From: Streptomyces sp. NBC_01335
GTDB lineage: Bacteria; Actinomycetota; Actinomycetes; Streptomycetales; Streptomycetaceae
Direction: 5' to 3'
NCBI RefSeq assembly: GCF_035953295.1
Contig: NZ_CP108370.1
Coordinates: forward strand, 3,997,001-4,061,000
DNA length: 64,000 nucleotides
Position numbers and translations under genes: made by a program. Shown piece after piece: positions 1 through 64,000 of this stretch (the first letter of the stretch is position 1; the number at the start of each line of letters is the position of its first letter). Under the pieces are notes generated by a model. That model searched no databases. It was not told the DNA's origin and saw nothing but the letters and a program-made list of their open reading frames with translations.

Positions 1-194
1 TTCCAGTTGTGGAGCGCCTCGATGGGGAGCGAGCCGTCGGTCACGTAGAACAGGACGATCCAGGCCAGACCGATGAGGAACAGCCCCAGCATCACCGGAG
101 CGATCCAGCCGCGGTTTCCCAGCTTGATGGTGGTCGCCTGGTTCGCCGCGAGGGGCGTGAAACCGGCCTTCTTGCGGATACGTGACTTCGGCAC
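1..194 (-). CDS. crgA: Cell division inhibitor CrgA (3' end cut by the window edge)
   Basis: The visible part begins [12 protein letters not shown] and continues with a charged N-terminus, then a hydrophobic stretch ([20 protein letters not shown]) and the periplasmic motif [11 protein letters not shown]. This matches CrgA, a small two-TM actinobacterial membrane protein that coordinates septation and interacts with FtsZ and penicillin-binding proteins. The start is GTG at 192-194, preceded by GGAG about 9 bases upstream. The reading frame runs off the left edge in the loop between the two membrane segments, so the second TM is missing here. It is divergent from the DUF881 gene, as in other Streptomyces. 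Confidence 0.93.
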
Positions 195-331
195 GAGGAA
201 CGCTCCTGTCGATGCGCTGCGTGACCGCGCAGTGATCTTTGGCTGGCGCCCGAGGGCGCTAGGGGGAAGCTGCCTCCCCCGGGCGTCCGTTAGCGTAGTG
301 CTTCCATGGCGCCTGATGAGATAAGGGTACG
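195..331. promoter_or_regulatory. Divergent intergenic region between crgA and the DUF881 gene
   Basis: This 137-bp gap must carry promoters for both crgA (leftward) and the DUF881 gene (rightward). The only clear element is an AAGGG ribosome-binding site about 5-7 bases before the TTG start at 332. I see no obvious operator. Confidence 0.4.
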
Positions 332-1099
332 TTGAGCAATCTCGCGGACTCTCCCGAAGAGGCGGCCCGGCGCACTTCGAAGCGGCCGGTCCGGGTGCTC
401 ACCGCTGCCGTCTTCGCGCTCGCCGGTCTGATCTTCGTAACCAGCGCGAACACGGCCAAGGGCACCAATATCCGCAGCGACTCCTCCCTGCTCAAGCTCT
501 CCGACCTCATCGGCGAGCGGAGTGACAAGAACGGGGTGCTGACCGACTCGAACGCGGCCGTGCGCGCGCAGATCGACGCGCTCGTCCAGCGCGACGACGG
601 CAGCACCGAGGCGGAGGACGCCCGGCGCGAGGCGCTGGAGAGGTCGGCCGGGACCACCGCGATCACCGGGAAGTCCGTCAGCGTGACGCTCGACGACGCC
701 CCGCCCGACGCCACCGCGAACCCCGGATACCCGGACCCGCAGCCCAACGACCTGGTGATCCACCAGCAGGACCTGCAGGCCGTCGTCAACGCGCTGTGGG
801 ACGGCGGTGCCCAGGGCATCCAGGTCATGGACCAGCGGCTCATCTCCACCAGCGCCGTCCGCTGCGTGGGCAACACCCTGATCCTCCAGGGCCGGGTCTA
901 CTCGCCGCCGTACAAGGTCACCGCCGTGGGCGACCCCAACGAGCTCCGCAAGGCGCTGGACGCCTCCACGGCCCTGCAGAACTACCAGCTGTACGTGAAG
1001 GCCTACGGCCTCGGCTGGAAGCTCGACGAGGACGACAAGGCGACCCTGCCCGCTTACGCCGGCACGATCGACCTCCACTACGCGCAGCCCGTCGGGTAG
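332..1099 (+). CDS. DUF881 family membrane-anchored protein
   Basis: 255 aa. It has a short cytoplasmic N-terminus, one TM segment at about residues 21-38 ([20 protein letters not shown]), a helical stretch around 55-110, then the conserved DUF881 core ([33 protein letters not shown]) that ends near residue 210. DUF881 proteins are extracytoplasmic and usually sit next to cell-division or sortase genes in Actinobacteria. Their biochemical role is not established, and the fold is of the YlxW type. The start is TTG at 332, chosen because AAGGG precedes it and the upstream in-frame ATG at 317 meets a stop at once. It leads the plus-strand cluster toward the sortases. Confidence 0.85.
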
Positions 1100-1185
1100 C
1101 GGCGACGGGAGCCGTACCGGACGGCGGGCTTCCTTCCGCTCGCTGTGGCTTTCCACAGCTGCCCCACGCCCGGGCCACCGACCTT

Positions 1186-1191
1186 TAGTCT
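1186..1191 (+). promoter_or_regulatory. Candidate -10 box (TAGTCT) for the small membrane protein / pabA / sortase cluster
   Basis: TAGTCT at 1186-1191 fits the TAnnnT -10 pattern and lies 26 bases before the ATG at 1218. A small hairpin (GCTGTGG-CTTT-CCACAGC, about 1142-1159) lies just upstream and may be the DUF881 terminator. No convincing -35 is visible. Confidence 0.4.
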
Positions 1192-1217
1192 GGTCCCGAA
1201 CCGAATGGAGGGGCAGC

Positions 1218-1403
1218 ATGTACGGCTGGATCTGGCGGCATCTGCCGGGCAACGCGTGGGTGCGGGGAATCATCTCGCTCGCGCTCGTCCTGGCGGTCGT
1301 CTACGCACTGTTCCAGTACGTCTTCCCCTGGGCGGAGCCGCTGCTCCCGTTCGGTGACGTGACGGTGGACGGCCAGAGCGCCGGAGCGGAGGCAGGGCAG
1401 TGA
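1218..1403 (+). CDS. Small single-TM membrane protein
   Basis: 61 aa with one TM segment at about residues 14-33 (VRGIISLALVLAVVYALFQYVF) and a short acidic C-terminus. The start ATG is preceded by GGAGGGG. The stop overlaps the next gene's GTG (GTGA), so it is translationally coupled to the amidotransferase. This small protein is a constant neighbour of the sortase/pabA cluster in Streptomyces. I do not recognise a function. Confidence 0.8.
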   Translation: MYGWIWRHLPGNAWVRGIISLALVLAVVYALFQYVFPWAEPLLPFGDVTVDGQSAGAEAGQ

Positions 1404-2038
1404 GCGCACGCATTCTGGTCGTGGACAACTACGACAGCTTCGTTTTCAACCTCGTGCAGTACCTCTACCAGCTCGGCGCCGAGTGCGAGGTGCTCCGCAA
1501 CGACGAGGTCACCACCGCCCACGCCCAGGACGGCTTCGACGGGGTCCTGCTCTCGCCCGGCCCCGGCGCCCCCGAACAGGCGGGCGTCTGCATCGACATG
1601 GTGCGCCACTGCGCGGCCACGGGTGTTCCGGTCTTCGGGGTCTGCCTCGGCATGCAGGCGATGGCCGTGGCGTACGGCGGAGTGGTGGACCGCGCCCCCG
1701 AACTGCTGCACGGCAAGACCTCGCCGGTGACCCACGACGGACAGGGCGTCTTCGCCGGACTGCCGTCCCCCTTCACCGCCACCCGCTACCACTCGCTGGC
1801 CGCCGAACCCTCCGCGCTCCCGCCCGAGCTGGAGGTCACGGCGCGGACCGCCGACGGCATCGTCATGGGGCTGCGCCACCGCGATCTCCCGGTCGAGGGT
1901 GTGCAGTTCCACCCCGAGTCGGTGCTCACCGAGCACGGCCACCTGATGCTGGCCAACTGGCTCGTCCGGTGCGGCGACGCGGGCGCGGTCGGCAGATCCG
2001 CGGGGCTCACGCCGGTGGTGGGCAAGGCCGTCGCGTGA
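1400..2038 (+). CDS. pabA: Glutamine amidotransferase, component II of aminodeoxychorismate/anthranilate synthase
   Basis: 212 aa, full length for a class I glutamine amidotransferase (TrpG/PabA type). It opens with the typical ILVVDNYDSFVFNLVQYL. The oxyanion region LSPGPGAP is at about 51-58, the nucleophile Cys lies in GVCLGMQ (about residue 80), and the His-Glu pair lies in VQFHPES (about 172-178). It supplies ammonia from glutamine to a chorismate-using partner for folate or tryptophan synthesis; no partner synthase gene is in the window, so pabA versus trpG is not settled. Start and stop both use 4-base GTGA overlaps with its neighbours. Confidence 0.88.
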   Translation: MSARILVVDNYDSFVFNLVQYLYQLGAECEVLRNDEVTTAHAQDGFDGVLLSPGPGAPEQAGVCIDMVRHCAATGVPVFGVCLGMQAMAVAYGGVVDRAPELLHGKTSPVTHDGQGVFAGLPSPFTATRYHSLAAEPSALPPELEVTARTADGIVMGLRHRDLPVEGVQFHPESVLTEHGHLMLANWLVRCGDAGAVGRSAGLTPVVGKAVA

Positions 2039-3666
2039 CCGCACTCCGTCCCGAGCACGACGCCGGTCAGGAGTACCCGCCGAGGCGCGGGGCGGGCGGT
2101 TCGTTCGAGGACGCGGTGGGCCGGATGGCGGATCCGCTGAACGACCCGCTGCCGGGCGGCTACGCCCCGCCCCCGGCCCGCCACGCGGGGGACGGCCCGG
2201 TGGAGAGCGCGCCGGGCAGCCCGCCCGCCGAACGGCCGCCCGCGGGCGGCCGCGTCGTGGAGGGCGTGGTCGTGGAGAGCTCGCTGAGAGCTCGTACGGG
2301 GCGGCCACGGCCACCGCAGCAGCCTGTGCGGCCCCAGCAGCACCAGAACCCCCAACAGGCCCCGTACGGGCCGCAGGAGGGCCTCCGGCAGCCCGGTGAG
2401 CCCGGTGAGTGGTACGACCCCGAGGGCTACCGCCGCGACTGGTACGGCGGACAGGACCCGCAGCCGCCCGCGCCGGGACCGGCCGGGACCACCGGACCGG
2501 CCGGGACCACCGGGCCCACCGGGACCACCGGGCCTACCGGTCCGACCCGGCCCACGGCTCCGTCCGGGGCCACCGGACCGGCCGGACCGTCCGGCGGCAC
2601 CGTCTCCGGCCTCGGTACGCGCGCCGGTGCGGTCGCGGACGAGGCGGCGACCACCCTGCTCCCCCCGCTGGACATGTCGGACCACGGCCAACGCCCGCCG
2701 CTGGACGTGTCCGGTCACGGCCAACGCCCGCCGCACGACGAGACCGTGGCCCTGCGGACGGTGCGTCCCGCCCGCGCGGACGGGCCCGGGACCAACGCCC
2801 CTCACGCCCCCGACGGCGCCCCCGCCCCGGGTGGACGGGCGGAGCGGCGCAGGGCGGCCAAGGCGGGCGGCCGACGCCGGGCGCCGCAGCCCGCGCCGTC
2901 CGGGGGGAGCGGCCCCGGCGCCGGACCGGGGGGCGCGGAGCCCGCCCGGCCGCTGTCGCGGGTGGAGGCCCGCAGGGCGGCCCGAGCGGCCAAGGACAGC
3001 CCGGCGGTCGTGGCCAGCCGGGTCGTCGGTGAACTCTTCATATCGCTCGGCGTGTTGATGCTGCTGTTCGTCGCGTACCAGCTCTGGTGGACCAACGTCC
3101 GGGCCGACCAGATCGCCGGTCGGGAGACCCACAAGATCCAGGACCAGTGGGCGGCCGGCGAGCGGGACCCCGGGGTCTTCGAGCCCGGTCAGGGCTTCGC
3201 GATCATCCACATCCCGAAGCTCGACATCGTCGCGCCCATCGCCGAGGGCACCAGCAAGGAGAAGGTGCTCGACAGGGGCATGGTCGGCCACTACGGCGAG
3301 GGCTCGCTGAAGACCGCGATGCCCTCGGCGCCCCAGGGCAACTTCGCGCTGGCCGGACACCGCAACACCCATGGTGAGCCGTTCCGTTACATCAACAAGC
3401 TGAGCCCGGGCGACAAGGTCGTGGTCGAGACCCAGGACGCCTACTACACGTACGAGATGACGAAGACGCTGCCGCAGACCTCGCCGTCCAACGTGTCGGT
3501 GATCAGTCCGGTGCCTCCCGGGTCCGGATTCACGGGGCCCGGCCGCTACATCACCCTGACGACCTGTACGCCGGAATTCACCAGTACCTACCGCCTGATC
3601 GTGTGGGGCAAGATGGTCGACGAGCGGCCTCGGAGCAAGGGCAAGCCCGACGCTCTCCTGGACTGA
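2035..3666 (+). CDS. srtE1: Class E sortase with long disordered collagen-like N-terminal region
   Basis: 543 aa. The catalytic domain occupies the C-terminal third. The TM segment is at about 330-352 (VVGELFISLGVLMLLFVAYQLWW), catalytic His442 in LAGHRN, Cys511 in TLTTCTP, and Arg520 in YRLIVWG. Class E sortases recognise LAXTG-type signals and attach surface proteins such as long chaplins in Streptomyces. Residues 1-329 are cytoplasmic, low-complexity and Pro/Gly-rich, with a Gly-X-Y-like run (GPTGTTGPTGPTRP) near residues 150-185. The start is GTG at 2035, overlapping the pabA stop; longer readings upstream would lie inside pabA. It is adjacent to a second class E sortase. Confidence 0.9.
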   Translation: MTALRPEHDAGQEYPPRRGAGGSFEDAVGRMADPLNDPLPGGYAPPPARHAGDGPVESAPGSPPAERPPAGGRVVEGVVVESSLRARTGRPRPPQQPVRPQQHQNPQQAPYGPQEGLRQPGEPGEWYDPEGYRRDWYGGQDPQPPAPGPAGTTGPAGTTGPTGTTGPTGPTRPTAPSGATGPAGPSGGTVSGLGTRAGAVADEAATTLLPPLDMSDHGQRPPLDVSGHGQRPPHDETVALRTVRPARADGPGTNAPHAPDGAPAPGGRAERRRAAKAGGRRRAPQPAPSGGSGPGAGPGGAEPARPLSRVEARRAARAAKDSPAVVASRVVGELFISLGVLMLLFVAYQLWWTNVRADQIAGRETHKIQDQWAAGERDPGVFEPGQGFAIIHIPKLDIVAPIAEGTSKEKVLDRGMVGHYGEGSLKTAMPSAPQGNFALAGHRNTHGEPFRYINKLSPGDKVVVETQDAYYTYEMTKTLPQTSPSNVSVISPVPPGSGFTGPGRYITLTTCTPEFTSTYRLIVWGKMVDERPRSKGKPDALLD

Positions 3667-3731
3667 CGACAGCGCGCTCGCGGGCGGAACCCTCCCGGCG
3701 GCGGACAACCCCACGACAAGGGACGGTTGCG

Positions 3732-4472
3732 GTGGTAACGAGGACCGAGCACGAGGCGCGGGCCGACGAACCCGCTCCGCCCCTCGCGGCGGAGCCGGTC
3801 CGGCGCCATGTGGTCGCGGCGGCCGTCAGCGTCTTCGGTGAACTCCTCATCACCGCGGGGCTGGTGCTCGGTCTCTTCGTCGTGTACTCCCTGTGGTGGA
3901 CGAACGTGGTCGCCGACCACGAGGCCGACAAGCAGAGCCACGCCGTCCGCGACGGCTGGAAGGCGGCCACCGGACCGGGAGCGCTGGACATGGAGGGCGG
4001 CATCGGCTTCCTGCACGTACCCGCCATGAAGAACGGTGAGGTGCTGGTCAGGAAGGGCACCGACACCTCCATCCTCAACGACGGCGTCGCCGGCTACTAC
4101 ACCGACCCGATCGCGGCCGCGCTGCCGTCCGCGGCCCGGGGGAACTTCACGCTCGCCGCGCACCGGGACGGCCACGGCGCGAAGTTCCACAACATCGACA
4201 AGGTGCACACCGGTGACGCGATCGTCTTCGAGACGCAGGACACCTGGTACGTCTACAAGGTGTTCAAGACGCTCCCGGAGACCTCGAAGTACAACGTCGA
4301 CGTGCTCCAGCAGGTACCGAAGGAGGCCGGCGTCACCAAGCCCGGCCGCTACATCACCCTGACGACCTGCACGCCGGTCTACACCTCGAAGTACCGCTAC
4401 ATCGTCTGGGGCGAGCTGCAGCGCACGGAGAAGATCGACAGCGACCGTACGCCCCCGGCCGAGCTGCGCTGA
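3732..4472 (+). CDS. srtE2: Second class E sortase
   Basis: 246 aa. A short N-terminus is followed by a TM segment at about 28-52 (VFGELLITAGLVLGLFVVYSLWW) and a sortase domain. His144 is in LAAHRDG, Cys213 in TLTTCTP and Arg222 in YRYIVWG. It is a compact paralogue of the upstream sortase without the long disordered extension. The start GTG at 3732 has AAGGGA about 8 bases upstream and leaves a 65-bp gap after srtE1; earlier in-frame starts would overlap srtE1. Paired class E sortases with overlapping roles are known in Streptomyces; overlap here is inferred. Confidence 0.9.
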   Translation: MVTRTEHEARADEPAPPLAAEPVRRHVVAAAVSVFGELLITAGLVLGLFVVYSLWWTNVVADHEADKQSHAVRDGWKAATGPGALDMEGGIGFLHVPAMKNGEVLVRKGTDTSILNDGVAGYYTDPIAAALPSAARGNFTLAAHRDGHGAKFHNIDKVHTGDAIVFETQDTWYVYKVFKTLPETSKYNVDVLQQVPKEAGVTKPGRYITLTTCTPVYTSKYRYIVWGELQRTEKIDSDRTPPAELR

Positions 4473-4550
4473 CCGCAGCTCACCGCAGCGGACCGCAGCC
4501 GACCGAGGGCGGTTGGGCGCCGGTCCGGCGTGTCACCCGTAGAACATACG

Positions 4551-4588
4551 AAGGGGCCCGGACCACCGTGAGGTGGTCCGGGCCCCTT
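4551..4588. terminator. Strong bidirectional terminator between srtE2 and pknB
   Basis: Perfect 17-bp stem (AAGGGGCCCGGACCACC pairing with GGTGGTCCGGGCCCCTT) closed by a GTGA loop. It sits between convergent genes, so it can terminate both transcripts. Confidence 0.92.
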
Positions 4589-4624
4589 CGTCGTGGTGCG
4601 CGAGGGACGCGCTCCGGGACCGGA

Positions 4625-6619
<1,995 letters not shown>

Positions 6620-6806
6620 CACTGTTCCAGCCCTCTCCGTCAGTCCCGACCGCACCCGTGTGTGGTCCGGCGGTGCGCTGTTCGCGCATACGCTACCGGG
6701 CACGCGCGACGCGTTCGGCCCACACCCGTCAGCCGATATCCGACCGGTATCCCGATGTCCGGTATGACGGTCGGGCCTCGGGGCCTTGTCCGGGGCCGTC
6801 CCGCCC

Positions 6807-8261
6807 CTACTTGCTGTCGATGACCGCCTTCATGATGGCCTTCGCGATCGGGGCGGCCAGACCGCCACCGGAGATGTTCTCCCGGTTGGCCTTGCTGTCC
6901 GCGACCACGACCGCGACGGCGACCGGGGTGCCCTTGTCGGTCTTCGCGTACGAGATGAACCAGGCGTACGGCTTCTTGCTGTTGTTCAGGCCGTTCTCGG
7001 CGGTGCCGGTCTTGCCGCCGACGGTGACGCCGTCGATCTTGGCGGTGGTTCCCGTGCCCTTCTCGACGACGGTCTCCATCATCTGCTGGATCTTCTGGGC
7101 GTTCTCCGCCGAGACGGGCCGGCTCATCTCCTTCGGCTCGGCCGTGTCGATGGTGTCCGTGTTCGGCGCCTGCCGGGAGGCGACCATGTACGGCTGCATG
7201 AGCTTGCCGTCGTTGGCGATGGCCGAGGCCACCATGGCCATCTGGAGCGGGGTGGCGCGGTTGGAGGCCTGGCCGATGCCGGCCATGGCGCTCTGCGACG
7301 GGATGTCCTCGGGGAAGACGCTCTTGTCGGCGCGGACCGGGGTGAAGATCTCCTGGTTGAAGCCGAACTTGTCGGCTTCCTCGATCATCTTCTTGTTGCC
7401 GAGGTCGGCGCTCACCTTGCCGAAGACGCTGTTGCAGGACCAGCGCAACGCCTCACGGAGCGAGGCGTTCTCGCAGGGGATGTTGCCCTCGTTCTTGAGC
7501 GGGAGCGTGGTTCCGGGGAGTACCCAGGGGAGCGGGGACTTGGTCGGGTCGTCGATGTTGTCGTAGAGACCGTTCTCCAGGGCGGCGGCGGCGGTCACGA
7601 CCTTGAACGTCGAACCCGGCGGGTAGGTCTCGCGCAGGGCCCGGTTGAGCATGGGCTGGTCCTTGTCCGCGAGGAGCTTCGCGCGGGCCTCGGAGTCCTT
7701 CTCGGAGTTGCCGGCGAAGACCGAGGGGTCGTAGGACGGCGTGCTGGCCAGGGCCAGGATGGCGCCGGTCTCCGGGTCGAGCGCGACGGCCGCGCCCTTC
7801 TGGTCGCCGAGCCCCTCGAAGGCGGCCTTCTGCGCGGCGCCGTTGAGCGTGGTGACGACGTTGCCGCCCTTCTTCTGGTCCCCGGTGAACATCGACAGGG
7901 TGCGGTTGAAGAAGAGCTGGTCGTCGTTGCCCGTGAGGATGCCGTCCTCAAGGTTCTCCAGCTGCGTGGAGTCGAAGGCCTGCGAGGAGTACCCGGTGAC
8001 GGGGGCCCACATGGGCCCGTCCTTCCAGACCCGCTTGTACTTGAAGTCGCTGCCGTCCGTCTCGACGGAGCCGGTGATGGCCTTGCCGTCGACGATGATG
8101 TCGCCGCGCTCGTGGGCGTACCGCTCGATCCGGACGCGGCGGTTCTCGTCGCGCGAGTTCAGCTCGTCGGCGCGGACGTACTGGAGGTAGTTCGTACGGA
8201 CCAGCAGGGCCAGGATGAGGACCCCGCAGAAGATCGCGATCCGGCGCAGAGGCTTGTTCAC
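6807..8261 (-). CDS. pbpA: Penicillin-binding protein (transpeptidase) PbpA
   Basis: 484 aa, class B-type penicillin-binding protein. An N-terminal membrane anchor (about residues 8-21) is followed by a transpeptidase domain with SxxK at 217-220 (STFK), SxN at 275-277 (SCN) and KTG at 417-419. It cross-links peptidoglycan outside the membrane and works with the adjacent RodA/FtsW-type glycosyltransferase. The GTG start overlaps the stop of the upstream rodA gene, which implies tight coupling of the pair. No catalytic motif is missing. Confidence 0.95.
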   Translation of the reverse strand: MNKPLRRIAIFCGVLILALLVRTNYLQYVRADELNSRDENRRVRIERYAHERGDIIVDGKAITGSVETDGSDFKYKRVWKDGPMWAPVTGYSSQAFDSTQLENLEDGILTGNDDQLFFNRTLSMFTGDQKKGGNVVTTLNGAAQKAAFEGLGDQKGAAVALDPETGAILALASTPSYDPSVFAGNSEKDSEARAKLLADKDQPMLNRALRETYPPGSTFKVVTAAAALENGLYDNIDDPTKSPLPWVLPGTTLPLKNEGNIPCENASLREALRWSCNSVFGKVSADLGNKKMIEEADKFGFNQEIFTPVRADKSVFPEDIPSQSAMAGIGQASNRATPLQMAMVASAIANDGKLMQPYMVASRQAPNTDTIDTAEPKEMSRPVSAENAQKIQQMMETVVEKGTGTTAKIDGVTVGGKTGTAENGLNNSKKPYAWFISYAKTDKGTPVAVAVVVADSKANRENISGGGLAAPIAKAIMKAVIDSK

Positions 8262-9667
8262 GGACGGACCACCTGAGTCATCTCGGCGTCGGGCGAAGGG
8301 GCGGGGGCGGGCGCCGGGCGGCGCGCGGTGTCGCTGATCCGGATGAGGATGGCGATCAGCGCCCAGTTGGCGAGCACGGACGAACCGCCGTACGCCAGGA
8401 ACGGCATCGTCATGCCGCTGAGCGGGATGAGGCCCATCACACCGCCGGCGACGACGAAGACCTGGATGGCGAAGGCGCCGGAGAGACCGACCGCGAGGAG
8501 CTTGCCGAACGGGTCGCGGGCGGCGAGCGCGGTACGGATGCCGCGCTCGACGATCAGGCCGTAGACCAGCAGGACGGCCATCATCCCGGCCAGGCCCAGC
8601 TCCTCGCCGACGGTGGAGAGGATGAAGTCGGCGTTGGCGGCGAACATGATCAGGTCCGAGTGGCCCTGGCCGAGGCCGGAGCCGAGGGTGCCGCCGGAGC
8701 CGAACGACATCAGCGACTGGGCGATCTGGTCGCTCTGCGCCATCGTCTTCTCGGAGAAGGGGGCCAGCCAGGCGTCCACGCGCTGCTGGACGTGTGGCTC
8801 GAAGGTCGCGACACCGACCGCGCCCGCCGCGGACATCAGCAGACCGAAGACGATCCAGCTGGTCCGCTCGGTCGCCACGTAGAGCATGACGATGAAGAGG
8901 CCGAAGAACAGCAGTGAGGTACCGAGGTCGGTCTCGAAGACCAGGATCAGGATCGACAGCGCCCAGATCGTCAGGATCGGGCCGAGGTCACGGCCGCGGG
9001 GGAGGTACATCCCCATGAAGCGCCGGCTCGCCAAGGCCAGCGCGTCGCGCTTCACCATGAGATAGCCGGAGAAGAAGATCGCGATGAAGATCTTCGCGAA
9101 TTCTCCGGGCTGGATCGAGAACGGACCCAGGCTGATCCAGATCTTCGCGCCGTTGACCTCGGGGAAGAAGATCGGCGTGATCAGCAGGACCAGCGCGACG
9201 ACCATGGAGATGTACGTGTAGCGCTGGAGGACCCGGTGGTCCTTGAGCACCATCAGCACGGCGACGAAGAAGGCGACGCCGATCGCCGAGTACAGCAGCT
9301 GCTTGGGCGCGTCCGGGCTGTACGTGAACCCCATCTGCTTCGCGCGCTGGATCAGCCGCTGCGACTGGTCGAGGCGCCAGATCAGCACCAGCCCCAGGCC
9401 GTTGAGCAGGGTGGCCAGCGGCAGCAGCAGCGGATCGGCGTACGGCGCGAACTTGCGCACCACGAGGTGGGCGACGCCGCCGAGCAGGACGAGCCCGGCG
9501 CCGTAGCCGAGCATTCCGGACGGCAGCTTGCCGTCGATGGCGAGACCGACGTTGGCGTACGCGAACACCGAGATGGCGATGGCGAACACCATCATCATCA
9601 GTTCGGTGTTGCGGCGGCTCGGTGCGTCGATCGCGCCGATGGTGGTCGTGTTGGTGACAACGCTCAT
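8258..9667 (-). CDS. rodA: FtsW/RodA/SpoVE family peptidoglycan glycosyltransferase
   Basis: 469 aa with about ten to twelve predicted TM segments. SEDS-family signatures are visible: FSIQPGEFAKI (about 195-205), FETDLGTSLLFFGLF, and LIPLSGMTMPFLAYGGSSVLAN near the C-terminus. SEDS proteins polymerise lipid II into glycan strands together with a class B PBP, here pbpA immediately downstream with a 4-base overlap. The ATG start at 9667 follows the pstP stop by about two dozen bases. FtsW versus RodA cannot be separated from sequence alone; the position beside pbpA/pknB favours the name rodA. Confidence 0.93.
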   Translation of the reverse strand: MSVVTNTTTIGAIDAPSRRNTELMMMVFAIAISVFAYANVGLAIDGKLPSGMLGYGAGLVLLGGVAHLVVRKFAPYADPLLLPLATLLNGLGLVLIWRLDQSQRLIQRAKQMGFTYSPDAPKQLLYSAIGVAFFVAVLMVLKDHRVLQRYTYISMVVALVLLITPIFFPEVNGAKIWISLGPFSIQPGEFAKIFIAIFFSGYLMVKRDALALASRRFMGMYLPRGRDLGPILTIWALSILILVFETDLGTSLLFFGLFIVMLYVATERTSWIVFGLLMSAAGAVGVATFEPHVQQRVDAWLAPFSEKTMAQSDQIAQSLMSFGSGGTLGSGLGQGHSDLIMFAANADFILSTVGEELGLAGMMAVLLVYGLIVERGIRTALAARDPFGKLLAVGLSGAFAIQVFVVAGGVMGLIPLSGMTMPFLAYGGSSVLANWALIAILIRISDTARRPAPAPAPSPDAEMTQVVRP

Positions 9668-9690
9668 GGTGCTGTGGGCCCCCTACGGCC

Positions 9691-11175
9691 TTACTGCTTA
9701 CCGCACTGCGGGACCAGCTTCTGCTCTTCCTCCGAGAGGCTGGGGCCGGGAGTGGGGGTCGCTGCGGTCGGCTTCGTCTCCTTGGTGGTCTCCTTGTCGG
9801 AGCCCGCTTCGGAGGTCTTGTCGGCGGAAGCGGCGTTGCTCTCCGCGGCCTGCTTCTCGGCCGCTCGGCGCTGAGCGTCCTTCTTGCAGGCGCTGGCCAG
9901 GGTCGACAGCTGGTCGACCTTCTTGCGGGCGTCGCTGAGGTTGCCCTCGGCGATCGTCTCCTCGACCTGCTTGCGCTGGTACGGCGGCAGGTACTTGAGT
10001 TCGATCTCCGGGTGGTCCTTCTCGACCTTCGAGAGCGAGACCCAGCCGAGGTCCTGGCTGATGCCGCGGAACAGGGCGACGTTCTCGTTCTGGGCACCCA
10101 CGTAGAACTGCGTCTGCGTCCAGCGGTAGCCGCCGTACAGTCCGCCGCCGACGATCGCCAGGGCGAGCACGCAGTACAGCGACCGCTTGAGCCACCTGCG
10201 CCCGCCGGGCTTGACGAAGTCGTCCTCGGTGTACGAGTCGAAGGAGCCGTGCGGGCCGTCGCCGTAACCGGCGTCGCCGCTGCCGGGAGGGCCGAAACCG
10301 CCGGCCGGAGGCGGCACGGAGCGGCCGAGGCCGGCCGCGCGTCCCGCCGGGGTCTGCATGGCTCCGCCGTCGCTGAGCTGCGCCTGGTTCTCCGCCACCG
10401 CGCCGACGATCACCGGGGTGTCGTTGAGGTGGCCGGCCAGGGTGTCGTTGCTGTCGACGTCCAGGACGTCGGCGACGATGCAGGTGATGTTGTCCGGTCC
10501 ACCGCCGCGCAGGGCGAGCTGGATGAGCTCCTGGATGGTCTCCTGGGGGCCCTGGTAGCTGGCGAGCGTCTCTTCCATCGTCTGGTGCGAGACGACGCCG
10601 GAGAGGCCGTCGGAGCAGATGAGGTAGCGGTCGCCGGCCCGGACCTCGCGGATGGAGAGGTCGGGTTCGACGTGGTCGCCACTGCCCAGGGCGCGCATCA
10701 GCAGGGAGCGCTGCGGGTGGGTGGTGGCCTCCTCCTCGGTGATCCGGCCCTCGTCCACCAGCCGCTGCACCCAGGTGTGGTCCTGGGTGATCTGGGTCAG
10801 GAGTCCGTCGCGCAGCAGGTACGCGCGGGAGTCGCCGACGTGCACCAGGCCGAGGCGCTGGCCCGTCCAGAGCAGGGCGGTGAGCGTGGTGCCCATGCCC
10901 TCCAGCTGGGGGTCCTCCTCGACCATGACGCGGAGCTGGTCGTTGGCACGCTGCACGGCGGTGCCGAGCGACGTGAGGATGTCCGAACCGGGGACGTCGT
11001 CGTCGAGCTGGACGAGCGTGGAGATCACCTCGGAGCTGGCGACCTCACCGGCGGCCTGGCCGCCCATGCCGTCGGCGATCGCGAGGAGGCGGGGACCGGC
11101 GTAGCCGGAGTCCTCGTTGCCCTCCCGGATCATGCCCTTGTGCGATCCGGCGGCGAAACGCAGGGACAGACTCAT
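9691..11175 (-). CDS. pstP: PP2C-type Ser/Thr protein phosphatase PstP
   Basis: 494 aa. The N-terminal PP2C domain (about 5-240) shows the metal-binding motifs GNEDS (19-23), IADGMGGQAAGE, SDGLSG and GGPDNIT. A linker, one TM (YCVLALAIVGGGLYGGYRW) and an extracytoplasmic tail with Lys/Glu-rich coiled segments and a Cys near the end (VPQCGKQ) follow. It dephosphorylates PknB and its substrates. The start chosen is ATG at 11175, with GAGG 5 bases upstream; a longer version from about 11232 is possible but adds non-conserved residues. Confidence 0.94.
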   Translation of the reverse strand: MSLSLRFAAGSHKGMIREGNEDSGYAGPRLLAIADGMGGQAAGEVASSEVISTLVQLDDDVPGSDILTSLGTAVQRANDQLRVMVEEDPQLEGMGTTLTALLWTGQRLGLVHVGDSRAYLLRDGLLTQITQDHTWVQRLVDEGRITEEEATTHPQRSLLMRALGSGDHVEPDLSIREVRAGDRYLICSDGLSGVVSHQTMEETLASYQGPQETIQELIQLALRGGGPDNITCIVADVLDVDSNDTLAGHLNDTPVIVGAVAENQAQLSDGGAMQTPAGRAAGLGRSVPPPAGGFGPPGSGDAGYGDGPHGSFDSYTEDDFVKPGGRRWLKRSLYCVLALAIVGGGLYGGYRWTQTQFYVGAQNENVALFRGISQDLGWVSLSKVEKDHPEIELKYLPPYQRKQVEETIAEGNLSDARKKVDQLSTLASACKKDAQRRAAEKQAAESNAASADKTSEAGSDKETTKETKPTAATPTPGPSLSEEEQKLVPQCGKQ

Positions 11176-11307
11176 GCGCACCTCGCCCGTCGGTTCGGGG
11201 TACAGCCGGTCCTGTCGAGCCACACTGCCCACCCTCCGGTCGGGAACCGGGCCGCGTCCTTCGTCAGGACCGCCGCGGCTCGCTCGCTCCGCTCGCTCAT
11301 TGTCGTA

Positions 11308-11823
11308 CTACTTCCGCAGCTCGATGACGGTCTTGCCGATACGGATCGGCGCACCCAGCGGAACAGGCGTCGGGGTGGTGAGACGGGTCCGGTCGAGATA
11401 CGTGCCGTTGGTGGACCCGAGATCCTCGACGATCCACTGGCCGTCCCGGTCGGGGTAGATCCTGGCATGCCGACTGGACGCGTAGTCGTCGTCCAGCACG
11501 ATCGTTGAATCGTGGGCCCGGCCCAGCGTGATGGTCTGGCCCTGGAGCGCGACCGTGGTGCCCGTGAGGGAGCCTTCGGAGACGACCAGTTTGGTGGGTG
11601 CGCCGCGGCGCTGACGCGCCGGCTGCTGGCGTTGCTGCGGTGGTGCTGCCGCCTGTTGGCGGGCCTGCTGCGGACGCGTTTCGGTGCCCGTGCGGCGTGA
11701 GCCGCGCTGGGTGACGCGCGTTCCGAACAGATCGCTGCGGATGACCTGTACGGCCACGATCACGAACAGCCACAGAACGGCTAGGAAACCTAGCCGCATG
11801 ACCGTCAGGGTCAGCTCTGACAT
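11308..11823 (-). CDS. fhaB: FHA-domain protein FhaB (FipA-interacting type)
   Basis: 171 aa with an N-terminal TM (LGFLAVLWLFVIVAVQVI), a Gln/Arg-rich linker, and a C-terminal FHA domain at about 90-165 (LGRAHDSTIVLDDDYASSRHARIYPD...DLGSTNGTYLD). The FHA fold binds phosphothreonine, most likely from PknB/PknA substrates. It starts with ATG at 11823, 10 bp after the fhaA stop, so both are probably in one transcript with pstP-rodA-pbpA-pknB. Confidence 0.94.
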   Translation of the reverse strand: MSELTLTVMRLGFLAVLWLFVIVAVQVIRSDLFGTRVTQRGSRRTGTETRPQQARQQAAAPPQQRQQPARQRRGAPTKLVVSEGSLTGTTVALQGQTITLGRAHDSTIVLDDDYASSRHARIYPDRDGQWIVEDLGSTNGTYLDRTRLTTPTPVPLGAPIRIGKTVIELRK

Positions 11824-11833
11824 TGCCCCCGCT

Positions 11834-12751
11834 TCACCCTTCGGCTTGCCGGTAAACGATGGTGGTACTGCCCACGACGATCCGCGAGCCGTCGCGGAGC
11901 GTAGCGCGGGTGGTGTGCTGCCCGTCCACCACGATGCCGTTGGTGGACCCGAGATCCTGGATCGTCGAGGGCGTTCCGGTCCGGATCTCACAGTGCCGGC
12001 GCGATACGCCGGGGTCGTCGATCCGCACGTCGGCTTCGGTGCTGCGTCCCAGCACCAGCGTCGGGCGGGAGATCTGATGGCGGGTGCCGTTGATTTCGAT
12101 CCAGCGCCTGACCTGTGTCTCCGGCAGGGGGCCGGAGGGCACGGGCGGTCGGCGCCGGTCGCTCGCGGGGCCCGCCCCGCGTCCGCCCGCCGGCGGCGGG
12201 GCCGCGGGCATCGGAGGGGCTGCGGGGGGCGGGTAGCCGTAGCCGCCGGGGGGCTGCTGCCCCTGCGGGGCCGCGGGCCTGCCCGGTGCCTGGCGCTGGG
12301 CGCCGTAGGGGTCGGGGCGTCCGCCGTAGGGCTGGTCGGGCCTGCCCTGAGGTTCGGCGGGGTCCTGCTGCGACGTACTGGACGCGAGGGTGCGGCTGCG
12401 TACGCGGTAGAGGCCCGTGTCCAGGTCCTCGGCCTTCTCCAGGTGGACCTTGATCGGCCCCATGAAGGTGTAGCGCTGCTGCTTCGCGTAGTCCCGTACG
12501 AGTCCGGACAGCTCGTCGCCGAGCTGTCCGGAGTACGGGCTGAGCCGCTCGTAGTCGGGAGCGCTCAGTTCGACGATGAAGTCGTTGGGGACGACGGTCC
12601 GCTCGCGGTTCCAGATCGTCGCGTTGTTGTCGCACTCACGCTGGAGCGCACCCGCGATCTCGACCGGCTGGACCTCGGACTTGAAGACCTTGGCGAAGGT
12701 GCCGTTGACCAGACCTTCGAGACGCTGCTCGAAACGCTTCATGACTCCCAT
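11834..12751 (-). CDS. fhaA: DUF3662 and FHA domain protein FhaA
   Basis: 305 aa. The N-terminal DUF3662 domain (about 1-115, MGVMKRFEQRLEGLVNGTFAKVFKSEVQPVEIA class) precedes a long Pro/Gly/Gln-rich linker, and the C-terminal FHA domain is at about 220-300 (LVLGRSTEADVRIDDPGVSRRHCEI...DLGSTNGIVVDG). In mycobacteria FhaA binds phosphorylated MviN/MurJ and tunes peptidoglycan synthesis. The start is ATG at 12751, with GGAGG 7 bases upstream. It is the first gene of the minus-strand signalling operon. Confidence 0.95.
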   Translation of the reverse strand: MGVMKRFEQRLEGLVNGTFAKVFKSEVQPVEIAGALQRECDNNATIWNRERTVVPNDFIVELSAPDYERLSPYSGQLGDELSGLVRDYAKQQRYTFMGPIKVHLEKAEDLDTGLYRVRSRTLASSTSQQDPAEPQGRPDQPYGGRPDPYGAQRQAPGRPAAPQGQQPPGGYGYPPPAAPPMPAAPPPAGGRGAGPASDRRRPPVPSGPLPETQVRRWIEINGTRHQISRPTLVLGRSTEADVRIDDPGVSRRHCEIRTGTPSTIQDLGSTNGIVVDGQHTTRATLRDGSRIVVGSTTIVYRQAEG

Positions 12752-13065
12752 GGGGCACCTCCTCCGGTGTCATCGTCCCTGTACTGCTTACTGATCGTAT
12801 CCACGCCCGGGGAAAACGGCTGGTTCCCCTTGTCTGCCCGGTGGACGAGTGTCCCCCCTCACACGGATCGTAGAGGTGGCCACATCACAGTGTCCCGCAC
12901 ACGGGGTGCACTCGGCAGGAGTGGGGAGAGGGTTCCGCGTTCCCGCTTCCCCTTCGGGAGTCCTCGAAACAACGGATGTGAATCCTCCCCGATCAGCGTG
13001 CTAATCTTCCGTTGTCGCCAGGGAGAAGCGCCAAAACGGCGGGACGAACTGGAAGTACCACTCTT
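12752..13065. promoter_or_regulatory. Intergenic region between fhaA and tRNA-Leu, with candidate tRNA promoter
   Basis: This 314-bp gap must hold the fhaA operon promoter (leftward) and the tRNA promoter (rightward). A good -10 hexamer, TAATCT, lies at 13002-13007, about 59 bases before the tRNA 5' end. GTGAAT sits 18 bases upstream as a weak -35. I saw no open frame or repeat of note here. Confidence 0.45.
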
Positions 13066-13148
13066 GCGCGAGTGGCGGAACGGCAGACGCGCTGGCTTCA
13101 GGTGCCAGTGTCCTTAGGGACGTGGGGGTTCAAATCCCCCCTCGCGCA
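13066..13148 (+). tRNA. tRNA-Leu (anticodon CAG)
   Basis: 83 nt. The acceptor arm GCGCGAG (13066-13072) pairs with CTCGCGC (13141-13147) and the discriminator is A at 13148. The anticodon stem CTGGC/GCCAG encloses loop TTCAGGT, giving anticodon CAG. A long variable arm (TGTCCTTAGGGACG) marks a class II tRNA. The T arm is GGGGG-TTCAAAT-CCCCC. The 3' CCA is not encoded. It reads CUG, the most used leucine codon in this GC-rich genome. The 3' flank shows no integrase or attachment-site duplication. Confidence 0.96.
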
Positions 13149-13187
13149 CAACGAGTAGCTGGAAACAGCTGCTGGGTTGGTTCGACA

Positions 13188-13223
13188 GAACCCCCGCACC
13201 GGAGAGATCCGGTGCGGGGGTTC
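13188..13223 (+). terminator. Terminator downstream of tRNA-Leu
   Basis: Perfect 16-bp stem (GAACCCCCGCACCGGA / TCCGGTGCGGGGGTTC) with a GAGA loop, followed by TTCGTTG. It lies 40 bases after the tRNA. Confidence 0.92.
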
Positions 13224-13309
13224 TTCGTTGTGTGCGGCGAGGTGTGGCGCGGTCGCCGGCGTGTGGTGGGCGGGACGCAGGGGGCGGGTGCGGTCGGGGT
13301 GCTGTGCCC

Positions 13310-13325
13310 TGTTTCACGTGAAACA
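13310..13325. other. parS: parS chromosome-partitioning site (perfect)
   Basis: TGTTTCACGTGAAACA is the full 16-bp ParB-binding palindrome found in Firmicutes and Actinobacteria. Streptomyces carries many copies clustered around oriC. It lies between the tRNA terminator and the DUF2252 gene, in a region without another gene. Confidence 0.93.
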
Positions 13326-13404
13326 TCGAGGGGGGCTGTCTTCTCCCGCACCGGTTTCTCTTCTCCGGCACCGGTTTTACTCGCTCTTTGGCCTGTTCAG
13401 CGAC

Positions 13405-13436
13405 TTGTCCACAGTCTGGGGCGGTAGTTGTCCACA
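13405..13436 (+). other. Two consensus DnaA boxes in direct orientation
   Basis: TTGTCCACA occurs at 13405-13413 and again at 13428-13436, both on the plus strand with starts 23 bp apart (about two helical turns). TTGTCCACA is the preferred Streptomyces DnaA box. They are in the gap 13224-13523, which also holds parS and otherwise only a GGAGG before the DUF2252 start. Confidence 0.75.
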
Positions 13437-13523
13437 GGGGCCGACGGTCCAAGGTGAACGGCGGTACGGTCAGGGCCCATTGAGGGCGAACAGGACCGCT
13501 GGTGGGCGGGGGAGGCGGTTTCC

Positions 13524-15053
13524 ATGAGTGCGATCGATGTGACGGCGGTCTCGGTTGTGGCGGCGGAGCCGGTGGTCGAGGTGGAGCCGGTGAGCGGGGC
13601 AGTGGCGACCGTGGCGGAGGTTCCGGTGGCCGGGGATCCGGCGCCGGCCGCGGCGGCCGGGGTGCCCGGGCCGCGCATTCCGGTCGTCCCGGGTTTCGCG
13701 CGGCGGACGGAGGAGTCGTCGCGCAAGGCCGCGGGCCGGGCGCTTCGGGAGCGGGTGGAGCGTGGCGCCCACGCGTCGCTGGTGCTTCCGGCGGGGCGGC
13801 CCGACGCGGTGCGGGCGGTCGAGGAGTCGAACAAGGGCCGGGTCGCCGGTCTGACCCCGATACGGGTGGGGCGGATGGCGGCCACCCCCTTCGCGTTCCT
13901 GCGCGGTGCGGCGGGACTGATGGCCCACGACCTCACGGGGACGCCCGTCACCGGGGTGGGCGCGCAGCTCTGTGGCGACGCGCACGCGGCCAACTTCGGT
14001 CTGTACGGCGATGCGCGCGGCAACCTCGTCATCGACCTCAACGACTTCGACGAGACGGTCTTCGGCCCCTGGGAGTGGGATCTCAAGCGGCTGGCCGCCT
14101 CCTTCGTGCTCGCGGGCCGGGCGGCCGGCGCCGACGAGGACACCTGCCGCAAGGGCGCGTACGACGCGGTGGGCGCGTACCGGCGGACCATGCGGCTGCT
14201 CGCCCGGCTGCCCGCGCTCGACGCCTGGAACGCCATCGCGGACGAGGCGCTCGTCTCGCACGCGGACGCGCGGGACCTCCTCGGGACGCTGGAGCGGGTA
14301 TCGGAGAAGGCCCGGAAGAACACGAGCGCCCGGTTCGCGGCCCGGTCCACCGAGGAGTCGGAGGAAGGCGGGCGCCGGTTCGTGGACGCCCGGCCGGTGC
14401 TGCGCCGGGTCCCGGACGCGGAGGCGGCGGCGGTCGCGGCGGGTCTGGGCGGCTATCTGGAGACCCTCCCGGAGGACCGGGTGCCGCTGCTCGCCCGCCA
14501 TGCCATCCACGACGTGGCGTTCCGGGTGGTCGGGACGGGCAGCGTGGGGACCCGTTCGTACGTGGTGCTGCTGCTGGACCACCGGGGGGAGCCGCTGGTG
14601 CTCCAGGTGAAGGAGGCCCGGCCGTCGGCGTTGACGCCCCATCTGCCGGCCGTCGGTTTCGACGTTCCGGTGGTGGAGCACGAGGGGCGCAGGGTGGTAC
14701 TCGGGCAGAAGCGGATGCAGGTCGTCAGCGACCATCTGCTCGGCTGGGCCGAGGTCGAGGGCCGGCCCTACCAGGTGAGGCAGTTCCGGAACCGCAAGGG
14801 CAGCGTCGATCCGGCGGCACTCGCCCCGGACGAGGTGGACGACTACGCGCGGATGACCGGGGCGCTGCTCGCGCGGGCCCACGCGCACAGCGCCGATCCG
14901 CGCCTGATCGCCGGGTACTGCGGCAAGAACGAGGAGCTGGAGGAGGCGGTGGCGGACTTCGCCGTGACGTACGCGGACCGGACCGAGGCGGACCACGCCG
15001 AACTCCTCAGGGCGATCAGGTCCGGCCGCATAGCGGCCGAGCTGGGGGTCTGA
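13524..15053 (+). CDS. DUF2252 domain protein (kinase-like fold)
   Basis: 509 aa. After an Ala/Val/Pro-rich N-terminal ~50 residues, DUF2252 covers about 60-500. Key motif: GDAHAANFGLYG (about 149-160) followed by IDLNDFDETVFGPWEWDLKRLAAS, which resembles the catalytic and metal-binding loops of aminoglycoside-phosphotransferase-like kinases; YVVLLLDHRGEPLVLQVKEA may be an equivalent of the Lys strand. The true substrate is unknown. The start is ATG at 13524 with GGAGG 8 bases upstream. It is probably monocistronic, with the next gene carrying its own promoter. Confidence 0.88.
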   Translation: MSAIDVTAVSVVAAEPVVEVEPVSGAVATVAEVPVAGDPAPAAAAGVPGPRIPVVPGFARRTEESSRKAAGRALRERVERGAHASLVLPAGRPDAVRAVEESNKGRVAGLTPIRVGRMAATPFAFLRGAAGLMAHDLTGTPVTGVGAQLCGDAHAANFGLYGDARGNLVIDLNDFDETVFGPWEWDLKRLAASFVLAGRAAGADEDTCRKGAYDAVGAYRRTMRLLARLPALDAWNAIADEALVSHADARDLLGTLERVSEKARKNTSARFAARSTEESEEGGRRFVDARPVLRRVPDAEAAAVAAGLGGYLETLPEDRVPLLARHAIHDVAFRVVGTGSVGTRSYVVLLLDHRGEPLVLQVKEARPSALTPHLPAVGFDVPVVEHEGRRVVLGQKRMQVVSDHLLGWAEVEGRPYQVRQFRNRKGSVDPAALAPDEVDDYARMTGALLARAHAHSADPRLIAGYCGKNEELEEAVADFAVTYADRTEADHAELLRAIRSGRIAAELGV

Positions 15054-15100
15054 GCGTGGGAGCGGCCCCCGCCGGGTCCTCGCCCCACCCGCCGGGGCCA

Positions 15101-15115
15101 TACGCTGGACGGGTG
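15101..15115 (+). promoter_or_regulatory. Candidate leaderless promoter for the J-domain gene
   Basis: -10 hexamer TACGCT (15101-15106) is followed by 6 bases and then GTG (15113). There is no ribosome-binding site, so the transcript probably starts at the GTG. Confidence 0.5.
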
Positions 15116-16162
15116 ACCGACGAAGCCGCCGGGGTGGACACCACCCGGAACGACGATGACCGGCAGAGCCCCGACCAGGTCCAGGACCTGGGGAGTCCGG
15201 GCGGCGAACCCACCGCGGAAGGGGAAGCGTCCGATGCGGGGCCTTCCGGAACGCCTTCTGCGGCTCCTGCCGGAACGACTGCCGGAACCTCTTCCGGAAC
15301 GCACTCCGAGACCTGTCCCGGAACTCCTTCCGGGGCTTCCGAAGCTTCCTCCGGGGAGGACGCGGTGTCCGGCGCGGAGGAGACCGCCACGCGGCCGGAG
15401 GCACGGCTCGCCAAGGCCGTTCAGGCGGCCGAGCAGGCGCTGATCGAGTTCGAGATCGCGGTGGAGACCTTCCGGGTCGAGGTGGAGAACTTCTCCCGGC
15501 TGCACCACCAGAAGCTCGGTCCGATGTACGCCCGCCTCGACGAGCTGGACGCGCTCATCGCGGAGGCCACGGCCGCCCGCACCGGTGACCCGGAGGACGC
15601 TCGCAAGGCCCGGGAGAAGCGTGCCGCCGTCATGCCGATGCCGGGGGTGGAGGAGCTGTTCCACGGCTGGATGGATTCGGACGGGCTCTACCCCGAGGCC
15701 GTCGCCATGCTCACCGAGCAGACGGTTCAGCCGCCGAAGCGGGTTCGGCCCAGCGACGAGGCCCGCAAGCTCTACCGCGAGCTGGCCCGCAAGGCCCACC
15801 CCGACCTGGCGCGGGACGAGGCCGACCGGCAGCGGCGGGACGAGTTCATCGCCCGGGTCAACGCGGCGTACGGCCGGGGCGACGTGCCGTTGATGCGGGA
15901 GCTCGCCGACGAGTGGGCGGCGGACCCGGTGCGCCCGCCGGTGCTGCTGAGCGAGAGCGAGGAGCTCTACGCCCGGCTGGAGTGGCTCAGCCGGCGCAAG
16001 GAACTGCTGACGGTGCTGGCACAGGAGCTGGAGCAGAGCGCGATCGGCTCGATGCTGCGGATGGCGCCGGACGACCCGGACCAGCTGCTGGTGGACATCG
16101 CCGACCAGTTGCTGGGCGAGGTGTCCCGGCGGGAAGCGGAGCTCGCGGAGCTGGTGCAGTAG
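15113..16162 (+). CDS. J-domain-containing protein
   Basis: 349 aa. The first ~85 residues are low-complexity (Ser/Thr/Gly/Glu). A long coiled-coil segment (about 95-165, EARLAKAVQAAEQALIEFEIAVETFRVEVENF) precedes a DnaJ-like helix pair with an HPD tripeptide in KLYRELARKAHPDLARDE (about 215-235). HPD is the element that stimulates DnaK ATPase. No Gly/Phe or zinc-finger region follows, so this is not a standard DnaJ. Its client is unknown. Longer readings upstream overlap DUF2252 and are rejected; the GTG at 15113 fits a leaderless start. Confidence 0.82.
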   Translation: MTDEAAGVDTTRNDDDRQSPDQVQDLGSPGGEPTAEGEASDAGPSGTPSAAPAGTTAGTSSGTHSETCPGTPSGASEASSGEDAVSGAEETATRPEARLAKAVQAAEQALIEFEIAVETFRVEVENFSRLHHQKLGPMYARLDELDALIAEATAARTGDPEDARKAREKRAAVMPMPGVEELFHGWMDSDGLYPEAVAMLTEQTVQPPKRVRPSDEARKLYRELARKAHPDLARDEADRQRRDEFIARVNAAYGRGDVPLMRELADEWAADPVRPPVLLSESEELYARLEWLSRRKELLTVLAQELEQSAIGSMLRMAPDDPDQLLVDIADQLLGEVSRREAELAELVQ

Positions 16163-16223
16163 CGTTCCGGTACACGGTGTCGCGTATGCGGTATGCGCGT
16201 ATGTACGAGAGAAGGCATGACCC

Positions 16224-16568
16224 ATGAATTTCGCCCCGCTGCCCTCGGTGGACGTCGCTGCGGTGCCGTCGGACGGCTTCGTGCTCGACGTCCGTGAGAA
16301 CGACGAGTGGGCTGCCGGTCATGTCGAGAGCGCCCTGCACATCCCGATGAGCGACTTCGTCGGCCGCTTCGGCGAGCTGACGGAGGCGGCCGAGGACGGC
16401 CGCCGCGTGCACGTGATGTGCCGCGTCGGCGGGCGGTCCGCACAGGTCACCCAGTACCTCGTCCAGCAGGGCATCGACGCGGTGAACATCGAGGGCGGCA
16501 TGCTCGCCTGGGACGGCGCCGGCCGTCCGATGGTCGCGGACGGCGGCGCGTCGCCCTTCGTCCTCTGA
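16224..16568 (+). CDS. Rhodanese-like single-domain sulfurtransferase
   Basis: 114 aa, one rhodanese domain. It shows LDVRENDEWAAGHVESALHIPMSDF and the active-site loop CRVGGRSAQVTQYL with Cys at about residue 72. Single-domain rhodaneses move sulfane sulfur via a Cys persulfide; the physiological acceptor is unknown. The start ATG follows AGAAGGC. It converges on paaE across a terminator. Confidence 0.9.
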   Translation: MNFAPLPSVDVAAVPSDGFVLDVRENDEWAAGHVESALHIPMSDFVGRFGELTEAAEDGRRVHVMCRVGGRSAQVTQYLVQQGIDAVNIEGGMLAWDGAGRPMVADGGASPFVL

Positions 16569-16601
16569 GCCGGATCACAACCGACTGACGGCCGACGAGT
16601 G

Positions 16602-16645
16602 ACGGCAGGGGCGGGTGGCACACTGCCGACCGCCCCTGCTGCCGT
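16602..16645. terminator. Bidirectional terminator between rhodanese gene and paaE
   Basis: The arms CAGGGGCGG and CCGCCCCTG, extended by ACGG/CCGT around a short bulge, enclose a 15-nt loop between convergent genes. Confidence 0.65.
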
Positions 16646-16686
16646 TCCCGCCGCCGGTCTCGGTGCCGGCCGGCGGTCGAAGCCGG

Positions 16687-17793
16687 TCAGCGATCGAAGT
16701 CGATGGCCACTTCGGGGGTGAGCGGGTGCGACTGGCAGGCCAGGACGAAACCCGCGTCGGTCTCCTCCGGTTCCAGCGCGTAGTTCCGGTCCATCCGCAC
16801 CTCCCCCCGGACGAGGAAGGCACGGCAGGTGCCGCAGACCCCGCCCTTGCAGGCGTAGGGTGCGTCGGCACGCCTGCGGAGCACCGTCTCCAGCAGTGAA
16901 TCGCCGTGCTCCACCGGCCAGCTGCCCGAACGCCCGTGCAGGGTCGCCGTCAGCGTGGCCTCCGCGGGGACGGCGACCCCGACCGCACCCCCACTGCCCG
17001 CCGCGCCTGCCGCGTTCGCCGCGTCCGGAGCGGTAGCCGTCGGGGCGGGGGAGTCCGCCACGTGGAAGATCTCCTGGTGGACACGGCCGCGTTCGACGTC
17101 CAGCGCGCGCAAGGCCCGTTGGGCTTCCCGTACCAGTCCGAGCGGTCCGCAGAGGAACCATGCGGCGACCTCCGGCACCGGCAGCAGAGCGGGCAGCAGC
17201 GAGGTCAGGCGCTCCCGGTCGAGCCGTCCGGCGGGCAGCCCCGCCGCCTGCTCCTCCCGGGAGAGCGCGGTGACGAGGTGGAAGCGGTCCGGGTACCGGT
17301 CCTTGAGGTCGGCCACCTCGTCGAGGAACATCGTCGACGCCACCGTCCGGTCGCTGCGCACGAGGCAGAACCGGGCCAGCGGTTCCCGCGCGAGCAGGGT
17401 CGCCGCGATCGACAGGACCGGGGTGATGCCGCTGCCGCCGACCACCGCCGCGAAGAGCCCCGGCCGGGGCTCCAGCGTGAAGCGCCCGGTCGGGGGCATC
17501 GCCTCCACCTGGTCGCCGACCGTGAGCTCCTTGAGCGCGTACGTCGAGAAGGTGCCGCCGTCCACCAGGCGGATGCCGACCCGGAGCACCGGCGGGTCCG
17601 GTGCGGCCACGGCGGGAGAGCAGAGCGAGTAGGACCGCCTGATCTCCTCGCCGGCCGCTTCGTAGCGCACGTTGAGGTGCTGGCCCGGTACGTGGCGGAA
17701 GGTCTCCCGCAGGGCGTCCGGGACCTCGAACGTCACGGCCACCGCGTCGTCCGTGATGCGCTCGACGGCGCCGACCCGGAGCGGATGGAACAT
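16687..17793 (-). CDS. paaE: Phenylacetyl-CoA epoxidase reductase subunit PaaE
   Basis: 368 aa. The N-terminal ferredoxin-reductase-type FAD/NAD(P) domain (about 1-235) has RRSYSLCS for flavin and GGSGITPVLSI for the nucleotide. The C-terminal plant-type [2Fe-2S] ferredoxin domain (about 280-368) has CKGGVCGTC plus a distal Cys in FVLACQ. It passes electrons from NADPH to the PaaAC oxygenase. The inter-domain linker is unusually Ala/Gly-rich. The start ATG directly abuts the paaD stop. It is the last gene of paaABCDE. Confidence 0.95.
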   Translation of the reverse strand: MFHPLRVGAVERITDDAVAVTFEVPDALRETFRHVPGQHLNVRYEAAGEEIRRSYSLCSPAVAAPDPPVLRVGIRLVDGGTFSTYALKELTVGDQVEAMPPTGRFTLEPRPGLFAAVVGGSGITPVLSIAATLLAREPLARFCLVRSDRTVASTMFLDEVADLKDRYPDRFHLVTALSREEQAAGLPAGRLDRERLTSLLPALLPVPEVAAWFLCGPLGLVREAQRALRALDVERGRVHQEIFHVADSPAPTATAPDAANAAGAAGSGGAVGVAVPAEATLTATLHGRSGSWPVEHGDSLLETVLRRRADAPYACKGGVCGTCRAFLVRGEVRMDRNYALEPEETDAGFVLACQSHPLTPEVAIDFDR

Positions 17794-18291
17794 CTACAAC
17801 TCCTTGAAGTGGTCGAAGGGTTCGCGGCAGTCGGCGCACCGGCGCAGCGCCTTGCAGGCGGTGGAGGAGAACCTGCTGAGCAGTTCGGTGCGGGTCGAGC
17901 CGCAGTGCGGGCAGCGCACGGCGAGGGCGAGCGGCACCGCCCCGTCGGGGTCGTGTACGGGGCGCGGGGGCGCTATCCCGGAGGCGGCGAGCTTGCGGCG
18001 GCCCTCCGCGCTGATGTCGTCCGTGGACCAGGCCGGAGTCAGCACGGTGACCACCGAGACCTGGGCCATTCCGCGTTCGTGCAGGGCGCGTTCGATGTCG
18101 TGGGCCATGGTCTCCACGGCGGGGCAGCCGGTGTACGTCGGCGTGAGGGTGACGGTGACACGGTCGGGTCCCTCCACCCGCACACCGCGCAGGACGCCGA
18201 GCTCTTCGAGGGTCACCACCGGCAGCTCCGGGTCCGGTACGGCTCCGGCGACGGCGCGCAGCTCCTCCTCCAGCGGGGTCGTGGTCACCAT
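17794..18291 (-). CDS. paaD: PaaD (PaaJ), DUF59/MIP18 family with C-terminal zinc ribbon
   Basis: 165 aa. It contains a MIP18/DUF59 domain (about 5-100, VPDPELPVVTLEELGVLRGV and TYTGCPA) and a C-terminal zinc-ribbon pair, CPHCGS ... CADCREP. PaaD is thought to help mature the Fe-S or di-iron centres of the phenylacetyl-CoA epoxidase. The start ATG overlaps the paaC stop region by a few bases. Confidence 0.93.
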   Translation of the reverse strand: MVTTTPLEEELRAVAGAVPDPELPVVTLEELGVLRGVRVEGPDRVTVTLTPTYTGCPAVETMAHDIERALHERGMAQVSVVTVLTPAWSTDDISAEGRRKLAASGIAPPRPVHDPDGAVPLALAVRCPHCGSTRTELLSRFSSTACKALRRCADCREPFDHFKEL

Positions 18292-19046
18292 GTCGCCCCC
18301 GGGTGGCTGCGGTGGAGGTGCTGCATCTCGGCGATCATCCGCCCGAAGGGCTCGGTGTGCAGCCCCTGGCGGCCGGCGCCCGCCGTCCAGGCGCCGCTCC
18401 TCGGGCCGGTGGGCAGGGAGAGGGTGGCGCGCTCGACCACGTCCGTGACCGAGGCCAGCCAGTCGTCGCCGAGGGCTTCCCAGTCGATGTCGACGCCTTC
18501 GACGGGCTGGACGAGCTCACCGGTGAACTTCCATAGCCCGTCGAGTCCTTCGCGCATCCGCCGGTGGCTCTCCTCGGTGCCGTCGCCGAGGCGCAGGGTC
18601 CACTGATCGGCGTGGTCCTGGTGGTAGGCGACCTCCTTCACGGCCTTCGCCGCCAGCGGCCGGAACGCGCTCGTGCCGGCCGCCAGCCGCTCGTACAGGA
18701 GGCGCTGGTAGACGGAGAAGTAGAGCTGGCGGGCGATGGTGCGGGCGAAGTCGCCGTTCTCCTGCTCGACCAACTGTGTGTTGCGGAAGGCGCGTTCTTC
18801 GCGGAGGTAGGCGAGTTCGTCCTCGTCTCCCACGAGGGAGAGGAGCACGCGGGCCTGGCCGAGGAGGTCCAGCGCGATGTTGGCGAGGGCGACCTCCTCC
18901 TCCAGCACCGGGGCGTGACCGGCCCACTCCCCCAGCCGGTGCGACAGCACCAGCGCGTCGTCTCCCAGTGCGAGGGCGCCTGCCAGGAGTCCGGGCGGCG
19001 GGGAAGTCGCGGTGCCGGGCGCAGCGCCGTGCGGGGCGGCGGTCAC
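18285..19046 (-). CDS. paaC: Phenylacetyl-CoA epoxidase structural subunit PaaC
   Basis: 253 aa, ferritin-like helical protein that pairs with PaaA. Visible features include LALGDDALVLSHRLGEWAGHAPVLEEEVALANIALDLLGQAR and the YHQDHADQW segment. It has lost most of the iron ligands that PaaA keeps, as expected for the structural partner. The GTG start at 19046 overlaps the paaB stop (GTGA); longer readings upstream run across paaB. Confidence 0.94.
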   Translation of the reverse strand: MTAAPHGAAPGTATSPPPGLLAGALALGDDALVLSHRLGEWAGHAPVLEEEVALANIALDLLGQARVLLSLVGDEDELAYLREERAFRNTQLVEQENGDFARTIARQLYFSVYQRLLYERLAAGTSAFRPLAAKAVKEVAYHQDHADQWTLRLGDGTEESHRRMREGLDGLWKFTGELVQPVEGVDIDWEALGDDWLASVTDVVERATLSLPTGPRSGAWTAGAGRQGLHTEPFGRMIAEMQHLHRSHPGATW

Positions 19047-19333
19047 AGGTGCTTCACCCCTTCCGGGATCTCGTAGAAGGTGGGGTGGCGGTAGGGCTTG
19101 TCGGCGGCCGGTTCGAAGAAGGAGTCCTTCTCGTCGGGGGACGAGGCGGTGACCGCGGTGGAGGGCACCACCCAGATCGAGACGCCCTCCGCGCGGCGGG
19201 TGTAGAGGTCGCGGGCGTTGCGCAGGGCCATGGTGGCGTCGGGGGCGTGCAGGCTGCCCGCGTGGGTGTGGGAGAGCCCTCGGCGGGAGCGGACGAACAC
19301 CTCCCACAGCGGCCAGTCGGTCGGGCTGCTCAT
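19043..19333 (-). CDS. paaB: Phenylacetyl-CoA epoxidase subunit PaaB
   Basis: 96 aa, matching the usual PaaB length. It begins with [41 protein letters not shown] and ends IPEGVKHL. PaaB bridges PaaAC dimers in the epoxidase complex. Its ATG overlaps the paaA stop by 4 bases. Confidence 0.95.
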
Positions 19334-20436
19334 GCCGTCGCCTCCTCGTTCCGGACCGGGGTGGTGGGTGCTTCCGTCGCGGTGCCCGCACCGGGGGAGG
19401 GTGCGGACGGGGACTGCTGGGAGGACGCCTGCGGGGGCGGAGCCTGCGAGAACTCGGGCCGCGCGTGCTTCGTGGCGTGCGCGGCGGCGGCGTCGCGGAC
19501 CCAGGCGCCCGCTTCGTGGGCGTCGCGGCGCTGGGCGAGCCGCTGGTCGTTGCACGGGCCGTTGCCCTTGAGCACCTCCTGGAACTCCGTCCAGTCGATG
19601 GCGCCGAAGTCGTGGCGGCCCCGGGCGTCGTTCCACCGGAGGTCGGGATCGGGGAGGGTGAGACCGAGGGCCTCGGCCTGGGGCACGCAGATGTCCACGA
19701 ACCGCTGCCGGAGCTCGTCGTTGGAGTGGCGCTTGATCTTCCAGGCCATCGACTGCGCGGAGTGCGCGGACGCGTCGTCCGGCGGGCCGAACATCATCAG
19801 CGACGGCCACCACCAGCGGTCCACCGCGTCCTGCGCCATCGCGTGCTGGGCCGGTGTGCCCCGGCTCAGCGCCAGCAGGAGTTCGTACCCCTGGCGCTGG
19901 TGGAAGGACTCCTCCTTGCAGATGCGGACCATCGCGCGGGCGTACGGGCCGTAGGAGCAGCGGCAGAGCGGCACCTGGTTGGTGATGGCGGCGCCGTCCA
20001 CCAGCCAGCCGATCGCGCCCACGTCCGCCCAGGTCAGCGTCGGGTAGTTGAAGATCGACGAGTACCTCTGGCGGCCGGCGTGCAGCTTGTCGAGCAGCTC
20101 CGCCCGGCTGGTGCCCAGGGTTTCCGCGGCGCTGTAGAGGTACAGGCCGTGGCCCGCCTCGTCCTGCACCTTGGCCATCAGGATGGCTTTGCGGCGCAGG
20201 GAGGGGGCGCGGGTGATCCAGTTGGCCTCGGGCTGCATCCCGATGATCTCGGAGTGCGCGTGCTGGGCCATCTGGCGGACCAGCGAGGCGCGGTACGCGT
20301 CCGGCATCCAGTCGCGGGGTTCGATGCGCTCGTCCGCCGCCACGGTGGCGTCGAACGCCGCCGCGCGGCCGTCCTCCCCCGCTGCGGCGGCGTCCGCACC
20401 TTCCGGTGACTGCCGACCTGCGGTCACTGTCGCCAT
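19330..20436 (-). CDS. paaA: Phenylacetyl-CoA epoxidase catalytic subunit PaaA
   Basis: 368 aa. A ferritin-like di-iron oxygenase, with ligand-bearing helices in [52 protein letters not shown] and related positions. It epoxidises the ring of phenylacetyl-CoA using O2. A non-conserved Pro/Ser/Gln-rich tail of about 45 residues follows the core. The start is ATG at 20436, with GGAG 6 bases upstream; a long upstream open frame is rejected because it runs antisense to the DUF5819 gene. A candidate PaaR operator lies 16 bp upstream. Confidence 0.95.
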
Positions 20437-20451
20437 GACCACTCCGTCCCG

Positions 20452-20465
20452 ACCGATCGTTCGGT
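20452..20465. promoter_or_regulatory. Candidate PaaR operator in front of paaA
   Basis: ACCGATCGTTCGGT on the plus strand is the reverse complement of the site at 25613-25626. The shared identity extends to 21 bp (20446-20466). It fits the pattern ACCG-NN-CG-NN-CGGT that I recall for actinobacterial TetR-type PaaR. It sits immediately before paaA and could also affect the divergent DUF5819 gene. Confidence 0.7.
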
Positions 20466-20511
20466 TCATCGACTTCAATGGTCGGTCGGCGGACCGTAGG
20501 GTGTCAACCCT

Positions 20512-21756
20512 GTGGATGGCCGAGGGATGATCGACGACGATCGGGGCGGTATGGAATCGGATCACAGGGGGCGCTCGGAACGTCGGTCGGCGGCCGGTGA
20601 GAGCGAGGGATCGGACGAGGTACGCGCGGACGCGGCGCCCGAGGAGGCGCCGGGACTCTCCACGGAGCGCACGGAGCGGCCCGGTGGGCCTGCCGTCGAG
20701 GAGCCGGCCGCCGGTGAATCCTCCGAAGGGGAGCCAGCCGGAGGGAAGTCCACCGTCGGGGAGTCCACCGTCGGGGAGTCCGCCGAAGGGGAGACCTCTG
20801 AAGGGAAGTCCGCAGAGGGGGAGCCCGAGGGGCGGGTTTCCGCGTCCTGGCCTCCCGGGACCGACGGGCATGAGTCCGCGCCGGGGCCCGGTGGGCCCGA
20901 CGCGGCCCGCGACCACGACGGGGACACCGCCGCTTCCGGCACCGCGCCGCACGCCCCGGGCGAGGAGGGCGACCGGCACGGCGCGGTGGCTGCCGGGCGC
21001 GGGGGCGGTGACGACGGTACGGGCGGAACCGGTGCGGCGTCCTGGGCGCTGTCCGGCGCGGCCCCGGGCCCGGCGCGGGTCGGGATGGCCGGGCTGTCGA
21101 CCGGGTACCGGGTCGTCGCGGGGCTGGTGATGGTCGGCGTCGGGCTGCTCGCCAGCGTGCACCTGGGCATGGTCTTCCTGCACGTCGCACCGTCGAACAC
21201 GCTCTCCAAGGAGCATGCGGAGACCGTCAACAAGTGGATCTATCCGGAGTTCGAGCAGAACTGGAAGCTCTTCGCTCCGAATCCGCTCCAGCAGAACATC
21301 TCCGTGCACGTCCGGGCGGAGGTCGTCCGCGCCGACGGGGACCACAGCACCACCCGCTGGATGAGCCTCACCGCGGAGGACGCCGCGGCGATCCGGAGCA
21401 ACCCGCTGCCCAGCCACGCCGACCAGAACGAGCTGCGCAGGGCCTGGGACTTCTTCGTCAACAGCCATGACGACAAGAACCGTTCGACCGGAACGCGCGG
21501 CGTGCTCGCCGAGGCCTATCTGCGGCGCATCGTGATGCTCCGCCTGGAAGGGCACGACTACGGCGGGACCGTCGAACGCATCCAGCTGCGTTCGTCGTCG
21601 CGCCGGGTCGCGGCGCCCCCGTGGAGCACCGAGAAGATCAGCACCCGTCCGATGTACCACGAGCTCGGGTGGTGGAACGTGTCCACCGACGATCTGCCCG
21701 AAGGCAGCGCGGCGGCCCGGGCGGCAGCGCCGTCCGGCGAGGAGGCCGACCAGTGA
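20512..21756 (+). CDS. DUF5819 family membrane protein
   Basis: 414 aa as called. Residues 1-190 are acidic, low-complexity and repetitive (GE-S-x-EGE-like units around 65-105). A TM segment (about 203-228, [25 protein letters not shown]) is followed by the conserved extracytoplasmic DUF5819 domain with [25 protein letters not shown]5819 genes commonly sit next to HTTM genes, as here with a 4-base overlap; function is not established. GTG at 20512 is 9 bases after TAGGGT and could be leaderless; ATG at 20527 or 20551 is equally possible. It is divergent from paaA. Confidence 0.82.
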
Positions 21757-23069
21757 GCACCGCCCCCACGGCGCCTGTCGCCGGCCCCGTCGGCCCCACC
21801 GGCCCCCGTTGGCCCTCGGGGCCGATCGGCCGTTCCGTCCAGCGGATCACCGCGTCCGCTCTCGGCCCGTACCAGAGCGCCGTGATCCGGATCGGGTTCA
21901 CCGCCACGTATCTGCTGTTCCTGCTGCGGGAAGTGCCGCACCGGCAGGAGCTCTACGGGCCGGACGGCCCCTGGCAGTGGGAGCTGGCGCACCGGCTGAT
22001 ATCCGACAACCACGCCTTCACCGTCCTGATGTGGTCGGACAGCTCCGCGTGGTTCGAGGCGGTCTACGCGCTCACCCTCGCGGCGGCCTTCTGCACGATG
22101 ATCGGGTGGCGCACCCGGACGATGTCCGTCCTGTTCATGGTCGGGGTCCTCTCGATCCAGAACCGCAACATCTTCATGGGCGACGGCGGCGACAACGTCG
22201 TCCATCTGATGGCGATCTACCTCGTGCTGACCCGCTGCGCCCAGGTCTGGTCGCTCGACGCGCGGCGGGCCGCACGGAACGCGGCGCGGCGGGCGCAGGG
22301 CCTGCGGCCGGCCCGGGACGTCGTCGGTCCGGTGCTCTGGTCGGTGCTGGGAGCGGTACTGGTGGTCGCCACGGTGGAGGACGGCCTCGGCGGCACCCGG
22401 TGGCTGCCGAAGCTGTTGTGGGTGCTCTGGGTGGGGGCCGCCGCCCAGTGGATCACGAACCGGAACGCGCCGGACGGGGAGGACCGGGTGCTGCTCGACG
22501 TGGTGGCCAACCTCGCCCACAACGCGGCCCTCGTGGTGATCATGGCCGAGGTCTGCCTGATCTACGCCACTGCGGGCTGGTACAAGATCCAGGGCTCGCG
22601 CTGGCAGGACGGCACCGCGCTGTACTACCCGCTCAAGCTCGACTACTTCACTCCGTGGCCCGAGCTCTCGAACCTGCTCGCGGGCAGCGCGGTGATGGTG
22701 ATGGTGGTGACGTACGCGACGGTGATCGTGCAGGTGGCGTTCCCGTTCACGCTCTTCAACCGGCGGGTCAAGAACGTCCTGCTCGTCGTGATGATGGGCG
22801 AGCACGCGGGGATCGCGGTCCTGCTGGGCCTGCCCTTCTTCTCGATGGCGATGATCTCGGCGGACGCCGTCTTCCTGCCCACCGTCTTCCTGGTGTGGCT
22901 CGGCGGCCGGGTCGGCGCCGGCCGGGACCGGCTGCTGGCCCGGGTCGGCAGCCGTACGGGCGCCGCCCGCGTGCCCGGCCCGCGAGGGCCCGCCGGGGCC
23001 GGGGCGGCCGGACCGGGCGGGGAGGCCCCGCAGCGTCCCGCCGACGGGGGCCATACGCTCGTCGGGTGA
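21753..23069 (+). CDS. HTTM domain protein (vitamin K-dependent carboxylase-like membrane domain)
   Basis: 438 aa with about 8-10 hydrophobic segments. It contains HTTM-type features: an N-terminal helix pair ([20 protein letters not shown]), [19 protein letters not shown], and the conserved [30 protein letters not shown] resembles the membrane half of gamma-glutamyl carboxylase, but the catalytic domain is absent, so carboxylation is not implied. The GTG start overlaps the DUF5819 stop, suggesting the two products act together in the membrane. The C-terminal ~50 residues are Gly/Ala/Pro-rich and disordered. Confidence 0.85.
23054..23068 (+). promoter_or_regulatory. Candidate leaderless promoter for the TrmH gene
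   Basis: TACGCT at 23054-23059, 6 bases, then GTG at 23066. It lies inside the end of the HTTM gene and matches the layout at 15101-15115. Confidence 0.5.
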
Positions 23070-23779
23070 GCAGTGAGACCGGCAGTACAGAGGAATGCGG
23101 GCCCTTCGTGGCCGAGGGGGCCGATCCGGCCGCGGAACCGGCGCAGTACGACGACGGGTTCGGGGACGGGATCGGTGTCGGACCGCACCCGTCCCCCTGG
23201 CCGGAGGGTGAGCGGTACGACCCCGAGCTGCTGGCGGGCGGCGACCGCCGCAACGTGGTGGACGAGTACCGCTACTGGACCCGTGAGGCGATCGTCGCCG
23301 ACCTGGACCTGCGGCGCCACGACTTCCACGTGGCGGTCGAGAACTGGGGCCACGACTTCAACATCGGCTCGGTCGTCCGCACCGCGAACGCCTTCCTCGC
23401 GAAGGAGATCCACATCGTCGGCCGGCGGCGCTGGAACCGGCGCGGTGCCATGGTCACCGACCGCTACCAGCATGTGCGCCACCACCCCGACACCGCGGAC
23501 CTGACCGCCTGGGCGGCGGCGGAGGGGCTGCCGATCATCGGGATCGACAACCTCCCCGGGGCCGTACCGCTGGAGCGGACCGTGCTGCCCCGGCGCTGTG
23601 TGCTGCTCTTCGGCCAGGAGGGTCCGGGCCTCACGGAGGAGGCCAGGGCCCACGCCTCGATGGTCTGCTCGATCGCGCAGTTCGGTTCGACGCGGTCGAT
23701 CAACGCGGGGGCGGCCGCCGCCGTCGCCATGCACGCGTGGATCCAGCGGTACGCGGACGTGCCGGACCCCTCGGCCTGA
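23066..23779 (+). CDS. TrmH/SpoU family RNA 2'-O-methyltransferase
   Basis: 237 aa. SPOUT motifs are present: motif 1 HDFNIGSVVRTANAF (about 94-108), motif 2 CVLLFGQEGPGLTEEA (about 178-193), and motif 3 IAQFGSTRSINAGAAAAVAMH (about 202-222). It methylates a ribose 2'-OH in tRNA or rRNA using SAM; the target nucleotide cannot be read from sequence. It overlaps the HTTM gene by 4 bases but has its own candidate leaderless promoter, so it may be only partly co-expressed with that pair. It converges on paaN. Confidence 0.9.
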   Translation: MSSETGSTEECGPFVAEGADPAAEPAQYDDGFGDGIGVGPHPSPWPEGERYDPELLAGGDRRNVVDEYRYWTREAIVADLDLRRHDFHVAVENWGHDFNIGSVVRTANAFLAKEIHIVGRRRWNRRGAMVTDRYQHVRHHPDTADLTAWAAAEGLPIIGIDNLPGAVPLERTVLPRRCVLLFGQEGPGLTEEARAHASMVCSIAQFGSTRSINAGAAAAVAMHAWIQRYADVPDPSA

Positions 23780-23848
23780 CGCCGGGCACCGTACGAAAGG
23801 ACCTCGGGCCCGGCGTCCTCAGGCCCGGGGTCTTCAGCCTCGGCGTCC

Positions 23849-25558
23849 TCAGGCCTGGCGGCGGACCTCGATGGTGCGGAAGCGGCCCGAGACGAAGGCG
23901 CCGTCGCAGAGGGCCGCGTTGGCCGCCGGGTTGCCGCCCGAGCCGTGGAAGTCCGAGAAGGCCGCCGTCTGGTTGACGTAGACCCCGCCGGTCAGGTTCA
24001 GCGACAGCTGGGCCGACTCCTCCAGGCAGACCTCCTCGATCGCGCGCTCCACCTCGGGCGAGGTGGTGTAGGCGCCGACCGTCATCGCGCCCTTCTCCCG
24101 GATCGTGCGGCGCAGCAGCTCCACCGCGTCGGCGACGGAGTCCACCGACACGGCGAAGGACACCGGGCCGAAGCACTCGGAGAGGTGGACGGGGTCGCCG
24201 CCGTCCGGGCCGGGCTCCTTGGCGAGGACCTTGACGACGACCGGCGTGCGCACCACCGCGTCGGGGAACTCCGGGTGCGCAACCTCGCGCGAGGCCAGGG
24301 CCACTTCGCCGAGGTCCGGGGCGGCTTCGAGCCGGCTCCGCACGTCCGGGTTGACCAGCGCCCCGAGGAGGGCGGTGGCGCGCGCGTCGTCGCCGAGGAG
24401 CCCGTCGACCGCCGCCGCGAGGTCGGCGACCACCTCGTCGTACGTCCTGGGGCCGGTGTCGGTGCTGATGCCGTCGCGGGGGACGAGGAGGTTCTGCGGG
24501 GTCGTGCACATCTGGCCGCTGTAGAGGGAGAGCGAGAACGCGAGGTTGGCGAGCATCCCGGCGTAGTCGTCGGTGGAGTCGATCACCACCGTGTTGACCC
24601 CGGCCTTCTCGGTATACACCTGGGCCTGACAGGCGTGGGTCTCCAGCCAGTCGCCGAAGGCGGTGGAGCCGGTGTAGTCGATGATCCGGACCTCCGGGCG
24701 CACCGCCAGCTCCTTGGCGATCCCCTCGCCGGGGCGCTCGGCCGTCAGCGCGACGAGGTTCGGATCGAAGCCGGTCTCGGCGAGCACCTCGCGCGCGATG
24801 CGGACGGTGAGCGCGAGCGGCAGCACGGCGCGCGGGTGCGGCTTGACGAGGACGGGGTTGCCGGTGGCGAGCGAGGCGAAGAGGCCCGGGTAGCTGTTCC
24901 AGGTGGGGAAGGTGTTGCAGCCGATGAGCAGCGAGACACCGCGCCCGACCGCGGTGAACGACTTCCGCAGCCGGAGCGGGTCGCGTTTGCCCTGCGGCTT
25001 GGACCAGTCGGCCCCGGCGGGGGTGCGCAGCTGCTCCTCGTACGCGTACGCCACCGCCTCCAGGCCGCGGTCCTGGGCGTGCGGGCCGCCCGCCTGGAAC
25101 GCCATCAGGAAGGCCTGCCCGCTGGTGTGCATGACGGCCTGCGCCAGCTCGTGCGTGCGGGCGCCGATGCGCGCCAGGATCTCCAGGCAGACCAGCGCCC
25201 GCGCCTCGGGGCCCGCGTCCCGCCAGGCGGCGGTGGCGGCGCGCATCGCGGGCAGCAGGACGTCGGGGTCGGCGTGCGGGTACTCGATGCCCAGCTCGGG
25301 GCCGTACGGGGAGGTCTCGGCGCCCGTCCAGCCGTCGGTGCCGGGCTGGCCGAGGTCGAAGCGGGTGTGCAGGAGCGCGTCGAACGCCGCCTTGCCCTCG
25401 GCCATGCCGAGGCTGCCGGGCGCCCCGCCTTCGCCGTACGCCTTGGGGTGCTCCGGGTGGGGTGACCAGTAGGCGCGGGTCCGGATGGCGTCGAGGGCCT
25501 GGTCGAGCGTGGGCCGGTGGGTCTCGGACAGCTTCTGGAGGGAGAGCGCGGCGGCCAT
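23849..25558 (-). CDS. paaN: Phenylacetic acid degradation protein PaaN (aldehyde dehydrogenase family)
   Basis: 569 aa, aldehyde dehydrogenase superfamily. Visible are the cofactor-binding segment SLLIGCNTFPTWNSYPGLFASLATGNPVLVKPHP, the strand IIDYTGSTAFGDWLE (about 290-304), and the catalytic-Cys loop SLYSGQMCTTPQNLLV (Cys at about residue 345). In the phenylacetate pathway PaaN-type enzymes process the semialdehyde from ring opening; the separate hydratase domain of PaaZ is absent. The start ATG at 25558 has AGGAG 9 bases upstream; ATG at 25576 overlaps that site. A palindromic operator lies about 55 bp upstream. Confidence 0.9.
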   Translation of the reverse strand: MAAALSLQKLSETHRPTLDQALDAIRTRAYWSPHPEHPKAYGEGGAPGSLGMAEGKAAFDALLHTRFDLGQPGTDGWTGAETSPYGPELGIEYPHADPDVLLPAMRAATAAWRDAGPEARALVCLEILARIGARTHELAQAVMHTSGQAFLMAFQAGGPHAQDRGLEAVAYAYEEQLRTPAGADWSKPQGKRDPLRLRKSFTAVGRGVSLLIGCNTFPTWNSYPGLFASLATGNPVLVKPHPRAVLPLALTVRIAREVLAETGFDPNLVALTAERPGEGIAKELAVRPEVRIIDYTGSTAFGDWLETHACQAQVYTEKAGVNTVVIDSTDDYAGMLANLAFSLSLYSGQMCTTPQNLLVPRDGISTDTGPRTYDEVVADLAAAVDGLLGDDARATALLGALVNPDVRSRLEAAPDLGEVALASREVAHPEFPDAVVRTPVVVKVLAKEPGPDGGDPVHLSECFGPVSFAVSVDSVADAVELLRRTIREKGAMTVGAYTTSPEVERAIEEVCLEESAQLSLNLTGGVYVNQTAAFSDFHGSGGNPAANAALCDGAFVSGRFRTIEVRRQA

Positions 25559-25612
25559 GGCGGACCAACTCCTCATCGAGCCGGGCGGGGACGTGCTGAC
25601 GGAGTTAGATTA

Positions 25613-25626
25613 ACCGAACGATCGGT
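25613..25626. promoter_or_regulatory. Candidate PaaR operator between paaN and the TetR gene
   Basis: ACCGAACGATCGGT, identical (inverted) to the site before paaA, with 21 bp shared (25612-25632). In this divergent gap it could control both paaN and the regulator itself. Confidence 0.72.
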
Positions 25627-25650
25627 CGGGACAAGGGGCCCCGGACAACC

Positions 25651-25659
25651 TGTGGACAA
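25651..25659 (-). other. DnaA box (TTGTCCACA on the minus strand)
   Basis: TGTGGACAA at 25651-25659 is an exact consensus Streptomyces DnaA box, 23 bp before the TetR start codon. It may be an isolated box. Confidence 0.5.
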
Positions 25660-25681
25660 CTCATGGGGGAGGATCGCGTTC

Positions 25682-26311
25682 ATGACCACGGCCAAGCGGG
25701 ACACGTACACCCCGGAGACGCTGCTCGCCGTCGCCGTGCGGGTCTTCAACGAGCGCGGATACGACGGCACGTCCATGGAGCACCTCTCCCGGGCGGCGGG
25801 CATCTCGAAGTCGTCGATCTACCACCATGTGGCGGGCAAGGAGGAGCTCCTGCGCCGTGCGGTGAGCCGGGCGATCGACGGGCTCTTCCGGATTCTCGAC
25901 GAACCGGGCGCGAACCGGGGGCGCGCGGTCGAACGGGTCGAATACGTCACGCGCCGCACGGTCGAGGTGCTGATGGCCGAGCTGCCGTACGTCACTCTGC
26001 TGCTGCGCGTCCGGGGCAACACGAAGACCGAGCGGTGGGCGCTGGAGCGGCGCCGCGAGTTCGACCAGCGGGTGTCGGCCCTGCTGAAGGCGGCCGTCGC
26101 GGACGGGGACCTCCGGGCGGACGTGGACATACGGCTGGCCACCCGGCTGCTGTTCGGCATGGTGAACTCGCTGGTCGAGTGGTACCGCCCGCAGCCCGAG
26201 GGGGTCGTCGGCGGTACGGGTGGCGCCCCGGACGGGGTTCTCGGGGCGGACGACCTGCCGGGGACCGTCGTACGCCTGGCCTTCGACGGGATGCGTTCCG
26301 CCGGCCGGTGA
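25682..26311 (+). CDS. paaR: TetR family regulator, probable PaaR
   Basis: 209 aa. The N-terminal helix-turn-helix (about 10-55) reads TYTPETLLAVAVRVFNERGYDGTSMEHLSRAAGISKSSIYHHVAGKEELL. The C-terminal ligand domain is TetR_C-like. Divergent position from paaN with a shared palindrome, and a second copy before paaA, points to the phenylacetate repressor, whose inducer in other Actinobacteria is phenylacetyl-CoA. The start is ATG at 25682, with GGAGG 9 bases upstream. Family certain, specific role inferred from context. Confidence 0.85.
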   Translation: MTTAKRDTYTPETLLAVAVRVFNERGYDGTSMEHLSRAAGISKSSIYHHVAGKEELLRRAVSRAIDGLFRILDEPGANRGRAVERVEYVTRRTVEVLMAELPYVTLLLRVRGNTKTERWALERRREFDQRVSALLKAAVADGDLRADVDIRLATRLLFGMVNSLVEWYRPQPEGVVGGTGGAPDGVLGADDLPGTVVRLAFDGMRSAGR

Positions 26312-26333
26312 CGGTTCGGGCGACAGCCGGCCG

Positions 26334-26849
26334 TCAGCCGATTTCGGTGGGGCGGTCGGTGCGGCCGTGGCCGAGTTCGGTCTCCTCGAACACCAGCAGG
26401 GTGCGGGTGGAGAGCACCTCGGGAATGGCCTGGATGCGGGTGAGGACGAGCTCGCGCAGCGCCCGGTTGTCCGGTGTGTGCACCAGGAGCAGTACGTCGA
26501 AATCGCCGCTGACCAGCGCGATGTGGGTGGCGCCCGGGAGTGCCTGGAGCTCCTCGCGCACGGTCCGCCAGGAGTTCTGCACGATCTTGAGCGTGATGTA
26601 GGCGGATGCTCCCTGTCCGGCCCGCTCGTGGTCGATCCGGGCGCTGAACCCGCGGATGACCCCGTCCTCCACCAGCCGGTTGATGCGGGCGTAGGCGTTG
26701 GCCCGCGATACGTGCACCTGCTCGGCGACGGCCCGTATCGAGGCCCGGCCGTCGGTACGGAGGATGCGCAGGATGTCCCGGTCGATGGCGTCCAGCGGGC
26801 GGGCCGGCGGTGTCGGGCCGGACCCCTCGGCCATTCGTTCAGCTGCCAT
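26334..26849 (-). CDS. bkdR: Lrp/AsnC family regulator, probable BkdR
   Basis: 171 aa. The N-terminal HTH (about 22-70: LDAIDRDILRILRTDGRASIRAVAEQVHVSRANAYARINRLVEDGVIRGF) is followed by an Lrp/AsnC ligand (RAM) domain (about 90-160). It is divergent from the bkdABC operon, the usual place for the regulator of branched-chain 2-oxoacid dehydrogenase genes. The start is ATG at 26849, after GGAGG. It converges on the TetR gene with a 22-bp gap. Confidence 0.88.
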   Translation of the reverse strand: MAAERMAEGSGPTPPARPLDAIDRDILRILRTDGRASIRAVAEQVHVSRANAYARINRLVEDGVIRGFSARIDHERAGQGASAYITLKIVQNSWRTVREELQALPGATHIALVSGDFDVLLLVHTPDNRALRELVLTRIQAIPEVLSTRTLLVFEETELGHGRTDRPTEIG

Positions 26850-26894
26850 GCCCCCGGGCCTCCCTGTTGTGGACGAGCTGCCTCCATCCCAGGC

Positions 26895-26916
26895 TGTGGA
26901 CAACCGTTTGTCCACA
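26895..26916. other. Head-to-head pair of DnaA boxes in the bkdR-bkdA gap
   Basis: TGTGGACAA (26895-26903) and TTGTCCACA (26908-26916) form an inverted pair separated by 4 bases. Both match the Streptomyces consensus exactly. They lie 45 bp from the bkdR start codon, where DnaA binding could also affect transcription. Confidence 0.65.
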
Positions 26917-26950
26917 GGGCGAGGGGGGCTGTAGCCAAATTGCGCCCACG

Positions 26951-26964
26951 ACCGAACAATCGGT
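26951..26964. promoter_or_regulatory. Variant of the PaaR palindrome in front of the first bkd operon
   Basis: ACCGAACAATCGGT differs from the two paa-operon sites at one central base (G to A); both ACCGA/TCGGT half-sites are intact. It is 153 bp upstream of bkdA and 102 bp upstream of bkdR. Confidence 0.6.
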
Positions 26965-27116
26965 AGGTGAGGCGCGTCACCCGGGCTCGCCCCGGGACGC
27001 GTCCACGTGCGACCGCCCCGACTCCGACGTACACCCCGACGTAGGGCGCGGGGCCCGGCGGGATTCCGTTCCCGGCCGGCCCGTGTGTCCGCCTCGTCGC
27101 CAAGGAGGTGCCTCTC

Positions 27117-28319
27117 ATGACGGTCCAAGAGCTGCCCGGCGCGGCCGGCTACCGGCCGGTGCCGCCCCCGGCCTGGAAGCCGCTCACCGACCCCGCCCCG
27201 CTGCTCCCGGACCCGGAGCCGTACCGGGTACTGGGTACGGACGCGGCGGCCGGAGCGGACCCGCGGCTGCTGCTGAGACTCCACGCCGAGTTGGTGCGGG
27301 GCCGCCGGTACAACGCGCAGGCGACCGCGCTCACCAAGCAGGGGCGCCTCGCGGTCTACCCGTCCAGCACGGGCCAGGAGGCCTGCCAGGTGGCCGCGGC
27401 GCTGGTGCTGGAGGAGCGGGACTGGCTCTTCCCGAGCTACCGCGACACCCTCGCGGCGGTGGCCCGGGGGCTAGATCCGGTCGACGCGCTGACGCTGCTG
27501 CGGGGCGACCGGCACACCGGTTACGACCCCCGTGAGCACCGGATCGCGCCGCTCTGCACCCCACTGGCCACGCATCTGCCGCACGCGGTGGGGCTGGCGC
27601 ACGCGGCGCGGCTCAAGGGCGACGACGTGGTGGCCCTGGCGATGGTCGGCGACGGCGGGACCAGCGAGGGCGATTTCCACGAGGCGCTGAACTTCGCGGC
27701 CGTCTGGCGGGCGCCGGTCGTCTTCCTCGTGCAGAACAACGGCTTCGCCATCTCGGTGCCGCTGGCCAAGCAGACGGCGGCACCGTCCCTCGCCCACAAG
27801 GCGGTCGGTTACGGCATGCCCGGCCGGCTGGTCGACGGGAACGACGCCGTCGCGGTGCACGAGGTGCTCGCCGCGGCGGTGGCGCTCGCCCGCGGCGGTG
27901 GCGGCCCGACGCTGGTGGAGGCGGTGACCTACCGCATGGACGCCCACACCAACGCCGACGACGCGACCCGCTACCGCTCCGGGGACGAGGTGGAGTCCTG
28001 GCGGGACCACGACCCGGTGCTCCTCATGGAGCGCGAGCTGACCGGGCGCGGCCTGCTGGACGAGGCCACCGCCGACGCGGTGCGCCAGGAGGCGGAGCGG
28101 ATGGCGGCGGCGCTGCGGGAGCGGATGAACGCCGATCCGGTGCTCGACCCGATGGACCTGTTCGCGCACGTCTACGCGGACCGGACCGGACCGCTGCGCG
28201 AGCAGGAGGCCGGGTTGCGTGCCGAGCTGGAGGCGGAGAGCGCGTACGAGGACGCCGAGGAGCAGCGGGACGGCCACGAGCGGTCCGGCCACGAGCGGAA
28301 CACGGAGGGCGGGCGATGA
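27117..28319 (+). CDS. bkdA: Branched-chain 2-oxoacid dehydrogenase E1 alpha subunit (copy 1)
   Basis: 400 aa. The thiamine diphosphate motif is GDGGTSEGDFHEALNFAAVWRAPVVFLVQNN (about 178-208), and the phosphorylation-loop region YRMDAHTNADDATRYR is present. With E1 beta it decarboxylates 2-oxo acids from Val/Leu/Ile, making branched acyl-CoA starters for fatty acids and polyketides. The start ATG at 27117 has AAGGAGG 8 bases upstream. The C-terminal ~40 residues are charged and low-complexity. First gene of bkdABC, coupled to bkdB by an ATGA overlap. Confidence 0.93.
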   Translation: MTVQELPGAAGYRPVPPPAWKPLTDPAPLLPDPEPYRVLGTDAAAGADPRLLLRLHAELVRGRRYNAQATALTKQGRLAVYPSSTGQEACQVAAALVLEERDWLFPSYRDTLAAVARGLDPVDALTLLRGDRHTGYDPREHRIAPLCTPLATHLPHAVGLAHAARLKGDDVVALAMVGDGGTSEGDFHEALNFAAVWRAPVVFLVQNNGFAISVPLAKQTAAPSLAHKAVGYGMPGRLVDGNDAVAVHEVLAAAVALARGGGGPTLVEAVTYRMDAHTNADDATRYRSGDEVESWRDHDPVLLMERELTGRGLLDEATADAVRQEAERMAAALRERMNADPVLDPMDLFAHVYADRTGPLREQEAGLRAELEAESAYEDAEEQRDGHERSGHERNTEGGR

Positions 28320-29338
28320 CCACGGCGGTGCGGGCGCGGGCGGGGCGTACGGGGCCGGCCACGATGGCCCAGGCGCTGGGGCGGGCACTGCGGGACGCGA
28401 TGGCGGAGGACTCCTCGGTGCACGTGCTCGGCGAGGACGTCGGCACGCTCGGGGGTGTTTTCCGGGTCACCGACGGTCTCGCGGCGGAGTTCGGCGACGA
28501 GCGGTGCACGGACACGCCCCTCGCGGAAGCGGGGATTCTCGGCGCCGCGGTCGGGATGGCGATGTACGGCCTGCGGCCGGTGGTGGAGATGCAGTTCGAC
28601 GCGTTCGCCTATCCGGCGTTCGAGCAGCTCGTCAGCCATGTGGCCCGGATGCGGAACCGTACCGGGGGCGCCCTGCCGATGCCCCTGACCGTGCGGATTC
28701 CGTACGGCGGCGGGATCGGCGGGGTCGAGCACCACAGCGACTCCTCGGAGGCGTACTACATGGCCACCCCGGGGCTCCACGTCGTCACCCCGGCCACCGT
28801 GGAGGACGCCTACGGGCTGCTGCGGGCCTCGATCGCCTCGGACGATCCCGTGGTGTTCCTGGAGCCGAAGCGGTTGTACTGGTCGAAGTCCGACTGGTCG
28901 CCGGAGGCTCCGGCGGAGGTCGGACCCATCGGCCGGGCGGTGGTCCGCAGGCCGGGGACGAGCGCGACGCTGATCACCTACGGCCCGTCGCTGCCGGTCT
29001 GCCTGGAGGCGGCCGAGGCGGCGGTGGCTGAGGGGTGGGACCTGGAGGTCGTCGATCTGCGGTCGCTGGTGCCGTTCGACGACGGGACGGTCGCCGCGTC
29101 GGTGCGGCGGACCGGGCGCGCGGTGGTCGTCCACGAGGCCGCCGGGTTCGGCGGGCCGGGGGGCGAGATCGCCGCGCGGGTGACCGAGCGGTGCTTCCAC
29201 CATCTGGAGGCGCCGGTGCTGCGGGTCGCCGGCTTCGACATCCCGTATCCGCCGCCGATGCTGGAGCGGCACCATCTGCCGGGGGTGGACCGGGTGCTCG
29301 ACGCGGTCGCCCGGCTCCAGTGGGAGGCGACGCGCTGA
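28316..29338 (+). CDS. bkdB: Branched-chain 2-oxoacid dehydrogenase E1 beta subunit (copy 1)
   Basis: 340 aa, standard E1 beta fold: GEDVGTLGGVFRVTDGL (about 42-58), RIPYGGGIGGVEHHSDSSEAYY, EPKRLYW, and the C-terminal swivel domain (ITYGPSLPVCLEAA...LRSLVPFDDGTV). It pairs with the alpha subunit. It has ~17 extra basic N-terminal residues relative to the second copy at 46288. 4-base overlap with bkdA and 1-base overlap with bkdC. Confidence 0.94.
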   Translation: MTTAVRARAGRTGPATMAQALGRALRDAMAEDSSVHVLGEDVGTLGGVFRVTDGLAAEFGDERCTDTPLAEAGILGAAVGMAMYGLRPVVEMQFDAFAYPAFEQLVSHVARMRNRTGGALPMPLTVRIPYGGGIGGVEHHSDSSEAYYMATPGLHVVTPATVEDAYGLLRASIASDDPVVFLEPKRLYWSKSDWSPEAPAEVGPIGRAVVRRPGTSATLITYGPSLPVCLEAAEAAVAEGWDLEVVDLRSLVPFDDGTVAASVRRTGRAVVVHEAAGFGGPGGEIAARVTERCFHHLEAPVLRVAGFDIPYPPPMLERHHLPGVDRVLDAVARLQWEATR

Positions 29339-30792
29339 TGCCCACGGTGCTCGAATTCAGGTTGCCGGACCTCGGCGAGGGGCTGACCGAGGCGTTGATC
29401 GTGCGGTGGCTGGTGGAGATCGGCGAGGTCGTCGCCGTGGACCAGCCGGTGGTCGAGGTCGAGACGGCCAAGGCCCTGGTGGAGGTGCCGTGCCCGTACG
29501 GGGGCGTGGTGACCGCCCGCTTCGGCGAGGAGGGGGCGGAACTCCCGGTCGGCGCCCCGCTGATGACGGTCGCGGTCGCACCGGGCCCGGCGGGTTCCGG
29601 CTCGACGGCCTCGGCGTCGGCTCCTGCGTCGGGTTCTGCCCCGGCTCCGGCTGCCACCTCGGCCGCCTCTGCGTCGGCCTCGGCTTCGTCGGACGCTTCG
29701 GGGAACGTGCTGGTCGGGTACGGCACGGCCGCCCCGGCGGCCCGGCGGCGGCGGGTCCGTCCCGTGTCCGCGTCGTCCCCCGTCGACGCCGCTGCGTCCG
29801 TCGGGGCCGGTCCGGTCGGTCCGGTCGGGGAGGCCACCTCGGTCGTGGAGGCCGGTCCGGTCGCCTCGGCCAAGGAGGCCGGTCCGGTCGCGGTCATCTC
29901 CCCGCTCGTCCGCAGACTGGCCCGGCAGCACGGAGTGGACCTCCGGGAGCTGGCGGGATCGGGGCCGGAGGGGCTGATCCTGCGGTGCGACATCGAGGCG
30001 GTGATCGAGCGGGCGTCCGCGGTGGGCGGTGAGCCCGCCGCCGGCGCGGTGCGGGCCGCCGGTGCGGTGGAGGTCTCCGCACCCCCGAGGGACGGTGCCG
30101 TGGCCGGCGAGCGGATCGCGTTGCGCGGAGTACGGGGCGCGGTCGCCGACAAGATGGCGCGCAGCCGGACCGAGATCCCCGACGCGACCTGCTGGGTGGA
30201 CGCGGACGCGACCGAACTGATGGCGGCCCGCGCGGCGATGAACAGGACGGCGGGTCCGAAGGTCTCGGTCCTCGCTCTGTTGGCCCGGATCTGCGCGGCG
30301 GCGCTGGCGAAGTACCCCGAGCTGAACTCCACCGTGGACACCGCCGCGCGGGAGGTCGTCCGGCTGCCCTCCGTCCACCTCGGGTTCGCCGCGCAGACGG
30401 ACCGGGGGCTGGTCGTGCCGGTGGTCCGGAACGCGCACGCGCGTTCCGTGGACGCGATGGCGGCCGAACTGGCCCGGCTCACCGAGGCGGCCCGGGACGG
30501 GAAGCTGACTCCGGCGGAGCTGACGGGCGGCACCTTCACGCTGAACAACTACGGCGTGTTCGGGGTGGACGGCTCCACACCGATCATCAACCACCCCGAG
30601 GCGGCCATGCTCGGGGTCGGCCGGATCGTCCCCCGGCCTTGGGTCCACGACGGCGAACTGGCGGTGCGTCAGGTGGTTCAGCTCTCGCTCACCTTCGACC
30701 ACCGGGTCTGCGACGGCGGCACGGCGGGCGGCTTCCTGCGGTACGTCGCCGACTGCGTGGAACAACCGGCCGTCCTGCTGCGGACCCTGTAG
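29338..30792 (+). CDS. bkdC: Branched-chain 2-oxoacid dehydrogenase E2 (dihydrolipoamide acyltransferase, copy 1)
   Basis: 484 aa. The lipoyl domain is at about 3-78 with the lipoylated Lys in VETAKALVEV. A long Ala/Ser/Gly/Pro linker contains the GYGTAAPAARRRR segment. The peripheral subunit-binding domain (about 183-220) reads ISPLVRRLARQHGVDLRELAGSGPEGLI. The catalytic acyltransferase domain (about 255-480) ends with TFDHRVCDGGTAG, where His and Asp are catalytic. The ATG overlaps the bkdB stop (TGATG). E3 is not encoded here and must come from elsewhere. Confidence 0.93.
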   Translation: MPTVLEFRLPDLGEGLTEALIVRWLVEIGEVVAVDQPVVEVETAKALVEVPCPYGGVVTARFGEEGAELPVGAPLMTVAVAPGPAGSGSTASASAPASGSAPAPAATSAASASASASSDASGNVLVGYGTAAPAARRRRVRPVSASSPVDAAASVGAGPVGPVGEATSVVEAGPVASAKEAGPVAVISPLVRRLARQHGVDLRELAGSGPEGLILRCDIEAVIERASAVGGEPAAGAVRAAGAVEVSAPPRDGAVAGERIALRGVRGAVADKMARSRTEIPDATCWVDADATELMAARAAMNRTAGPKVSVLALLARICAAALAKYPELNSTVDTAAREVVRLPSVHLGFAAQTDRGLVVPVVRNAHARSVDAMAAELARLTEAARDGKLTPAELTGGTFTLNNYGVFGVDGSTPIINHPEAAMLGVGRIVPRPWVHDGELAVRQVVQLSLTFDHRVCDGGTAGGFLRYVADCVEQPAVLLRTL

Positions 30793-30891
30793 GCCAGGTC
30801 CGGCCCGGCTCGCCCGCTCGGTCTGCCTGCCCGGTGGGTTCATGCCCGGCCCGGCGGGCCCACGCCCGGGGCGGGCGCCCATACTCGTCGC

Positions 30892-31767
30892 ATGACCGCC
30901 TATGACGCCATCGTCCTCGCCGGAGGGGCCGCCCGACGGCTCGGGGGAGCCGACAAGCCCGGGATCGGCGTCGGCGGCCGGGCGCTGCTCGACCGGGTGC
31001 TCGCGGCGTGCGCCGGTGCCGCGAGCACGGTCGTGGTGGGGCCCCGCAGAACCACGGTCCGGCCGGTGGTCTGGACCCGCGAAGCACCCGTGGGAGGCGG
31101 GCCGGTGGCCGCGCTGGGCGCGGGTGTGCGGGAGACCGCCGCCCCCTGGCTCGTGGTGCTCTCGGCGGATCTGCCGTTCCTCGGGGCCTCCACTGTCGAC
31201 GCGTTGCTGGCCGCCGCCGAGGAGGGTGACCGGGAGGGTGCGCTGTGTACGGACCCCGACGGGCGGCGGCAGCCGCTGGTCGCCGTCTACCGCGCCGAAC
31301 CGCTCCGGCGCGAGCTCGCCCTGCTCGCGACCGAGCACGGCGGCCTCGCCGGACTCCCGCTGCGCCTGCTGACGGCCGAGCTCGACCTGGCCGCCGTGGC
31401 CACACCGGGACTCGCCTCCTTCGACTGCGACACTTGGGACGACATCAGGGTGGCAAGGGCGCACATCAGGGAGCATGAGGCCGTGCTGGACGAATGGATC
31501 ACCGCAGTCAAGACCGAACTGGGCCTCGAACTCGACGTCGACACCGATGTTCTGCTCGACCTGGCGCGCGACGCCGCACACGGGGTCGCGCGGCCCGCCG
31601 CCCCGCTCACCACTTTCCTCGTCGGATACGCGGCGGGTCTGGCGAGCGCGAACGCCGAACCCGGAGACGGGCCCCGGGCCGTGGCCGAGGCGGCCCGCAA
31701 GGCGACCGCCCTCGCCCTGCGTTGGGAAGCGGAATCGGGCGATGGCAAGGGAGCCGGAGCCTCGTGA
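30892..31767 (+). CDS. MobA-like molybdenum cofactor nucleotidyltransferase fused to DUF6457
   Basis: 291 aa. The N-terminal NTP-transferase domain (about 1-190) shows LAGGAARRLGGADK (residues 8-21), and LVVLSADLPFL carries the metal-binding Asp. The C-terminal ~100 residues (VLDEWITAVKTELGLELDVDTDVLLDLARDAAHGVARPAAPLTTFLVGYAAG) match the small helical DUF6457 domain. It likely adds GMP (or CMP) to molybdopterin. Start ATG at 30892, leaderless-type: CATACT, 6 bases, ATG, no ribosome-binding site. Overlaps moeA by 4 bases. Confidence 0.86.
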   Translation: MTAYDAIVLAGGAARRLGGADKPGIGVGGRALLDRVLAACAGAASTVVVGPRRTTVRPVVWTREAPVGGGPVAALGAGVRETAAPWLVVLSADLPFLGASTVDALLAAAEEGDREGALCTDPDGRRQPLVAVYRAEPLRRELALLATEHGGLAGLPLRLLTAELDLAAVATPGLASFDCDTWDDIRVARAHIREHEAVLDEWITAVKTELGLELDVDTDVLLDLARDAAHGVARPAAPLTTFLVGYAAGLASANAEPGDGPRAVAEAARKATALALRWEAESGDGKGAGAS

Positions 31768-33281
31768 CCGGCCGGGAGCCCATCCCGGCGGCGGAGGCCC
31801 CGACCGTGCGGCTCTCCGGCAGGGGAGCGCCGGGGGAATTCTTCGTGCTTCCGGAGCTGGACGACTGCCCCGTGCCCGCGCGGAAGAGCTCCTCGGCGGA
31901 GGACGAACGGGCCGTGGAACAGGCCCTGGCCCTGGCCAACCGGGTTTCTCCGCACGAGCCTTCGCCCTACGACTCCTCGCGCCACGAACCCCCGGCTCCG
32001 GTGTCTCCTGAGCCGTCCGGAAGCACAGCGGGCGGATCCGCGCAGGACGTACCCGCCCGTGGGGGCCCGCCCGTGCACCGCTCCCCCACTGCGACCTGGG
32101 AGCAGGCCCGGGCGCTGGCCGTGCGCGCCGGACGCAGGGGCACGCATCGCGCGATCCGGCTGCCGCTCGACCGCTCCCTGGGCCATGTACTGGCCGAGGG
32201 GCTCGCGGCGCTGACCGATCTGCCGTCCTTCGACACCTCGGCCATGGACGGCTGGGCCGTCACCGGACCCGGCCCCTGGCACTTCCACGGCGGCACAGGA
32301 CTGCTCGCAGGGGACGGCGGTCTGGGCCGACTGCCGGACGGCGAGGCGGTACCGATCGCCACCGGGGCCCGCATGCCCGTGGAGGCGACGGCGGTCATCC
32401 GCTCGGAGCACGCGGAGGTGGACGAGGCCAAGGGGATGCTGCACGCCCGGCGCGCGGTCGTCCCGGGCCAGGACATCCGGCCGCGCGCCCAGGAGTGCCG
32501 GACCGGCGAGCAACTGCTGGCGCCGGGAACGCTGGTGACCCCCGCGGTACTCGGCCTGGCTGCTGCCGCCGGGTACGACGCGCTCGTCGTCGTGCCGCGT
32601 CCCCGGGTGGAGGTGCTGGTGCTCGGTGACGAGCTGCTCACCTCGGGGCTCCCGCACGGCGGGCGTATCCGGGACGCGCTCGGGCCCATGCTGGGTCCGT
32701 GGCTGCGCGCTGCGGGCGCCGATGCCGCCGAGCCGCGCAGGCTGGGCGACGACCCGGAGGCGTTGCGGCGGGCGCTCACCTCCACCGACGCGGACCTGGT
32801 GCTGACGACCGGCGGTACGGCGGCCGGTCCGGTCGACCATGTGCACCCGATCCTCGCGGAGATCGGCGCCGAACTGGTGGTGGACGGAGTGGCGGTACGC
32901 CCGGGTCACCCCATGCTGCTGGCCAGACTGGCACCGGACGGCCCCTGGCTGGTCGGGCTGCCGGGCAACCCGCTCGCCGCGGTCTCCGGACTCCTCACGC
33001 TCGCCCTTCCGCTCCTCGGCGGGCTCGCGGGGCGCGTCGAGCAGGAGCCGTACCGGGCACCCGTACCGGAGGCGGTGCAGGGGCACCCGCACGACACCCG
33101 GCTCGTGCCCGTGGTGCATCGGGCCGGTCACGGAGGGACCCGGGACCACGCCGTACCGCTGCGCTACAACGGCCCCGCCATGCTGCGGGGGATTGCCACC
33201 GCCGACGGCATGGCCGTCGTGGAGCCGGGCGGAGTGCGGCCCGGTGCCGAGGTGGAGATCCTCGACCTGCCCTGGGCGTAG
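31764..33281 (+). CDS. moeA: Molybdopterin molybdotransferase MoeA with N-terminal extension
   Basis: 505 aa. MoeA core is at about 110-500: FDTSAMDGWAV, PIATGARMPVEATAVI, VLVLGDELL, LTTGGTAAGPVDHVHPIL and GLPGNPLAAVSG. MoeA inserts molybdate into adenylylated molybdopterin. The first ~100 residues are an unusual low-complexity extension (Pro/Ser/Glu). The GTG start overlaps the mobA-DUF6457 stop, so the two Moco steps are coupled. No other moa/moe genes are in the window. Confidence 0.9.
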   Translation: MTGREPIPAAEAPTVRLSGRGAPGEFFVLPELDDCPVPARKSSSAEDERAVEQALALANRVSPHEPSPYDSSRHEPPAPVSPEPSGSTAGGSAQDVPARGGPPVHRSPTATWEQARALAVRAGRRGTHRAIRLPLDRSLGHVLAEGLAALTDLPSFDTSAMDGWAVTGPGPWHFHGGTGLLAGDGGLGRLPDGEAVPIATGARMPVEATAVIRSEHAEVDEAKGMLHARRAVVPGQDIRPRAQECRTGEQLLAPGTLVTPAVLGLAAAAGYDALVVVPRPRVEVLVLGDELLTSGLPHGGRIRDALGPMLGPWLRAAGADAAEPRRLGDDPEALRRALTSTDADLVLTTGGTAAGPVDHVHPILAEIGAELVVDGVAVRPGHPMLLARLAPDGPWLVGLPGNPLAAVSGLLTLALPLLGGLAGRVEQEPYRAPVPEAVQGHPHDTRLVPVVHRAGHGGTRDHAVPLRYNGPAMLRGIATADGMAVVEPGGVRPGAEVEILDLPWA

Positions 33282-33313
33282 GGCCTTTCGTTCGGATCAG
33301 GCGGAGCTCGCGT

Positions 33314-33359
33314 GCCCCGTCCCGCGACCGTTTCACGTGAAGCGGTCGCGGGACGGGGC
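33314..33359. terminator. Very stable terminator after moeA with a parS-like core in its loop
   Basis: GCCCCGTCCCGCGACCG pairs perfectly (17 bp) with CGGTCGCGGGACGGGGC around TTTCACGTGAAG. The loop is itself palindromic (TTCACGTGAA) and reads GTTTCACGTGAAGC at 33330-33343, one base from the parS core. It separates moeA (+) from the K+ channel gene (-). Confidence 0.8.
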
Positions 33360-33396
33360 GGCCGACATCGGCGACGGCTCCGGTCCGGCGATCGGG

Positions 33397-33412
33397 TGTT
33401 TCACGTGAAACA
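33397..33412. other. parS: parS chromosome-partitioning site (perfect)
   Basis: Exact TGTTTCACGTGAAACA, about 20 kb from the first perfect site and 54 bp from the parS-like terminator loop. It sits between moeA and the K+ channel gene. Confidence 0.93.
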
Positions 33413-33447
33413 TGCGGGACGGATCACACGTACGAGCCGACTGGGCA

Positions 33448-34557
33448 TCAGCGGGACGGCCCGGAACGGCTGATGGTGATGAGGCGGTCCTCGCGCTGAA
33501 GACTGGCGAGCGCGGGGTCCGTGTAGTCGAGCAGTCTCCTGTTGCGGAGCACCGCGACGATCAGATCGGCGCAGTCGCGCGGCGGGCGGCCGATCTCCTC
33601 CTCGGTCACCGCGCGTTCCCCGAGGTCCAGTCCGCTGCCGTGGGTCATCAGGTCCTCCAGGGTCCTGGCGACCGGCGGGCTGGCCATGGAGACCCCGAGC
33701 AGACGGCCGGCCGAACTGGAGCTGGTCACCACGGTGTCCGCGCCGCTCTGTTTGAGCAGCGGAACGTTCTCGTCCTCGCGGACCGCGACGACGATGGTGG
33801 CGTGCTTGTTGAGCTGGCGGGCGGTCAGGGTGATCAGGGTGGCGGTCTCGTCGCGCTGGGGGGCGATGATCACCCGGCTGGCGGTCGGTACCTCGGCCTT
33901 GAGCAGCGTCTCGGAGCGCGTGGCGTCGCCGACCACGGCCACCAGCCCGTCGTCCCCGGCCGCGTGTGCGGCCTTCTGCTGCGGGTCCACCACGACGATC
34001 TTGTCCTTGGTGATGCCCGTGGAGAGCAACGACTCGATGGCGTGACGGCCCTTGGTGCCGTAGCCGACCACCACGACGTGGTCGCGGGTGCGGGAACGCC
34101 ACCGGTGGATGCGTACCTGCTGGCGGGTCCGCTCGGTGAGGACTTCGAGGGTGGTGCCGACCAGGATGATCAGGAAGAGCACCCGAAGGGGGGTGATGAC
34201 CAGCACGTTGATGAGGCGGGCACCGTCGCTGACCGGGGTGATGTCGCCGTAACCGGTGGTGGAGAGGGTGACGGTCGCGTAGTAGACCGCGTCGAGCAGG
34301 TCGACGCTGCTGTCGGAGGTGTCGTTGTAGCCGGAGCGGTCTGACCAGACGATCACCACCGTCACCGCCAGTACCAGCAGCGCCATCGTCAGGCGTCGGA
34401 GCACCTGTTGGAGCGGCGGCAGTGCGCCCTGCGTCGGCATGGTGATGGCGCGGCTGGCCTCGGCGTCCTCCCGCGCGTCCGAGCGCGAGCGGTGCCAGAG
34501 GGTCCGCAGGATGGAGAACCTGCCCATCCTGGCTGCTGGTTGGTTCTCGTCCTTCAA
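33448..34557 (-). CDS. Potassium channel with RCK (TrkA-N) domain
   Basis: 369 aa. Two TM segments flank a pore loop with selectivity filter TTGYGD (about residue 95). The first TM is LTMALLVLAVTVVIVWS and the second LINVLVITPLRVLFLIILVGTTLEVL. The cytoplasmic RCK domain starts at DHVVVVGYGTKGRHAIESLL (Rossmann NAD-binding), followed by a C-terminal TrkA-C-like part. Likely a nucleotide- or ligand-gated K+ channel. TTG at 34557 is chosen for its upstream AGAGGA; ATG at 34527 is the alternative. Divergent from an RCK-only paralogue. Confidence 0.85.
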   Translation of the reverse strand: MKDENQPAARMGRFSILRTLWHRSRSDAREDAEASRAITMPTQGALPPLQQVLRRLTMALLVLAVTVVIVWSDRSGYNDTSDSSVDLLDAVYYATVTLSTTGYGDITPVSDGARLINVLVITPLRVLFLIILVGTTLEVLTERTRQQVRIHRWRSRTRDHVVVVGYGTKGRHAIESLLSTGITKDKIVVVDPQQKAAHAAGDDGLVAVVGDATRSETLLKAEVPTASRVIIAPQRDETATLITLTARQLNKHATIVVAVREDENVPLLKQSGADTVVTSSSSAGRLLGVSMASPPVARTLEDLMTHGSGLDLGERAVTEEEIGRPPRDCADLIVAVLRNRRLLDYTDPALASLQREDRLITISRSGPSR

Positions 34558-34860
34558 GGCATGTCCTCTGGCGGCGGCGGGCAGGTGGTCACGTCGTGGC
34601 CCATGGTCGTGGATCGACGACGGGGACGGTGGCCGAAGTGCGTCGCACGTGCCGTGTCTCCACCAGCCGTGCACCGTCACCGGCGGAGAGAAGCGTAAGG
34701 GTTTCCGCACGGCGGTCCCGTCCCTCGTCCTTCCGTACCCTGAGAGCCGAGCCGTACCGCGCAGCCCGCCAGCCGGGGCAGCCCGCCGAACACCCGAGCG
34801 CCCGGACACCCGGGCCCGAACTTCCGAGTTCCTGAATCGCTGAATCGCTGGAGAAACAAC
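34558..34860. promoter_or_regulatory. Divergent region between K+ channel and RCK-only gene
   Basis: This 303-bp gap has no convincing gene. It holds a short direct repeat (GAATCGCTGAATCGCTG) just before GGAG and the GTG start at 34861, and TACCCT at about 34737 as a possible plus-strand -10. Confidence 0.35.
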
Positions 34861-35547
34861 GTGCGTGATCACAGTGTGGTCGTCGGTTTCGGTACGAAGG
34901 GTCGTTCGGCCGTGCAGACGCTCTGCGCGACCGGCCAGCGGAAGGACCGGATCGTCATCGTCGATCCGTCCGGCAAGGTGGTCGACGCGGTCAACGCCCA
35001 GGGGTTCACCGGGGTGCAGGGTGATGCCACGCGCAGTGAGGTGCTCCTGCGGGCCGAGGTCCAGAAGGCGCGTCAGATCATCATCGCCACCCAGCGCGAC
35101 GACACCGCCGTCCTGGTGGCGCTGACGGCGCGGCAGCTGAACCAGGGAGCGAAGATCGTCGCCGCGGTGCGCGAGGAGGAGAACGCCCCGCTGCTCCGGC
35201 AGTCCGGCGCGGACGCCGTCATCACCAGCGCCAGCGCGGCCGGCCGCCTGCTGGGCCTCTCGGCGCTCAGCCCCAGCGCGGGCACGGTGCTGGAAGACCT
35301 CATCCAGCACGGCAGCGGCCTGGATCTCATCGAGCGGCCGGTCATAAAGAGCGAGGTGGGACGGGGCGTCCGGGAGACCGACGACCTGGTGGTGAACGTG
35401 GTGCGGGGACACCGGATGCTCAGTTACGACGATCCCGCCGCGAGCCCCTTGCAGATGACGGACCGGGTGGTGGTGGTCGTGCGCGCCTCCCCGCTGCCCT
35501 CGCCGCTGATCCCGAACCGGCCGCCCCAGGGCCCGCAGCGGCTGTAG
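34861..35547 (+). CDS. Orphan RCK/TrkA-N domain protein without a channel
   Basis: 228 aa. It begins directly with the Rossmann motif HSVVVGFGTKGRSAVQTL and continues through a complete RCK domain (GADAVITSASAAGRLLGLSALSPSAGTVLEDLIQHGSGLDL), closely similar to the cytoplasmic half of the divergent channel. No TM or pore segment precedes it: in the 300 bp upstream I see no channel-like frame. It may form mixed gating rings with the neighbouring channel, or regulate another transporter. The start GTG has GGAG 7 bases upstream. Confidence 0.85.
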   Translation: MRDHSVVVGFGTKGRSAVQTLCATGQRKDRIVIVDPSGKVVDAVNAQGFTGVQGDATRSEVLLRAEVQKARQIIIATQRDDTAVLVALTARQLNQGAKIVAAVREEENAPLLRQSGADAVITSASAAGRLLGLSALSPSAGTVLEDLIQHGSGLDLIERPVIKSEVGRGVRETDDLVVNVVRGHRMLSYDDPAASPLQMTDRVVVVVRASPLPSPLIPNRPPQGPQRL

Positions 35548-35591
35548 GTGGTGTTCCGGCGGCGCAGCGGCTGCAGCGGCGGGGTACGGAG

Positions 35592-35607
35592 TAGCCTCGC
35601 GGCCATG
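35592..35607 (+). promoter_or_regulatory. Candidate leaderless promoter for the quinone oxidoreductase gene
   Basis: TAGCCT (35592-35597), 7 bases, then ATG at 35605; no ribosome-binding site. Confidence 0.45.
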
Positions 35608-36600
35608 TATGCGATCACGATCCCGGAACCCGGTGGCCCCGAGGCGCTCGTCTGGACCGAGGCGCCCGATCCCGTACCCGGCGAGGGCGAAGTCCTCGTG
35701 GAGGTGCTCTCCAGCGCGGTGAACCGCGCCGATGTCATGCAGCGCCAGGGTTTCTACGACCCGCCGCCCGGCGCCCCCGCGTACCCGGGTCTCGAATGCG
35801 CGGGGCGGATCACCGCGCTGGGCCCCGGGGTGAGCGGCTGGGCGGTGGGCGACGAGGTCTGCGCGCTCCTCGCCGGTGGTGGGTACGCGGAGAAGGTCGC
35901 GGTGCCGTCCGGGCAGCTGCTGCCGGTGCCCGCGGGACTCGACGTGGTGTCGGCGGCGGCGCTCCCCGAGGTGACGTCGACGGTCTGGTCCAACGTCTTC
36001 ATGGTGGCGCACCTGCGCCCTGGCGAGACCCTGCTGGTGCACGGCGGTTCCAGCGGCATCGGGACCATGGCGATCCAGCTGGCCAAGGCGGTCGGTGCCC
36101 GGGTCGCGGTGACCGCGGGCAGCGCGGAGAAGCTGGCGAGCTGCGCGGAACTCGGCGCGGACATCCTGATCAACTACCGCGAGCAGGACTTCGTGGAGGA
36201 GATCCGCAAGGCGACGGACGGCGCGGGCGCGGACGTCATCCTGGACATCGTCGGCGCGAAGTACCTGGCGAAGAACGTCGAGGCGCTCGCCACCAACGGG
36301 CGGCTCGCCATCATCGGTCTCCAGGGCGGCGCGAAGGCCGAACTGAACCTGGGCGCCCTGCTGACCAAGCGGGCCGCCGTCACCGCGACGTCGCTCCGGG
36401 GCCGCCCGCTCGCCGAGAAGGCCGCGATCGTCGCGGCGGTGCGTGAGCACGTCTGGCCGCTGATCGAGGCCGGAGTGGTCCGCCCGATCGTGGACCGTAC
36501 GGTGCCGATGGCCGAGGCCGCCGAGGGGCACCGGGTGATGGAGTCCAGCACCCACATCGGCAAGGTCCTGCTCCTGGCACCCGCCGCGAACCAGGCCTGA
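35605..36600 (+). CDS. NAD(P)H-quinone oxidoreductase (PIG3-type zinc-free MDR family)
   Basis: 331 aa, medium-chain dehydrogenase/reductase. N-terminal GroES-like domain (AVNRADVMQRQGFYDPPPGAPAYPGLECAG), nucleotide-binding motif VHGGSSGIGTMAIQLAKAVGARV (about 145-167), and C-terminal GKVLLL. It lacks the structural zinc Cys cluster, as expected of quinone oxidoreductases. Probable NADPH-dependent reduction of quinones or enals; substrate not determinable. The stop is contained in a 15-bp direct repeat (36589-36603 and 36608-36622). Confidence 0.9.
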   Translation: MYAITIPEPGGPEALVWTEAPDPVPGEGEVLVEVLSSAVNRADVMQRQGFYDPPPGAPAYPGLECAGRITALGPGVSGWAVGDEVCALLAGGGYAEKVAVPSGQLLPVPAGLDVVSAAALPEVTSTVWSNVFMVAHLRPGETLLVHGGSSGIGTMAIQLAKAVGARVAVTAGSAEKLASCAELGADILINYREQDFVEEIRKATDGAGADVILDIVGAKYLAKNVEALATNGRLAIIGLQGGAKAELNLGALLTKRAAVTATSLRGRPLAEKAAIVAAVREHVWPLIEAGVVRPIVDRTVPMAEAAEGHRVMESSTHIGKVLLLAPAANQA

Positions 36601-36685
36601 CCGCGCCAACCAGGCCTGACCGGACGATCCGGGGGCCCGACCGCGCGAGCGAGACCTGACCGCGGGAACGAACCCCGGACCGCAT

Positions 36686-36781
36686 GACGAGAGCCCGGCG
36701 CGACGAGAGCCCGGCGTGACGAGAGCCCGGCGTGACGAGAGCCCGGCGTGACGAGAGCCCGGCGTGACGAGAGCCCGGCCC
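36686..36781. repeat. Six tandem copies of a 16-bp unit
   Basis: Unit GACGAGAGCCCGGCGT, copies at 36686, 36702, 36718, 36734, 36750 and 36766, nearly perfect (first and last diverge at the 3' end). The last copy forms the 5' arm of the adjacent terminator. This is a non-coding gap between convergent genes. Confidence 0.95.
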
Positions 36782-36813
36782 CGCACATCTGATCGTGTGC
36801 GGGACCGGGCTCT
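36770..36813. terminator. Bidirectional terminator whose left arm is the last tandem unit
   Basis: An 18-bp stem (AGAGCCCGG-C-CCCGCACA with TGTGCGGG-A-CCGGGCTCT, one C/A mismatch) and an 8-nt loop, between the oxidoreductase (+) and bpa (-). Confidence 0.85.
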
Positions 36814-36863
36814 TCCGGGTCCGGGCTCTGCGCGCGAGCGCGCGCTGGTCTGTGAAGTCTGGT

Positions 36864-37409
36864 CTACAGGTACGGGCCGGAGCGGATCGCCCCGTGCGGG
36901 TCTCCGCCCGACCCCTCGTCGTCGCCGGAGCCGGGGGGCAGGGCGCGCCGCATCTGCTCCAGCTGGGCGCGGGCCGCCATCTGCTGGGCGAACAGGGCGG
37001 TCTGGATGCCGTGGAACAGGCCCTCCAGCCAGCCCACCAGCTGGGCCTGCGCGATCCGCAGCTCGGCCTCCGAGGGGACCGACTCCTCCGTGAAGGGCAG
37101 CGAGAGGCGTTCCAGCTCCTCCACCAGCTCGGGCGCGAGACCGTCCTCCAGCTCCTTCACGGAGCTGGCGTGGATCTCCTTGAGCCGGACGCGGCTCGCC
37201 TCGTCGAGAGGTGCCGCTCTGACCTCCTCAAGGAGCTGCTTGATCATGCTGCCGATGCGCATGACCTTCGCGGGCTGTTCGACCATCTCCGTCACTGGGA
37301 CCTCGCGGGACTCGTCGCCACTGGCACCGCCGCCGACAGCCATTCCGTCCTGTCCCACTACGAGGACCTGGGGGTGCTCCTGCGACCGGTCATTCCTCGG
37401 CATCTCCAT
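36864..37409 (-). CDS. bpa: Bacterial proteasome activator Bpa (PafE)
   Basis: 181 aa. An unstructured N-terminus is followed by the conserved helical core (VMRIGSMIKQLLEEVRAAPLDEASRVRLKEIHASSVKELEDGLAPELVEELERL) and a C-terminal ...SGPYL, which fits the hydrophobic-Tyr-X motif used to dock onto and open the 20S proteasome. Bpa forms an ATP-independent ring that feeds partly unfolded proteins to the proteasome. The start is ATG at 37409 (MEMPRND); an upstream GTG at 37472 would add non-conserved residues. No proteasome genes are nearby. Confidence 0.9.
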   Translation of the reverse strand: MEMPRNDRSQEHPQVLVVGQDGMAVGGGASGDESREVPVTEMVEQPAKVMRIGSMIKQLLEEVRAAPLDEASRVRLKEIHASSVKELEDGLAPELVEELERLSLPFTEESVPSEAELRIAQAQLVGWLEGLFHGIQTALFAQQMAARAQLEQMRRALPPGSGDDEGSGGDPHGAIRSGPYL

Positions 37410-37503
37410 GCCGCCATTGTCTCGCACATGCGCCGTACAGAAGGGTGGTGCCCCTTCTTGGGCTTGATCCACCGTCCCCTACGTATCTGAATGCGTGATC
37501 GGT

Positions 37504-37560
37504 CCCCCGAGACGACCCCCGAGACGACCCCCGAGACGACCCCCGAGACGACCCCCGAGT
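37504..37560. repeat. Tandem 12-bp repeat upstream of bpa
   Basis: CCCCCGAGACGA repeated four times plus a partial fifth copy (ending GAGTCG), in the 219-bp gap between bpa and the secreted-protein gene. Reading it as Pro-Glu-Thr-Thr codons would require an open frame antisense to the neighbouring gene, which I reject. Confidence 0.9.
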
Positions 37561-37628
37561 CGTTTCGAGATCTCAGTACACCTGGCCGGACGCGGATTCC
37601 GTTCGCCCGGTACGTACCGTCCGTGCCG

Positions 37629-38420
37629 TCAGTCGGCGCGGCGCATACGGGCGCCGAGGAAGGCCAGTCCGAGGCCGACCAGGGCGATTCCGCTGCCCAG
37701 GGAGAGCCGGCGGAGCCCCTCGGTGGCGCGCGTGCCCAGCGCGTGCGGACGAGTCGCCGGTGCGGGCTCCGAGGACGGGAAGAACGGCGCGGCGGAGGTG
37801 GAGGTGGAGGCGGACGGGGTGGCCGGGGTGGCCTCGTCTTCCAGTGCGGCGATGGCCTCGGCGAGCTCCTGGGGTGACAGCGGCCGTCCGGGGCGGACCC
37901 TGCCCTCCCCCGCGGGCCGCCCGGCGAACGGTCTCTCACCCTCGGACGGCGTGGCGAACGGCGTGACGGGCGGCGAGCCGGTCGGAGTGAGGAGCGACGG
38001 GCCGGTCGGAGTGAGGGGCGGCGGGGCGACGGGCGGGGTGGCGGTCGGAAGCGTGAGCGCGGCCCGCCCTGCCGGAGCCGGGACGGCGGCGGCGGAGGCC
38101 CCCGGGGCGGACGGTGAGGCTTCCTCCGGGGCCGGGGCCGGGGCCGGGGCCGAAGCCGGGGCCGGGGCCGGGGAGAACGACGACGACGGCGACGCGGCCG
38201 GCGAGGGAGGGGCCCCGTGGGGGAGGTGCGTGCCGGGCGCGCGGGAGAAGGCGGATCCGGCTGCCGGGGGCGCGGAGCCCGGGGGCGCGACGCCTGTACG
38301 AGGGGACGGGGAGGCGGCTGCGCCGGCCGTCGGGCCCAGCGCGGCGGTCATGGCGAGCAGGAGGGAGACCACCGACCTCGACGTCCACGGAGACCGCGGG
38401 GGAGGAGGACCTGGAGCCAT
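37629..38420 (-). CDS. Secreted Pro/Ala/Ser-rich protein with C-terminal membrane anchor
   Basis: 263 aa. It has a signal peptide (about 10-35, SRSVVSLLLAMTAALGPTAGAAA), then ~150 residues rich in Pro/Ala/Ser, including an alternating Ala-Pro run (about 82-95). A short conserved segment RPLSPQELAEAIAALEDEATP follows, and a C-terminal TM (LSLGSGIALVGLGLAFLGARM) with a basic tail. The topology resembles a wall-spanning stalk protein, but I see no LAXTG/LPXTG sorting motif before the TM. The ATG start at 38420 has no strong ribosome-binding site; 38444 is possible. Function not recognised. Confidence 0.72.
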   Translation of the reverse strand: MAPGPPPPRSPWTSRSVVSLLLAMTAALGPTAGAAASPSPRTGVAPPGSAPPAAGSAFSRAPGTHLPHGAPPSPAASPSSSFSPAPAPASAPAPAPAPEEASPSAPGASAAAVPAPAGRAALTLPTATPPVAPPPLTPTGPSLLTPTGSPPVTPFATPSEGERPFAGRPAGEGRVRPGRPLSPQELAEAIAALEDEATPATPSASTSTSAAPFFPSSEPAPATRPHALGTRATEGLRRLSLGSGIALVGLGLAFLGARMRRAD

Positions 38421-38630
38421 GGGATCAGCGTCACACGCCCGCACATTCCCGGCATCCCGGATGGAGGGATGTCATCCGCCATGATGACGGCGGACCCACC
38501 TGCCACCCGAACGGCCGATCCGGGCCCCGCACGAACGGGCGATCCGGTCCACGCACGAACGCCCGACCCCGGCCACGCACGGACGGCCGACCCGGCCCGG
38601 CCGGAAGGACGCCGAAAGGACACCGGAAGG

Positions 38631-38698
38631 ACTGGGCTCAGGAAGACAAGGACTGGGCTCAGGAAGGACCGGGCTCAGGATGGGCCCGGTTCAGGAAG
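38631..38698 (-). repeat. Imperfect tandem copies of the kinase stop region
   Basis: On the minus strand, CTTCCTGA-CC-G-type units occur four times (plus-strand copies at 38631-38645, 38652-38666, 38668-38682 and 38684-38698). The last copy includes the kinase stop codon at 38691-38693. The gap 38421-38690 holds no gene. Confidence 0.75.
38668..38690 (-). terminator. Possible weak terminator directly after the kinase stop
   Basis: ACCGGGC pairs with GCCCGGT (7 bp) around a 9-nt loop, abutting the stop codon. Built from the repeat units, so it may be incidental. Confidence 0.45.
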
Positions 38699-40361
38699 GG
38701 TCCCCCGTGGAGACGCTCAGCTCGATGTGGGCGTTCTCCGGGTCGATGGCCGTGCCGGCGGTCGGGAACTGCTTGACGATCTGGTCCTCGGCATAGGTGT
38801 TGCCGGGCTCCTCGATCACCTTGAGGGTCCACCCGGCGGCGTCGGCGCAGGCCTTCGCGGAGAGCAGGTCCTTGTAGACGAAGTCCGGCGCGGAGACCTT
38901 GTCGGCGTCGCGGACGTCCGTCGGCGGCTCCGTGCATTCGTCGGTGTCCATCGTCCGGTTGCGCTCGGGGGCCTTGTGCTCCCCGGCGACCGCCGGCGCG
39001 CTGCTGCCGGAGGCGTCGGTGGGCCCCGGTGCCGGGTCCTCGCCGTCGCCTCCGCCGAGGAGGAGCGTCGCCGCTATCAGGCCGACGACGACGATGCCGG
39101 CCACGGCGACGGAGCCCATGACCACCGGGTTCCGCCGGGACTTGCCGTTCCCGCCACCGGCGCCCGTACCGCCGACGCCCGTGACGCCCATGCCCGGGCC
39201 GCCGACGCCCACCTGTCCGGCGGTCGGGGAGGTCGCCGCCACCGCGTACGGCGGCGGGGTCTGCTGGTACGCCGGAGGGGCGGCCTGCGGGTAGCCGTAG
39301 CTCGGCGCCGGGGTCGGGGCGCCGTACGGGCCGGGCTGCTGCTGGTGTGCCGGGTACGGGGTCTGGACGCCGTACGGGCCGGGCGGGGCCTGCTGGTCGA
39401 CCGGCGGGAAGACCGTCGCGCCGACGCCGGACCCGCTGTTGGTGGGACCTCCGGCGACGATTACCGGGGCGGCGGCCTGGCCCGAGGCGTTCAGCACCCG
39501 GAAGATCTCGTCGCGCATCGCGGCGGCGCTGGGGAAGCGTTCGTTCGGGTTCTTCCGGAGCGCGCGGGCGACGAGCGCGTCCACCGCGGGGGTGACCGCC
39601 CGGTTGATCGTGGACGGGGCGGCCGGCTGCTCCTGCACGTGCGCGTAGGCGATGGCGAGCGGCGACTCGGCGTCGAAGGGGAGACGCCCGGTGAGCAGCT
39701 GGAAGAGCATGATGCCGACCGAGTAGAGGTCGGAGCGGGCGTCCACGCCGCGGCCGAGTGCCTGCTCGGGCGAGAGGTACTGGGGCGTGCCGACGACCAT
39801 GCCGGTCTGGGTCATCGAGGTGACGCCGGACTGCATGGCGCGGGCGATGCCGAAGTCCATGACCTTGACGACGCCACGCTTGGTGATCATGACGTTGCCG
39901 GGCTTGATGTCGCGGTGGACGAGCCCCATCTCGTGGCTGGTCTCCAGGGCGGCCAGCACGTCGGCGGTCACCTTGAGGGCCTTGTCCGCGGGCATCGCGC
40001 CCTGGGTGGCGATGTCCTGGCGCAGCACCGAGCCGAGCGGCAGGCCCTCCACGTACTCCATGACGATGTACGGCATCAGGGCGCCGCCGAGTTCGTCCTC
40101 GCCGGTGTCGAAGACGGAGACGATGTTGGTGTGCTGGAGCTTCGCGACGGCCTGGGCCTCGCGGCGGAACCGTTCGCGGAAGGACTGCTCGCGTCCGAGT
40201 TCGGTGTGGAGGGTCTTGATGGCGACCTGGCGGTCGAGCGCCGCGTCGTAGGCGAGGTAGACGGAGGCCATGCCTCCTTCGCCGAGCAGATCGCGGAGCT
40301 GGTACCGGCCGCCGGCGACGGCTCCGCCCGCATAGCGGCCCTGCGAACCGTCCTGGCTCAT
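38691..40361 (-). CDS. Ser/Thr protein kinase with a single C-terminal PASTA domain
   Basis: 556 aa. The kinase domain is at about 20-280: GEGGMASVY, Lys49 in AIK, HRDIKPGNV, DFGIAR and GTPQYLSPEQ. A Pro/Gln/Tyr-rich juxtamembrane region, one TM (VVMGSVAVAGIVVVGLIAATLLLGG, about 440-460), and a single extracellular PASTA-like domain (VSAPDFVYKDLLSAKACADAAGWTLKVIEEP...IVKQFPTAGTAID) follow. It is closest in layout to PknB but with one PASTA unit. The start ATG has GGAG 7 bases upstream. Divergent from another kinase gene. Confidence 0.92.
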   Translation of the reverse strand: MSQDGSQGRYAGGAVAGGRYQLRDLLGEGGMASVYLAYDAALDRQVAIKTLHTELGREQSFRERFRREAQAVAKLQHTNIVSVFDTGEDELGGALMPYIVMEYVEGLPLGSVLRQDIATQGAMPADKALKVTADVLAALETSHEMGLVHRDIKPGNVMITKRGVVKVMDFGIARAMQSGVTSMTQTGMVVGTPQYLSPEQALGRGVDARSDLYSVGIMLFQLLTGRLPFDAESPLAIAYAHVQEQPAAPSTINRAVTPAVDALVARALRKNPNERFPSAAAMRDEIFRVLNASGQAAAPVIVAGGPTNSGSGVGATVFPPVDQQAPPGPYGVQTPYPAHQQQPGPYGAPTPAPSYGYPQAAPPAYQQTPPPYAVAATSPTAGQVGVGGPGMGVTGVGGTGAGGGNGKSRRNPVVMGSVAVAGIVVVGLIAATLLLGGGDGEDPAPGPTDASGSSAPAVAGEHKAPERNRTMDTDECTEPPTDVRDADKVSAPDFVYKDLLSAKACADAAGWTLKVIEEPGNTYAEDQIVKQFPTAGTAIDPENAHIELSVSTGDPS

Positions 40362-40773
40362 GACGTGCTCCCCCTCGGCGCGCCGTTGGCGCCTCACCCC
40401 GATGTCGCGGGAATCGCGGAAATTGCTCCGAAGCTTCGGTGAACAGAAACTTCGGTGAACAGAGGCCGCAGGGCCCCGGGAATCCGCGAAGATCCGTACT
40501 ACGTGCTCAGTCTGCCCGAGGGGTGGGACACGTCAAGCCACGTGCCGGTTCCGTGACCCTGACCACACGAACCGTCTCGGAAGCGTTACAGGAACTGCCC
40601 GGAATGTGCGCGTGCGCCACGCCCGCCGATCGGATGACCGGTTTCGCTCCGGACCGAGGGGCGCGGTGGAGGCTGTAGCGTGGCGTGGCAATGCAGCCGT
40701 CCAGTCGGCTGTTGCAGGAACCAGGCACCGTGAGGACCCGCGGACGCGCGGACAGATACGACGGCGAGGACTG
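40362..40773. promoter_or_regulatory. Divergent regulatory region between two kinase genes
   Basis: This 412-bp gap holds a 14-bp direct repeat, CTTCGGTGAACAGA, at 40434-40447 and 40450-40463 (16-bp period), a candidate factor-binding pair for the leftward kinase. No convincing gene. GAGGACTG precedes the rightward ATG. Confidence 0.5.
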
Positions 40774-42393
40774 ATGGCACCCGATTCCGAAGCAAACGGC
40801 GGCGGAGTCTCGGATGGCACCGACTCCTGGGGCGTCGGCGGCGTCGTCGGGGACGGCCGTTACCGGATGACCCACCGCCTCGGCAGGGGCGGAATGGCGG
40901 AGGTCTACGCCGCCGAGGACGTGCGTCTGGGACGTACCGTCGCGGTGAAGCTGCTCCGCTCCGATCTCGCCGAGGACCCGGTGTCCAAGGCGCGGTTCAC
41001 CCGTGAGGCGCAGTCGGTGGCCGGGCTGAACCACCACGCGATCGTCGCCGTGTACGACTCCGGCGAGGACGTCGTGGGCGGTCAGACCGTCCCCTACATC
41101 GTGATGGAGCTGGTCGAGGGCCGCACCATCCGCGAGCTGCTGATCAGCGCGGAGGCGCCGCCGCCCGAGCAGGCGCTGATCATCGTCTCCGGTGTGCTGG
41201 AGGCGCTGGCCTACTCGCACCAGCACGGCATCGTGCACCGGGACATCAAGCCCGCGAACGTCATCATCACGAACTCCGGCGCCGTCAAGGTCATGGACTT
41301 CGGCATCGCCCGCGCGCTGCACGGCGCGCAGTCGACGATGACGCAGACCGGCATGGTCATGGGCACCCCGCAGTACCTCTCCCCGGAGCAGGCGCTCGGC
41401 AAGGCCGTCGATCACCGCTCCGACCTGTACGCGACCGGCTGTCTGCTGTACGAACTGCTGGCGCTGCGGCCCCCGTTCACCGGTGAGACGCCGCTCTCCG
41501 TGGTGTACCAGCACGTCCAGGACATCCCGGTCCCGCCGTCCGAGGTCTCGGACGGGGTGCCGCCGGAGCTGGACGGTCTGGTGATGCGGTCGCTGGCGAA
41601 GGAGCCGGACGACCGGTTCCAGAGCGCGGAGGAGATGCGCGGGCTGGTCCAGTACGGCCTGCAGATGCTCCAGGTCCAGGGCGGTCACACCGGTACGTGG
41701 AACACCGGGCCGGTCCTCGGGTACGACGGCGGCCACACTCCGGCGCAGGGTTTCGCCGGTTCCACCCAGGTGATGGGGGCCGGCGGCTACGGGGCGCACG
41801 GGGACACCTCGCAGGGGCCGATCCTGCCCCCGATGAACCCGGACGACGGCGGCTACGGCGGCTACAACAACGGCGGTTACAACGGCGGCCAGGGCAACGG
41901 CGGTGGCAAGAGCAAGATGTGGCTCTTCGCGGTGCTGGCGCTGGTCGCGATCGGTATCGGGGTCGCGATCGCGGTCAACGCGGGGGGCGGCGACGACCCC
42001 GGAAAGGGCCGGGTGGAGCCGACCACGTCGAGCTCGCCGTCCCCGGACGAGACCTCGGCCGAGCCGAGCGACGAGCCGACCGAGGAGTCGCAGGCGCCCG
42101 AGGACTCCTCGGGCGGGCAGTCGCAGTGGTCCCAGGACCCGACCTGGACGCCGACGCCGACCGACACGCAGCCGTCGTACACCCCGAAGCCGACCCAGAC
42201 GACGGAGGCGCCCGCCACGTCGAACGGCGGGGGAGCCGGGGAACCCACGGGCGACACGTCCACGGAGCCGACCGCGGACCCGACGGACGACGGTACGGGC
42301 GGAGACCAGGCGGGCGGTACGGGCGACACCGGTACCACCGCCGAGCCCACCGGCTCCGCCGAGTCCGCGGGCGCGGAGGGGCTCATCCCCTGA
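40774..42393 (+). CDS. Ser/Thr protein kinase without PASTA domains
   Basis: 539 aa. The kinase domain is at about 28-290: GRGGMAEVY, AVKLLRSDL, HRDIKPANV, DFGIAR, GTPQYLSPEQ. A Gly/Tyr/Asn-rich linker, one TM (MWLFAVLALVAIGIGVAIAVNA, about 386-407) and an extracellular tail of ~130 residues rich in Thr/Pro/Glu/Ser complete it. The exposed tail has no recognised sensor domain. The kinase half is close to PknB, so the pair probably arose by duplication with loss of PASTA. ATG at 40774 chosen over longer readings for its ribosome-binding site. Confidence 0.92.
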   Translation: MAPDSEANGGGVSDGTDSWGVGGVVGDGRYRMTHRLGRGGMAEVYAAEDVRLGRTVAVKLLRSDLAEDPVSKARFTREAQSVAGLNHHAIVAVYDSGEDVVGGQTVPYIVMELVEGRTIRELLISAEAPPPEQALIIVSGVLEALAYSHQHGIVHRDIKPANVIITNSGAVKVMDFGIARALHGAQSTMTQTGMVMGTPQYLSPEQALGKAVDHRSDLYATGCLLYELLALRPPFTGETPLSVVYQHVQDIPVPPSEVSDGVPPELDGLVMRSLAKEPDDRFQSAEEMRGLVQYGLQMLQVQGGHTGTWNTGPVLGYDGGHTPAQGFAGSTQVMGAGGYGAHGDTSQGPILPPMNPDDGGYGGYNNGGYNGGQGNGGGKSKMWLFAVLALVAIGIGVAIAVNAGGGDDPGKGRVEPTTSSSPSPDETSAEPSDEPTEESQAPEDSSGGQSQWSQDPTWTPTPTDTQPSYTPKPTQTTEAPATSNGGGAGEPTGDTSTEPTADPTDDGTGGDQAGGTGDTGTTAEPTGSAESAGAEGLIP

Positions 42394-42447
42394 CCGAGCC
42401 GCGACGACCGGAACCGGGGTCGCGACGACCGGAATTGATGCCCCTGT

Positions 42448-42480
42448 TGAGCGCCCCGCCCACCCCGTGCGGGGCGCTCA
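42448..42480. terminator. Bidirectional terminator between kinase and APH-fold gene
   Basis: Perfect 12-bp stem (TGAGCGCCCCGC / GCGGGGCGCTCA) with a 9-nt loop. Its right arm includes the stop codon of the minus-strand gene (42478-42480). Confidence 0.85.
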
Positions 42481-43545
42481 CCCCGTGAACGCCTCGTTCA
42501 CCGCCTCGTACTCCCGGGTCCACCACACCACCAGGGCCGACACCGCAGGGAACTGCGGGTCGGCCCTTCGGTCTCCCAGGGCATAGCGCCAGTGCAGTAT
42601 CCAGAAGTCGTTGAGCCGTTCCCACCAGACCCGGTGCACCGCGGCGGCGAGTTCCGCCGAGCTGACTCCGGCGGCCTCGCGGTAGGCGCGGGCGTACGCC
42701 TTGACCTTGTCGAGTTCCAGTTTTCCGGCCGGCTGGACGAAGAAGATCGCCGCGGCGCGGACCGCCTCCTCGGCGCGGGGCTGGACGCCGAGCCGGTCCC
42801 AGTCGACGATCGCGACGGGGTCGGCGCCCCGGTAGAGCAGGTTCAGCGGGTGGAAGTCGCCGTGCACCCAGCCGTGCGCCGGGCCCACGGGGGTGGGCGG
42901 GCGGCGGTGGGCGTGGCGTTCCAGCAGGGCCCGGCGTTCGACGAGGCGGTGTACGGCGAGCTCGTCGAAGGCGTCCAGCGGGGTGTCGCGGGGGCGCACG
43001 CCGCGTGCGGCGTCGAGCAGTTCGTCGATGAGGGCGAAGGTGTCGGCCGGGTCCGGGCTGCCGTGTCCGCGCCGTGCGGTCGGGGTGCCACTGCCGGGGC
43101 CCATGACCTGTTCGAGACCGGTGTGTACGGCTCCGAGGAGCGCCCCGAGACGCTGGGACTGGTCCGGGGTCAGCTGGGCGCCGATGCGGTGGCGGCCGTC
43201 GACCCAGGGGTGCAGGGCGAAGCAGTGGCCGTCGATGACGGTGACGGTCTCGCCGTCGGCGTCGGCCAGCGGCGGTGCGACGGGGACGCCGATCGACTGG
43301 AGGCGCATGGTGGCCCGGTGCTGGCGGGCGATGAGGGAGCGTTCGCCGGTGGCGTCGTCCAGGTGCTGCTTGTCGAGGTGGTGCTTGAGGAAGTACGCGC
43401 CGCGCGTGGTGGAGACGCGGTATCCGTGGTTGAGCAGTCCCTTGGTGATCGGCTCGCAGGCGAGCGGTTCACCGACCGCGGGATAGCGGCGCATGACCTC
43501 GCCGACCGGAGGCTGGGGAGGGTGGGTTACATATGAGCGCGGCAC
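42478..43545 (-). CDS. Aminoglycoside phosphotransferase-fold kinase (APH family)
   Basis: 355 aa. ATP-binding region near YFLKHHL. Catalytic loop HGDFHPLNLLY (about 230-240) and metal-binding IVDWDRLG (about 250). The family phosphorylates aminoglycosides, choline, homoserine or similar hydroxyl compounds; the substrate here is unknown and resistance should not be assumed. Starts with GTG at 43545, 7 bases after TACCAT on the minus strand, so probably leaderless. It follows the PPOX-like gene, 15 bp downstream. Confidence 0.83.
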   Translation of the reverse strand: MPRSYVTHPPQPPVGEVMRRYPAVGEPLACEPITKGLLNHGYRVSTTRGAYFLKHHLDKQHLDDATGERSLIARQHRATMRLQSIGVPVAPPLADADGETVTVIDGHCFALHPWVDGRHRIGAQLTPDQSQRLGALLGAVHTGLEQVMGPGSGTPTARRGHGSPDPADTFALIDELLDAARGVRPRDTPLDAFDELAVHRLVERRALLERHAHRRPPTPVGPAHGWVHGDFHPLNLLYRGADPVAIVDWDRLGVQPRAEEAVRAAAIFFVQPAGKLELDKVKAYARAYREAAGVSSAELAAAVHRVWWERLNDFWILHWRYALGDRRADPQFPAVSALVVWWTREYEAVNEAFTG

Positions 43546-43560
43546 TTACCAGATGGTAGA

Positions 43561-43986
43561 TCACCCCACGTGCCCCGGATGCGGACTTGAAATCCAGCCC
43601 AGAGTGTGCAGTGAGACGAACTGCGGGTGCAGCCGGAGGTAGACCGGAGCGAAGGTCTCACCGTTGACCTCGGCGGGCAGGGTGCCGAAGCGGGCGCGCT
43701 GGGCGCGGGAGGGTTCCAGCAGCTCGGCGGTGCCGGTGACCTGCGCGGCCCACAGGTCCTGGTCGCCCGGGGCGGCGGTGTTCAGGTTGTCGGCCCCGTA
43801 GGCGACGACGCTGCCGTCGCAGGCCTCGTGGTGGCCGAGTCCGCCGTGCATGCGCAGCACGAGGTGCCCCTCGTGCACGATGTGGCGGGCGAGGGCCAGC
43901 AGCGGGAGCGCGCGCCTGCTGGTCGCCAGCCGCCCGTACGGGACCCGGTTCAGCAACTCGATGGCGCGCGATTCCTCTGGAGACAT
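43561..43986 (-). CDS. Pyridoxamine 5'-phosphate oxidase-like flavin-binding protein
   Basis: 141 aa. Split-barrel FMN-binding type: IELLNRVPYGRLATSRRALPLLALARHIVHEGHLVLRM near the N-terminus, YGADNLNTAA, WAAQVTGTAELLEP and a C-terminal YLRLHPQFVSLHTLGWI. Proteins of this family use FMN, F420 or haem; the cofactor is unclear. It is between a DevR-like regulator and an APH kinase on the same strand. Confidence 0.82.
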   Translation of the reverse strand: MSPEESRAIELLNRVPYGRLATSRRALPLLALARHIVHEGHLVLRMHGGLGHHEACDGSVVAYGADNLNTAAPGDQDLWAAQVTGTAELLEPSRAQRARFGTLPAEVNGETFAPVYLRLHPQFVSLHTLGWISSPHPGHVG

Positions 43987-44122
43987 TCCTCCACTGTCCG
44001 TTGGGGCCCGGCCCGTCCGTAAGGGTCCGGGGCCCCGGGCGCACCGGGTCCAAGGTCCCCAGTCCGCGACCGGGTCTCCCGATGCCGGCCCTTCAGCGGC
44101 CCGCCTGCCTTCGGCGCGCTTC

Positions 44123-44785
44123 TCAGCGCTCGCCCTCGGCCTGGATGCGGGCGACGTACGCGGCGGCCTGCGAGCGGCGCTCCATGCCGAGCTTCGACAG
44201 GAGGCTGGAGACGTAGTTCTTGATCGTCTTCTCCGCGAGGTGCAGGCGCTCGCCGATGACCCGGTTGGTGAGTCCCTCGCCGATCAGGTCGAGGATCTTG
44301 CGCTCCTGCTCGGTGAGGTTGGCGAGCTTGTCGTCGCCCTTGCTGTCCTTGCCGTCGCGGAGCCGGGCCAGCACGCGGGCGGTGGCCGCCGGGTCCAGCA
44401 GCGACTTGCCGGCCGCCACGTCGCGTACCGCGCTCAGCAGCTCGTTGCCGCGGATCGCCTTGAGCACGTACCCCGATGCACCGGCCATGATCGCGTCGAA
44501 GAGGGCCTCGTCGTCGGCGTACGAGGTCAGCATCAGGCACTTGATGTTCTCGTTCTGGGAGCGGATGTCCCGGCACACCTCCACCCCGCTGCCGTCCGGC
44601 AGGCGCACGTCGAGCACGGCCACGTCCGGGCGGGTGGCGGGGATGCGGACCAGGGCGTCGGCGGCGGTCCCGGCCTCGCCGACGACCTCGATGTCGTCCT
44701 CCACCGCGAGCAGGTCGTGGACGCCCCGACGTACTACCTCGTGGTCGTCGAGTAGAAATACGGTGATTTTTCCATCTTCGGACAC
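44123..44785 (-). CDS. DevR/DosR-like NarL-family response regulator
   Basis: 220 aa. The receiver domain (about 6-120) has VFLLDDHEVVRRGVHDLL, phospho-Asp in VAVLDVRLPDGSGVE (about residue 58), and LTSYADDEALFDAIMAGASGYVLKAI. The LuxR-type HTH (about 150-212) has LTEQERKILDLIGEGLTNRVIGERLHLAEKTIKNYVSSLLSKLGMERRSQAA. It is strikingly similar to mycobacterial DosR/DevR, which controls hypoxia and dormancy genes. No histidine kinase is adjacent, so it is an orphan here. The start is GTG at 44785. Divergent from the second bkd operon. Confidence 0.92.
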   Translation of the reverse strand: MSEDGKITVFLLDDHEVVRRGVHDLLAVEDDIEVVGEAGTAADALVRIPATRPDVAVLDVRLPDGSGVEVCRDIRSQNENIKCLMLTSYADDEALFDAIMAGASGYVLKAIRGNELLSAVRDVAAGKSLLDPAATARVLARLRDGKDSKGDDKLANLTEQERKILDLIGEGLTNRVIGERLHLAEKTIKNYVSSLLSKLGMERRSQAAAYVARIQAEGER

Positions 44786-45133
44786 ATTTGCAGTCTCACA
44801 CACTCCACTCCGCTCCGCCCTTCCCTGCGCCGGTCCCCCGGGATAACGTGCCGTTGTTCCGGCCGCCTGCGAGGCTGTTACCAGTGCTGTGACCAGCGAG
44901 AGTTCGGGTTTTTCGCGATTTACTTGGAAATCCAAGCAAAATCGCAGGTCAGAGAGGGTTTCGCGTATATGCGGCCCACTGGGTAACGTGCCTCTGACAG
45001 GGCGCTCGCCGGGGCACCTGTCACGCCTGTTCCCGGCCGAGCGGCACCCACCCCGTGCACGGGTCCGGACACAGGCGAGCCGCACTGGTATCCCGGCAGA
45101 CCCCGGGGTCCGGACCGACGGAGGAGCACGCAC
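44786..45133. promoter_or_regulatory. Divergent region between the DevR-like gene and the second bkd operon
   Basis: This 348-bp gap has no gene. It holds an AT-rich stretch at about 44905-44975 containing the inverted repeat at 44915-44945 and a candidate -10 (TATATG, about 44966) for bkdA. GGAGGAG precedes the GTG at 45134. Confidence 0.5.
44915..44945. repeat. Long imperfect inverted repeat (candidate operator)
   Basis: GCGATTT-A-CTTGG / AAAT / CCAAG-C-AAAATCGC: a 31-bp near-palindrome with one bulge and one mismatch. The core CTTGGAAATCCAAG is perfect. AT-rich relative to surroundings and about 190 bp upstream of bkdA copy 2. Confidence 0.7.
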
Positions 45134-46285
45134 GTGACCGTGGAGAGCACTGCCGCGCGTAAGCCGCGACGCAGTAGCAGCAGGCGCACCAGCGCCGCGA
45201 AGGCACCGCAGAGTTCCGAGCCTCAGCTCGTACAGCTCCTGACGCCCGAGGGCGAGCGGGTGGAGCACCCGGACTACAGCATCGACATCTCCCCCGAGGA
45301 GCTGCGCGGGCTGTACCGGGACATGGTGCTGACCCGTCGATTCGACTCCGAGGCGACCGCTCTGCAGCGCCAGGGCGAGCTGGGCCTGTGGGCCTCGCTG
45401 CTGGGCCAGGAGGCCGCGCAGATCGGCTCCGGCCGGGCGCTGCGCGACGACGACTACGTCTTCCCCACCTACCGCGAGCACGGCGTCGCCTGGTGCCGGG
45501 GCGTGGACCCGACGAACCTGCTCGGCCTGTTCCGCGGTGTGAACCACGGCGGCTGGGACCCGGCCACCAACAACTTCCACCTGTACACGCTGGTCATCGG
45601 CTCGCAGACGCTGCACGCCACCGGCTATGCCATGGGTGTCGCCAAGGACGGCGGCGACTCCGCCGTGGTCGCGTACTTCGGTGACGGTGCCACCAGCCAG
45701 GGCGACGTGGCCGAGGCGTTCACCTACGCCGCGGTCTACAACGCCCCCGTCGTGTTCTTCTGCCAGAACAACCAGTGGGCGATCTCCGAGCCCACCGCGC
45801 GCCAGACCCGGGTGCCGCTCTACCAGCGCGCCCAGGGCTACGGCTTCCCCGGCGTCCGGGTCGACGGCAACGACGTGCTCGCCTGCCTCGCGGTGACCAG
45901 GGCTTCGCTGGAGCGGGCCCGCACCGGCGAGGGCCCCACCCTCGTGGAGGCGTTCACCTACCGCATGGGCGCGCACACCACCTCCGACGACCCGACGAAG
46001 TACCGGGCCGACGAGGAGCGCGCCGCGTGGGAGGCGAAGGACCCGATCCTGCGGCTGCGCACGTACATGGAGAAGCAGAAGTTCGCGGACGAGGCCTTCT
46101 TCACCGCCCTGGAGGCGGAGAGCGAGGCGCTCGGCAAGGGCGTGCGTGAGGCCGTCCGCGCCATGCCGGACCCCGGTTCCATGGCGATGTTCGACCACGT
46201 CTACGCCGACGGCTCCTCGCTCGTCGACGAGGAGCGGGCCGAGTTCATCGCCTACCAGGCATCGTTCGTCGAGGAGGGGAACTGA
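45134..46285 (+). CDS. bkdA: Branched-chain 2-oxoacid dehydrogenase E1 alpha subunit (copy 2)
   Basis: 383 aa. A Lys/Arg/Ser-rich N-terminal extension (~30 residues) precedes the E1 alpha domain. Thiamine diphosphate motif GDGATSQGDVAEAFTYAAVYNAPVVFFCQNN (about 175-205), and TYRMGAHTTSDDPTKYR. Diverged from copy 1 (27117) in the substrate-facing segments, e.g. NHGGWDPATNNFHLY replaces the TGYDPREHRIAPL region. The start GTG follows GGAGGAG. First gene of a tight operon. Confidence 0.93.
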   Translation: MTVESTAARKPRRSSSRRTSAAKAPQSSEPQLVQLLTPEGERVEHPDYSIDISPEELRGLYRDMVLTRRFDSEATALQRQGELGLWASLLGQEAAQIGSGRALRDDDYVFPTYREHGVAWCRGVDPTNLLGLFRGVNHGGWDPATNNFHLYTLVIGSQTLHATGYAMGVAKDGGDSAVVAYFGDGATSQGDVAEAFTYAAVYNAPVVFFCQNNQWAISEPTARQTRVPLYQRAQGYGFPGVRVDGNDVLACLAVTRASLERARTGEGPTLVEAFTYRMGAHTTSDDPTKYRADEERAAWEAKDPILRLRTYMEKQKFADEAFFTALEAESEALGKGVREAVRAMPDPGSMAMFDHVYADGSSLVDEERAEFIAYQASFVEEGN

Positions 46286-46287
46286 CC

Positions 46288-47268
46288 ATGGCCGCGGAAA
46301 AGATGTCCATCGCGAAGGCGCTCAACGAGTCGCTGCGCCATGCCCTCGACACCGACCCCAAGGTCCTGATCATGGGTGAGGACGTCGGCAAGCTCGGCGG
46401 CGTCTTCCGGATCACCGACGGGCTCCAGAAGGACTTCGGCGAGGGACGGGTGATCGACACCCCGCTCGCCGAGTCCGGCATCGTCGGCACGGCGATCGGT
46501 CTGGCCCTGCGCGGCTACCGCCCCGTCGTCGAGATCCAGTTCGACGGCTTCGTGTTCCCCGCGTACGACCAGATCGTCACGCAGCTCGCGAAGATGCGCG
46601 CCCGTTCGCTCGGCAAGATCAAGCTGCCCGTCGTCATCCGTATCCCCTACGGCGGCGGCATCGGCGCGGTCGAGCACCACAGCGAGTCGCCCGAGGCGCT
46701 GTTCGCGCACGTCTCCGGTCTGAAGGTCGTCTCCCCGTCGAACGCGCACGACGCGTACTGGATGATGCAGCAGGCTCTCCAGAGCGACGATCCGATCATC
46801 TTCTTCGAGCCGAAGCGGCGTTACTGGGACAAGGGCGAGGTCGACACCGAGGCCATTCCGGTCCCGCTGCACCGCGCCGTCACGGTCCGCGAGGGCAGCG
46901 ACCTCACGCTCGTCGCGTACGGCCCGATGGTGAAGGTCTGCCTGGAGGCCGCCGCGGCGGCCGAGGAGGAGGGCAAGTCGGTCGAGGTCCTGGACCTGCG
47001 GTCGATGTCCCCGATCGACTTCGACGCCATCCAGGCCTCGGCCGAGAAGACCGGCCGGCTGGTCGTCGTGCACGAGGCCCCGGTCTTCTACGGCTCCGGC
47101 GCGGAGATCGCCGCCCGGATCACCGAGCGCAGCTTCTACCATCTCGAAGCACCGGTCCTGCGTGTCGGCGGCTACCACGTGCCGTACCCGCCGGCCCGGC
47201 TGGAGGACGAGTACCTGCCGGGTCTCGACCGGGTGCTCGACGCCGTCGACCGCTCGCTGGCGTACTGA
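46288..47268 (+). CDS. bkdB: Branched-chain 2-oxoacid dehydrogenase E1 beta subunit (copy 2)
   Basis: 326 aa. MSIAKALNESLRHALDTDPKVLIMGEDVGKLGGVFRITDGL, RIPYGGGIGAVEHHSESPEALF, EPKRRYW and the C-terminal domain with LDLRSMSPIDFDAI. Starts 2 bp after the bkdA stop. It forms the alpha2beta2 decarboxylase with copy-2 E1 alpha. Confidence 0.94.
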   Translation: MAAEKMSIAKALNESLRHALDTDPKVLIMGEDVGKLGGVFRITDGLQKDFGEGRVIDTPLAESGIVGTAIGLALRGYRPVVEIQFDGFVFPAYDQIVTQLAKMRARSLGKIKLPVVIRIPYGGGIGAVEHHSESPEALFAHVSGLKVVSPSNAHDAYWMMQQALQSDDPIIFFEPKRRYWDKGEVDTEAIPVPLHRAVTVREGSDLTLVAYGPMVKVCLEAAAAAEEEGKSVEVLDLRSMSPIDFDAIQASAEKTGRLVVVHEAPVFYGSGAEIAARITERSFYHLEAPVLRVGGYHVPYPPARLEDEYLPGLDRVLDAVDRSLAY

Positions 47269-47279
47269 GGAGAGGGGTC

Positions 47280-48761
47280 GTGACGATGACCGACACATCG
47301 GTCCGTTTCCGAGAGTTCAAGATGCCCGACGTGGGCGAGGGACTCACCGAGGCGGAGATCCTCAAGTGGTTCGTCCAGCCCGGCGACACCGTCACCGACG
47401 GCCAGGTCGTCTGCGAGGTCGAGACCGCGAAGGCCGCCGTGGAGCTGCCGATCCCGTTCGACGGGGTGGTGCACGAGCTGCGCTTCCCCGAGGGCACCAC
47501 GGTCGACGTGGGCCAGGTGATCATCGCGGTGGACGTGGCGCCCGGTTCGCCCGCCGACGTCCCCGTACAGGCTGCTCCGGTCTCCGCACCGGCGGAGCCC
47601 GACGCCGCCGCCCCGGAGGAGGCGCCCAAGGGCCGCCAGTCCGTCCTGGTCGGTTACGGGGTCTCCGAGAGCTCCACCAAGCGCCGCCCCCGCAAGGGCG
47701 CCGAGCAGCCCCCCGCTGCCGCGGTCCAGGCGGTCCAGGGCGAGCTGAACGGCCAGGGTGCCGGTGCCGCGCAGACGGTGGCGAAGAGCCGTCCGCTCGC
47801 CAAGCCGCCGGTCCGCAAGCTCGCGAAGGACCTCGGCATCGACCTGGCGGCGGTCACCCCGACCGGCCCGGACGGGGTCATCACCCGCGACGACGTGCAC
47901 GCCGCCGCCGCTCCGGCCCCCGCGGTCACCGCCTCGGCCCCCGCGCCCGTCAACGGTACGGCCGCCGTCCAGGCCGCCGTGGGGGAGGAGCTCGACGAGA
48001 ACGCGCCGTACGACACCGCTCCGGCATCGGCGCCGCAGCCGGTGGCCCCGGTGCCGGGTGCGCGGGAGACGCGTATCCCGATCAAGGGGGTACGGAAGGC
48101 CATCGCGCAGGCGATGGTCACCAGCGCCTTCACCGCGCCGCACGTCACCGAGTTCGTCACGGTCGACATCACCCGCACGATGAAGCTCGTCGCGGAGCTG
48201 AAGGAGGACAAGGACCTCGCCGGGGTCCGGGTCAACCCGCTGCTCCTCATCGCGAAGGCCCTGCTCGTCGCGGTGAAGCGGAACCCGGGCGTCAACGCAG
48301 CCTGGGACGAGGCGAACCAGGAGATCGTCCAGAAGCACTACGTGAACCTGGGCATCGCCGCCGCCACCCCGCGCGGACTGATCGTGCCGAACATCAAGGA
48401 CGCGCAGGACAAGACCCTGCCCGAACTCGCCGGTGCACTCGGCGAGTTGGTTACCACGGCCCGCGAGGGCAAGACCTCCCCGGCGGCGATGGCGGGCGGC
48501 ACGCTCACCATCACCAACGTGGGTGTCTTCGGCGTCGACACCGGCACGCCCATCCTCAACCCGGGCGAGTCCGCGATCCTCGCGATCGGCTCGATCAAGC
48601 TCCAGCCGTGGGTCCACAAGGGCAAGGTCAAGCCCCGTCAGGTCATGACGCTGGCGCTGTCGTTCGACCACCGCCTGATCGACGGCGAACTGGGTTCGAG
48701 GTTCCTGGCGGACGTCGCCGCGATCCTGGAGCAGCCGAAGCGCCTGATCACCTGGGCGTGA
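47280..48761 (+). CDS. bkdC: Branched-chain 2-oxoacid dehydrogenase E2 (dihydrolipoamide acyltransferase, copy 2)
   Basis: 493 aa. Lipoyl domain with Lys in VETAKAAVEL (about 45), linker with GYGVSESSTKRRPRKG, subunit-binding domain PPVRKLAKDLGIDLAAVTPTGPDGVITRDDV (about 178-208), and catalytic domain ending LSFDHRLIDGELGSRF. GTG at 47280 or ATG at 47286 could be the start; GGAGAGG fits either. The stop lies at the junction of a 14-bp tandem repeat (TGATCACCTGGGCG/C, 48745-48772). No E3 gene follows. Confidence 0.94.
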   Translation: MTMTDTSVRFREFKMPDVGEGLTEAEILKWFVQPGDTVTDGQVVCEVETAKAAVELPIPFDGVVHELRFPEGTTVDVGQVIIAVDVAPGSPADVPVQAAPVSAPAEPDAAAPEEAPKGRQSVLVGYGVSESSTKRRPRKGAEQPPAAAVQAVQGELNGQGAGAAQTVAKSRPLAKPPVRKLAKDLGIDLAAVTPTGPDGVITRDDVHAAAAPAPAVTASAPAPVNGTAAVQAAVGEELDENAPYDTAPASAPQPVAPVPGARETRIPIKGVRKAIAQAMVTSAFTAPHVTEFVTVDITRTMKLVAELKEDKDLAGVRVNPLLLIAKALLVAVKRNPGVNAAWDEANQEIVQKHYVNLGIAAATPRGLIVPNIKDAQDKTLPELAGALGELVTTAREGKTSPAAMAGGTLTITNVGVFGVDTGTPILNPGESAILAIGSIKLQPWVHKGKVKPRQVMTLALSFDHRLIDGELGSRFLADVAAILEQPKRLITWA

Positions 48762-48795
48762 TCACCTGGGCCTGACGGCCTGGACGCTTTACGGG

Positions 48796-48827
48796 GTGGG
48801 CCCGCGCGCAGCAGCGTGCGGGCCCAC
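48796..48827 (+). terminator. Terminator after the second bkd operon
   Basis: GTGGGCCCGC pairs with GCGGGCCCAC (10 bp, 12-nt loop), followed by TTT. Confidence 0.88.
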
Positions 48828-48875
48828 TTTCCGTTTCCGGGGGCGGGAGGCGCCGCGACCCGGCGGGACGCGGAG

Positions 48876-49325
48876 TTACGGGAGGAAGAGGGGGCCGGTC
48901 TTTCCCGCGAGGGACATCTCGGCGAACACCGTCTTGCCGACCGTGCGGCGCTCGATGCCCCACTTGTCGGCGAGGTTCGCCACGATCAGCAGCCCCCGCC
49001 CGAAACAGTCGGTGTCCACGGGCCTGCGGGTGTCCGGCAGCCGTTCCGCCCGCGCGTCGCTGACCTCGATCCGCAGGGTGGTCGCGGTGAGCAGGAGGCG
49101 AACCCGGAAGAGGCGGCCCTGTACGCCGCCGTGCAGCACCGCGTTGGTGGTCAACTCGCTGACCAACAGCGCCACATCGTCGGCCAGGTGGTCATGCCCC
49201 CACTCCGCGACGAGCCGCGCGGCCCGGCGCCGACTGAGTCTGACGCTGCCGGCCGTGGGCGTGTAACTGAGCACGTCCTCATGGAGAACGGGTTCGGGGG
49301 CGGGGACTTCCTGGGCGGGCGTCAT
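48876..49325 (-). CDS. Anti-sigma-factor-like ATP-binding protein (HATPase_c, RsbW type)
   Basis: 149 aa. A GHKL ATPase with ADDVALLVSELTTNAVLHG (N box, about 58-76), LRIEVSDARAERLPDT (G1), and GRGLLIVANLADKWGIE (G2). Such small proteins in Streptomyces may bind sigma factors or anti-anti-sigma partners and are frequent divergent neighbours of XRE/DUF397 genes, as here. Start ATG at 49325 with GGAGG 9 bases upstream. Confidence 0.87.
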   Translation of the reverse strand: MTPAQEVPAPEPVLHEDVLSYTPTAGSVRLSRRRAARLVAEWGHDHLADDVALLVSELTTNAVLHGGVQGRLFRVRLLLTATTLRIEVSDARAERLPDTRRPVDTDCFGRGLLIVANLADKWGIERRTVGKTVFAEMSLAGKTGPLFLP

Positions 49326-49575
49326 GGACACGTACCTCCGTGGAAACGGGCGGTGGCGATGCCGTGCCGGGGCGTCTGGGCCGGTACGTATCCGGCGCAG
49401 GGCAGGACGGTGCACTTCCGCCGGTGGCCTCGCTGTGCGAGCGGTGGAGTACTGAAAGTAGCGTCACCAATCTCCAGGACTCAACGTTCCAGGAAATATA
49501 TTCCCCGATCGGATGACGCGGGATCTCGCATCCCTAACATGCTGCGAAACTGGTCGGGTTCACCGGGAGGCGACT
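49326..49575. promoter_or_regulatory. AT-richer divergent region between the ATPase and XRE genes
   Basis: 250 bp, noticeably less GC-rich than its surroundings. It holds GGAAATATATTCC at 49492-49504 (GGAA-N5-TTCC palindrome overlapping a TATATT -10-like hexamer), a candidate operator, and GGGAGG before the ATG at 49576. Confidence 0.45.
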
Positions 49576-50466
49576 ATGCAGACATCCAGCAGACGAGCCG
49601 CAGGTAACCGTGTCTCTACTGTCCTTGGTCGGCGACTGGGGGGAGAGCTGCAGCGTCTACGTGCGGCGGCGGGCATGACCCAGCGGCAGGCGGCGGAAGT
49701 GTTGAACGCGACGCAGACCAAGATCGTGAAGATGGAGAGCGGCTGGGTTCCCATACGCGACCCGGATATCTCAGCTCTGTGTGCTTCGTACGGGGTCAAC
49801 AATTCGAAAGTTCTGGCGAGCCTGCTTGAACTGGCCAAGACTGACCGTGAAAGGCGCAAGGTCAAGGGTTGGTGGAATGACTTCTCGACGCCCTCCACGC
49901 AGGTCGACTACATCGCGATGGAGGATGGCGCTGTCCGGGTGCGTCAGTGGCAGATGGCGCTGATTCCGGGCTTGTTCCAGACCGCCGAGTACACGCGAGC
50001 TCTTGGCGTGGCGGACATGGCGTGGGATGACATCGGCAGGATTGAAGATGTCGTTGCCAGTAGAGCCAAGCGTCAGGCAAAGCTCTACGGGGAAACGCCT
50101 CTTCGCATCCACGCGGTCATCTGGGAAGCTGCACTGCGCCAAGTGATGGGCGGCCCTCAAGCGATGGCGCGGCAACTGTCACATCTGTGCCAGTTGGCCG
50201 AGCTTCCGAACATTGGCATCCAGGTCCTGCCCTTCCGCGCCGGAGCGCATCCCTGCGTGGCCGGCCCTTTCAACGTCCTGTCGTTCGGTGAGGATGAGGC
50301 GGTGGACGTCGTGCACATGGATGCTCCTCGGTCCAGCATCTGGGTTGAGGACGCAGAGGAGAGTGCTGTGTTCGTGAGTCTCTTCAACCATGCTGCCCGT
50401 ATGAGCCTGTCGCCCCACGACTCCATTCAGTTCATTGACGACATTGCCAAAGAGATGAGCAGGTGA
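49576..50466 (+). CDS. XRE-family HTH regulator with DUF5753 domain
   Basis: 296 aa. N-terminal HTH (about 14-70: LGRRLGGELQRLRAAAGMTQRQAAEVLNATQTKIVKMESGW), then DUF5753 (about 95-285: QWQMALIPGLFQTAEYTRAL, RQAKLYGETPLRIHAVIWEAAL, IQVLPFRAGAHPCVAGPFNVLSF). This architecture is typical of Streptomyces developmental regulators of the WhiJ/AbaA type. Codon use is less GC-biased than neighbours. The GTGA overlap with a DUF397 gene is the usual arrangement. Confidence 0.92.
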   Translation: MQTSSRRAAGNRVSTVLGRRLGGELQRLRAAAGMTQRQAAEVLNATQTKIVKMESGWVPIRDPDISALCASYGVNNSKVLASLLELAKTDRERRKVKGWWNDFSTPSTQVDYIAMEDGAVRVRQWQMALIPGLFQTAEYTRALGVADMAWDDIGRIEDVVASRAKRQAKLYGETPLRIHAVIWEAALRQVMGGPQAMARQLSHLCQLAELPNIGIQVLPFRAGAHPCVAGPFNVLSFGEDEAVDVVHMDAPRSSIWVEDAEESAVFVSLFNHAARMSLSPHDSIQFIDDIAKEMSR

Positions 50467-50657
50467 AGATGTACCGCTTCTACAAGTCCAGTTACAGCAA
50501 CATGGCTGCCGACTGTGTCGAGGTCGCCCGCAACGTCCCCGGCTCCGTAGCCGTGCGCGACTCCAAGCGCCCCCACGGCCCCGTCCTCGTCGTCGTGCCC
50601 GCAGCCTGGGCGGCCTTCAACGCCGAGTTGTGCCGCACGGAGAACCCCGCGTCCTGA
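50463..50657 (+). CDS. DUF397 small protein
   Basis: 64 aa. Typical DUF397: FYKSSYSNMAADCVEVA followed by VAVRDSKRPHGPVLVVVPAAWAAF. DUF397 proteins pair with XRE/DUF5753 regulators and may modulate their DNA binding. The GTG start overlaps the upstream stop; ATG at 50469 is possible. Confidence 0.9.
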   Translation: MKMYRFYKSSYSNMAADCVEVARNVPGSVAVRDSKRPHGPVLVVVPAAWAAFNAELCRTENPAS

Positions 50658-50736
50658 TCGAGTGGCCATCCGGGATGGCTCCGACGCCCTGAGCGGGCCC
50701 CGTGCGTAAGGGCGGATCTGCCGGCGTGAGCCAGTC

Positions 50737-51426
50737 CTACCGGTCGGCGGGAACCACCGGCCCCCGGGCGATCAGGACGTCGGCTTCGCGGCGCCAGCCG
50801 AGGGAGGAGTAGAGGCGCTGGCCTTCCTCGCTGGCGATGAGGAGGCCGGTACGGGCGCCCTGGGCCACCGCAGCCTCCGCCAGGGCGCTCATCATGACGC
50901 TGCCCAGGCCGCGTCGGCGGTGCGCCGGGTCCGTCAGGATGCGGTCGGCGATCGCGTCGGTGCCGACCACGGCGATGGTGCCGTGCGCGGCGTCCTCGCC
51001 GGAGGGGGTGCGGAGGGTGACGACCGTGACCGGTCCCTCCGTGCGGATCTCGCGCTCGTACGGCGCGGTGGGCGCGTGCTGCGGGTGCTCGGTCAGGTCG
51101 GTCGTCATGAGCCACTCCGATCGCTGGAGCATCACGAGTCCGGCGGCGGTGACGAGGGCCTCGACGGCGCCCGGGTGGAGTGTGGGCACCGTGAGCCAGG
51201 TGGACTTCCCTGAGGCGGCGACGATGTCCGCCAGCCGCGCCACGGACTCGGGCTCCTCGTCGGCACGCAGTGCGAACACCTCGACCTCGCGGCTGAGTTG
51301 GTTGCAATCGGACCGCAGGCCGTCCCCGTCCGCGGCGGACTTCACCGGCTCGGCCTCGGGCAGGGAGCGCGCCACGGACCAGCCGTTCAGCCAGCGTCGT
51401 ATCAGGTCTGATTCGGTGTTCGTCAT
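50737..51426 (-). CDS. GNAT-family N-acetyltransferase
   Basis: 229 aa. The acetyl-CoA-binding motif A is LTDPAHRRRGLGSVMMSALAEAAVAQGARTGLLIASEEGQRLYSSLGW (about 170-217). The N-terminal ~90 residues look like a degenerate second GNAT half. Substrate unknown. The start is ATG at 51426 (MTNTESDL). Confidence 0.83.
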   Translation of the reverse strand: MTNTESDLIRRWLNGWSVARSLPEAEPVKSAADGDGLRSDCNQLSREVEVFALRADEEPESVARLADIVAASGKSTWLTVPTLHPGAVEALVTAAGLVMLQRSEWLMTTDLTEHPQHAPTAPYEREIRTEGPVTVVTLRTPSGEDAAHGTIAVVGTDAIADRILTDPAHRRRGLGSVMMSALAEAAVAQGARTGLLIASEEGQRLYSSLGWRREADVLIARGPVVPADR

Positions 51427-51581
51427 CGGGCGATTAGAGCACGACCGCAAGCAGCGGACGGGCGAGCAACCGCTCCCCGCAGTCCGTCGCCCTCGGGCGT
51501 CGTGGGGAGCCCTGACAGGCTCGCATCCCGCGAAACCGAAGGCTTTGTATCGGGATCTACGCCGCAACCACTCTCGTTAAG

Positions 51582-52025
51582 GTGGGACTTGACCCCCACG
51601 GCCTGCTGCAGGTCGCGATCGAAGGGCCGCGATCGGAGAGACCGGGAATGCTGCTGCCGCTCACCCGTGGGAAGACCGAGCTCATCGAGGTCGTCCGTAT
51701 CGCCGATCCCGCCAGGCACCTCACTTCGAAAGACCTCGCGGGCGACACGGTCGCCCTCTGGGAGGGCGACCAGGCCCAGCAGGTCCTGTCTCTGATCGCC
51801 GGTCTGCCGGGCGGTGAGCTGCACCGCTGCTTCCTCCCGGGCTGGGGAGTCCGTGCGTACGACTCCACCGACCAGCTCTTCGAGATCGCGTTCTGCTTCC
51901 GCTGTCACGGCGCCCGCGTGTGGGGGCCGGATCTTCCTGCCGGGCAACGAGCCCAGAACTTCGACGGCGAGAGCCCTGCCGCACAGGAGCTGCTCCGCCG
52001 GTTTCGCTCCTGCCTGCCGGAGTGA
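51582..52025 (+). CDS. Hypothetical protein
   Basis: 147 aa with strong G/C third-position bias, so likely real. No family recognised. Features: an N-terminal beta-rich stretch, LSLIAGLPGGELHRCFLPGWGVRAYDSTDQLFEIAFCFRCHGARVWG with a CFRC pair (about 108-111), and a charged C-terminal helix. A single CxxC is not enough to call a metal site. GTG start at 51582 has no clear ribosome-binding site. Confidence 0.6.
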   Translation: MGLDPHGLLQVAIEGPRSERPGMLLPLTRGKTELIEVVRIADPARHLTSKDLAGDTVALWEGDQAQQVLSLIAGLPGGELHRCFLPGWGVRAYDSTDQLFEIAFCFRCHGARVWGPDLPAGQRAQNFDGESPAAQELLRRFRSCLPE

Positions 52026-52217
52026 GGTGCCGTTCCCGCAGGTCGGTGGCGCCGCCGCGCATCCACGGATCGACCGGCATCCCGGTCAACCCGCCGGCGA
52101 GTTCTGAGGGGTGTCCCGGCGCTGTCCGCCGCGACCCGTAGGGCGGTGGCGGGGACGTCTGCGCCCGCCGCACCGCACAAGAGCGGCTGAGCCGGACCGG
52201 CCCGGAGATCGCGTGGG

Positions 52218-52952
52218 TCAGCGGTGGAGGGAGCGGTTGAGCTCCACCACCTCGTCCAGCGTCGGCATGGCGGTGAGCGTGGCGAAGCGGCTCATCTGAC
52301 GGTCCCGGTTGCGGGGTGCCTCGCTGCGGTCGGCGGCGGAGAGAGCCGGTCCCAACTCCTCCAGAACCAGCTCGGTGCAGTAGGCGGGCGTCATCGGCTG
52401 CTGGCGCCAGGAATCGGCCAGCACGCCGGCGTCGAGGGGGTCGAAGCCACTCTCGTCCACCAGGCGCATACCGATGCGACGGGCTTCGTCGGAGTCGGCC
52501 GCGACCGGGAGCGCGATGCGGCCGGGAGTTCCGGTCGGCAGGCCCCGGGTCTGCAAGGTGCCGGCCACGGCGGCGTTCCACGCCTTGACCACGGGGCGTC
52601 CGAGTTGTTCGGCCACCCACAGGCTCTCCACCTGGCCGCCTTCGACGGGCTCGACGCGTCCGCCCAGGTGGGGGAAGTAGTTGGAGGTGTCGATGACCAC
52701 GGTCTGCGGCGGTACGGAGGCGAAGAGCCCGGCCACGTCCGGGATGCGGGTGAAGGGGACGGACAGGATGACGACGTCCTTGTCCTCCACGGCTTCCTGT
52801 GCGGTCACCGCGCGCGCCCCGAACTCCGTCACCGACGGGTCCACGGTCTCCGGGCCCCGGGAGTTCGCCACCTGGACGTCATGGCCGCCCGCGCTGAGCG
52901 TGCGCGCCAGCACGGTCCCGATCGGACCTGTTCCGACAATGCCGAGTTTCAT
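52218..52952 (-). CDS. NADPH-dependent F420 reductase-like oxidoreductase (NADP-binding)
   Basis: 244 aa. N-terminal Rossmann motif MKLGIVGTGPIGTVLARTLSAGGHDVQVANSRGPE, then DVVILSVPFTRIPD, VVIDTSNYFP and VKAWNAAVAGTLQTRG, typical of the NADP oxidoreductase coenzyme F420-dependent family; these often act on small oxo-compounds. The start ATG has GAGGAA upstream. Transcribed after a TetR gene 116 bp upstream on the same strand, so probably its target. Confidence 0.86.
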   Translation of the reverse strand: MKLGIVGTGPIGTVLARTLSAGGHDVQVANSRGPETVDPSVTEFGARAVTAQEAVEDKDVVILSVPFTRIPDVAGLFASVPPQTVVIDTSNYFPHLGGRVEPVEGGQVESLWVAEQLGRPVVKAWNAAVAGTLQTRGLPTGTPGRIALPVAADSDEARRIGMRLVDESGFDPLDAGVLADSWRQQPMTPAYCTELVLEELGPALSAADRSEAPRNRDRQMSRFATLTAMPTLDEVVELNRSLHR

Positions 52953-53068
52953 GATGTGTTCCTCTTGAGAATGCGTCGTTCCTCCGTGAGAGGAGCGGTG
53001 CGACGGGCGGCCGGGCCGGGGGCGCCCGGGCAACTGGGGGCTTCGCGGGGCTTTCGCGGAGGAGAGGG

Positions 53069-53665
53069 CTACGTACCGGTACCGGGTTGCCGGTATCCGC
53101 TTTCGATGAGGTCGCGCAGGCGGCCGAGTGCGTCCTCGTCGGCGGCGCCGGTGCCCATCAGCCAGGCGACGGAACAGGCGGCGAGGAACAGGTCGTACCC
53201 CGTTACCGAGGGTCGGGCGCGCCCCGCGCGCTGGGCGGCCTCGACGTACTCGTCCGTCGTGTCGATCAGGATGCCGCAGGGCAGAGTCAGGGGATTGCCC
53301 GGCTCCTGCGCCTTGGCCGCGGCCATGAGCGGCTCCGGCAGACCGCTGAACGCGCTGAAGTACTCCTCCAGTGCTCGGATCCACTGCCGCAGCCCTTCGG
53401 CCGCGTCGCCGACCCGGGCGATCTCCGCCCGGCGGACGAGCAGCTCGTCCGAACGCGTTTGCAGCACCGCCGCGAGCAGCGCCTCCCGGGCGGGGAAGTG
53501 CCGGTACAGCGTGGCAGGCCCCACGCCGGCGTCCTTGGCGATTGCCTCCAGTGACGCGCCCACCCCGTGCCGAAGGAAGTGTCGCTGCGCCGCTTCCAGC
53601 AGGGCGGCCCGGTTGCGCAGGACATCCGCACGCGGTTTGCGTCCGGGCTTGTGTTCGATGTCCAT
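53069..53665 (-). CDS. TetR-family transcriptional regulator
   Basis: 198 aa. HTH at about 13-58 (RADVLRNRAALLEAAQRHFLRHGVGASLEAIAKDAGVGPATLYRHFPAREALL), C-terminal ligand domain of the SbtR-like type (LRQWIRALEEYFSAFSGLPEPLMAA). Start ATG at 53665. Likely controls itself and the downstream reductase gene. Confidence 0.88.
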   Translation of the reverse strand: MDIEHKPGRKPRADVLRNRAALLEAAQRHFLRHGVGASLEAIAKDAGVGPATLYRHFPAREALLAAVLQTRSDELLVRRAEIARVGDAAEGLRQWIRALEEYFSAFSGLPEPLMAAAKAQEPGNPLTLPCGILIDTTDEYVEAAQRAGRARPSVTGYDLFLAACSVAWLMGTGAADEDALGRLRDLIESGYRQPGTGT

Positions 53666-53684
53666 GCGCGCTCCGTGCTGCCGT

Positions 53685-53730
53685 CCGGGAAAGTGGTCCG
53701 GGAAAGTGGTCCGGGAAAGTGGTCCGGGGA
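53685..53730. repeat. Three tandem copies of a 13-bp unit upstream of the TetR gene
   Basis: CCGGGAAAGTGGT at 53685, 53698 and 53711, then a partial copy, 20 bp before the TetR start codon. A possible multi-site operator or a slippage product. Confidence 0.85.
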
Positions 53731-53738
53731 AACGAAGG

Positions 53739-53774
53739 CTGCCTCCGTATTGCTTCAGCGTAAAACGGAGGCAG
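53739..53774. promoter_or_regulatory. Inverted repeat flanking a candidate minus-strand promoter (TetR operator candidate)
   Basis: CTGCCTCCGT (53739-53748) and ACGGAGGCAG (53765-53774) are perfect 10-bp arms around 16 bp. On the minus strand the right arm is followed by TACGCT, a -10-like hexamer. It lies 74 bp upstream of the TetR gene. Confidence 0.5.
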
Positions 53775-53891
53775 GCTCCGGTCAACCTGGCCCATGGGGA
53801 CTCCGGCGATGCCCGGACCACCGCGTGCGACCGTCGGCATCGCTGTCGGACCGCCCGGCACGGCGGGCCCGGCCCGGCTTTCCGCCCCTGG

Positions 53892-54299
53892 TCACCCGGC
53901 GACGGCCGAGGCGAGCCGCGCGATCGGATCGCCCTGGACGTGGTGCTGTGAACGGCCGGTGGGCCAGGTCGAGAAGCCGTCGTCGTGCCACCGGGGGATC
54001 ACGTGGAAGTGCAGGTGGGGCACGGACTGTTCCGAGCCGGGGCCGCTGGCGTTGAGGATGTTGACCCCGTCGGCCCCGAGCGTCGACCGCATCGTGCCGG
54101 CGACCCGCCGCACCAGCGCCATGGTCTCCGCGAGGACCTCCGGCGGGGTCTCGAAGAGGTCGGCGACGTGCGAGGTCGGGACGACCAGGGTGTGGCCGGG
54201 GGCGATCGGCGTGAGCGGGGCGAAGGCGGATGCCACAGGCCCGCGCGCGACCCACCGGGCCGAGTCGGCCTGGATGAGAGCGCAGAAGGCACAGTTCAT
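53892..54299 (-). CDS. HIT-family nucleotide-binding protein
   Basis: 135 aa. N-terminal CAFCALI zinc-type pair, PLTPIAPGHTLVVPTSHVADLFE, and the histidine triad HLHFHVIPR (about 98-106). HIT hydrolases cleave nucleotide-phosphoramidates or diadenosine phosphates; the specific substrate is unknown. Monocistronic, with a terminator-like hairpin upstream separating it from the hydrolase gene. Confidence 0.9.
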   Translation of the reverse strand: MNCAFCALIQADSARWVARGPVASAFAPLTPIAPGHTLVVPTSHVADLFETPPEVLAETMALVRRVAGTMRSTLGADGVNILNASGPGSEQSVPHLHFHVIPRWHDDGFSTWPTGRSQHHVQGDPIARLASAVAG

Positions 54300-54324
54300 G
54301 AGGCCCGACCCTGGCAGACGCGAC

Positions 54325-54362
54325 CGCGGCCGCCCGCCCGGAGAACCGGACGGGCGGCCGCG
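54325..54362 (-). terminator. Terminator of the alpha/beta-hydrolase gene
   Basis: CGCGGCCGCCCG pairs with CGGGCGGCCGCG (12 bp) and the loop contains a further CCGG-AGAA-CCGG hairpin. Confidence 0.8.
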
Positions 54363-54379
54363 ACCGCATGGCGTCGGGC

Positions 54380-55162
54380 TCAGGCCCCTGAGCCGGCCGT
54401 CCGGCCGAAGTGGCGGGCGAAGAACTCCATCGCGCTGGCGGTCTCGAACCGGGGCTGGTCGCCCTGCTTGCCCGCGTTGGCGTGCAGGGACTTCTCCGAC
54501 GAGGCGAAGGCGTCGAACAGCGCGAGGGCGTCCTCGCGCGGGATGTGCTCGTCCTCCCACTGGAGGCTGAACTCGACCGGAATGGTGACCCGCTGGGCCG
54601 TCTCCCGTACGCGTTCGGACCAGTACAGGCCGAAGACCGCCGCCTTGATCCGGGGTTCGGCGACCACGAGCGGCACGCCGAACGCCGTACCCATCCGGAT
54701 GCCGAAGAAGCCGACCGGCCCGCTGCCGATCTCCGGGAGTTCCTGGAGCGCGTCCAGGGCCGCCCGCATCTCGGGTACGGCGATCTCCGCGAGGTGCTGG
54801 TTGTAGCGCACGACGACCGGCATCACCGGTTCGCCGGCCGCCCGCGCCCCGGCCAGTGCGGCCCGCTCCTGCTCGTCGTGGGCCGTGCACGGCCGGTCGC
54901 CGTGGCCGGGCGCGTCGAGCACGGCGACATGGAAGCCGCAGCCGTTCACGAAGAGGCGGGCGCGGTTCGCCATCGCCGGGTGCTTCTTGTCGTTGCCACC
55001 GGCGTGGGCCATCAGGATCAGGGGTGCGTTCTCGGCCGCGCCGGAGGCGGGGGACCAGAGGACGCCGGGGACGCCGTCGACGGTGAAGTCGCGTTCCCGC
55101 ACGCCGTCCGAGGACGACTCGGCGGTGAACCGCGGGGAGGGGGAATGCTGCTGAGCGTTCAT
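54380..55162 (-). CDS. Alpha/beta-hydrolase (dienelactone hydrolase-like) with an altered nucleophile elbow
   Basis: 260 aa. The fold is recognisable: LILMAHAGGNDKK (oxyanion strand), VAVLDAPGHGDR, VGFFGIRMGTAFGVPLVVAEPRIKAAVFGLYW, a strand IPVEFSLQWEDEHIPREDALALFDAFAS carrying acid candidates, and a C-terminal region without an obvious catalytic His. The elbow that is normally G-x-S-x-G reads GIRMG, with Arg at the Ser position (codon CGG). This predicts loss of ordinary hydrolase chemistry. ATG at 55162 chosen. Confidence 0.8.
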   Translation of the reverse strand: MNAQQHSPSPRFTAESSSDGVRERDFTVDGVPGVLWSPASGAAENAPLILMAHAGGNDKKHPAMANRARLFVNGCGFHVAVLDAPGHGDRPCTAHDEQERAALAGARAAGEPVMPVVVRYNQHLAEIAVPEMRAALDALQELPEIGSGPVGFFGIRMGTAFGVPLVVAEPRIKAAVFGLYWSERVRETAQRVTIPVEFSLQWEDEHIPREDALALFDAFASSEKSLHANAGKQGDQPRFETASAMEFFARHFGRTAGSGA

Positions 55163-55270
55163 GGGTGGTGCCCTTCGGGAGTGCCTGGTATGTCGAGGCG
55201 CTCCCGGCGACACCTACGTCAATCGCCCGGCCGTGACGGCAGGGGGAGCACCCACATCGCTACTGCGTTC

Positions 55271-55574
55271 ATGGGTCTCACCTCCTCGTACGGCGTCACG
55301 GCTCGAACGGAAAATATCAGGCCGTCTCTCCCGGACGCACCTCCTTTTCCGCCGCCCCCACCCCGCTCGGCTCGGCGGACGGAGCGCGCCAGGCGCCTGC
55401 GGGAGGAGGTCTACGGCCCGATCCGCACGGCGACCGCCCGGTACCTGCCTGCTGGGGCAGCTCCCCAGGGAGGCCCTCCACGACTACGGCCCGCTCCACA
55501 TCGACTACTACGAACTGGTCCTGATCGACCGCCCCGGAGCCGTACTCACTCTGCTCGTCGCAGCCGACGACTGA
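55271..55574 (+). pseudogene. Frameshifted small hypothetical gene
   Basis: Two coding segments with good G/C third-position bias lie in different frames and join well. The first, from ATG 55271, ends ...RTERARRLREEVYGPIRTATARYL; the second gives LLGQLPREALHDYGPLHIDYYELVLIDRPGAVLTLLVAADD to the stop at 55574. The junction at about 55452 has CTGC twice (TACCTGCCTGCTGGGG). Removing one CTGC yields a continuous protein of about 100 aa. No family recognised; the N-terminal start is uncertain. A sequencing error is also possible. Confidence 0.5.
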
Positions 55575-55712
55575 CCCCGGGCCACCACGACCTGGCAGTG
55601 CGCCGACCACACGTGGTGTGTCGTGGGCCCGTCCCTCGCCCGGCCGCTCCCCCTGCCGCCCGTAGGGGCTGGGCCGGATGGCCGGTCGCCTCACCGGTGC
55701 GGGCGCAGGATC

Positions 55713-55736
55713 GTTTCCGATCCGGTGACGGGGTTA
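55713..55736 (+). promoter_or_regulatory. Candidate sigma-B-type promoter before the BrkB/YihY gene
   Basis: GTTT (55713-55716), 14 bases, GGGTTA (55731-55736) resembles the Streptomyces sigma-B consensus GTTT-N14-16-GGGTAY, 10 bp before the ATG at 55747. Confidence 0.45.
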
Positions 55737-55746
55737 CCCGTGATGC

Positions 55747-56859
55747 ATGGCACCGACCCCCGAATCACCCGACGACCAGGAAGAACCCGGCGGGCACCAC
55801 CGCGCCGGACACCACCGCGCCGACAGGGGCCAGGACGCGGAGGCTTCTTCGCAGAAGCACGGGCCCGAGCCCGAGGACGGAAACGTGGGCCCCGGCCCCG
55901 AGGTGGAGGCCAACGCCCCCGACAGCCCGACCGGCATGCCCAAGCGGTCGTGGGGGGCGGTGCTGAAGAGGACGGGCAAGGAGTTCAAGGACGACGAGCT
56001 GACCGACCGGGCGGCCGGCCTGACCTACTACGGCATCCTCGCGCTCTTCCCGGCCCTGCTGGTGCTGGTCTCGATCCTCGGTCTCGCCGGGGAGTCGACC
56101 ACCCGGAAGGTCATGGACAACCTGAAGAAGCTCGCGCCCGGACCGGCCCGCGACATGCTGACCGACGCCGTGGAGCAGTTGCAGAACAACGGCGGCATCG
56201 GGTCGGTCATGGCCGTCGTGGGCCTGGTGCTGGCGGTCTGGTCCGCCTCCGGCTACGTCGCGGCGTTCATCCGCTCCTCCAACGCCGTCTACGACCTGCC
56301 CGAGGGCCGCCCGGTGTGGAAGGTGCTGCCGCTGCGCTTCGGGCTGACCGTGGTCCTGATGGTGATGGCGGTGATCAGCGCGCTGATCGTCGTCTTCACC
56401 GGCCCCCTCGCCCGCCGGGCGGGCGAGACGCTCGGCGTCGGGGACACCGCGCTGACGGTGTGGTCGATCGCGAAGTGGCCCGTACTCGCCGTCCTCGTCG
56501 TCCTGATGATCGCGATCCTCTACTGGGCCGCGCCCAACGCCCGTGGCAGGGGCTTCCGCTGGATCACCCCCGGCAGCTTCCTGGCGCTCCTGATCTGGCT
56601 GGTCGCCTCGGCGGGCTTCGCCCTGTACGTCGCCAACTTCGCTTCCTACAACAAGACGTACGGCACCCTCGCCGGGGTCATCGTGTTTCTGGTGTGGTTG
56701 TGGATCACCAACCTGGCGATTCTCCTCGGCCTCGAATTCGACGCGGAGCTGAGCCGGGAGCGGGCCATCGTCGGCGGGCTCCCGGAGACGGCGGAGCCGT
56801 ACGTCGAACCGCGCGACACCTCCAAGTGGTCCGACGAGGACCGTCGCCGACTCGGCTGA
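55747..56859 (+). CDS. YihY/virulence-factor BrkB family membrane protein
   Basis: 370 aa. A charged, low-complexity N-terminus (~65 residues) precedes the YihY domain with six TM segments: DRAAGLTYYGILALFPALLVLVSIL, SVMAVVGLVLAVWSASGYVAAFIRSSNAVYDLPEGRP, and ASYNKTYGTLAGVIVFLVWLWITNLAILLGLEFDAEL. Once called RNase BN, this family is now a membrane protein of unknown transport or stress function. Next come two genes for small envelope proteins. Confidence 0.9.
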   Translation: MAPTPESPDDQEEPGGHHRAGHHRADRGQDAEASSQKHGPEPEDGNVGPGPEVEANAPDSPTGMPKRSWGAVLKRTGKEFKDDELTDRAAGLTYYGILALFPALLVLVSILGLAGESTTRKVMDNLKKLAPGPARDMLTDAVEQLQNNGGIGSVMAVVGLVLAVWSASGYVAAFIRSSNAVYDLPEGRPVWKVLPLRFGLTVVLMVMAVISALIVVFTGPLARRAGETLGVGDTALTVWSIAKWPVLAVLVVLMIAILYWAAPNARGRGFRWITPGSFLALLIWLVASAGFALYVANFASYNKTYGTLAGVIVFLVWLWITNLAILLGLEFDAELSRERAIVGGLPETAEPYVEPRDTSKWSDEDRRRLG

Positions 56860-57039
56860 AGCCATGACCCGGGCACCGGATGCTCCGAGCGGGGCGGCGG
56901 ACCACGACGGGCGGGAGCGTGCATACGGCGGTCGGCCCGGGGTACCCGCAATGCGACCCATTCATGACAATCCAACGATATGCGGCGAATGGTTTCTCCT
57001 TCCGGGTGCCGGCGCCGCGGGGGAAGGTGACGAACGGTC

Positions 57040-57516
57040 ATGAGCACGGTTGAGTACCCTGCCGGGCCGCACGGTTCCGGAGACGGCACCCGTACCGGCG
57101 TCGGCGGACCGGACGGCGCCCGGCACGCCCCGGCGGACGCGTCGGTGGGGGCGCTGGTGAGCCAGGCGTCCCAGCAGCTGTCGCAGCTGGCGCGGGACGA
57201 AATGCGGCTCGCGCAGGCGGAGATGGCGCAGAAGGGCAAGCGGCTCGGCCTGGGCGGCGGACTGTTCGGTGGCGCGGCCGGCGTGGGGTACCTCGCCCTG
57301 GCCTCGCTGGTCGCCGCCGCGATCGCCGGGCTGGCCACCGCGCTGCCGGTGTGGGCTTCGGCCCTGATCGTGGGCGCCGTGCTGGCGGCGGTCACGGCGG
57401 CCCTGGCGATGAAGGGCAAGAAGGAGATCGCCCTGGCCACTCCCCCCAAGCCCGAGCGGGCCATCGACGACGTCAAGGCCGACATGGCAGAGATCAAGGA
57501 GAAGGCGCACCGATGA
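57040..57516 (+). CDS. Phage holin family-like (DUF1469) small membrane protein
   Basis: 158 aa. After a disordered N-terminus, SVGALVSQASQQLSQLARDEMRLAQAEMAQKGKRLGLGGGLFG leads into two TM segments (about 78-100 and 104-122). These chromosomal 'holin-like' proteins are not evidence of a prophage: they accompany DUF3618 genes in Actinobacteria, as here with an ATGA overlap. Role unknown, envelope-associated. Confidence 0.88.
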   Translation: MSTVEYPAGPHGSGDGTRTGVGGPDGARHAPADASVGALVSQASQQLSQLARDEMRLAQAEMAQKGKRLGLGGGLFGGAAGVGYLALASLVAAAIAGLATALPVWASALIVGAVLAAVTAALAMKGKKEIALATPPKPERAIDDVKADMAEIKEKAHR

Positions 57517-58076
57517 ACGACATGCCCCAGTCCCGGCCCTCGCACGACGAACCCCTGACCCCCGAGGAGTTGCGGGCGAAGGCGGAGGCCACGCGCGAGC
57601 AGCTCGGCCAGACCGTCGAAGCCCTGGCGGCGAAGGCGGACGTGAAGGCTCAGGTCCAGCGGAAGGCCGAGGACGCCAAGGTCCAGGCCCGGGCCAAGGC
57701 GACCCAGGCCAAGGTCCAGGCACGGCTGACGGCCATGGACGCCAAGGCGCAGGTGCGGGACAAGTCCGCCGACGCCAAGGCCCAGGTGCGGGAGAAGGCG
57801 GCGTTGGCCAAGGACCGGGCTGCCCGGATCGCCCGGGACGCGCAGGAGAAGCTTCCGCCCCCGGTGGTGGACAAGGCGGCGCGCGCCAAGGACCGGATCG
57901 GCGCGGCTGCCACGTCCCTTGCCGCGAGGGTCGAGGAGAAGACCCCGGACACGTTCGCGGAGCGGGCCGGGCGTGCCCAGCGGGCGGTCGGCCGCCGACG
58001 CGGCCCGCTGCTCGTCGGTGCCGCCGCCGCGCTGGTGCTCGTGGTGGTGACGAAGCGCCGCGCCGGAAAGCGCTGA
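57513..58076 (+). CDS. DUF3618 protein with Lys/Ala-rich coiled repeats
   Basis: 187 aa. N-terminal DUF3618 segment (LTPEELRAKAEATREQLGQTVEALAAKADVKAQVQRK), followed by 11-residue-like repeats (AKVQARAKATQAKVQARLTAMDAKAQVRDKSADAKAQVREKA) that should form a long amphipathic helix, and a C-terminal TM (GPLLVGAAAALVLVVV) with a basic tail. Probably membrane-anchored and paired with the holin-like protein. Confidence 0.87.
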   Translation: MNDMPQSRPSHDEPLTPEELRAKAEATREQLGQTVEALAAKADVKAQVQRKAEDAKVQARAKATQAKVQARLTAMDAKAQVRDKSADAKAQVREKAALAKDRAARIARDAQEKLPPPVVDKAARAKDRIGAAATSLAARVEEKTPDTFAERAGRAQRAVGRRRGPLLVGAAAALVLVVVTKRRAGKR

Positions 58077-58104
58077 GGACCGCCTGACGACGGTCCGAGG
58101 GTGG

Positions 58105-58156
58105 CGGCCGGGGGGTGGGGCCGACCGGAGCGCCGGTCGGCCCCACCCCCCGGCCG
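58105..58156. terminator. Extremely stable terminator after the DUF3618 gene
   Basis: A 24-bp perfect stem (58105-58128 with 58133-58156) capped by AGCG; nearly all G/C. Confidence 0.92.
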
Positions 58157-58278
58157 TCCTCCGTGCGGGGCCCCCGCGCGACACCCGCCGGGAGCGGGTG
58201 CGGGGGCCGGAGCCGGGCAGGGGTAGCAGAGGCGGCGGAGGCAATCGTGCTTCCGGGTCCGGGCGGAGGAGAGCGGCG

Positions 58279-60090
58279 ATGGCACCGGAGAACGGCACGC
58301 ACGACGGTACGGAGTGGTGGAAGTCCTCGGTCGTCTACCAGGTCTACCCCCGCAGCTTCGCGGACTCGGACGGCGACGGGATCGGCGACCTGGACGGCAT
58401 CACCCGCCGCCTGGACCACATCGCCGGCCTGGGGGCGGACGTGCTGTGGCTCTCCCCGGTGTACCCGTCGCCGCAGGCCGACAACGGCTACGACATCAGC
58501 GACTACCAGGACATCGACCCCGTCTTCGGTGACCTGGACGCCTTCGACCGCCTGCTGGCCGCCGCGCACGAGCGGGGCATGAGACTGATCATGGACCTGG
58601 TGGTCAACCACACCTCGGACGCCCACCCGTGGTTCCAGGCGTCGCGCGACCCCGCCGGCCCCAAGCGCGACTGGTACTGGTGGCGGCCGCCGCGCGAGGA
58701 GCGCGAGGGCGGCGCCGCGAGGCCCGGGGACGGTACCGAGGGAGGTGGGAGCGGCACCGCCGGGCACGAGGACGGTACCGCGAAGGGCGAGGGCGGGGAG
58801 CCCAACAACTGGGGTTCCTTCTTCTCGGGCCCCGCCTGGACGTACGACGAGGCGAGCGGGGCGTACTACCTCCACCTGTTCGCTCCCGGGCAGCCCGACC
58901 TCAACTGGGAGAACCCCGAGGTGCGTCAGGCGGTGTACGCCATGATGCGGTGGTGGCTGGACCGGGGTGTGGACGGCTTCCGGATGGACGTCGTCAACCT
59001 CATCTCGAAGGACCCGGCCCTCCCCGACGGCGCACCGTCCGTCGAGGGCCCGTTCGGCGACGGCTCGCCCCACTACGTCTGCGGCCCACGCATCCACACG
59101 TACCTCCAGGAGATGCACCGCGAGGTGATGGGCCGCTACCCGGGACGGTTGCTCAGCGTCGGCGAGATGCCCGGGGTGACCGTCGAGCAGGCGAGGCTCT
59201 TCACCGATCCGGAACGCGCCGAGCTCGACATGGTCTTCCAGTTCGATCACGTCGGCCTCGACCACGGGCACGGCAAGTTCGACCCCCGCCCGCTGCGGCT
59301 GACCGACCTGAAGGCGTCCCTCGGCCGCTGGCAGGAGGGCCTCGCCGACGTCGGCTGGAACAGCCTGTACTGGAACAACCACGACCAGCCGCGCGTGGTC
59401 TCCCGGTTCGGCGACGACAGCCCGCCGCACCGCACCCGGTCCGCGACGATGCTGGCGACCGTGCTGCACCTGCACCGGGGCACTCCGTACGTCTACCAGG
59501 GCGAGGAACTCGGCATGGCCAACGCCCCGTTCGCCACCGTCGAGGACTTCCGGGACATCGAGTCGCTGCACCACTACGCGCGGGCGCTGGAGGCGGGTGA
59601 GCGGCCCGAGGACGTGCTGCCCGGGCTGCGGGCGATGGGCCGCGACAACGCCCGTACCCCCATGCAGTGGGACGCGTCCCCGCACGCCGGGTTCACCACG
59701 GGGACCCCCTGGCTCCCGGTCAACCCCGATCACGCCGAGTTCAACGCCGAGGCCCAGTACGCGGACCCGCGCTCCGTCTACCACCACTACTGCCGGCTCA
59801 TCGCCCTGCGCCGCCGTGAACCCGCCGTCGTCCACGGCGACTTCACCATGCTGCTCCCCGACGACGAGCGGATCTACGCGTTCACCCGCCGGTACGGCCG
59901 TACGACGCTGCTGGTCCTGGGCAACTTCACCGGCGGGACGGTGGCCGTGGAGCCCGCCGACCTCGCGCCCTGGTACCGGGAGTGGGAGGGGGCCGCGCTC
60001 GTCCTCGGCAACGGCCCGTCCGCGCCCTCCGAGCCCGGCCGGCTGGTCCTCGCCCCCTGGGAGGCGCGGGTGCACCGCCTCGTCCGGTGA
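58279..60090 (+). CDS. GH13 alpha-glucosidase (oligo-1,6-glucosidase / amylosucrase-like)
   Basis: 603 aa. GH13 motifs: [14 protein letters not shown], nucleophile Asp in [11 protein letters not shown], acid Glu in LLSVGEMPG, and WNNHDQPR with the third acidic residue. [21 protein letters not shown] is the Ca-binding-type loop of exo-acting enzymes. It hydrolyses alpha-1,4/1,6-glucosides of short oligosaccharides, in the cytoplasm (no signal peptide). A Gly/Glu/Asp-rich insert (about residues 142-173) interrupts domain B. The start is ATG at 58279 after GGAGGAG. Confidence 0.9.
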
Positions 60091-60124
60091 TCGCGGCCGG
60101 TGATCGCGGCCGGTGCGCGCGGCC
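60086..60124. repeat. 13-bp tandem repeat that includes the stop codon of the GH13 gene
   Basis: GGTGATCGCGGCC at 60086-60098 and 60099-60111, with a degenerate third copy to 60124. The stop TGA (60088-60090) is repeated in each exact copy. Confidence 0.9.
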
Positions 60125-60187
60125 GGTGGGGGCGGCCCACGGGGTTGCCGGGCCGATGATCCGGGTGTCCCCGGGTACCCGCGCCCC

Positions 60188-61186
60188 ATGACCGTCTACG
60201 GATTCCACGCATCGCACGAACAGGTGCCGCCGGGCGCCCTGTTGGCCGCCGTCGTCCGCGCCGAGCAGGCCGGTTTCACCGCCGCCATGTGCTCCGACCA
60301 CTTCTCGCCCTGGAGCGCCCGCCAGGGCGAGTCGGGCTTCGCCTGGTCCTGGCTGGGCGCCGCTCTCCAGGCCACCGACAGCATCCCGTTCGGTGTCGTC
60401 AACGCGCCGGGGCAGCGCTACCACCCCGCGATCGTCGCGCAGGCGATCGGCAGTCTGGCGGCGATGTACCCGGGCCGTTTCTGGGCCGCGCTGGGCAGCG
60501 GCGAGGCGTCCAACGAGCACATCACCGGCGACGGCTGGCCGCGCAAGGACATACGCAACGCCCGGCTGCGGGAGTGCGTCGACGTCGTCCGGTCGCTGCT
60601 GCACGGCGAGGAGGTGAGCCACGAAGGGCTGGTGACCGTGGACCGGGCCCGGCTCTGGACGCTCCCCGAGGCGGTGCCGCCGCTGATCGGAGCCGCGTGC
60701 AGCGAGGAGACGGCGCGGTGGTGCGCCGACTGGGCGGACGGCCTCATCACCGTCAACGCGCCGCACGCGACCCTGCGGCGGATCGTGGACGCCTACCGGT
60801 CGGCGGGCGGAACGGGCCCCCTGACCCTCCAGGTCCACCTCAGCTGGGACCCCGACCACGACACCGCGCTCGCCCTCGCGCACGACCAGTGGCGCACCAA
60901 CGTGCACGGGCCGCCCGCGAGCTGGGACCTCGACTCGGCGGAGCTCTTCGACAGCGTCAGCGAGCACGTCACACCGGAACGGGTCGCCGAGAGCGTCAAC
61001 GTCTCCGCCGACCTCGGCCGACATGCCGCCTGGCTCCAGGAGTACGCCGACCTGGGCTTCGACCGGATCATGCTGCACCACGTGGGCGTCGAACAGAGCG
61101 CCTTCATCGACTCCTTCGGGGAGAAGGTGCTGCCGCGCCTCGACGTCACCCGGCCCGCCCCCGCCGTGGCGGGCGGTGCCCGATGA
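60188..61186 (+). CDS. Luciferase-like monooxygenase family flavoprotein (probable non-F420 flavinoid oxidoreductase)
   Basis: 332 aa. LLM TIM-barrel: MTVYGFHASHEQVPPGALLAAVVRAEQAGFTAAMCSDHFSPW, RYHPAIVAQAIGSLAAMYPGRFWAALGSGEASNEHITGDGWP, and HVGVEQSAFIDSFGEKVLPRL. The pattern fits the small group proposed to use flavin instead of F420. Flanked by GH13 genes with a 4-base overlap on the downstream side, suggesting a link to a sugar or glycoside, but no substrate can be named. Confidence 0.82.
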   Translation: MTVYGFHASHEQVPPGALLAAVVRAEQAGFTAAMCSDHFSPWSARQGESGFAWSWLGAALQATDSIPFGVVNAPGQRYHPAIVAQAIGSLAAMYPGRFWAALGSGEASNEHITGDGWPRKDIRNARLRECVDVVRSLLHGEEVSHEGLVTVDRARLWTLPEAVPPLIGAACSEETARWCADWADGLITVNAPHATLRRIVDAYRSAGGTGPLTLQVHLSWDPDHDTALALAHDQWRTNVHGPPASWDLDSAELFDSVSEHVTPERVAESVNVSADLGRHAAWLQEYADLGFDRIMLHHVGVEQSAFIDSFGEKVLPRLDVTRPAPAVAGGAR

Positions 61187-62880
61187 GGCTGACCCGTACC
61201 TCCGACGTGTGGTGGAAGAACGCGGTCGTCTACTGCCTGGACGTGGAGACGTACCAGGACGGCGACGGCGACGGGACCGGCGACTTCGCCGGGCTCACCC
61301 AGCGGATCGACCACCTGGTGCGCCTGGGCGTCACCTGCGTGTGGCTGATGCCCTTCTATCCGACCCGGGAGCGGGACGACGGCTACGACATCACCGACTT
61401 CTACGGTGTCGATCCCCGGCTGGGCACGCTCGGCGACTTCACCGAGTTCGTGCGGACCGCCCGCGACCGGGGCATCCGGGTCATCGCCGACCTGGTGGTC
61501 AACCACACCTCCGACCGCCATCCGTGGTTCCTGGACGCCCGCTCCGGCCGCGACTCCGCCCACCGCGACTGGTACGTCTGGTGCGACACGCCCCCGGAGG
61601 ACGGGCCGCGGGGAGTCGTCTTCCCCGACGAGGAGAAGAGCGTCTGGGAGTACGACGAGGGGACCGGGCAGTACTACCTGCACCGGTTCTACAAGCAGCA
61701 GCCGGACCTCAACGTCGCCAACCCCGCCGTGCGCGACGAGATAGCCCGGATCATGGGCTTCTGGACCGAGCTCGGACTGTCCGGCTTCCGCGTGGACGCG
61801 GTGCCCTTCCTGCTGGAGACCGACGGGCAGCCGGACGCGGACGGCCTCCCCGACCCGCACGCGTACCTCGCGGACCTGCGGGCCTTCCTCGGCCGTCGCA
61901 ACGGCGAGGCGATCCTGCTGGGCGAGGTGAACCTGCCGTACGCCGACACCGCCCGCTTCTTCGGGGGCGCACAGGCCGGGGAGGGCGACGAGCTGACCCT
62001 CTGCTTCGACTTCATCGGCATGCAGCGGATGTACCTCTCGATGGCCCGGGAGGACGCCGGTCCCCTGGCGGCGGCCCTGCGCGAGCGCCCGGTGCCGCCC
62101 CGTGACGCGCGCTGGGCGACCTTCGTCCGCAACCACGACGAGCTGACGCTCGACAAGCTCGACGAGGACGAACGCGCCGAGGTCTTCGCCGCCTTCGGGC
62201 CGGACGAGGACATGCAGGTGTACGGCCGGGGCCTGCGCCGCAGGCTGCCGCCGATGGTCGACGGCGACCGCCGCCGCGTCGAACTGGCCTACAGCCTGCT
62301 CCTCAGCCTGCCCGGGACCCCCGTGCTCTTCTACGGCGAGGAGATCGGGATGGGGGAGAACCTGGCCGCACCCGGGCGCCAGGCGGTACGGACCCCGATG
62401 CAGTGGACCCCGGACAAGGGCGGCGGCTTCACCTCGTCCGAAGACGGCGGCCGTCTGCCCAATCCGGTGGCCGAGGGCGCCTTCGGGCCCAAGCGGGTCA
62501 ACGTGCACGACCAGATGCGCGATCCCGACTCCCCGCTGTCCCGGATGCGGAGCCTGATCGAGCGGTACCGCGAGGCGCCCGAACTGGCCTGGGGCCGCTG
62601 CGAGGTACTCGACACCGTCGATCCCGGTGTGATGGCGCACCTCAGCTCGCTGCCGGAGGGAGCGGTGCTGGCCGTGCACAACTTCTCCGGCCGGCAGCTC
62701 ACCGCGGTTGTGGAGGTCCCCGGCCTGCGGGGCGGCCGTCTCCTCACGGACCTGGCCGACGGCGGGACGGTGAAGGCGGCGGCCGGCGGGCGGATCGGCG
62801 TCGGCCTGGAAGCGTACGGCTACCGCTGGCTCCGGGTGAACACCCCGCTGGACGACCCGGACCGCGCGGTCGCGGAGTGA
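61183..62880 (+). CDS. GH13 alpha-amylase family protein (trehalose synthase-like)
   Basis: 565 aa. It starts WWKNAVVYCLDVETYQDGDGDGTGDF, resembling trehalose synthase. Motifs: [14 protein letters not shown], nucleophile Asp in LSGFRVDAVPF, acid Glu in ILLGEVNLPY, and FVRNHDELTLDKL. It lacks the extra C-terminal maltokinase domain. A hydrolase or transglycosidase is possible. The ATG overlaps the flavoprotein stop (ATGA). The stop is in a 20-bp exact tandem duplication. Confidence 0.87.
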   Translation: MRLTRTSDVWWKNAVVYCLDVETYQDGDGDGTGDFAGLTQRIDHLVRLGVTCVWLMPFYPTRERDDGYDITDFYGVDPRLGTLGDFTEFVRTARDRGIRVIADLVVNHTSDRHPWFLDARSGRDSAHRDWYVWCDTPPEDGPRGVVFPDEEKSVWEYDEGTGQYYLHRFYKQQPDLNVANPAVRDEIARIMGFWTELGLSGFRVDAVPFLLETDGQPDADGLPDPHAYLADLRAFLGRRNGEAILLGEVNLPYADTARFFGGAQAGEGDELTLCFDFIGMQRMYLSMAREDAGPLAAALRERPVPPRDARWATFVRNHDELTLDKLDEDERAEVFAAFGPDEDMQVYGRGLRRRLPPMVDGDRRRVELAYSLLLSLPGTPVLFYGEEIGMGENLAAPGRQAVRTPMQWTPDKGGGFTSSEDGGRLPNPVAEGAFGPKRVNVHDQMRDPDSPLSRMRSLIERYREAPELAWGRCEVLDTVDPGVMAHLSSLPEGAVLAVHNFSGRQLTAVVEVPGLRGGRLLTDLADGGTVKAAAGGRIGVGLEAYGYRWLRVNTPLDDPDRAVAE

Positions 62881-62908
62881 CCCCTGAAGTCGCGGAGTGA
62901 CCCCTGAA
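62869..62908. repeat. 20-bp exact tandem duplication spanning the GH13 stop codon
   Basis: GTCGCGGAGTGACCCCTGAA at 62869-62888 and 62889-62908. The stop TGA (62878-62880) is duplicated. Confidence 0.93.
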
Positions 62909-62914
62909 GTCCTC

Positions 62915-62944
62915 GGGCCCCGCGCGATCCTGCGCGCGGGGCCC
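62915..62944. terminator. Bidirectional terminator after the GH13 operon
   Basis: Perfect 12-bp stem GGGCCCCGCGCG / CGCGCGGGGCCC with a 6-nt loop, between convergent genes. Confidence 0.93.
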
Positions 62945-62978
62945 TCGGGGGTGTCCGTACTACCGTCCGGTGATCAGC

Positions 62979-64000
62979 TCACGCGGCCGGGGCCAGCACC
63001 ACGTGGGCGGTGCCGGGGACGGAGGCGGTGCCGTCGGCGTAGAGGGCGGTCACGCGGTAGAAGTGCGTGGTGCCCCGGGCGGCGGACTTGTCGGTGACGC
63101 TGGTGTACGGGTACGGCGAGGTGGCCGCCGCGATCGGCTCGTACGCCTCGGTGGCCGGGTTCCAGCGCTCGACCGTGTAGCCGGTGGCGCCCGTGACCGG
63201 GCTCCAGTCGAGCGCCGCGCCGCCGTTGGTGCCGGCTTCGGCGGTGACGGAGACCGGGGAGCCCTCGGGGGTCGCGACCGTGGGGGTGAGGTCCCGCTCG
63301 GTGACGATCACGACGGGGTTGGCCTCGGGGTCGCGCATGCTGCGGTTGCCGGAGAGGTCCTGGACGTCGACGAAGTAGCAGCGCTCCTCACCGTCGGGCA
63401 GCCGGACGTCGCTGTACGAGGAGACGGTCGCCCCCACGTAGGCGGAGGTCTCCGCGTAGCAGACCGAGGAGCCGGTCTCCTCGTCGGTGACCAGCTCGCC
63501 CATGTAGACCTGCTGGCGCGCGATGTCGGGCTCCGTACCGGCCTTCCAGCGCAGCTCGACGCCGTAGTCGGTCGGCTCGGCGGTCAGGTCGGTGACCGGA
63601 GCCGGGGGCGTGGTGTCGGCGGTGAGCGTGGTGGTGGTGACGGTCGGGGAGGCCGAGGACTCCTTCGACTTGCTGTCGAACGCCTTCACCGCGTAGTGGT
63701 ACGTGGTACCGGCCATCGGGAAACTGTCGGTGCAGGTGTACTGGCGGCGGCCGTCGTCGAGCAGCTTCGACGTGGTGGTGCACCGGGCGAGTTCCGCCGT
63801 CCCGTCCAGGGGCAGGCTCTTCGAGCGGTAGACGTGGTAGTCGTACACCGAGCCGTCGGTCTGCTCTTTGATCCACGTGAGGGTGACCGAGGTGATGGCC
63901 GGTCTCGCGGTCACCTCGTGCGGTGCGGCGACCAGGCGGTACGCGGCGGCCGGCGGGTTGTTCGCGGCGGTGTACGCGGAGGTGCGGCCCGCGCCGTCCA
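62979..64000 (-). CDS. Fibronectin type III repeat protein, probably secreted (N-terminal part beyond the window)
   Basis: The open frame continues to the right edge (readable upstream of GTG 63914 as ...AYRLVAAPHEVTARPAIT), so the gene is 5'-partial. At least three FnIII-like domains: one with VTLTWIKEQTDGSVYDYHVYRSKSLPLDG, one from PPAPVTDLTAEPTDYGVELRWKAGTEPDIARQQVYMG, and one from PVSVTAEAGTNGGAALDWSPVTGATGYTVERWNPAT to the end. Paired Cys residues (ELARC/QYTC, SSVCYAE/ERCYFV) may form disulfides, which fits secretion. Tandem FnIII regions accompany extracellular enzymes; the catalytic part is not visible. Confidence 0.82.
   Translation of the reverse strand, partial: DGAGRTSAYTAANNPPAAAYRLVAAPHEVTARPAITSVTLTWIKEQTDGSVYDYHVYRSKSLPLDGTAELARCTTTSKLLDDGRRQYTCTDSFPMAGTTYHYAVKAFDSKSKESSASPTVTTTTLTADTTPPAPVTDLTAEPTDYGVELRWKAGTEPDIARQQVYMGELVTDEETGSSVCYAETSAYVGATVSSYSDVRLPDGEERCYFVDVQDLSGNRSMRDPEANPVVIVTERDLTPTVATPEGSPVSVTAEAGTNGGAALDWSPVTGATGYTVERWNPATEAYEPIAAATSPYPYTSVTDKSAARGTTHFYRVTALYADGTASVPGTAHVVLAPAA

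Follow-up and report, generated by a model that had tools for sequence, protein, structure and literature searches.

A shared operator-like palindrome suggests joint control of phenylacetate breakdown and the bkd operon in Streptomyces

A palindrome that precedes the phenylacetate (paa) genes of this Streptomyces recurs in the gap between bkdR and a branched-chain-type 2-oxoacid dehydrogenase operon, bkdABC; the shared switch site suggests joint control of phenylacetate breakdown and bkd. The copy at bkd (site 3) is a real, conserved element: read on the bkdR strand it is ACCGATTGTTCGGT, and it was intact upstream of bkdR in 211 of 217 loci. From sequence comparison we think it probable that the TetR-family protein encoded at 25682–26311 is PaaR and represses bkd together with paa via three operators, from which an acyl-CoA releases it.

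How much branched acyl-CoA is available to start fatty acids and many polyketides is expected to be set by the bkd operon. If the reading is right, precursor supply would have an unnoticed control point, namely PaaR at the bkd promoter in almost all Streptomycetaceae genomes examined. Altered morphology and antibiotic output of bkdR mutants are mentioned in the title of Sprusansky 2005, as listed in PMC9636800, and in a passage of PMC8176718. While PaaR itself is already known, bkd as its target appears to be unreported in the literature searched: we found no report of PaaR at bkd in the open-access papers covered, a scope that does not establish absence in print.

Genes of the locus and three operator copies

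Features of the window, i.e. the whole 64,000-nucleotide stretch of DNA that was analyzed, are collected in Table 1. The paaA product matched NCBIfam TIGR02156 at 510 bits (cut-off 280; stretch 19465–20436). The TetR gene is divergent from paaN, with which it shares a stretch in most of the named loci, and lies ∼5 kb from paaA; in the window as well as in relatives, the TetR gene and the paa operons carry an upstream palindrome of the ACCG...CGGT type. Among solved structures, the TetR protein has a close relative, PDB 2iai_A (‘Putative transcriptional regulator SCO3833’, E 1.9e-92), followed by a distant second-best one, PDB 3vpr (E 8e-18), which we take to be PfmR; in its own genome it has one match at E<=1e-30.

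Table 1. Coordinates of genes, operator copies and putative promoter elements in the window
Feature	Position	Strand	Remarks
paaA, phenylacetyl-CoA epoxidase subunit	19330..20436	-	start ATG at 20436; end from ORF
Operator 1, ACCGAACGATCGGT	20452..20465	-	∼15 bp before paaA start codon; 27.1 bits (paa-only matrix)
paaN ORF	23849..25576	-	start possibly 25558; NCBIfam TIGR02288 PaaN_2, 932 bits
Operator 2, ACCGAACGATCGGT	25613..25626	+	between divergent paaN and TetR gene; 29.3 bits (paa-only matrix)
TetR-family regulator, PaaR candidate	25682..26311	+	Pfam TetR_N 57.5 bits, TetR_C_24 60.1 bits
bkdR, Lrp/AsnC-family regulator	26334..26849	-	Pfam HTH_AsnC-type, AsnC_trans_reg
Possible -35 (TTGCGC), bkdA promoter, inferred	26940..26945	+	18 bp before possible -10
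Operator 3, ACCGAACAATCGGT	26951..26964	+	bkdR-bkdA gap; 25.9 bits (paa-only matrix)
Possible -10 (TAGGTG), bkdA promoter, inferred	26964..26969	+	overlaps last base of operator 3
bkdA, E1 alpha, branched-chain-type 2-oxoacid dehydrogenase	27117..28319	+	Pfam E1_dh
bkdB, E1 beta	28316..29338	+	Pfam Transket_pyr, Transketolase_C
bkdC, E2 acyltransferase	29332..30792	+	start approximate; Pfam 2-oxoacid_dh, Biotin_lipoyl, E3_binding

The E1 alpha, E1 beta and E2 genes adjoin bkdR in a layout like that of SCO3829-3832; a passage of PMC12323332 names SCO3832 of S. coelicolor bkdR and places it next to bkdA2 (SCO3831). The branched-chain preference of the complex is putative: the sequence fits E1 of the pyruvate, 2-oxo acid and branched-chain types alike, and the PDB relatives of bkdA include E1 alpha subunits of all three kinds of dehydrogenase. 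The window also contains a second bkd cluster; subunit lengths of S. avermitilis bkdFGH paired with neither cluster.

An earlier note on this DNA had placed one palindrome before paaA and in the paaN–TetR gap, and a variant with a single central base changed in the bkdR–bkdA gap. All three copies were confirmed at the positions and strands of Table 1, as were the 21 identical bases claimed for sites 1 and 2 (AACCGAACGATCGGTCGGGAC, read directly from the sequence). The actinobacterial PaaR core cited in that note, ACCG-NN-CG-NN-CGGT, held for the half-sites but not for the centre of site 3, which reads CA rather than CG; around this four-base centre the half-sites ACCGA and TCGGT are exact. CA/TG centres were seen in relatives’ paa sites too (19 of 108 paaN sites and some unlinked paaA genes).

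With up to two mismatches allowed, the window yielded five strand-matches, located at sites 1–3; shuffled sequences gave 0.76 on average and none of 100 reached five. In the complete genome (8,361,142 bases) the relaxed palindrome ACCGAWCRWTCGGT matched exactly at sites 1–3 only, and its reversed control had 0 exact matches. The motif did not prove common and unlinked to promoters, an outcome that the earlier note had named as counting against its proposal: the three exact places in 8.36 Mb each lie in a gap preceding genes. One mismatch added six places: two in one very long ORF; one in a 485-aa ORF; one at the start of a uvrB-like ORF, within its first codons; one 113 bp upstream of an ORF of 185 aa that matched no Pfam family; and one at genome position 6924442. 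Because these places are mostly within ORFs, we rejected them as extra targets.

Conservation of the third site and its likeness to paa operators

The 217 loci comprised the window, the best 80 of 435 relatives as named loci, 36 family regions (40 were fetched, of which 4 had no bkdR match and were left out) and a further 100 genomes of the family; species may be shared between named and other genomes. Site 3 was exact in 111 of the first 117 loci and in all 100 further family genomes; the TetR gene was absent from the fetched stretch in 3 of the 111 site-bearing loci. In a 150-genome family sample, 133 of 137 bkdR-positive genomes had the site (144 were bkdR-positive; 7 were left out). Flank identity in 27 rows from other genera averaged 0.46 and 0.59, these rows having been picked for holding the site, so that their core is identical by construction.

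Among bkd loci the 14-mer is almost constant, in contrast to paa sites, whose centres vary. Such near-invariance is not explained by PaaR binding alone and counts against our best explanation.

A weight matrix was trained on paa sites only, using every occurrence of ten listed 14-mers in chosen loci (212 in all, 43 distinct 20-mers; the site 3 type was excluded, and positions were not individually checked). It ranked site 3 third in the window, with the next place at 10.1 bits. In the scanned loci only 62 bkd-type sites reach the score of the window’s site 3; the rest score lower because of their flanks. Where paaA stands apart from bkdR, 39 of 40 genomes still had a PaaR-type site upstream of it; the half-sites were exact in 14 of these and carried one mismatch in 25. 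Among control pieces, 6 of 120 had such a site.

Presence of PaaR tracks the paa pathway. Among the 150 genomes PaaR was undetected in 8, PaaA in 6 and both in 5; the exceptions were G031, G034 and G038, the last a deep branch (PaaA present, PaaR undetected), and G138 (PaaR present, PaaA undetected in a genome 71% complete). In G015, with PaaR undetected, bkdR is present with no adjacent bkdA. In G020 PaaR adjoins bkdR and the paaN site is clear, yet site 3 is absent; therefore, the link between PaaR and bkd is not universal.

Proposed mechanism and competing explanations

In the mechanism that we favor, the TetR protein would serve this Streptomyces as PaaR, its phenylacetate repressor, and would bind one operator before paaA, a second in the gap that separates paaN from the TetR gene and a third in the bkdR–bkdA gap. 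At site 3 a PaaR dimer would sit in the bkdABC core promoter, in or next to the interval between the -35-like and -10-like elements, and ∼100 bp before bkdR; once bound, it would hold down expression of the 2-oxoacid dehydrogenase operon and perhaps also of bkdR. An acyl-CoA, most likely phenylacetyl-CoA, would release the repressor, and one signal would turn on both the breakdown of phenylacetyl-CoA and the dehydrogenase converting 2-oxoacids to acyl-CoAs. Binding, effector, repression and the choice between two divergent target genes are what we infer here; the coupling may serve the formation of phenylacetyl-CoA as much as the supply of branched-chain acyl-CoAs.

The -35 and -10 boxes are given as putative since a strict sigma-70 scan of the bkdR–bkdA gap returned 0 promoters. 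The bases after site 3 are TAGG in the window; among 100 further genomes they are TAGG in 80 and TTGG in 19.

PaaR could bind site 3 but chiefly target the divergent bkdR, with bkdABC affected via BkdR. In 84 of the 111 site-bearing loci the site lies 102 or 103 bp from the estimated start of bkdR, a nearly fixed spacing, while that to the estimated start of bkdA is variable (23–160 bp in 108 of 111), and a TTG within the operator might serve as the bkdR -35. However, 11 of the 111 loci, spread over several genera, have only 23–51 bp between the site and the estimated bkdA start, so that the site must touch the bkdA promoter region there; the short-distance loci displayed have a ribosome-binding-like sequence between site and bkdA. 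Given also that the bkd structural genes of S. rimosus rise by ∼5 log2 (PMC10612213), we regard bkdR as an unlikely main target.

Still less probable is that site 3 is a conserved core-promoter element, or an element for BkdR or another factor, with an accidental likeness to PaaR operators. Its lower variability in comparison with paa sites, as well as other conserved blocks in the bkdR upstream region, would fit such an element; however, its paa-only score was never reached in 3 Mb of random DNA (maximum 22.0 bits), and the second bkd cluster of the window lacks the operator (best score -8.6). Furthermore, the site has decayed in G010, the one clean lineage without PaaR that was found (genome 93% complete, ∼200 contigs): bkdR and bkdA are kept there, PaaR, PaaA and PaaK are all undetected, and site 3 is gone (best score -11.9), though the blocks on its bkdR side still align. 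This lineage disfavors BkdR as sole binder. The genera of G010 and G015, searched for more PaaR-less lineages, gave no further genomes.

A functionless chance match, for which we found the single central mismatch and nothing else, is rejected by the conservation in 211 of 217 loci against 0 of 100 further genomes for a reversed control, and its probability is negligible.

The reading offered earlier, that the phenylacetate repressor also touches bkdABC, thus appears supported by the near-invariance of site 3, the paa-only matrix score and the loss in G010.

Known regulators, expression in S. rimosus and a possible phenylpyruvate route

PaaR of Corynebacterium glutamicum, reportedly described by Chen et al. 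in 2012, is said to be, like the candidate here, an actinobacterial TetR repressor of paa genes, with the core ACCG-NN-CG-NN-CGGT. In S. pristinaespiralis, PaaR (SSDG_03033, Zhao et al. 2015) is presented in a passage of PMC10933834 as a TetR repressor of the paa cluster with the putative site AACGA-N4-TCGGT, a form that also precedes paaA in several of our relatives; that passage leaves a bkd target unmentioned, and orthology to the TetR protein here is putative. For Burkholderia cenocepacia PaaR, passages of the review PMC9493321 describe ACCGACCGGTCGGTT, an inverted repeat of 15 bp located at paa promoters, and release by ‘compound II’, taken to be phenylacetyl-CoA; as targets they name only the paaA, paaH and paaZ promoters. 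The predicted site of the Thermus thermophilus TetR repressor PfmR (TTHB023), TACCGACCGNTNGGTN, closely resembles the site here, but passages of PMC7022988 name fatty-acid genes, not a bkd operon, as targets. AccR and PccD are TetR regulators of acyl-CoA metabolism, and PccD is said to control the Saccharopolyspora branched-chain dehydrogenase operon (passage of PMC8176718); their sites differ from the PaaR type, that of AccR being GTTAA-N6-TTAAC (passage of PMC10933834).

According to the RNA data in Table 2 of PMC10612213, bkd E1a/E1b/E2 change by +5.0/+4.6/+4.7 log2 in S. rimosus HP126 versus wild type and paaE/D/C by +4.1/+3.5/+3.3; the change is +3.1 for paaK, whose locus tag places it far from these genes. 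In delta-v3 versus HP126, the bkd genes change by -2.9/-2.7/-2.7 log2, paaE/D/C by -1.4/-1.0/0 (no fall for paaC) and paaK by -1.3; bkdR is not in the table. If PaaR does control both gene sets, this could explain why they rise together in this industrial oxytetracycline strain. HP126 is heavily mutated and rearranged, and the rise may have another cause.

One could speculate that the PaaR-controlled bkd complex is also a phenylpyruvate dehydrogenase, converting phenylpyruvate to phenylacetyl-CoA, which would release PaaR, with supply and breakdown co-induced; we put this forward as a tentative possibility, doubtful rather than probable. A passage on S. pristinaespiralis (PMC7089894) may be adduced beside it. 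If true, a route from phenylalanine to the epoxidase would have no need for phenylacetate-CoA ligase (PaaK). PaaK had no match in the window’s own genome at E<=1e-30 and was undetected in 30 of 150 genomes, the 120 matches including some weak paralogs with E values between about 1e-31 and 1e-54. Of these 30 genomes 20 were listed: 3 are without PaaR and PaaA, and in 17 both proteins are retained along with the bkd operator. The own genome and these 17 are in line with phenylpyruvate dehydrogenase activity, which suggests a possible source of phenylacetyl-CoA for strains with no detected phenylacetate-CoA ligase.

Palindromes at the paa and bkd genes

All three palindromes which the earlier note had placed at the phenylacetate (paa) and branched-chain 2-oxoacid dehydrogenase (bkd) genes were found on the window sequence at the positions tabulated below, as were the 21 identical bases it had reported at sites 1 and 2; site 3 is identical to these two at 13 of 14 core bases. 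In the whole 8.36 Mb genome (the window is 3997001-4061000 of its main contig) the relaxed form of the palindrome, ACCGAWCRWTCGGT, occurs exactly at these three sites only, while the reversed control had no exact match.

Features of the window
Feature	Coordinates	Strand	Description
Site 1	20452-20465	-	palindrome before paaA
paaA			TIGR02156
paaN			TIGR02288
Site 2 (operator 2)	25613-25626	+	palindrome in the paaN/TetR gap
Further TGTGGACAA	25651-25659		after operator 2, ahead of the TetR start codon
TetR regulator (PaaR)	25682-26311	+	candidate phenylacetate repressor; closest solved relative 2iai = SCO3833
Dyad CTGTGGACAACCGTTTGTCCACAG	26894-26917		before bkdR
bkdR			Lrp/AsnC type
Site 3 (bkd site)	26951-26964	+	palindrome in the bkdR-bkdA gap
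bkdA-bkdB-bkdC			three adjoining genes of the bkd operon
Second bkd-type cluster	45134-48761		E1 alpha/E1 beta/E2

With a weight matrix made from paa-type sites only, site 3 scored 25.9 bits, versus 27.1 and 29.3 bits for the paa operators; the next-ranked window position had 10.1 bits, and the peak in 3 Mb of random DNA was 22.0 bits. Scores no lower than that of site 3 were obtained by 225 matches in 1.9 Mb of related loci; sorted by 14-mer type, 163 were paa-type (the matrix training sites included), 62 were bkd-type and none was anything else. Compared with what we take to be the PaaR core, site 3 departs in one feature, the central CA/TG, which is also present at 19 of 108 paaN sites of relatives and before some of their paaA genes.

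A PaaR-type site preceded paaA in 39 of the 40 genomes having paaA apart from bkdR (on another contig or >1 Mb off in 36, at roughly 13-31 kb in four), with half-sites exact in 14 and one mismatch in 25; among control pieces 6 of 120 had such a site. Some paaA sites of relatives are AACGA-N4-TCGGT, as printed for Streptomyces pristinaespiralis PaaR in a review (PMC10933834). Paralogous genes of thioesterase-ligase type and paaK-like genes (AMP-ligases) are where additional PaaR-type copies were located in relatives.

A known regulon accounts for sites 1 and 2, and its extension to the bkd operon through site 3 is well supported. Of the third PaaR site proposed in the earlier note, the site and its conservation were observed directly; binding, effector and sign of regulation we infer. 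No earlier report of PaaR at the bkd operon was found in a search of open-access literature.

Nine relatives from a single other genus, g7 (L133, L135-L137, L141-L143, L147 and L148), have a PaaR-type palindrome in a gap near position 3000 (1835 in L147); in L136 the genes on either side of the gap are of UvrD-helicase and WhiB type (Pfam calls on L136; the other eight loci were judged by gene layout). In L051 and other loci with ∼1.6 kb between the TetR gene and paaN, this interval holds a paaH-like gene divergent from paaN (called 3-hydroxyacyl-CoA dehydrogenase-like by eye from the L051 translation); a gene of this type is absent from the interval in the window.

Conservation and layout of the bkd site

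The bkdR relatives are Streptomyces. The exact 14-mer, ACCGATTGTTCGGT on the bkdR strand, was present in 78 of 80 named loci (the best 80 of 435 relatives found via BkdR); the remaining two, L076 and L079, have one base change each within it. Over the window, the named loci and 36 family regions it preceded bkdR in 111 of 117 bkdR loci, missing in L076, L079 and the family genomes G010, G015, G020 and G038. Within a 951-base stretch surrounding the start of bkdR, all 100 additional family genomes had the exact 14-mer and none had its reversed control. Among 27 loci that represent the family's other genera and were selected for holding the core, bases outside the element were weakly kept (mean identity 0.46 and 0.59 for the two flanks); all 27 retain the CC immediately preceding the core and the G one base past it. 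That paa sites vary in the centre and the bkd site almost never does suggests an element with a second role, perhaps within the bkdA promoter, the bkdR promoter or both.

Read in the direction of bkdA, the bases directly 3′ of the operator were TAGG in 80 and TTGG in 19 of the 100 additional genomes; a loosely kept TG is seen ∼18 bases further upstream in the displayed rows. At 11 of the 111 loci, just 23-51 bases lie between the operator and the estimated start of bkdA, and displayed loci with such short spacing have a ribosome-binding-like sequence in between. The arms of the dyad before bkdR include TTGTCCACA, presumably the Streptomyces DnaA box, and most displayed relatives have a TGTCCAC-like block at this position; the dyad may be bound by BkdR or point to a link with DnaA.

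A PaaR dimer at site 3 would block the bkdA promoter, and the same dimer would also be bound ∼100 bases ahead of bkdR. The effector of Thermus PaaR is phenylacetyl-CoA according to a title cited in PMC6651687, and that of Burkholderia PaaR is compound II in an excerpt of a review (PMC9493321), taken as phenylacetyl-CoA; by analogy, phenylacetyl-CoA would derepress bkd and paa together.

Occurrence of the bkd site and of PaaR across genomes

PaaR was detected in 386 of 394 family genomes; in the 150-genome sample PaaR was detected in 142 and PaaA in 144, with both undetected in five. Only G010 and G015 of these five have bkdR, with bkdA adjoining in G010 only. The top matrix score in the G010 bkdR-bkdA gap was -11.9 (the genome is a draft, 93% complete, and its PaaR absence is search-based); in the alignment the left half and centre of site 3 are decayed, with the right edge and bkdR-side blocks still discernible. 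In the deep-branching G020 PaaR adjoins bkdR and a good paaN site is present, yet the bkdR locus has no site 3; thus, the bkd site probably arose after the G020 branch separated.

The E1 subunits of the second bkd-type cluster share 42% and 55% identity with their counterparts in the first cluster, and the matrix scan found no PaaR-type site there. In G004, with PaaR and PaaA undetected, locus L127:7604-8717 carries five related palindromes 138-411 bp apart, one an exact ACCGAACAATCGGT and four with an altered edge.

Expression data and possible reasons for a paa-bkd coupling

In Table 2 of PMC10612213, as excerpted, S. rimosus HP126 compared with wild type shows increased log2 expression of bkd (SRIMR7_19995-20005, 4.6-5.0), the paa epoxidase (SRIMR7_19935-19945, 3.3-4.1) and a phenylacetate-CoA ligase (SRIMR7_35410, 3.1), the latter distant from the bkd and paa genes judging by locus tag; the derivative delta-v3, set against HP126, shows changes of -2.9 to -2.7, -1.4 to 0 and -1.3, respectively. 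This gene set is the one expected of a PaaR regulon. As HP126 bears numerous mutations and rearrangements, the joint rise counts as support, not proof. The authors read the bkd/paa rise as precursor supply, and a word search of the available text of that paper gave no mention of PaaR.

One possible reason to couple paa and bkd would be for acyl-CoA pathways to respond jointly. A bolder reading is that the bkd complex may convert phenylpyruvate to phenylacetyl-CoA; for this conversion the pyruvate-dehydrogenase-like PglB/C were suggested in a pristinamycin producer (PMC7089894). A query with PaaK (phenylacetate-CoA ligase) had no match at E ≤ 1e-30 in the NBC_01335 genome, though paaA, paaN and PaaR are present; other ligases could do its job there. 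The same query matched in 120 of 150 genomes, and among the 30 genomes without a PaaK match, 20 of which were listed, 17 of those 20 kept PaaR, PaaA and the bkd site.
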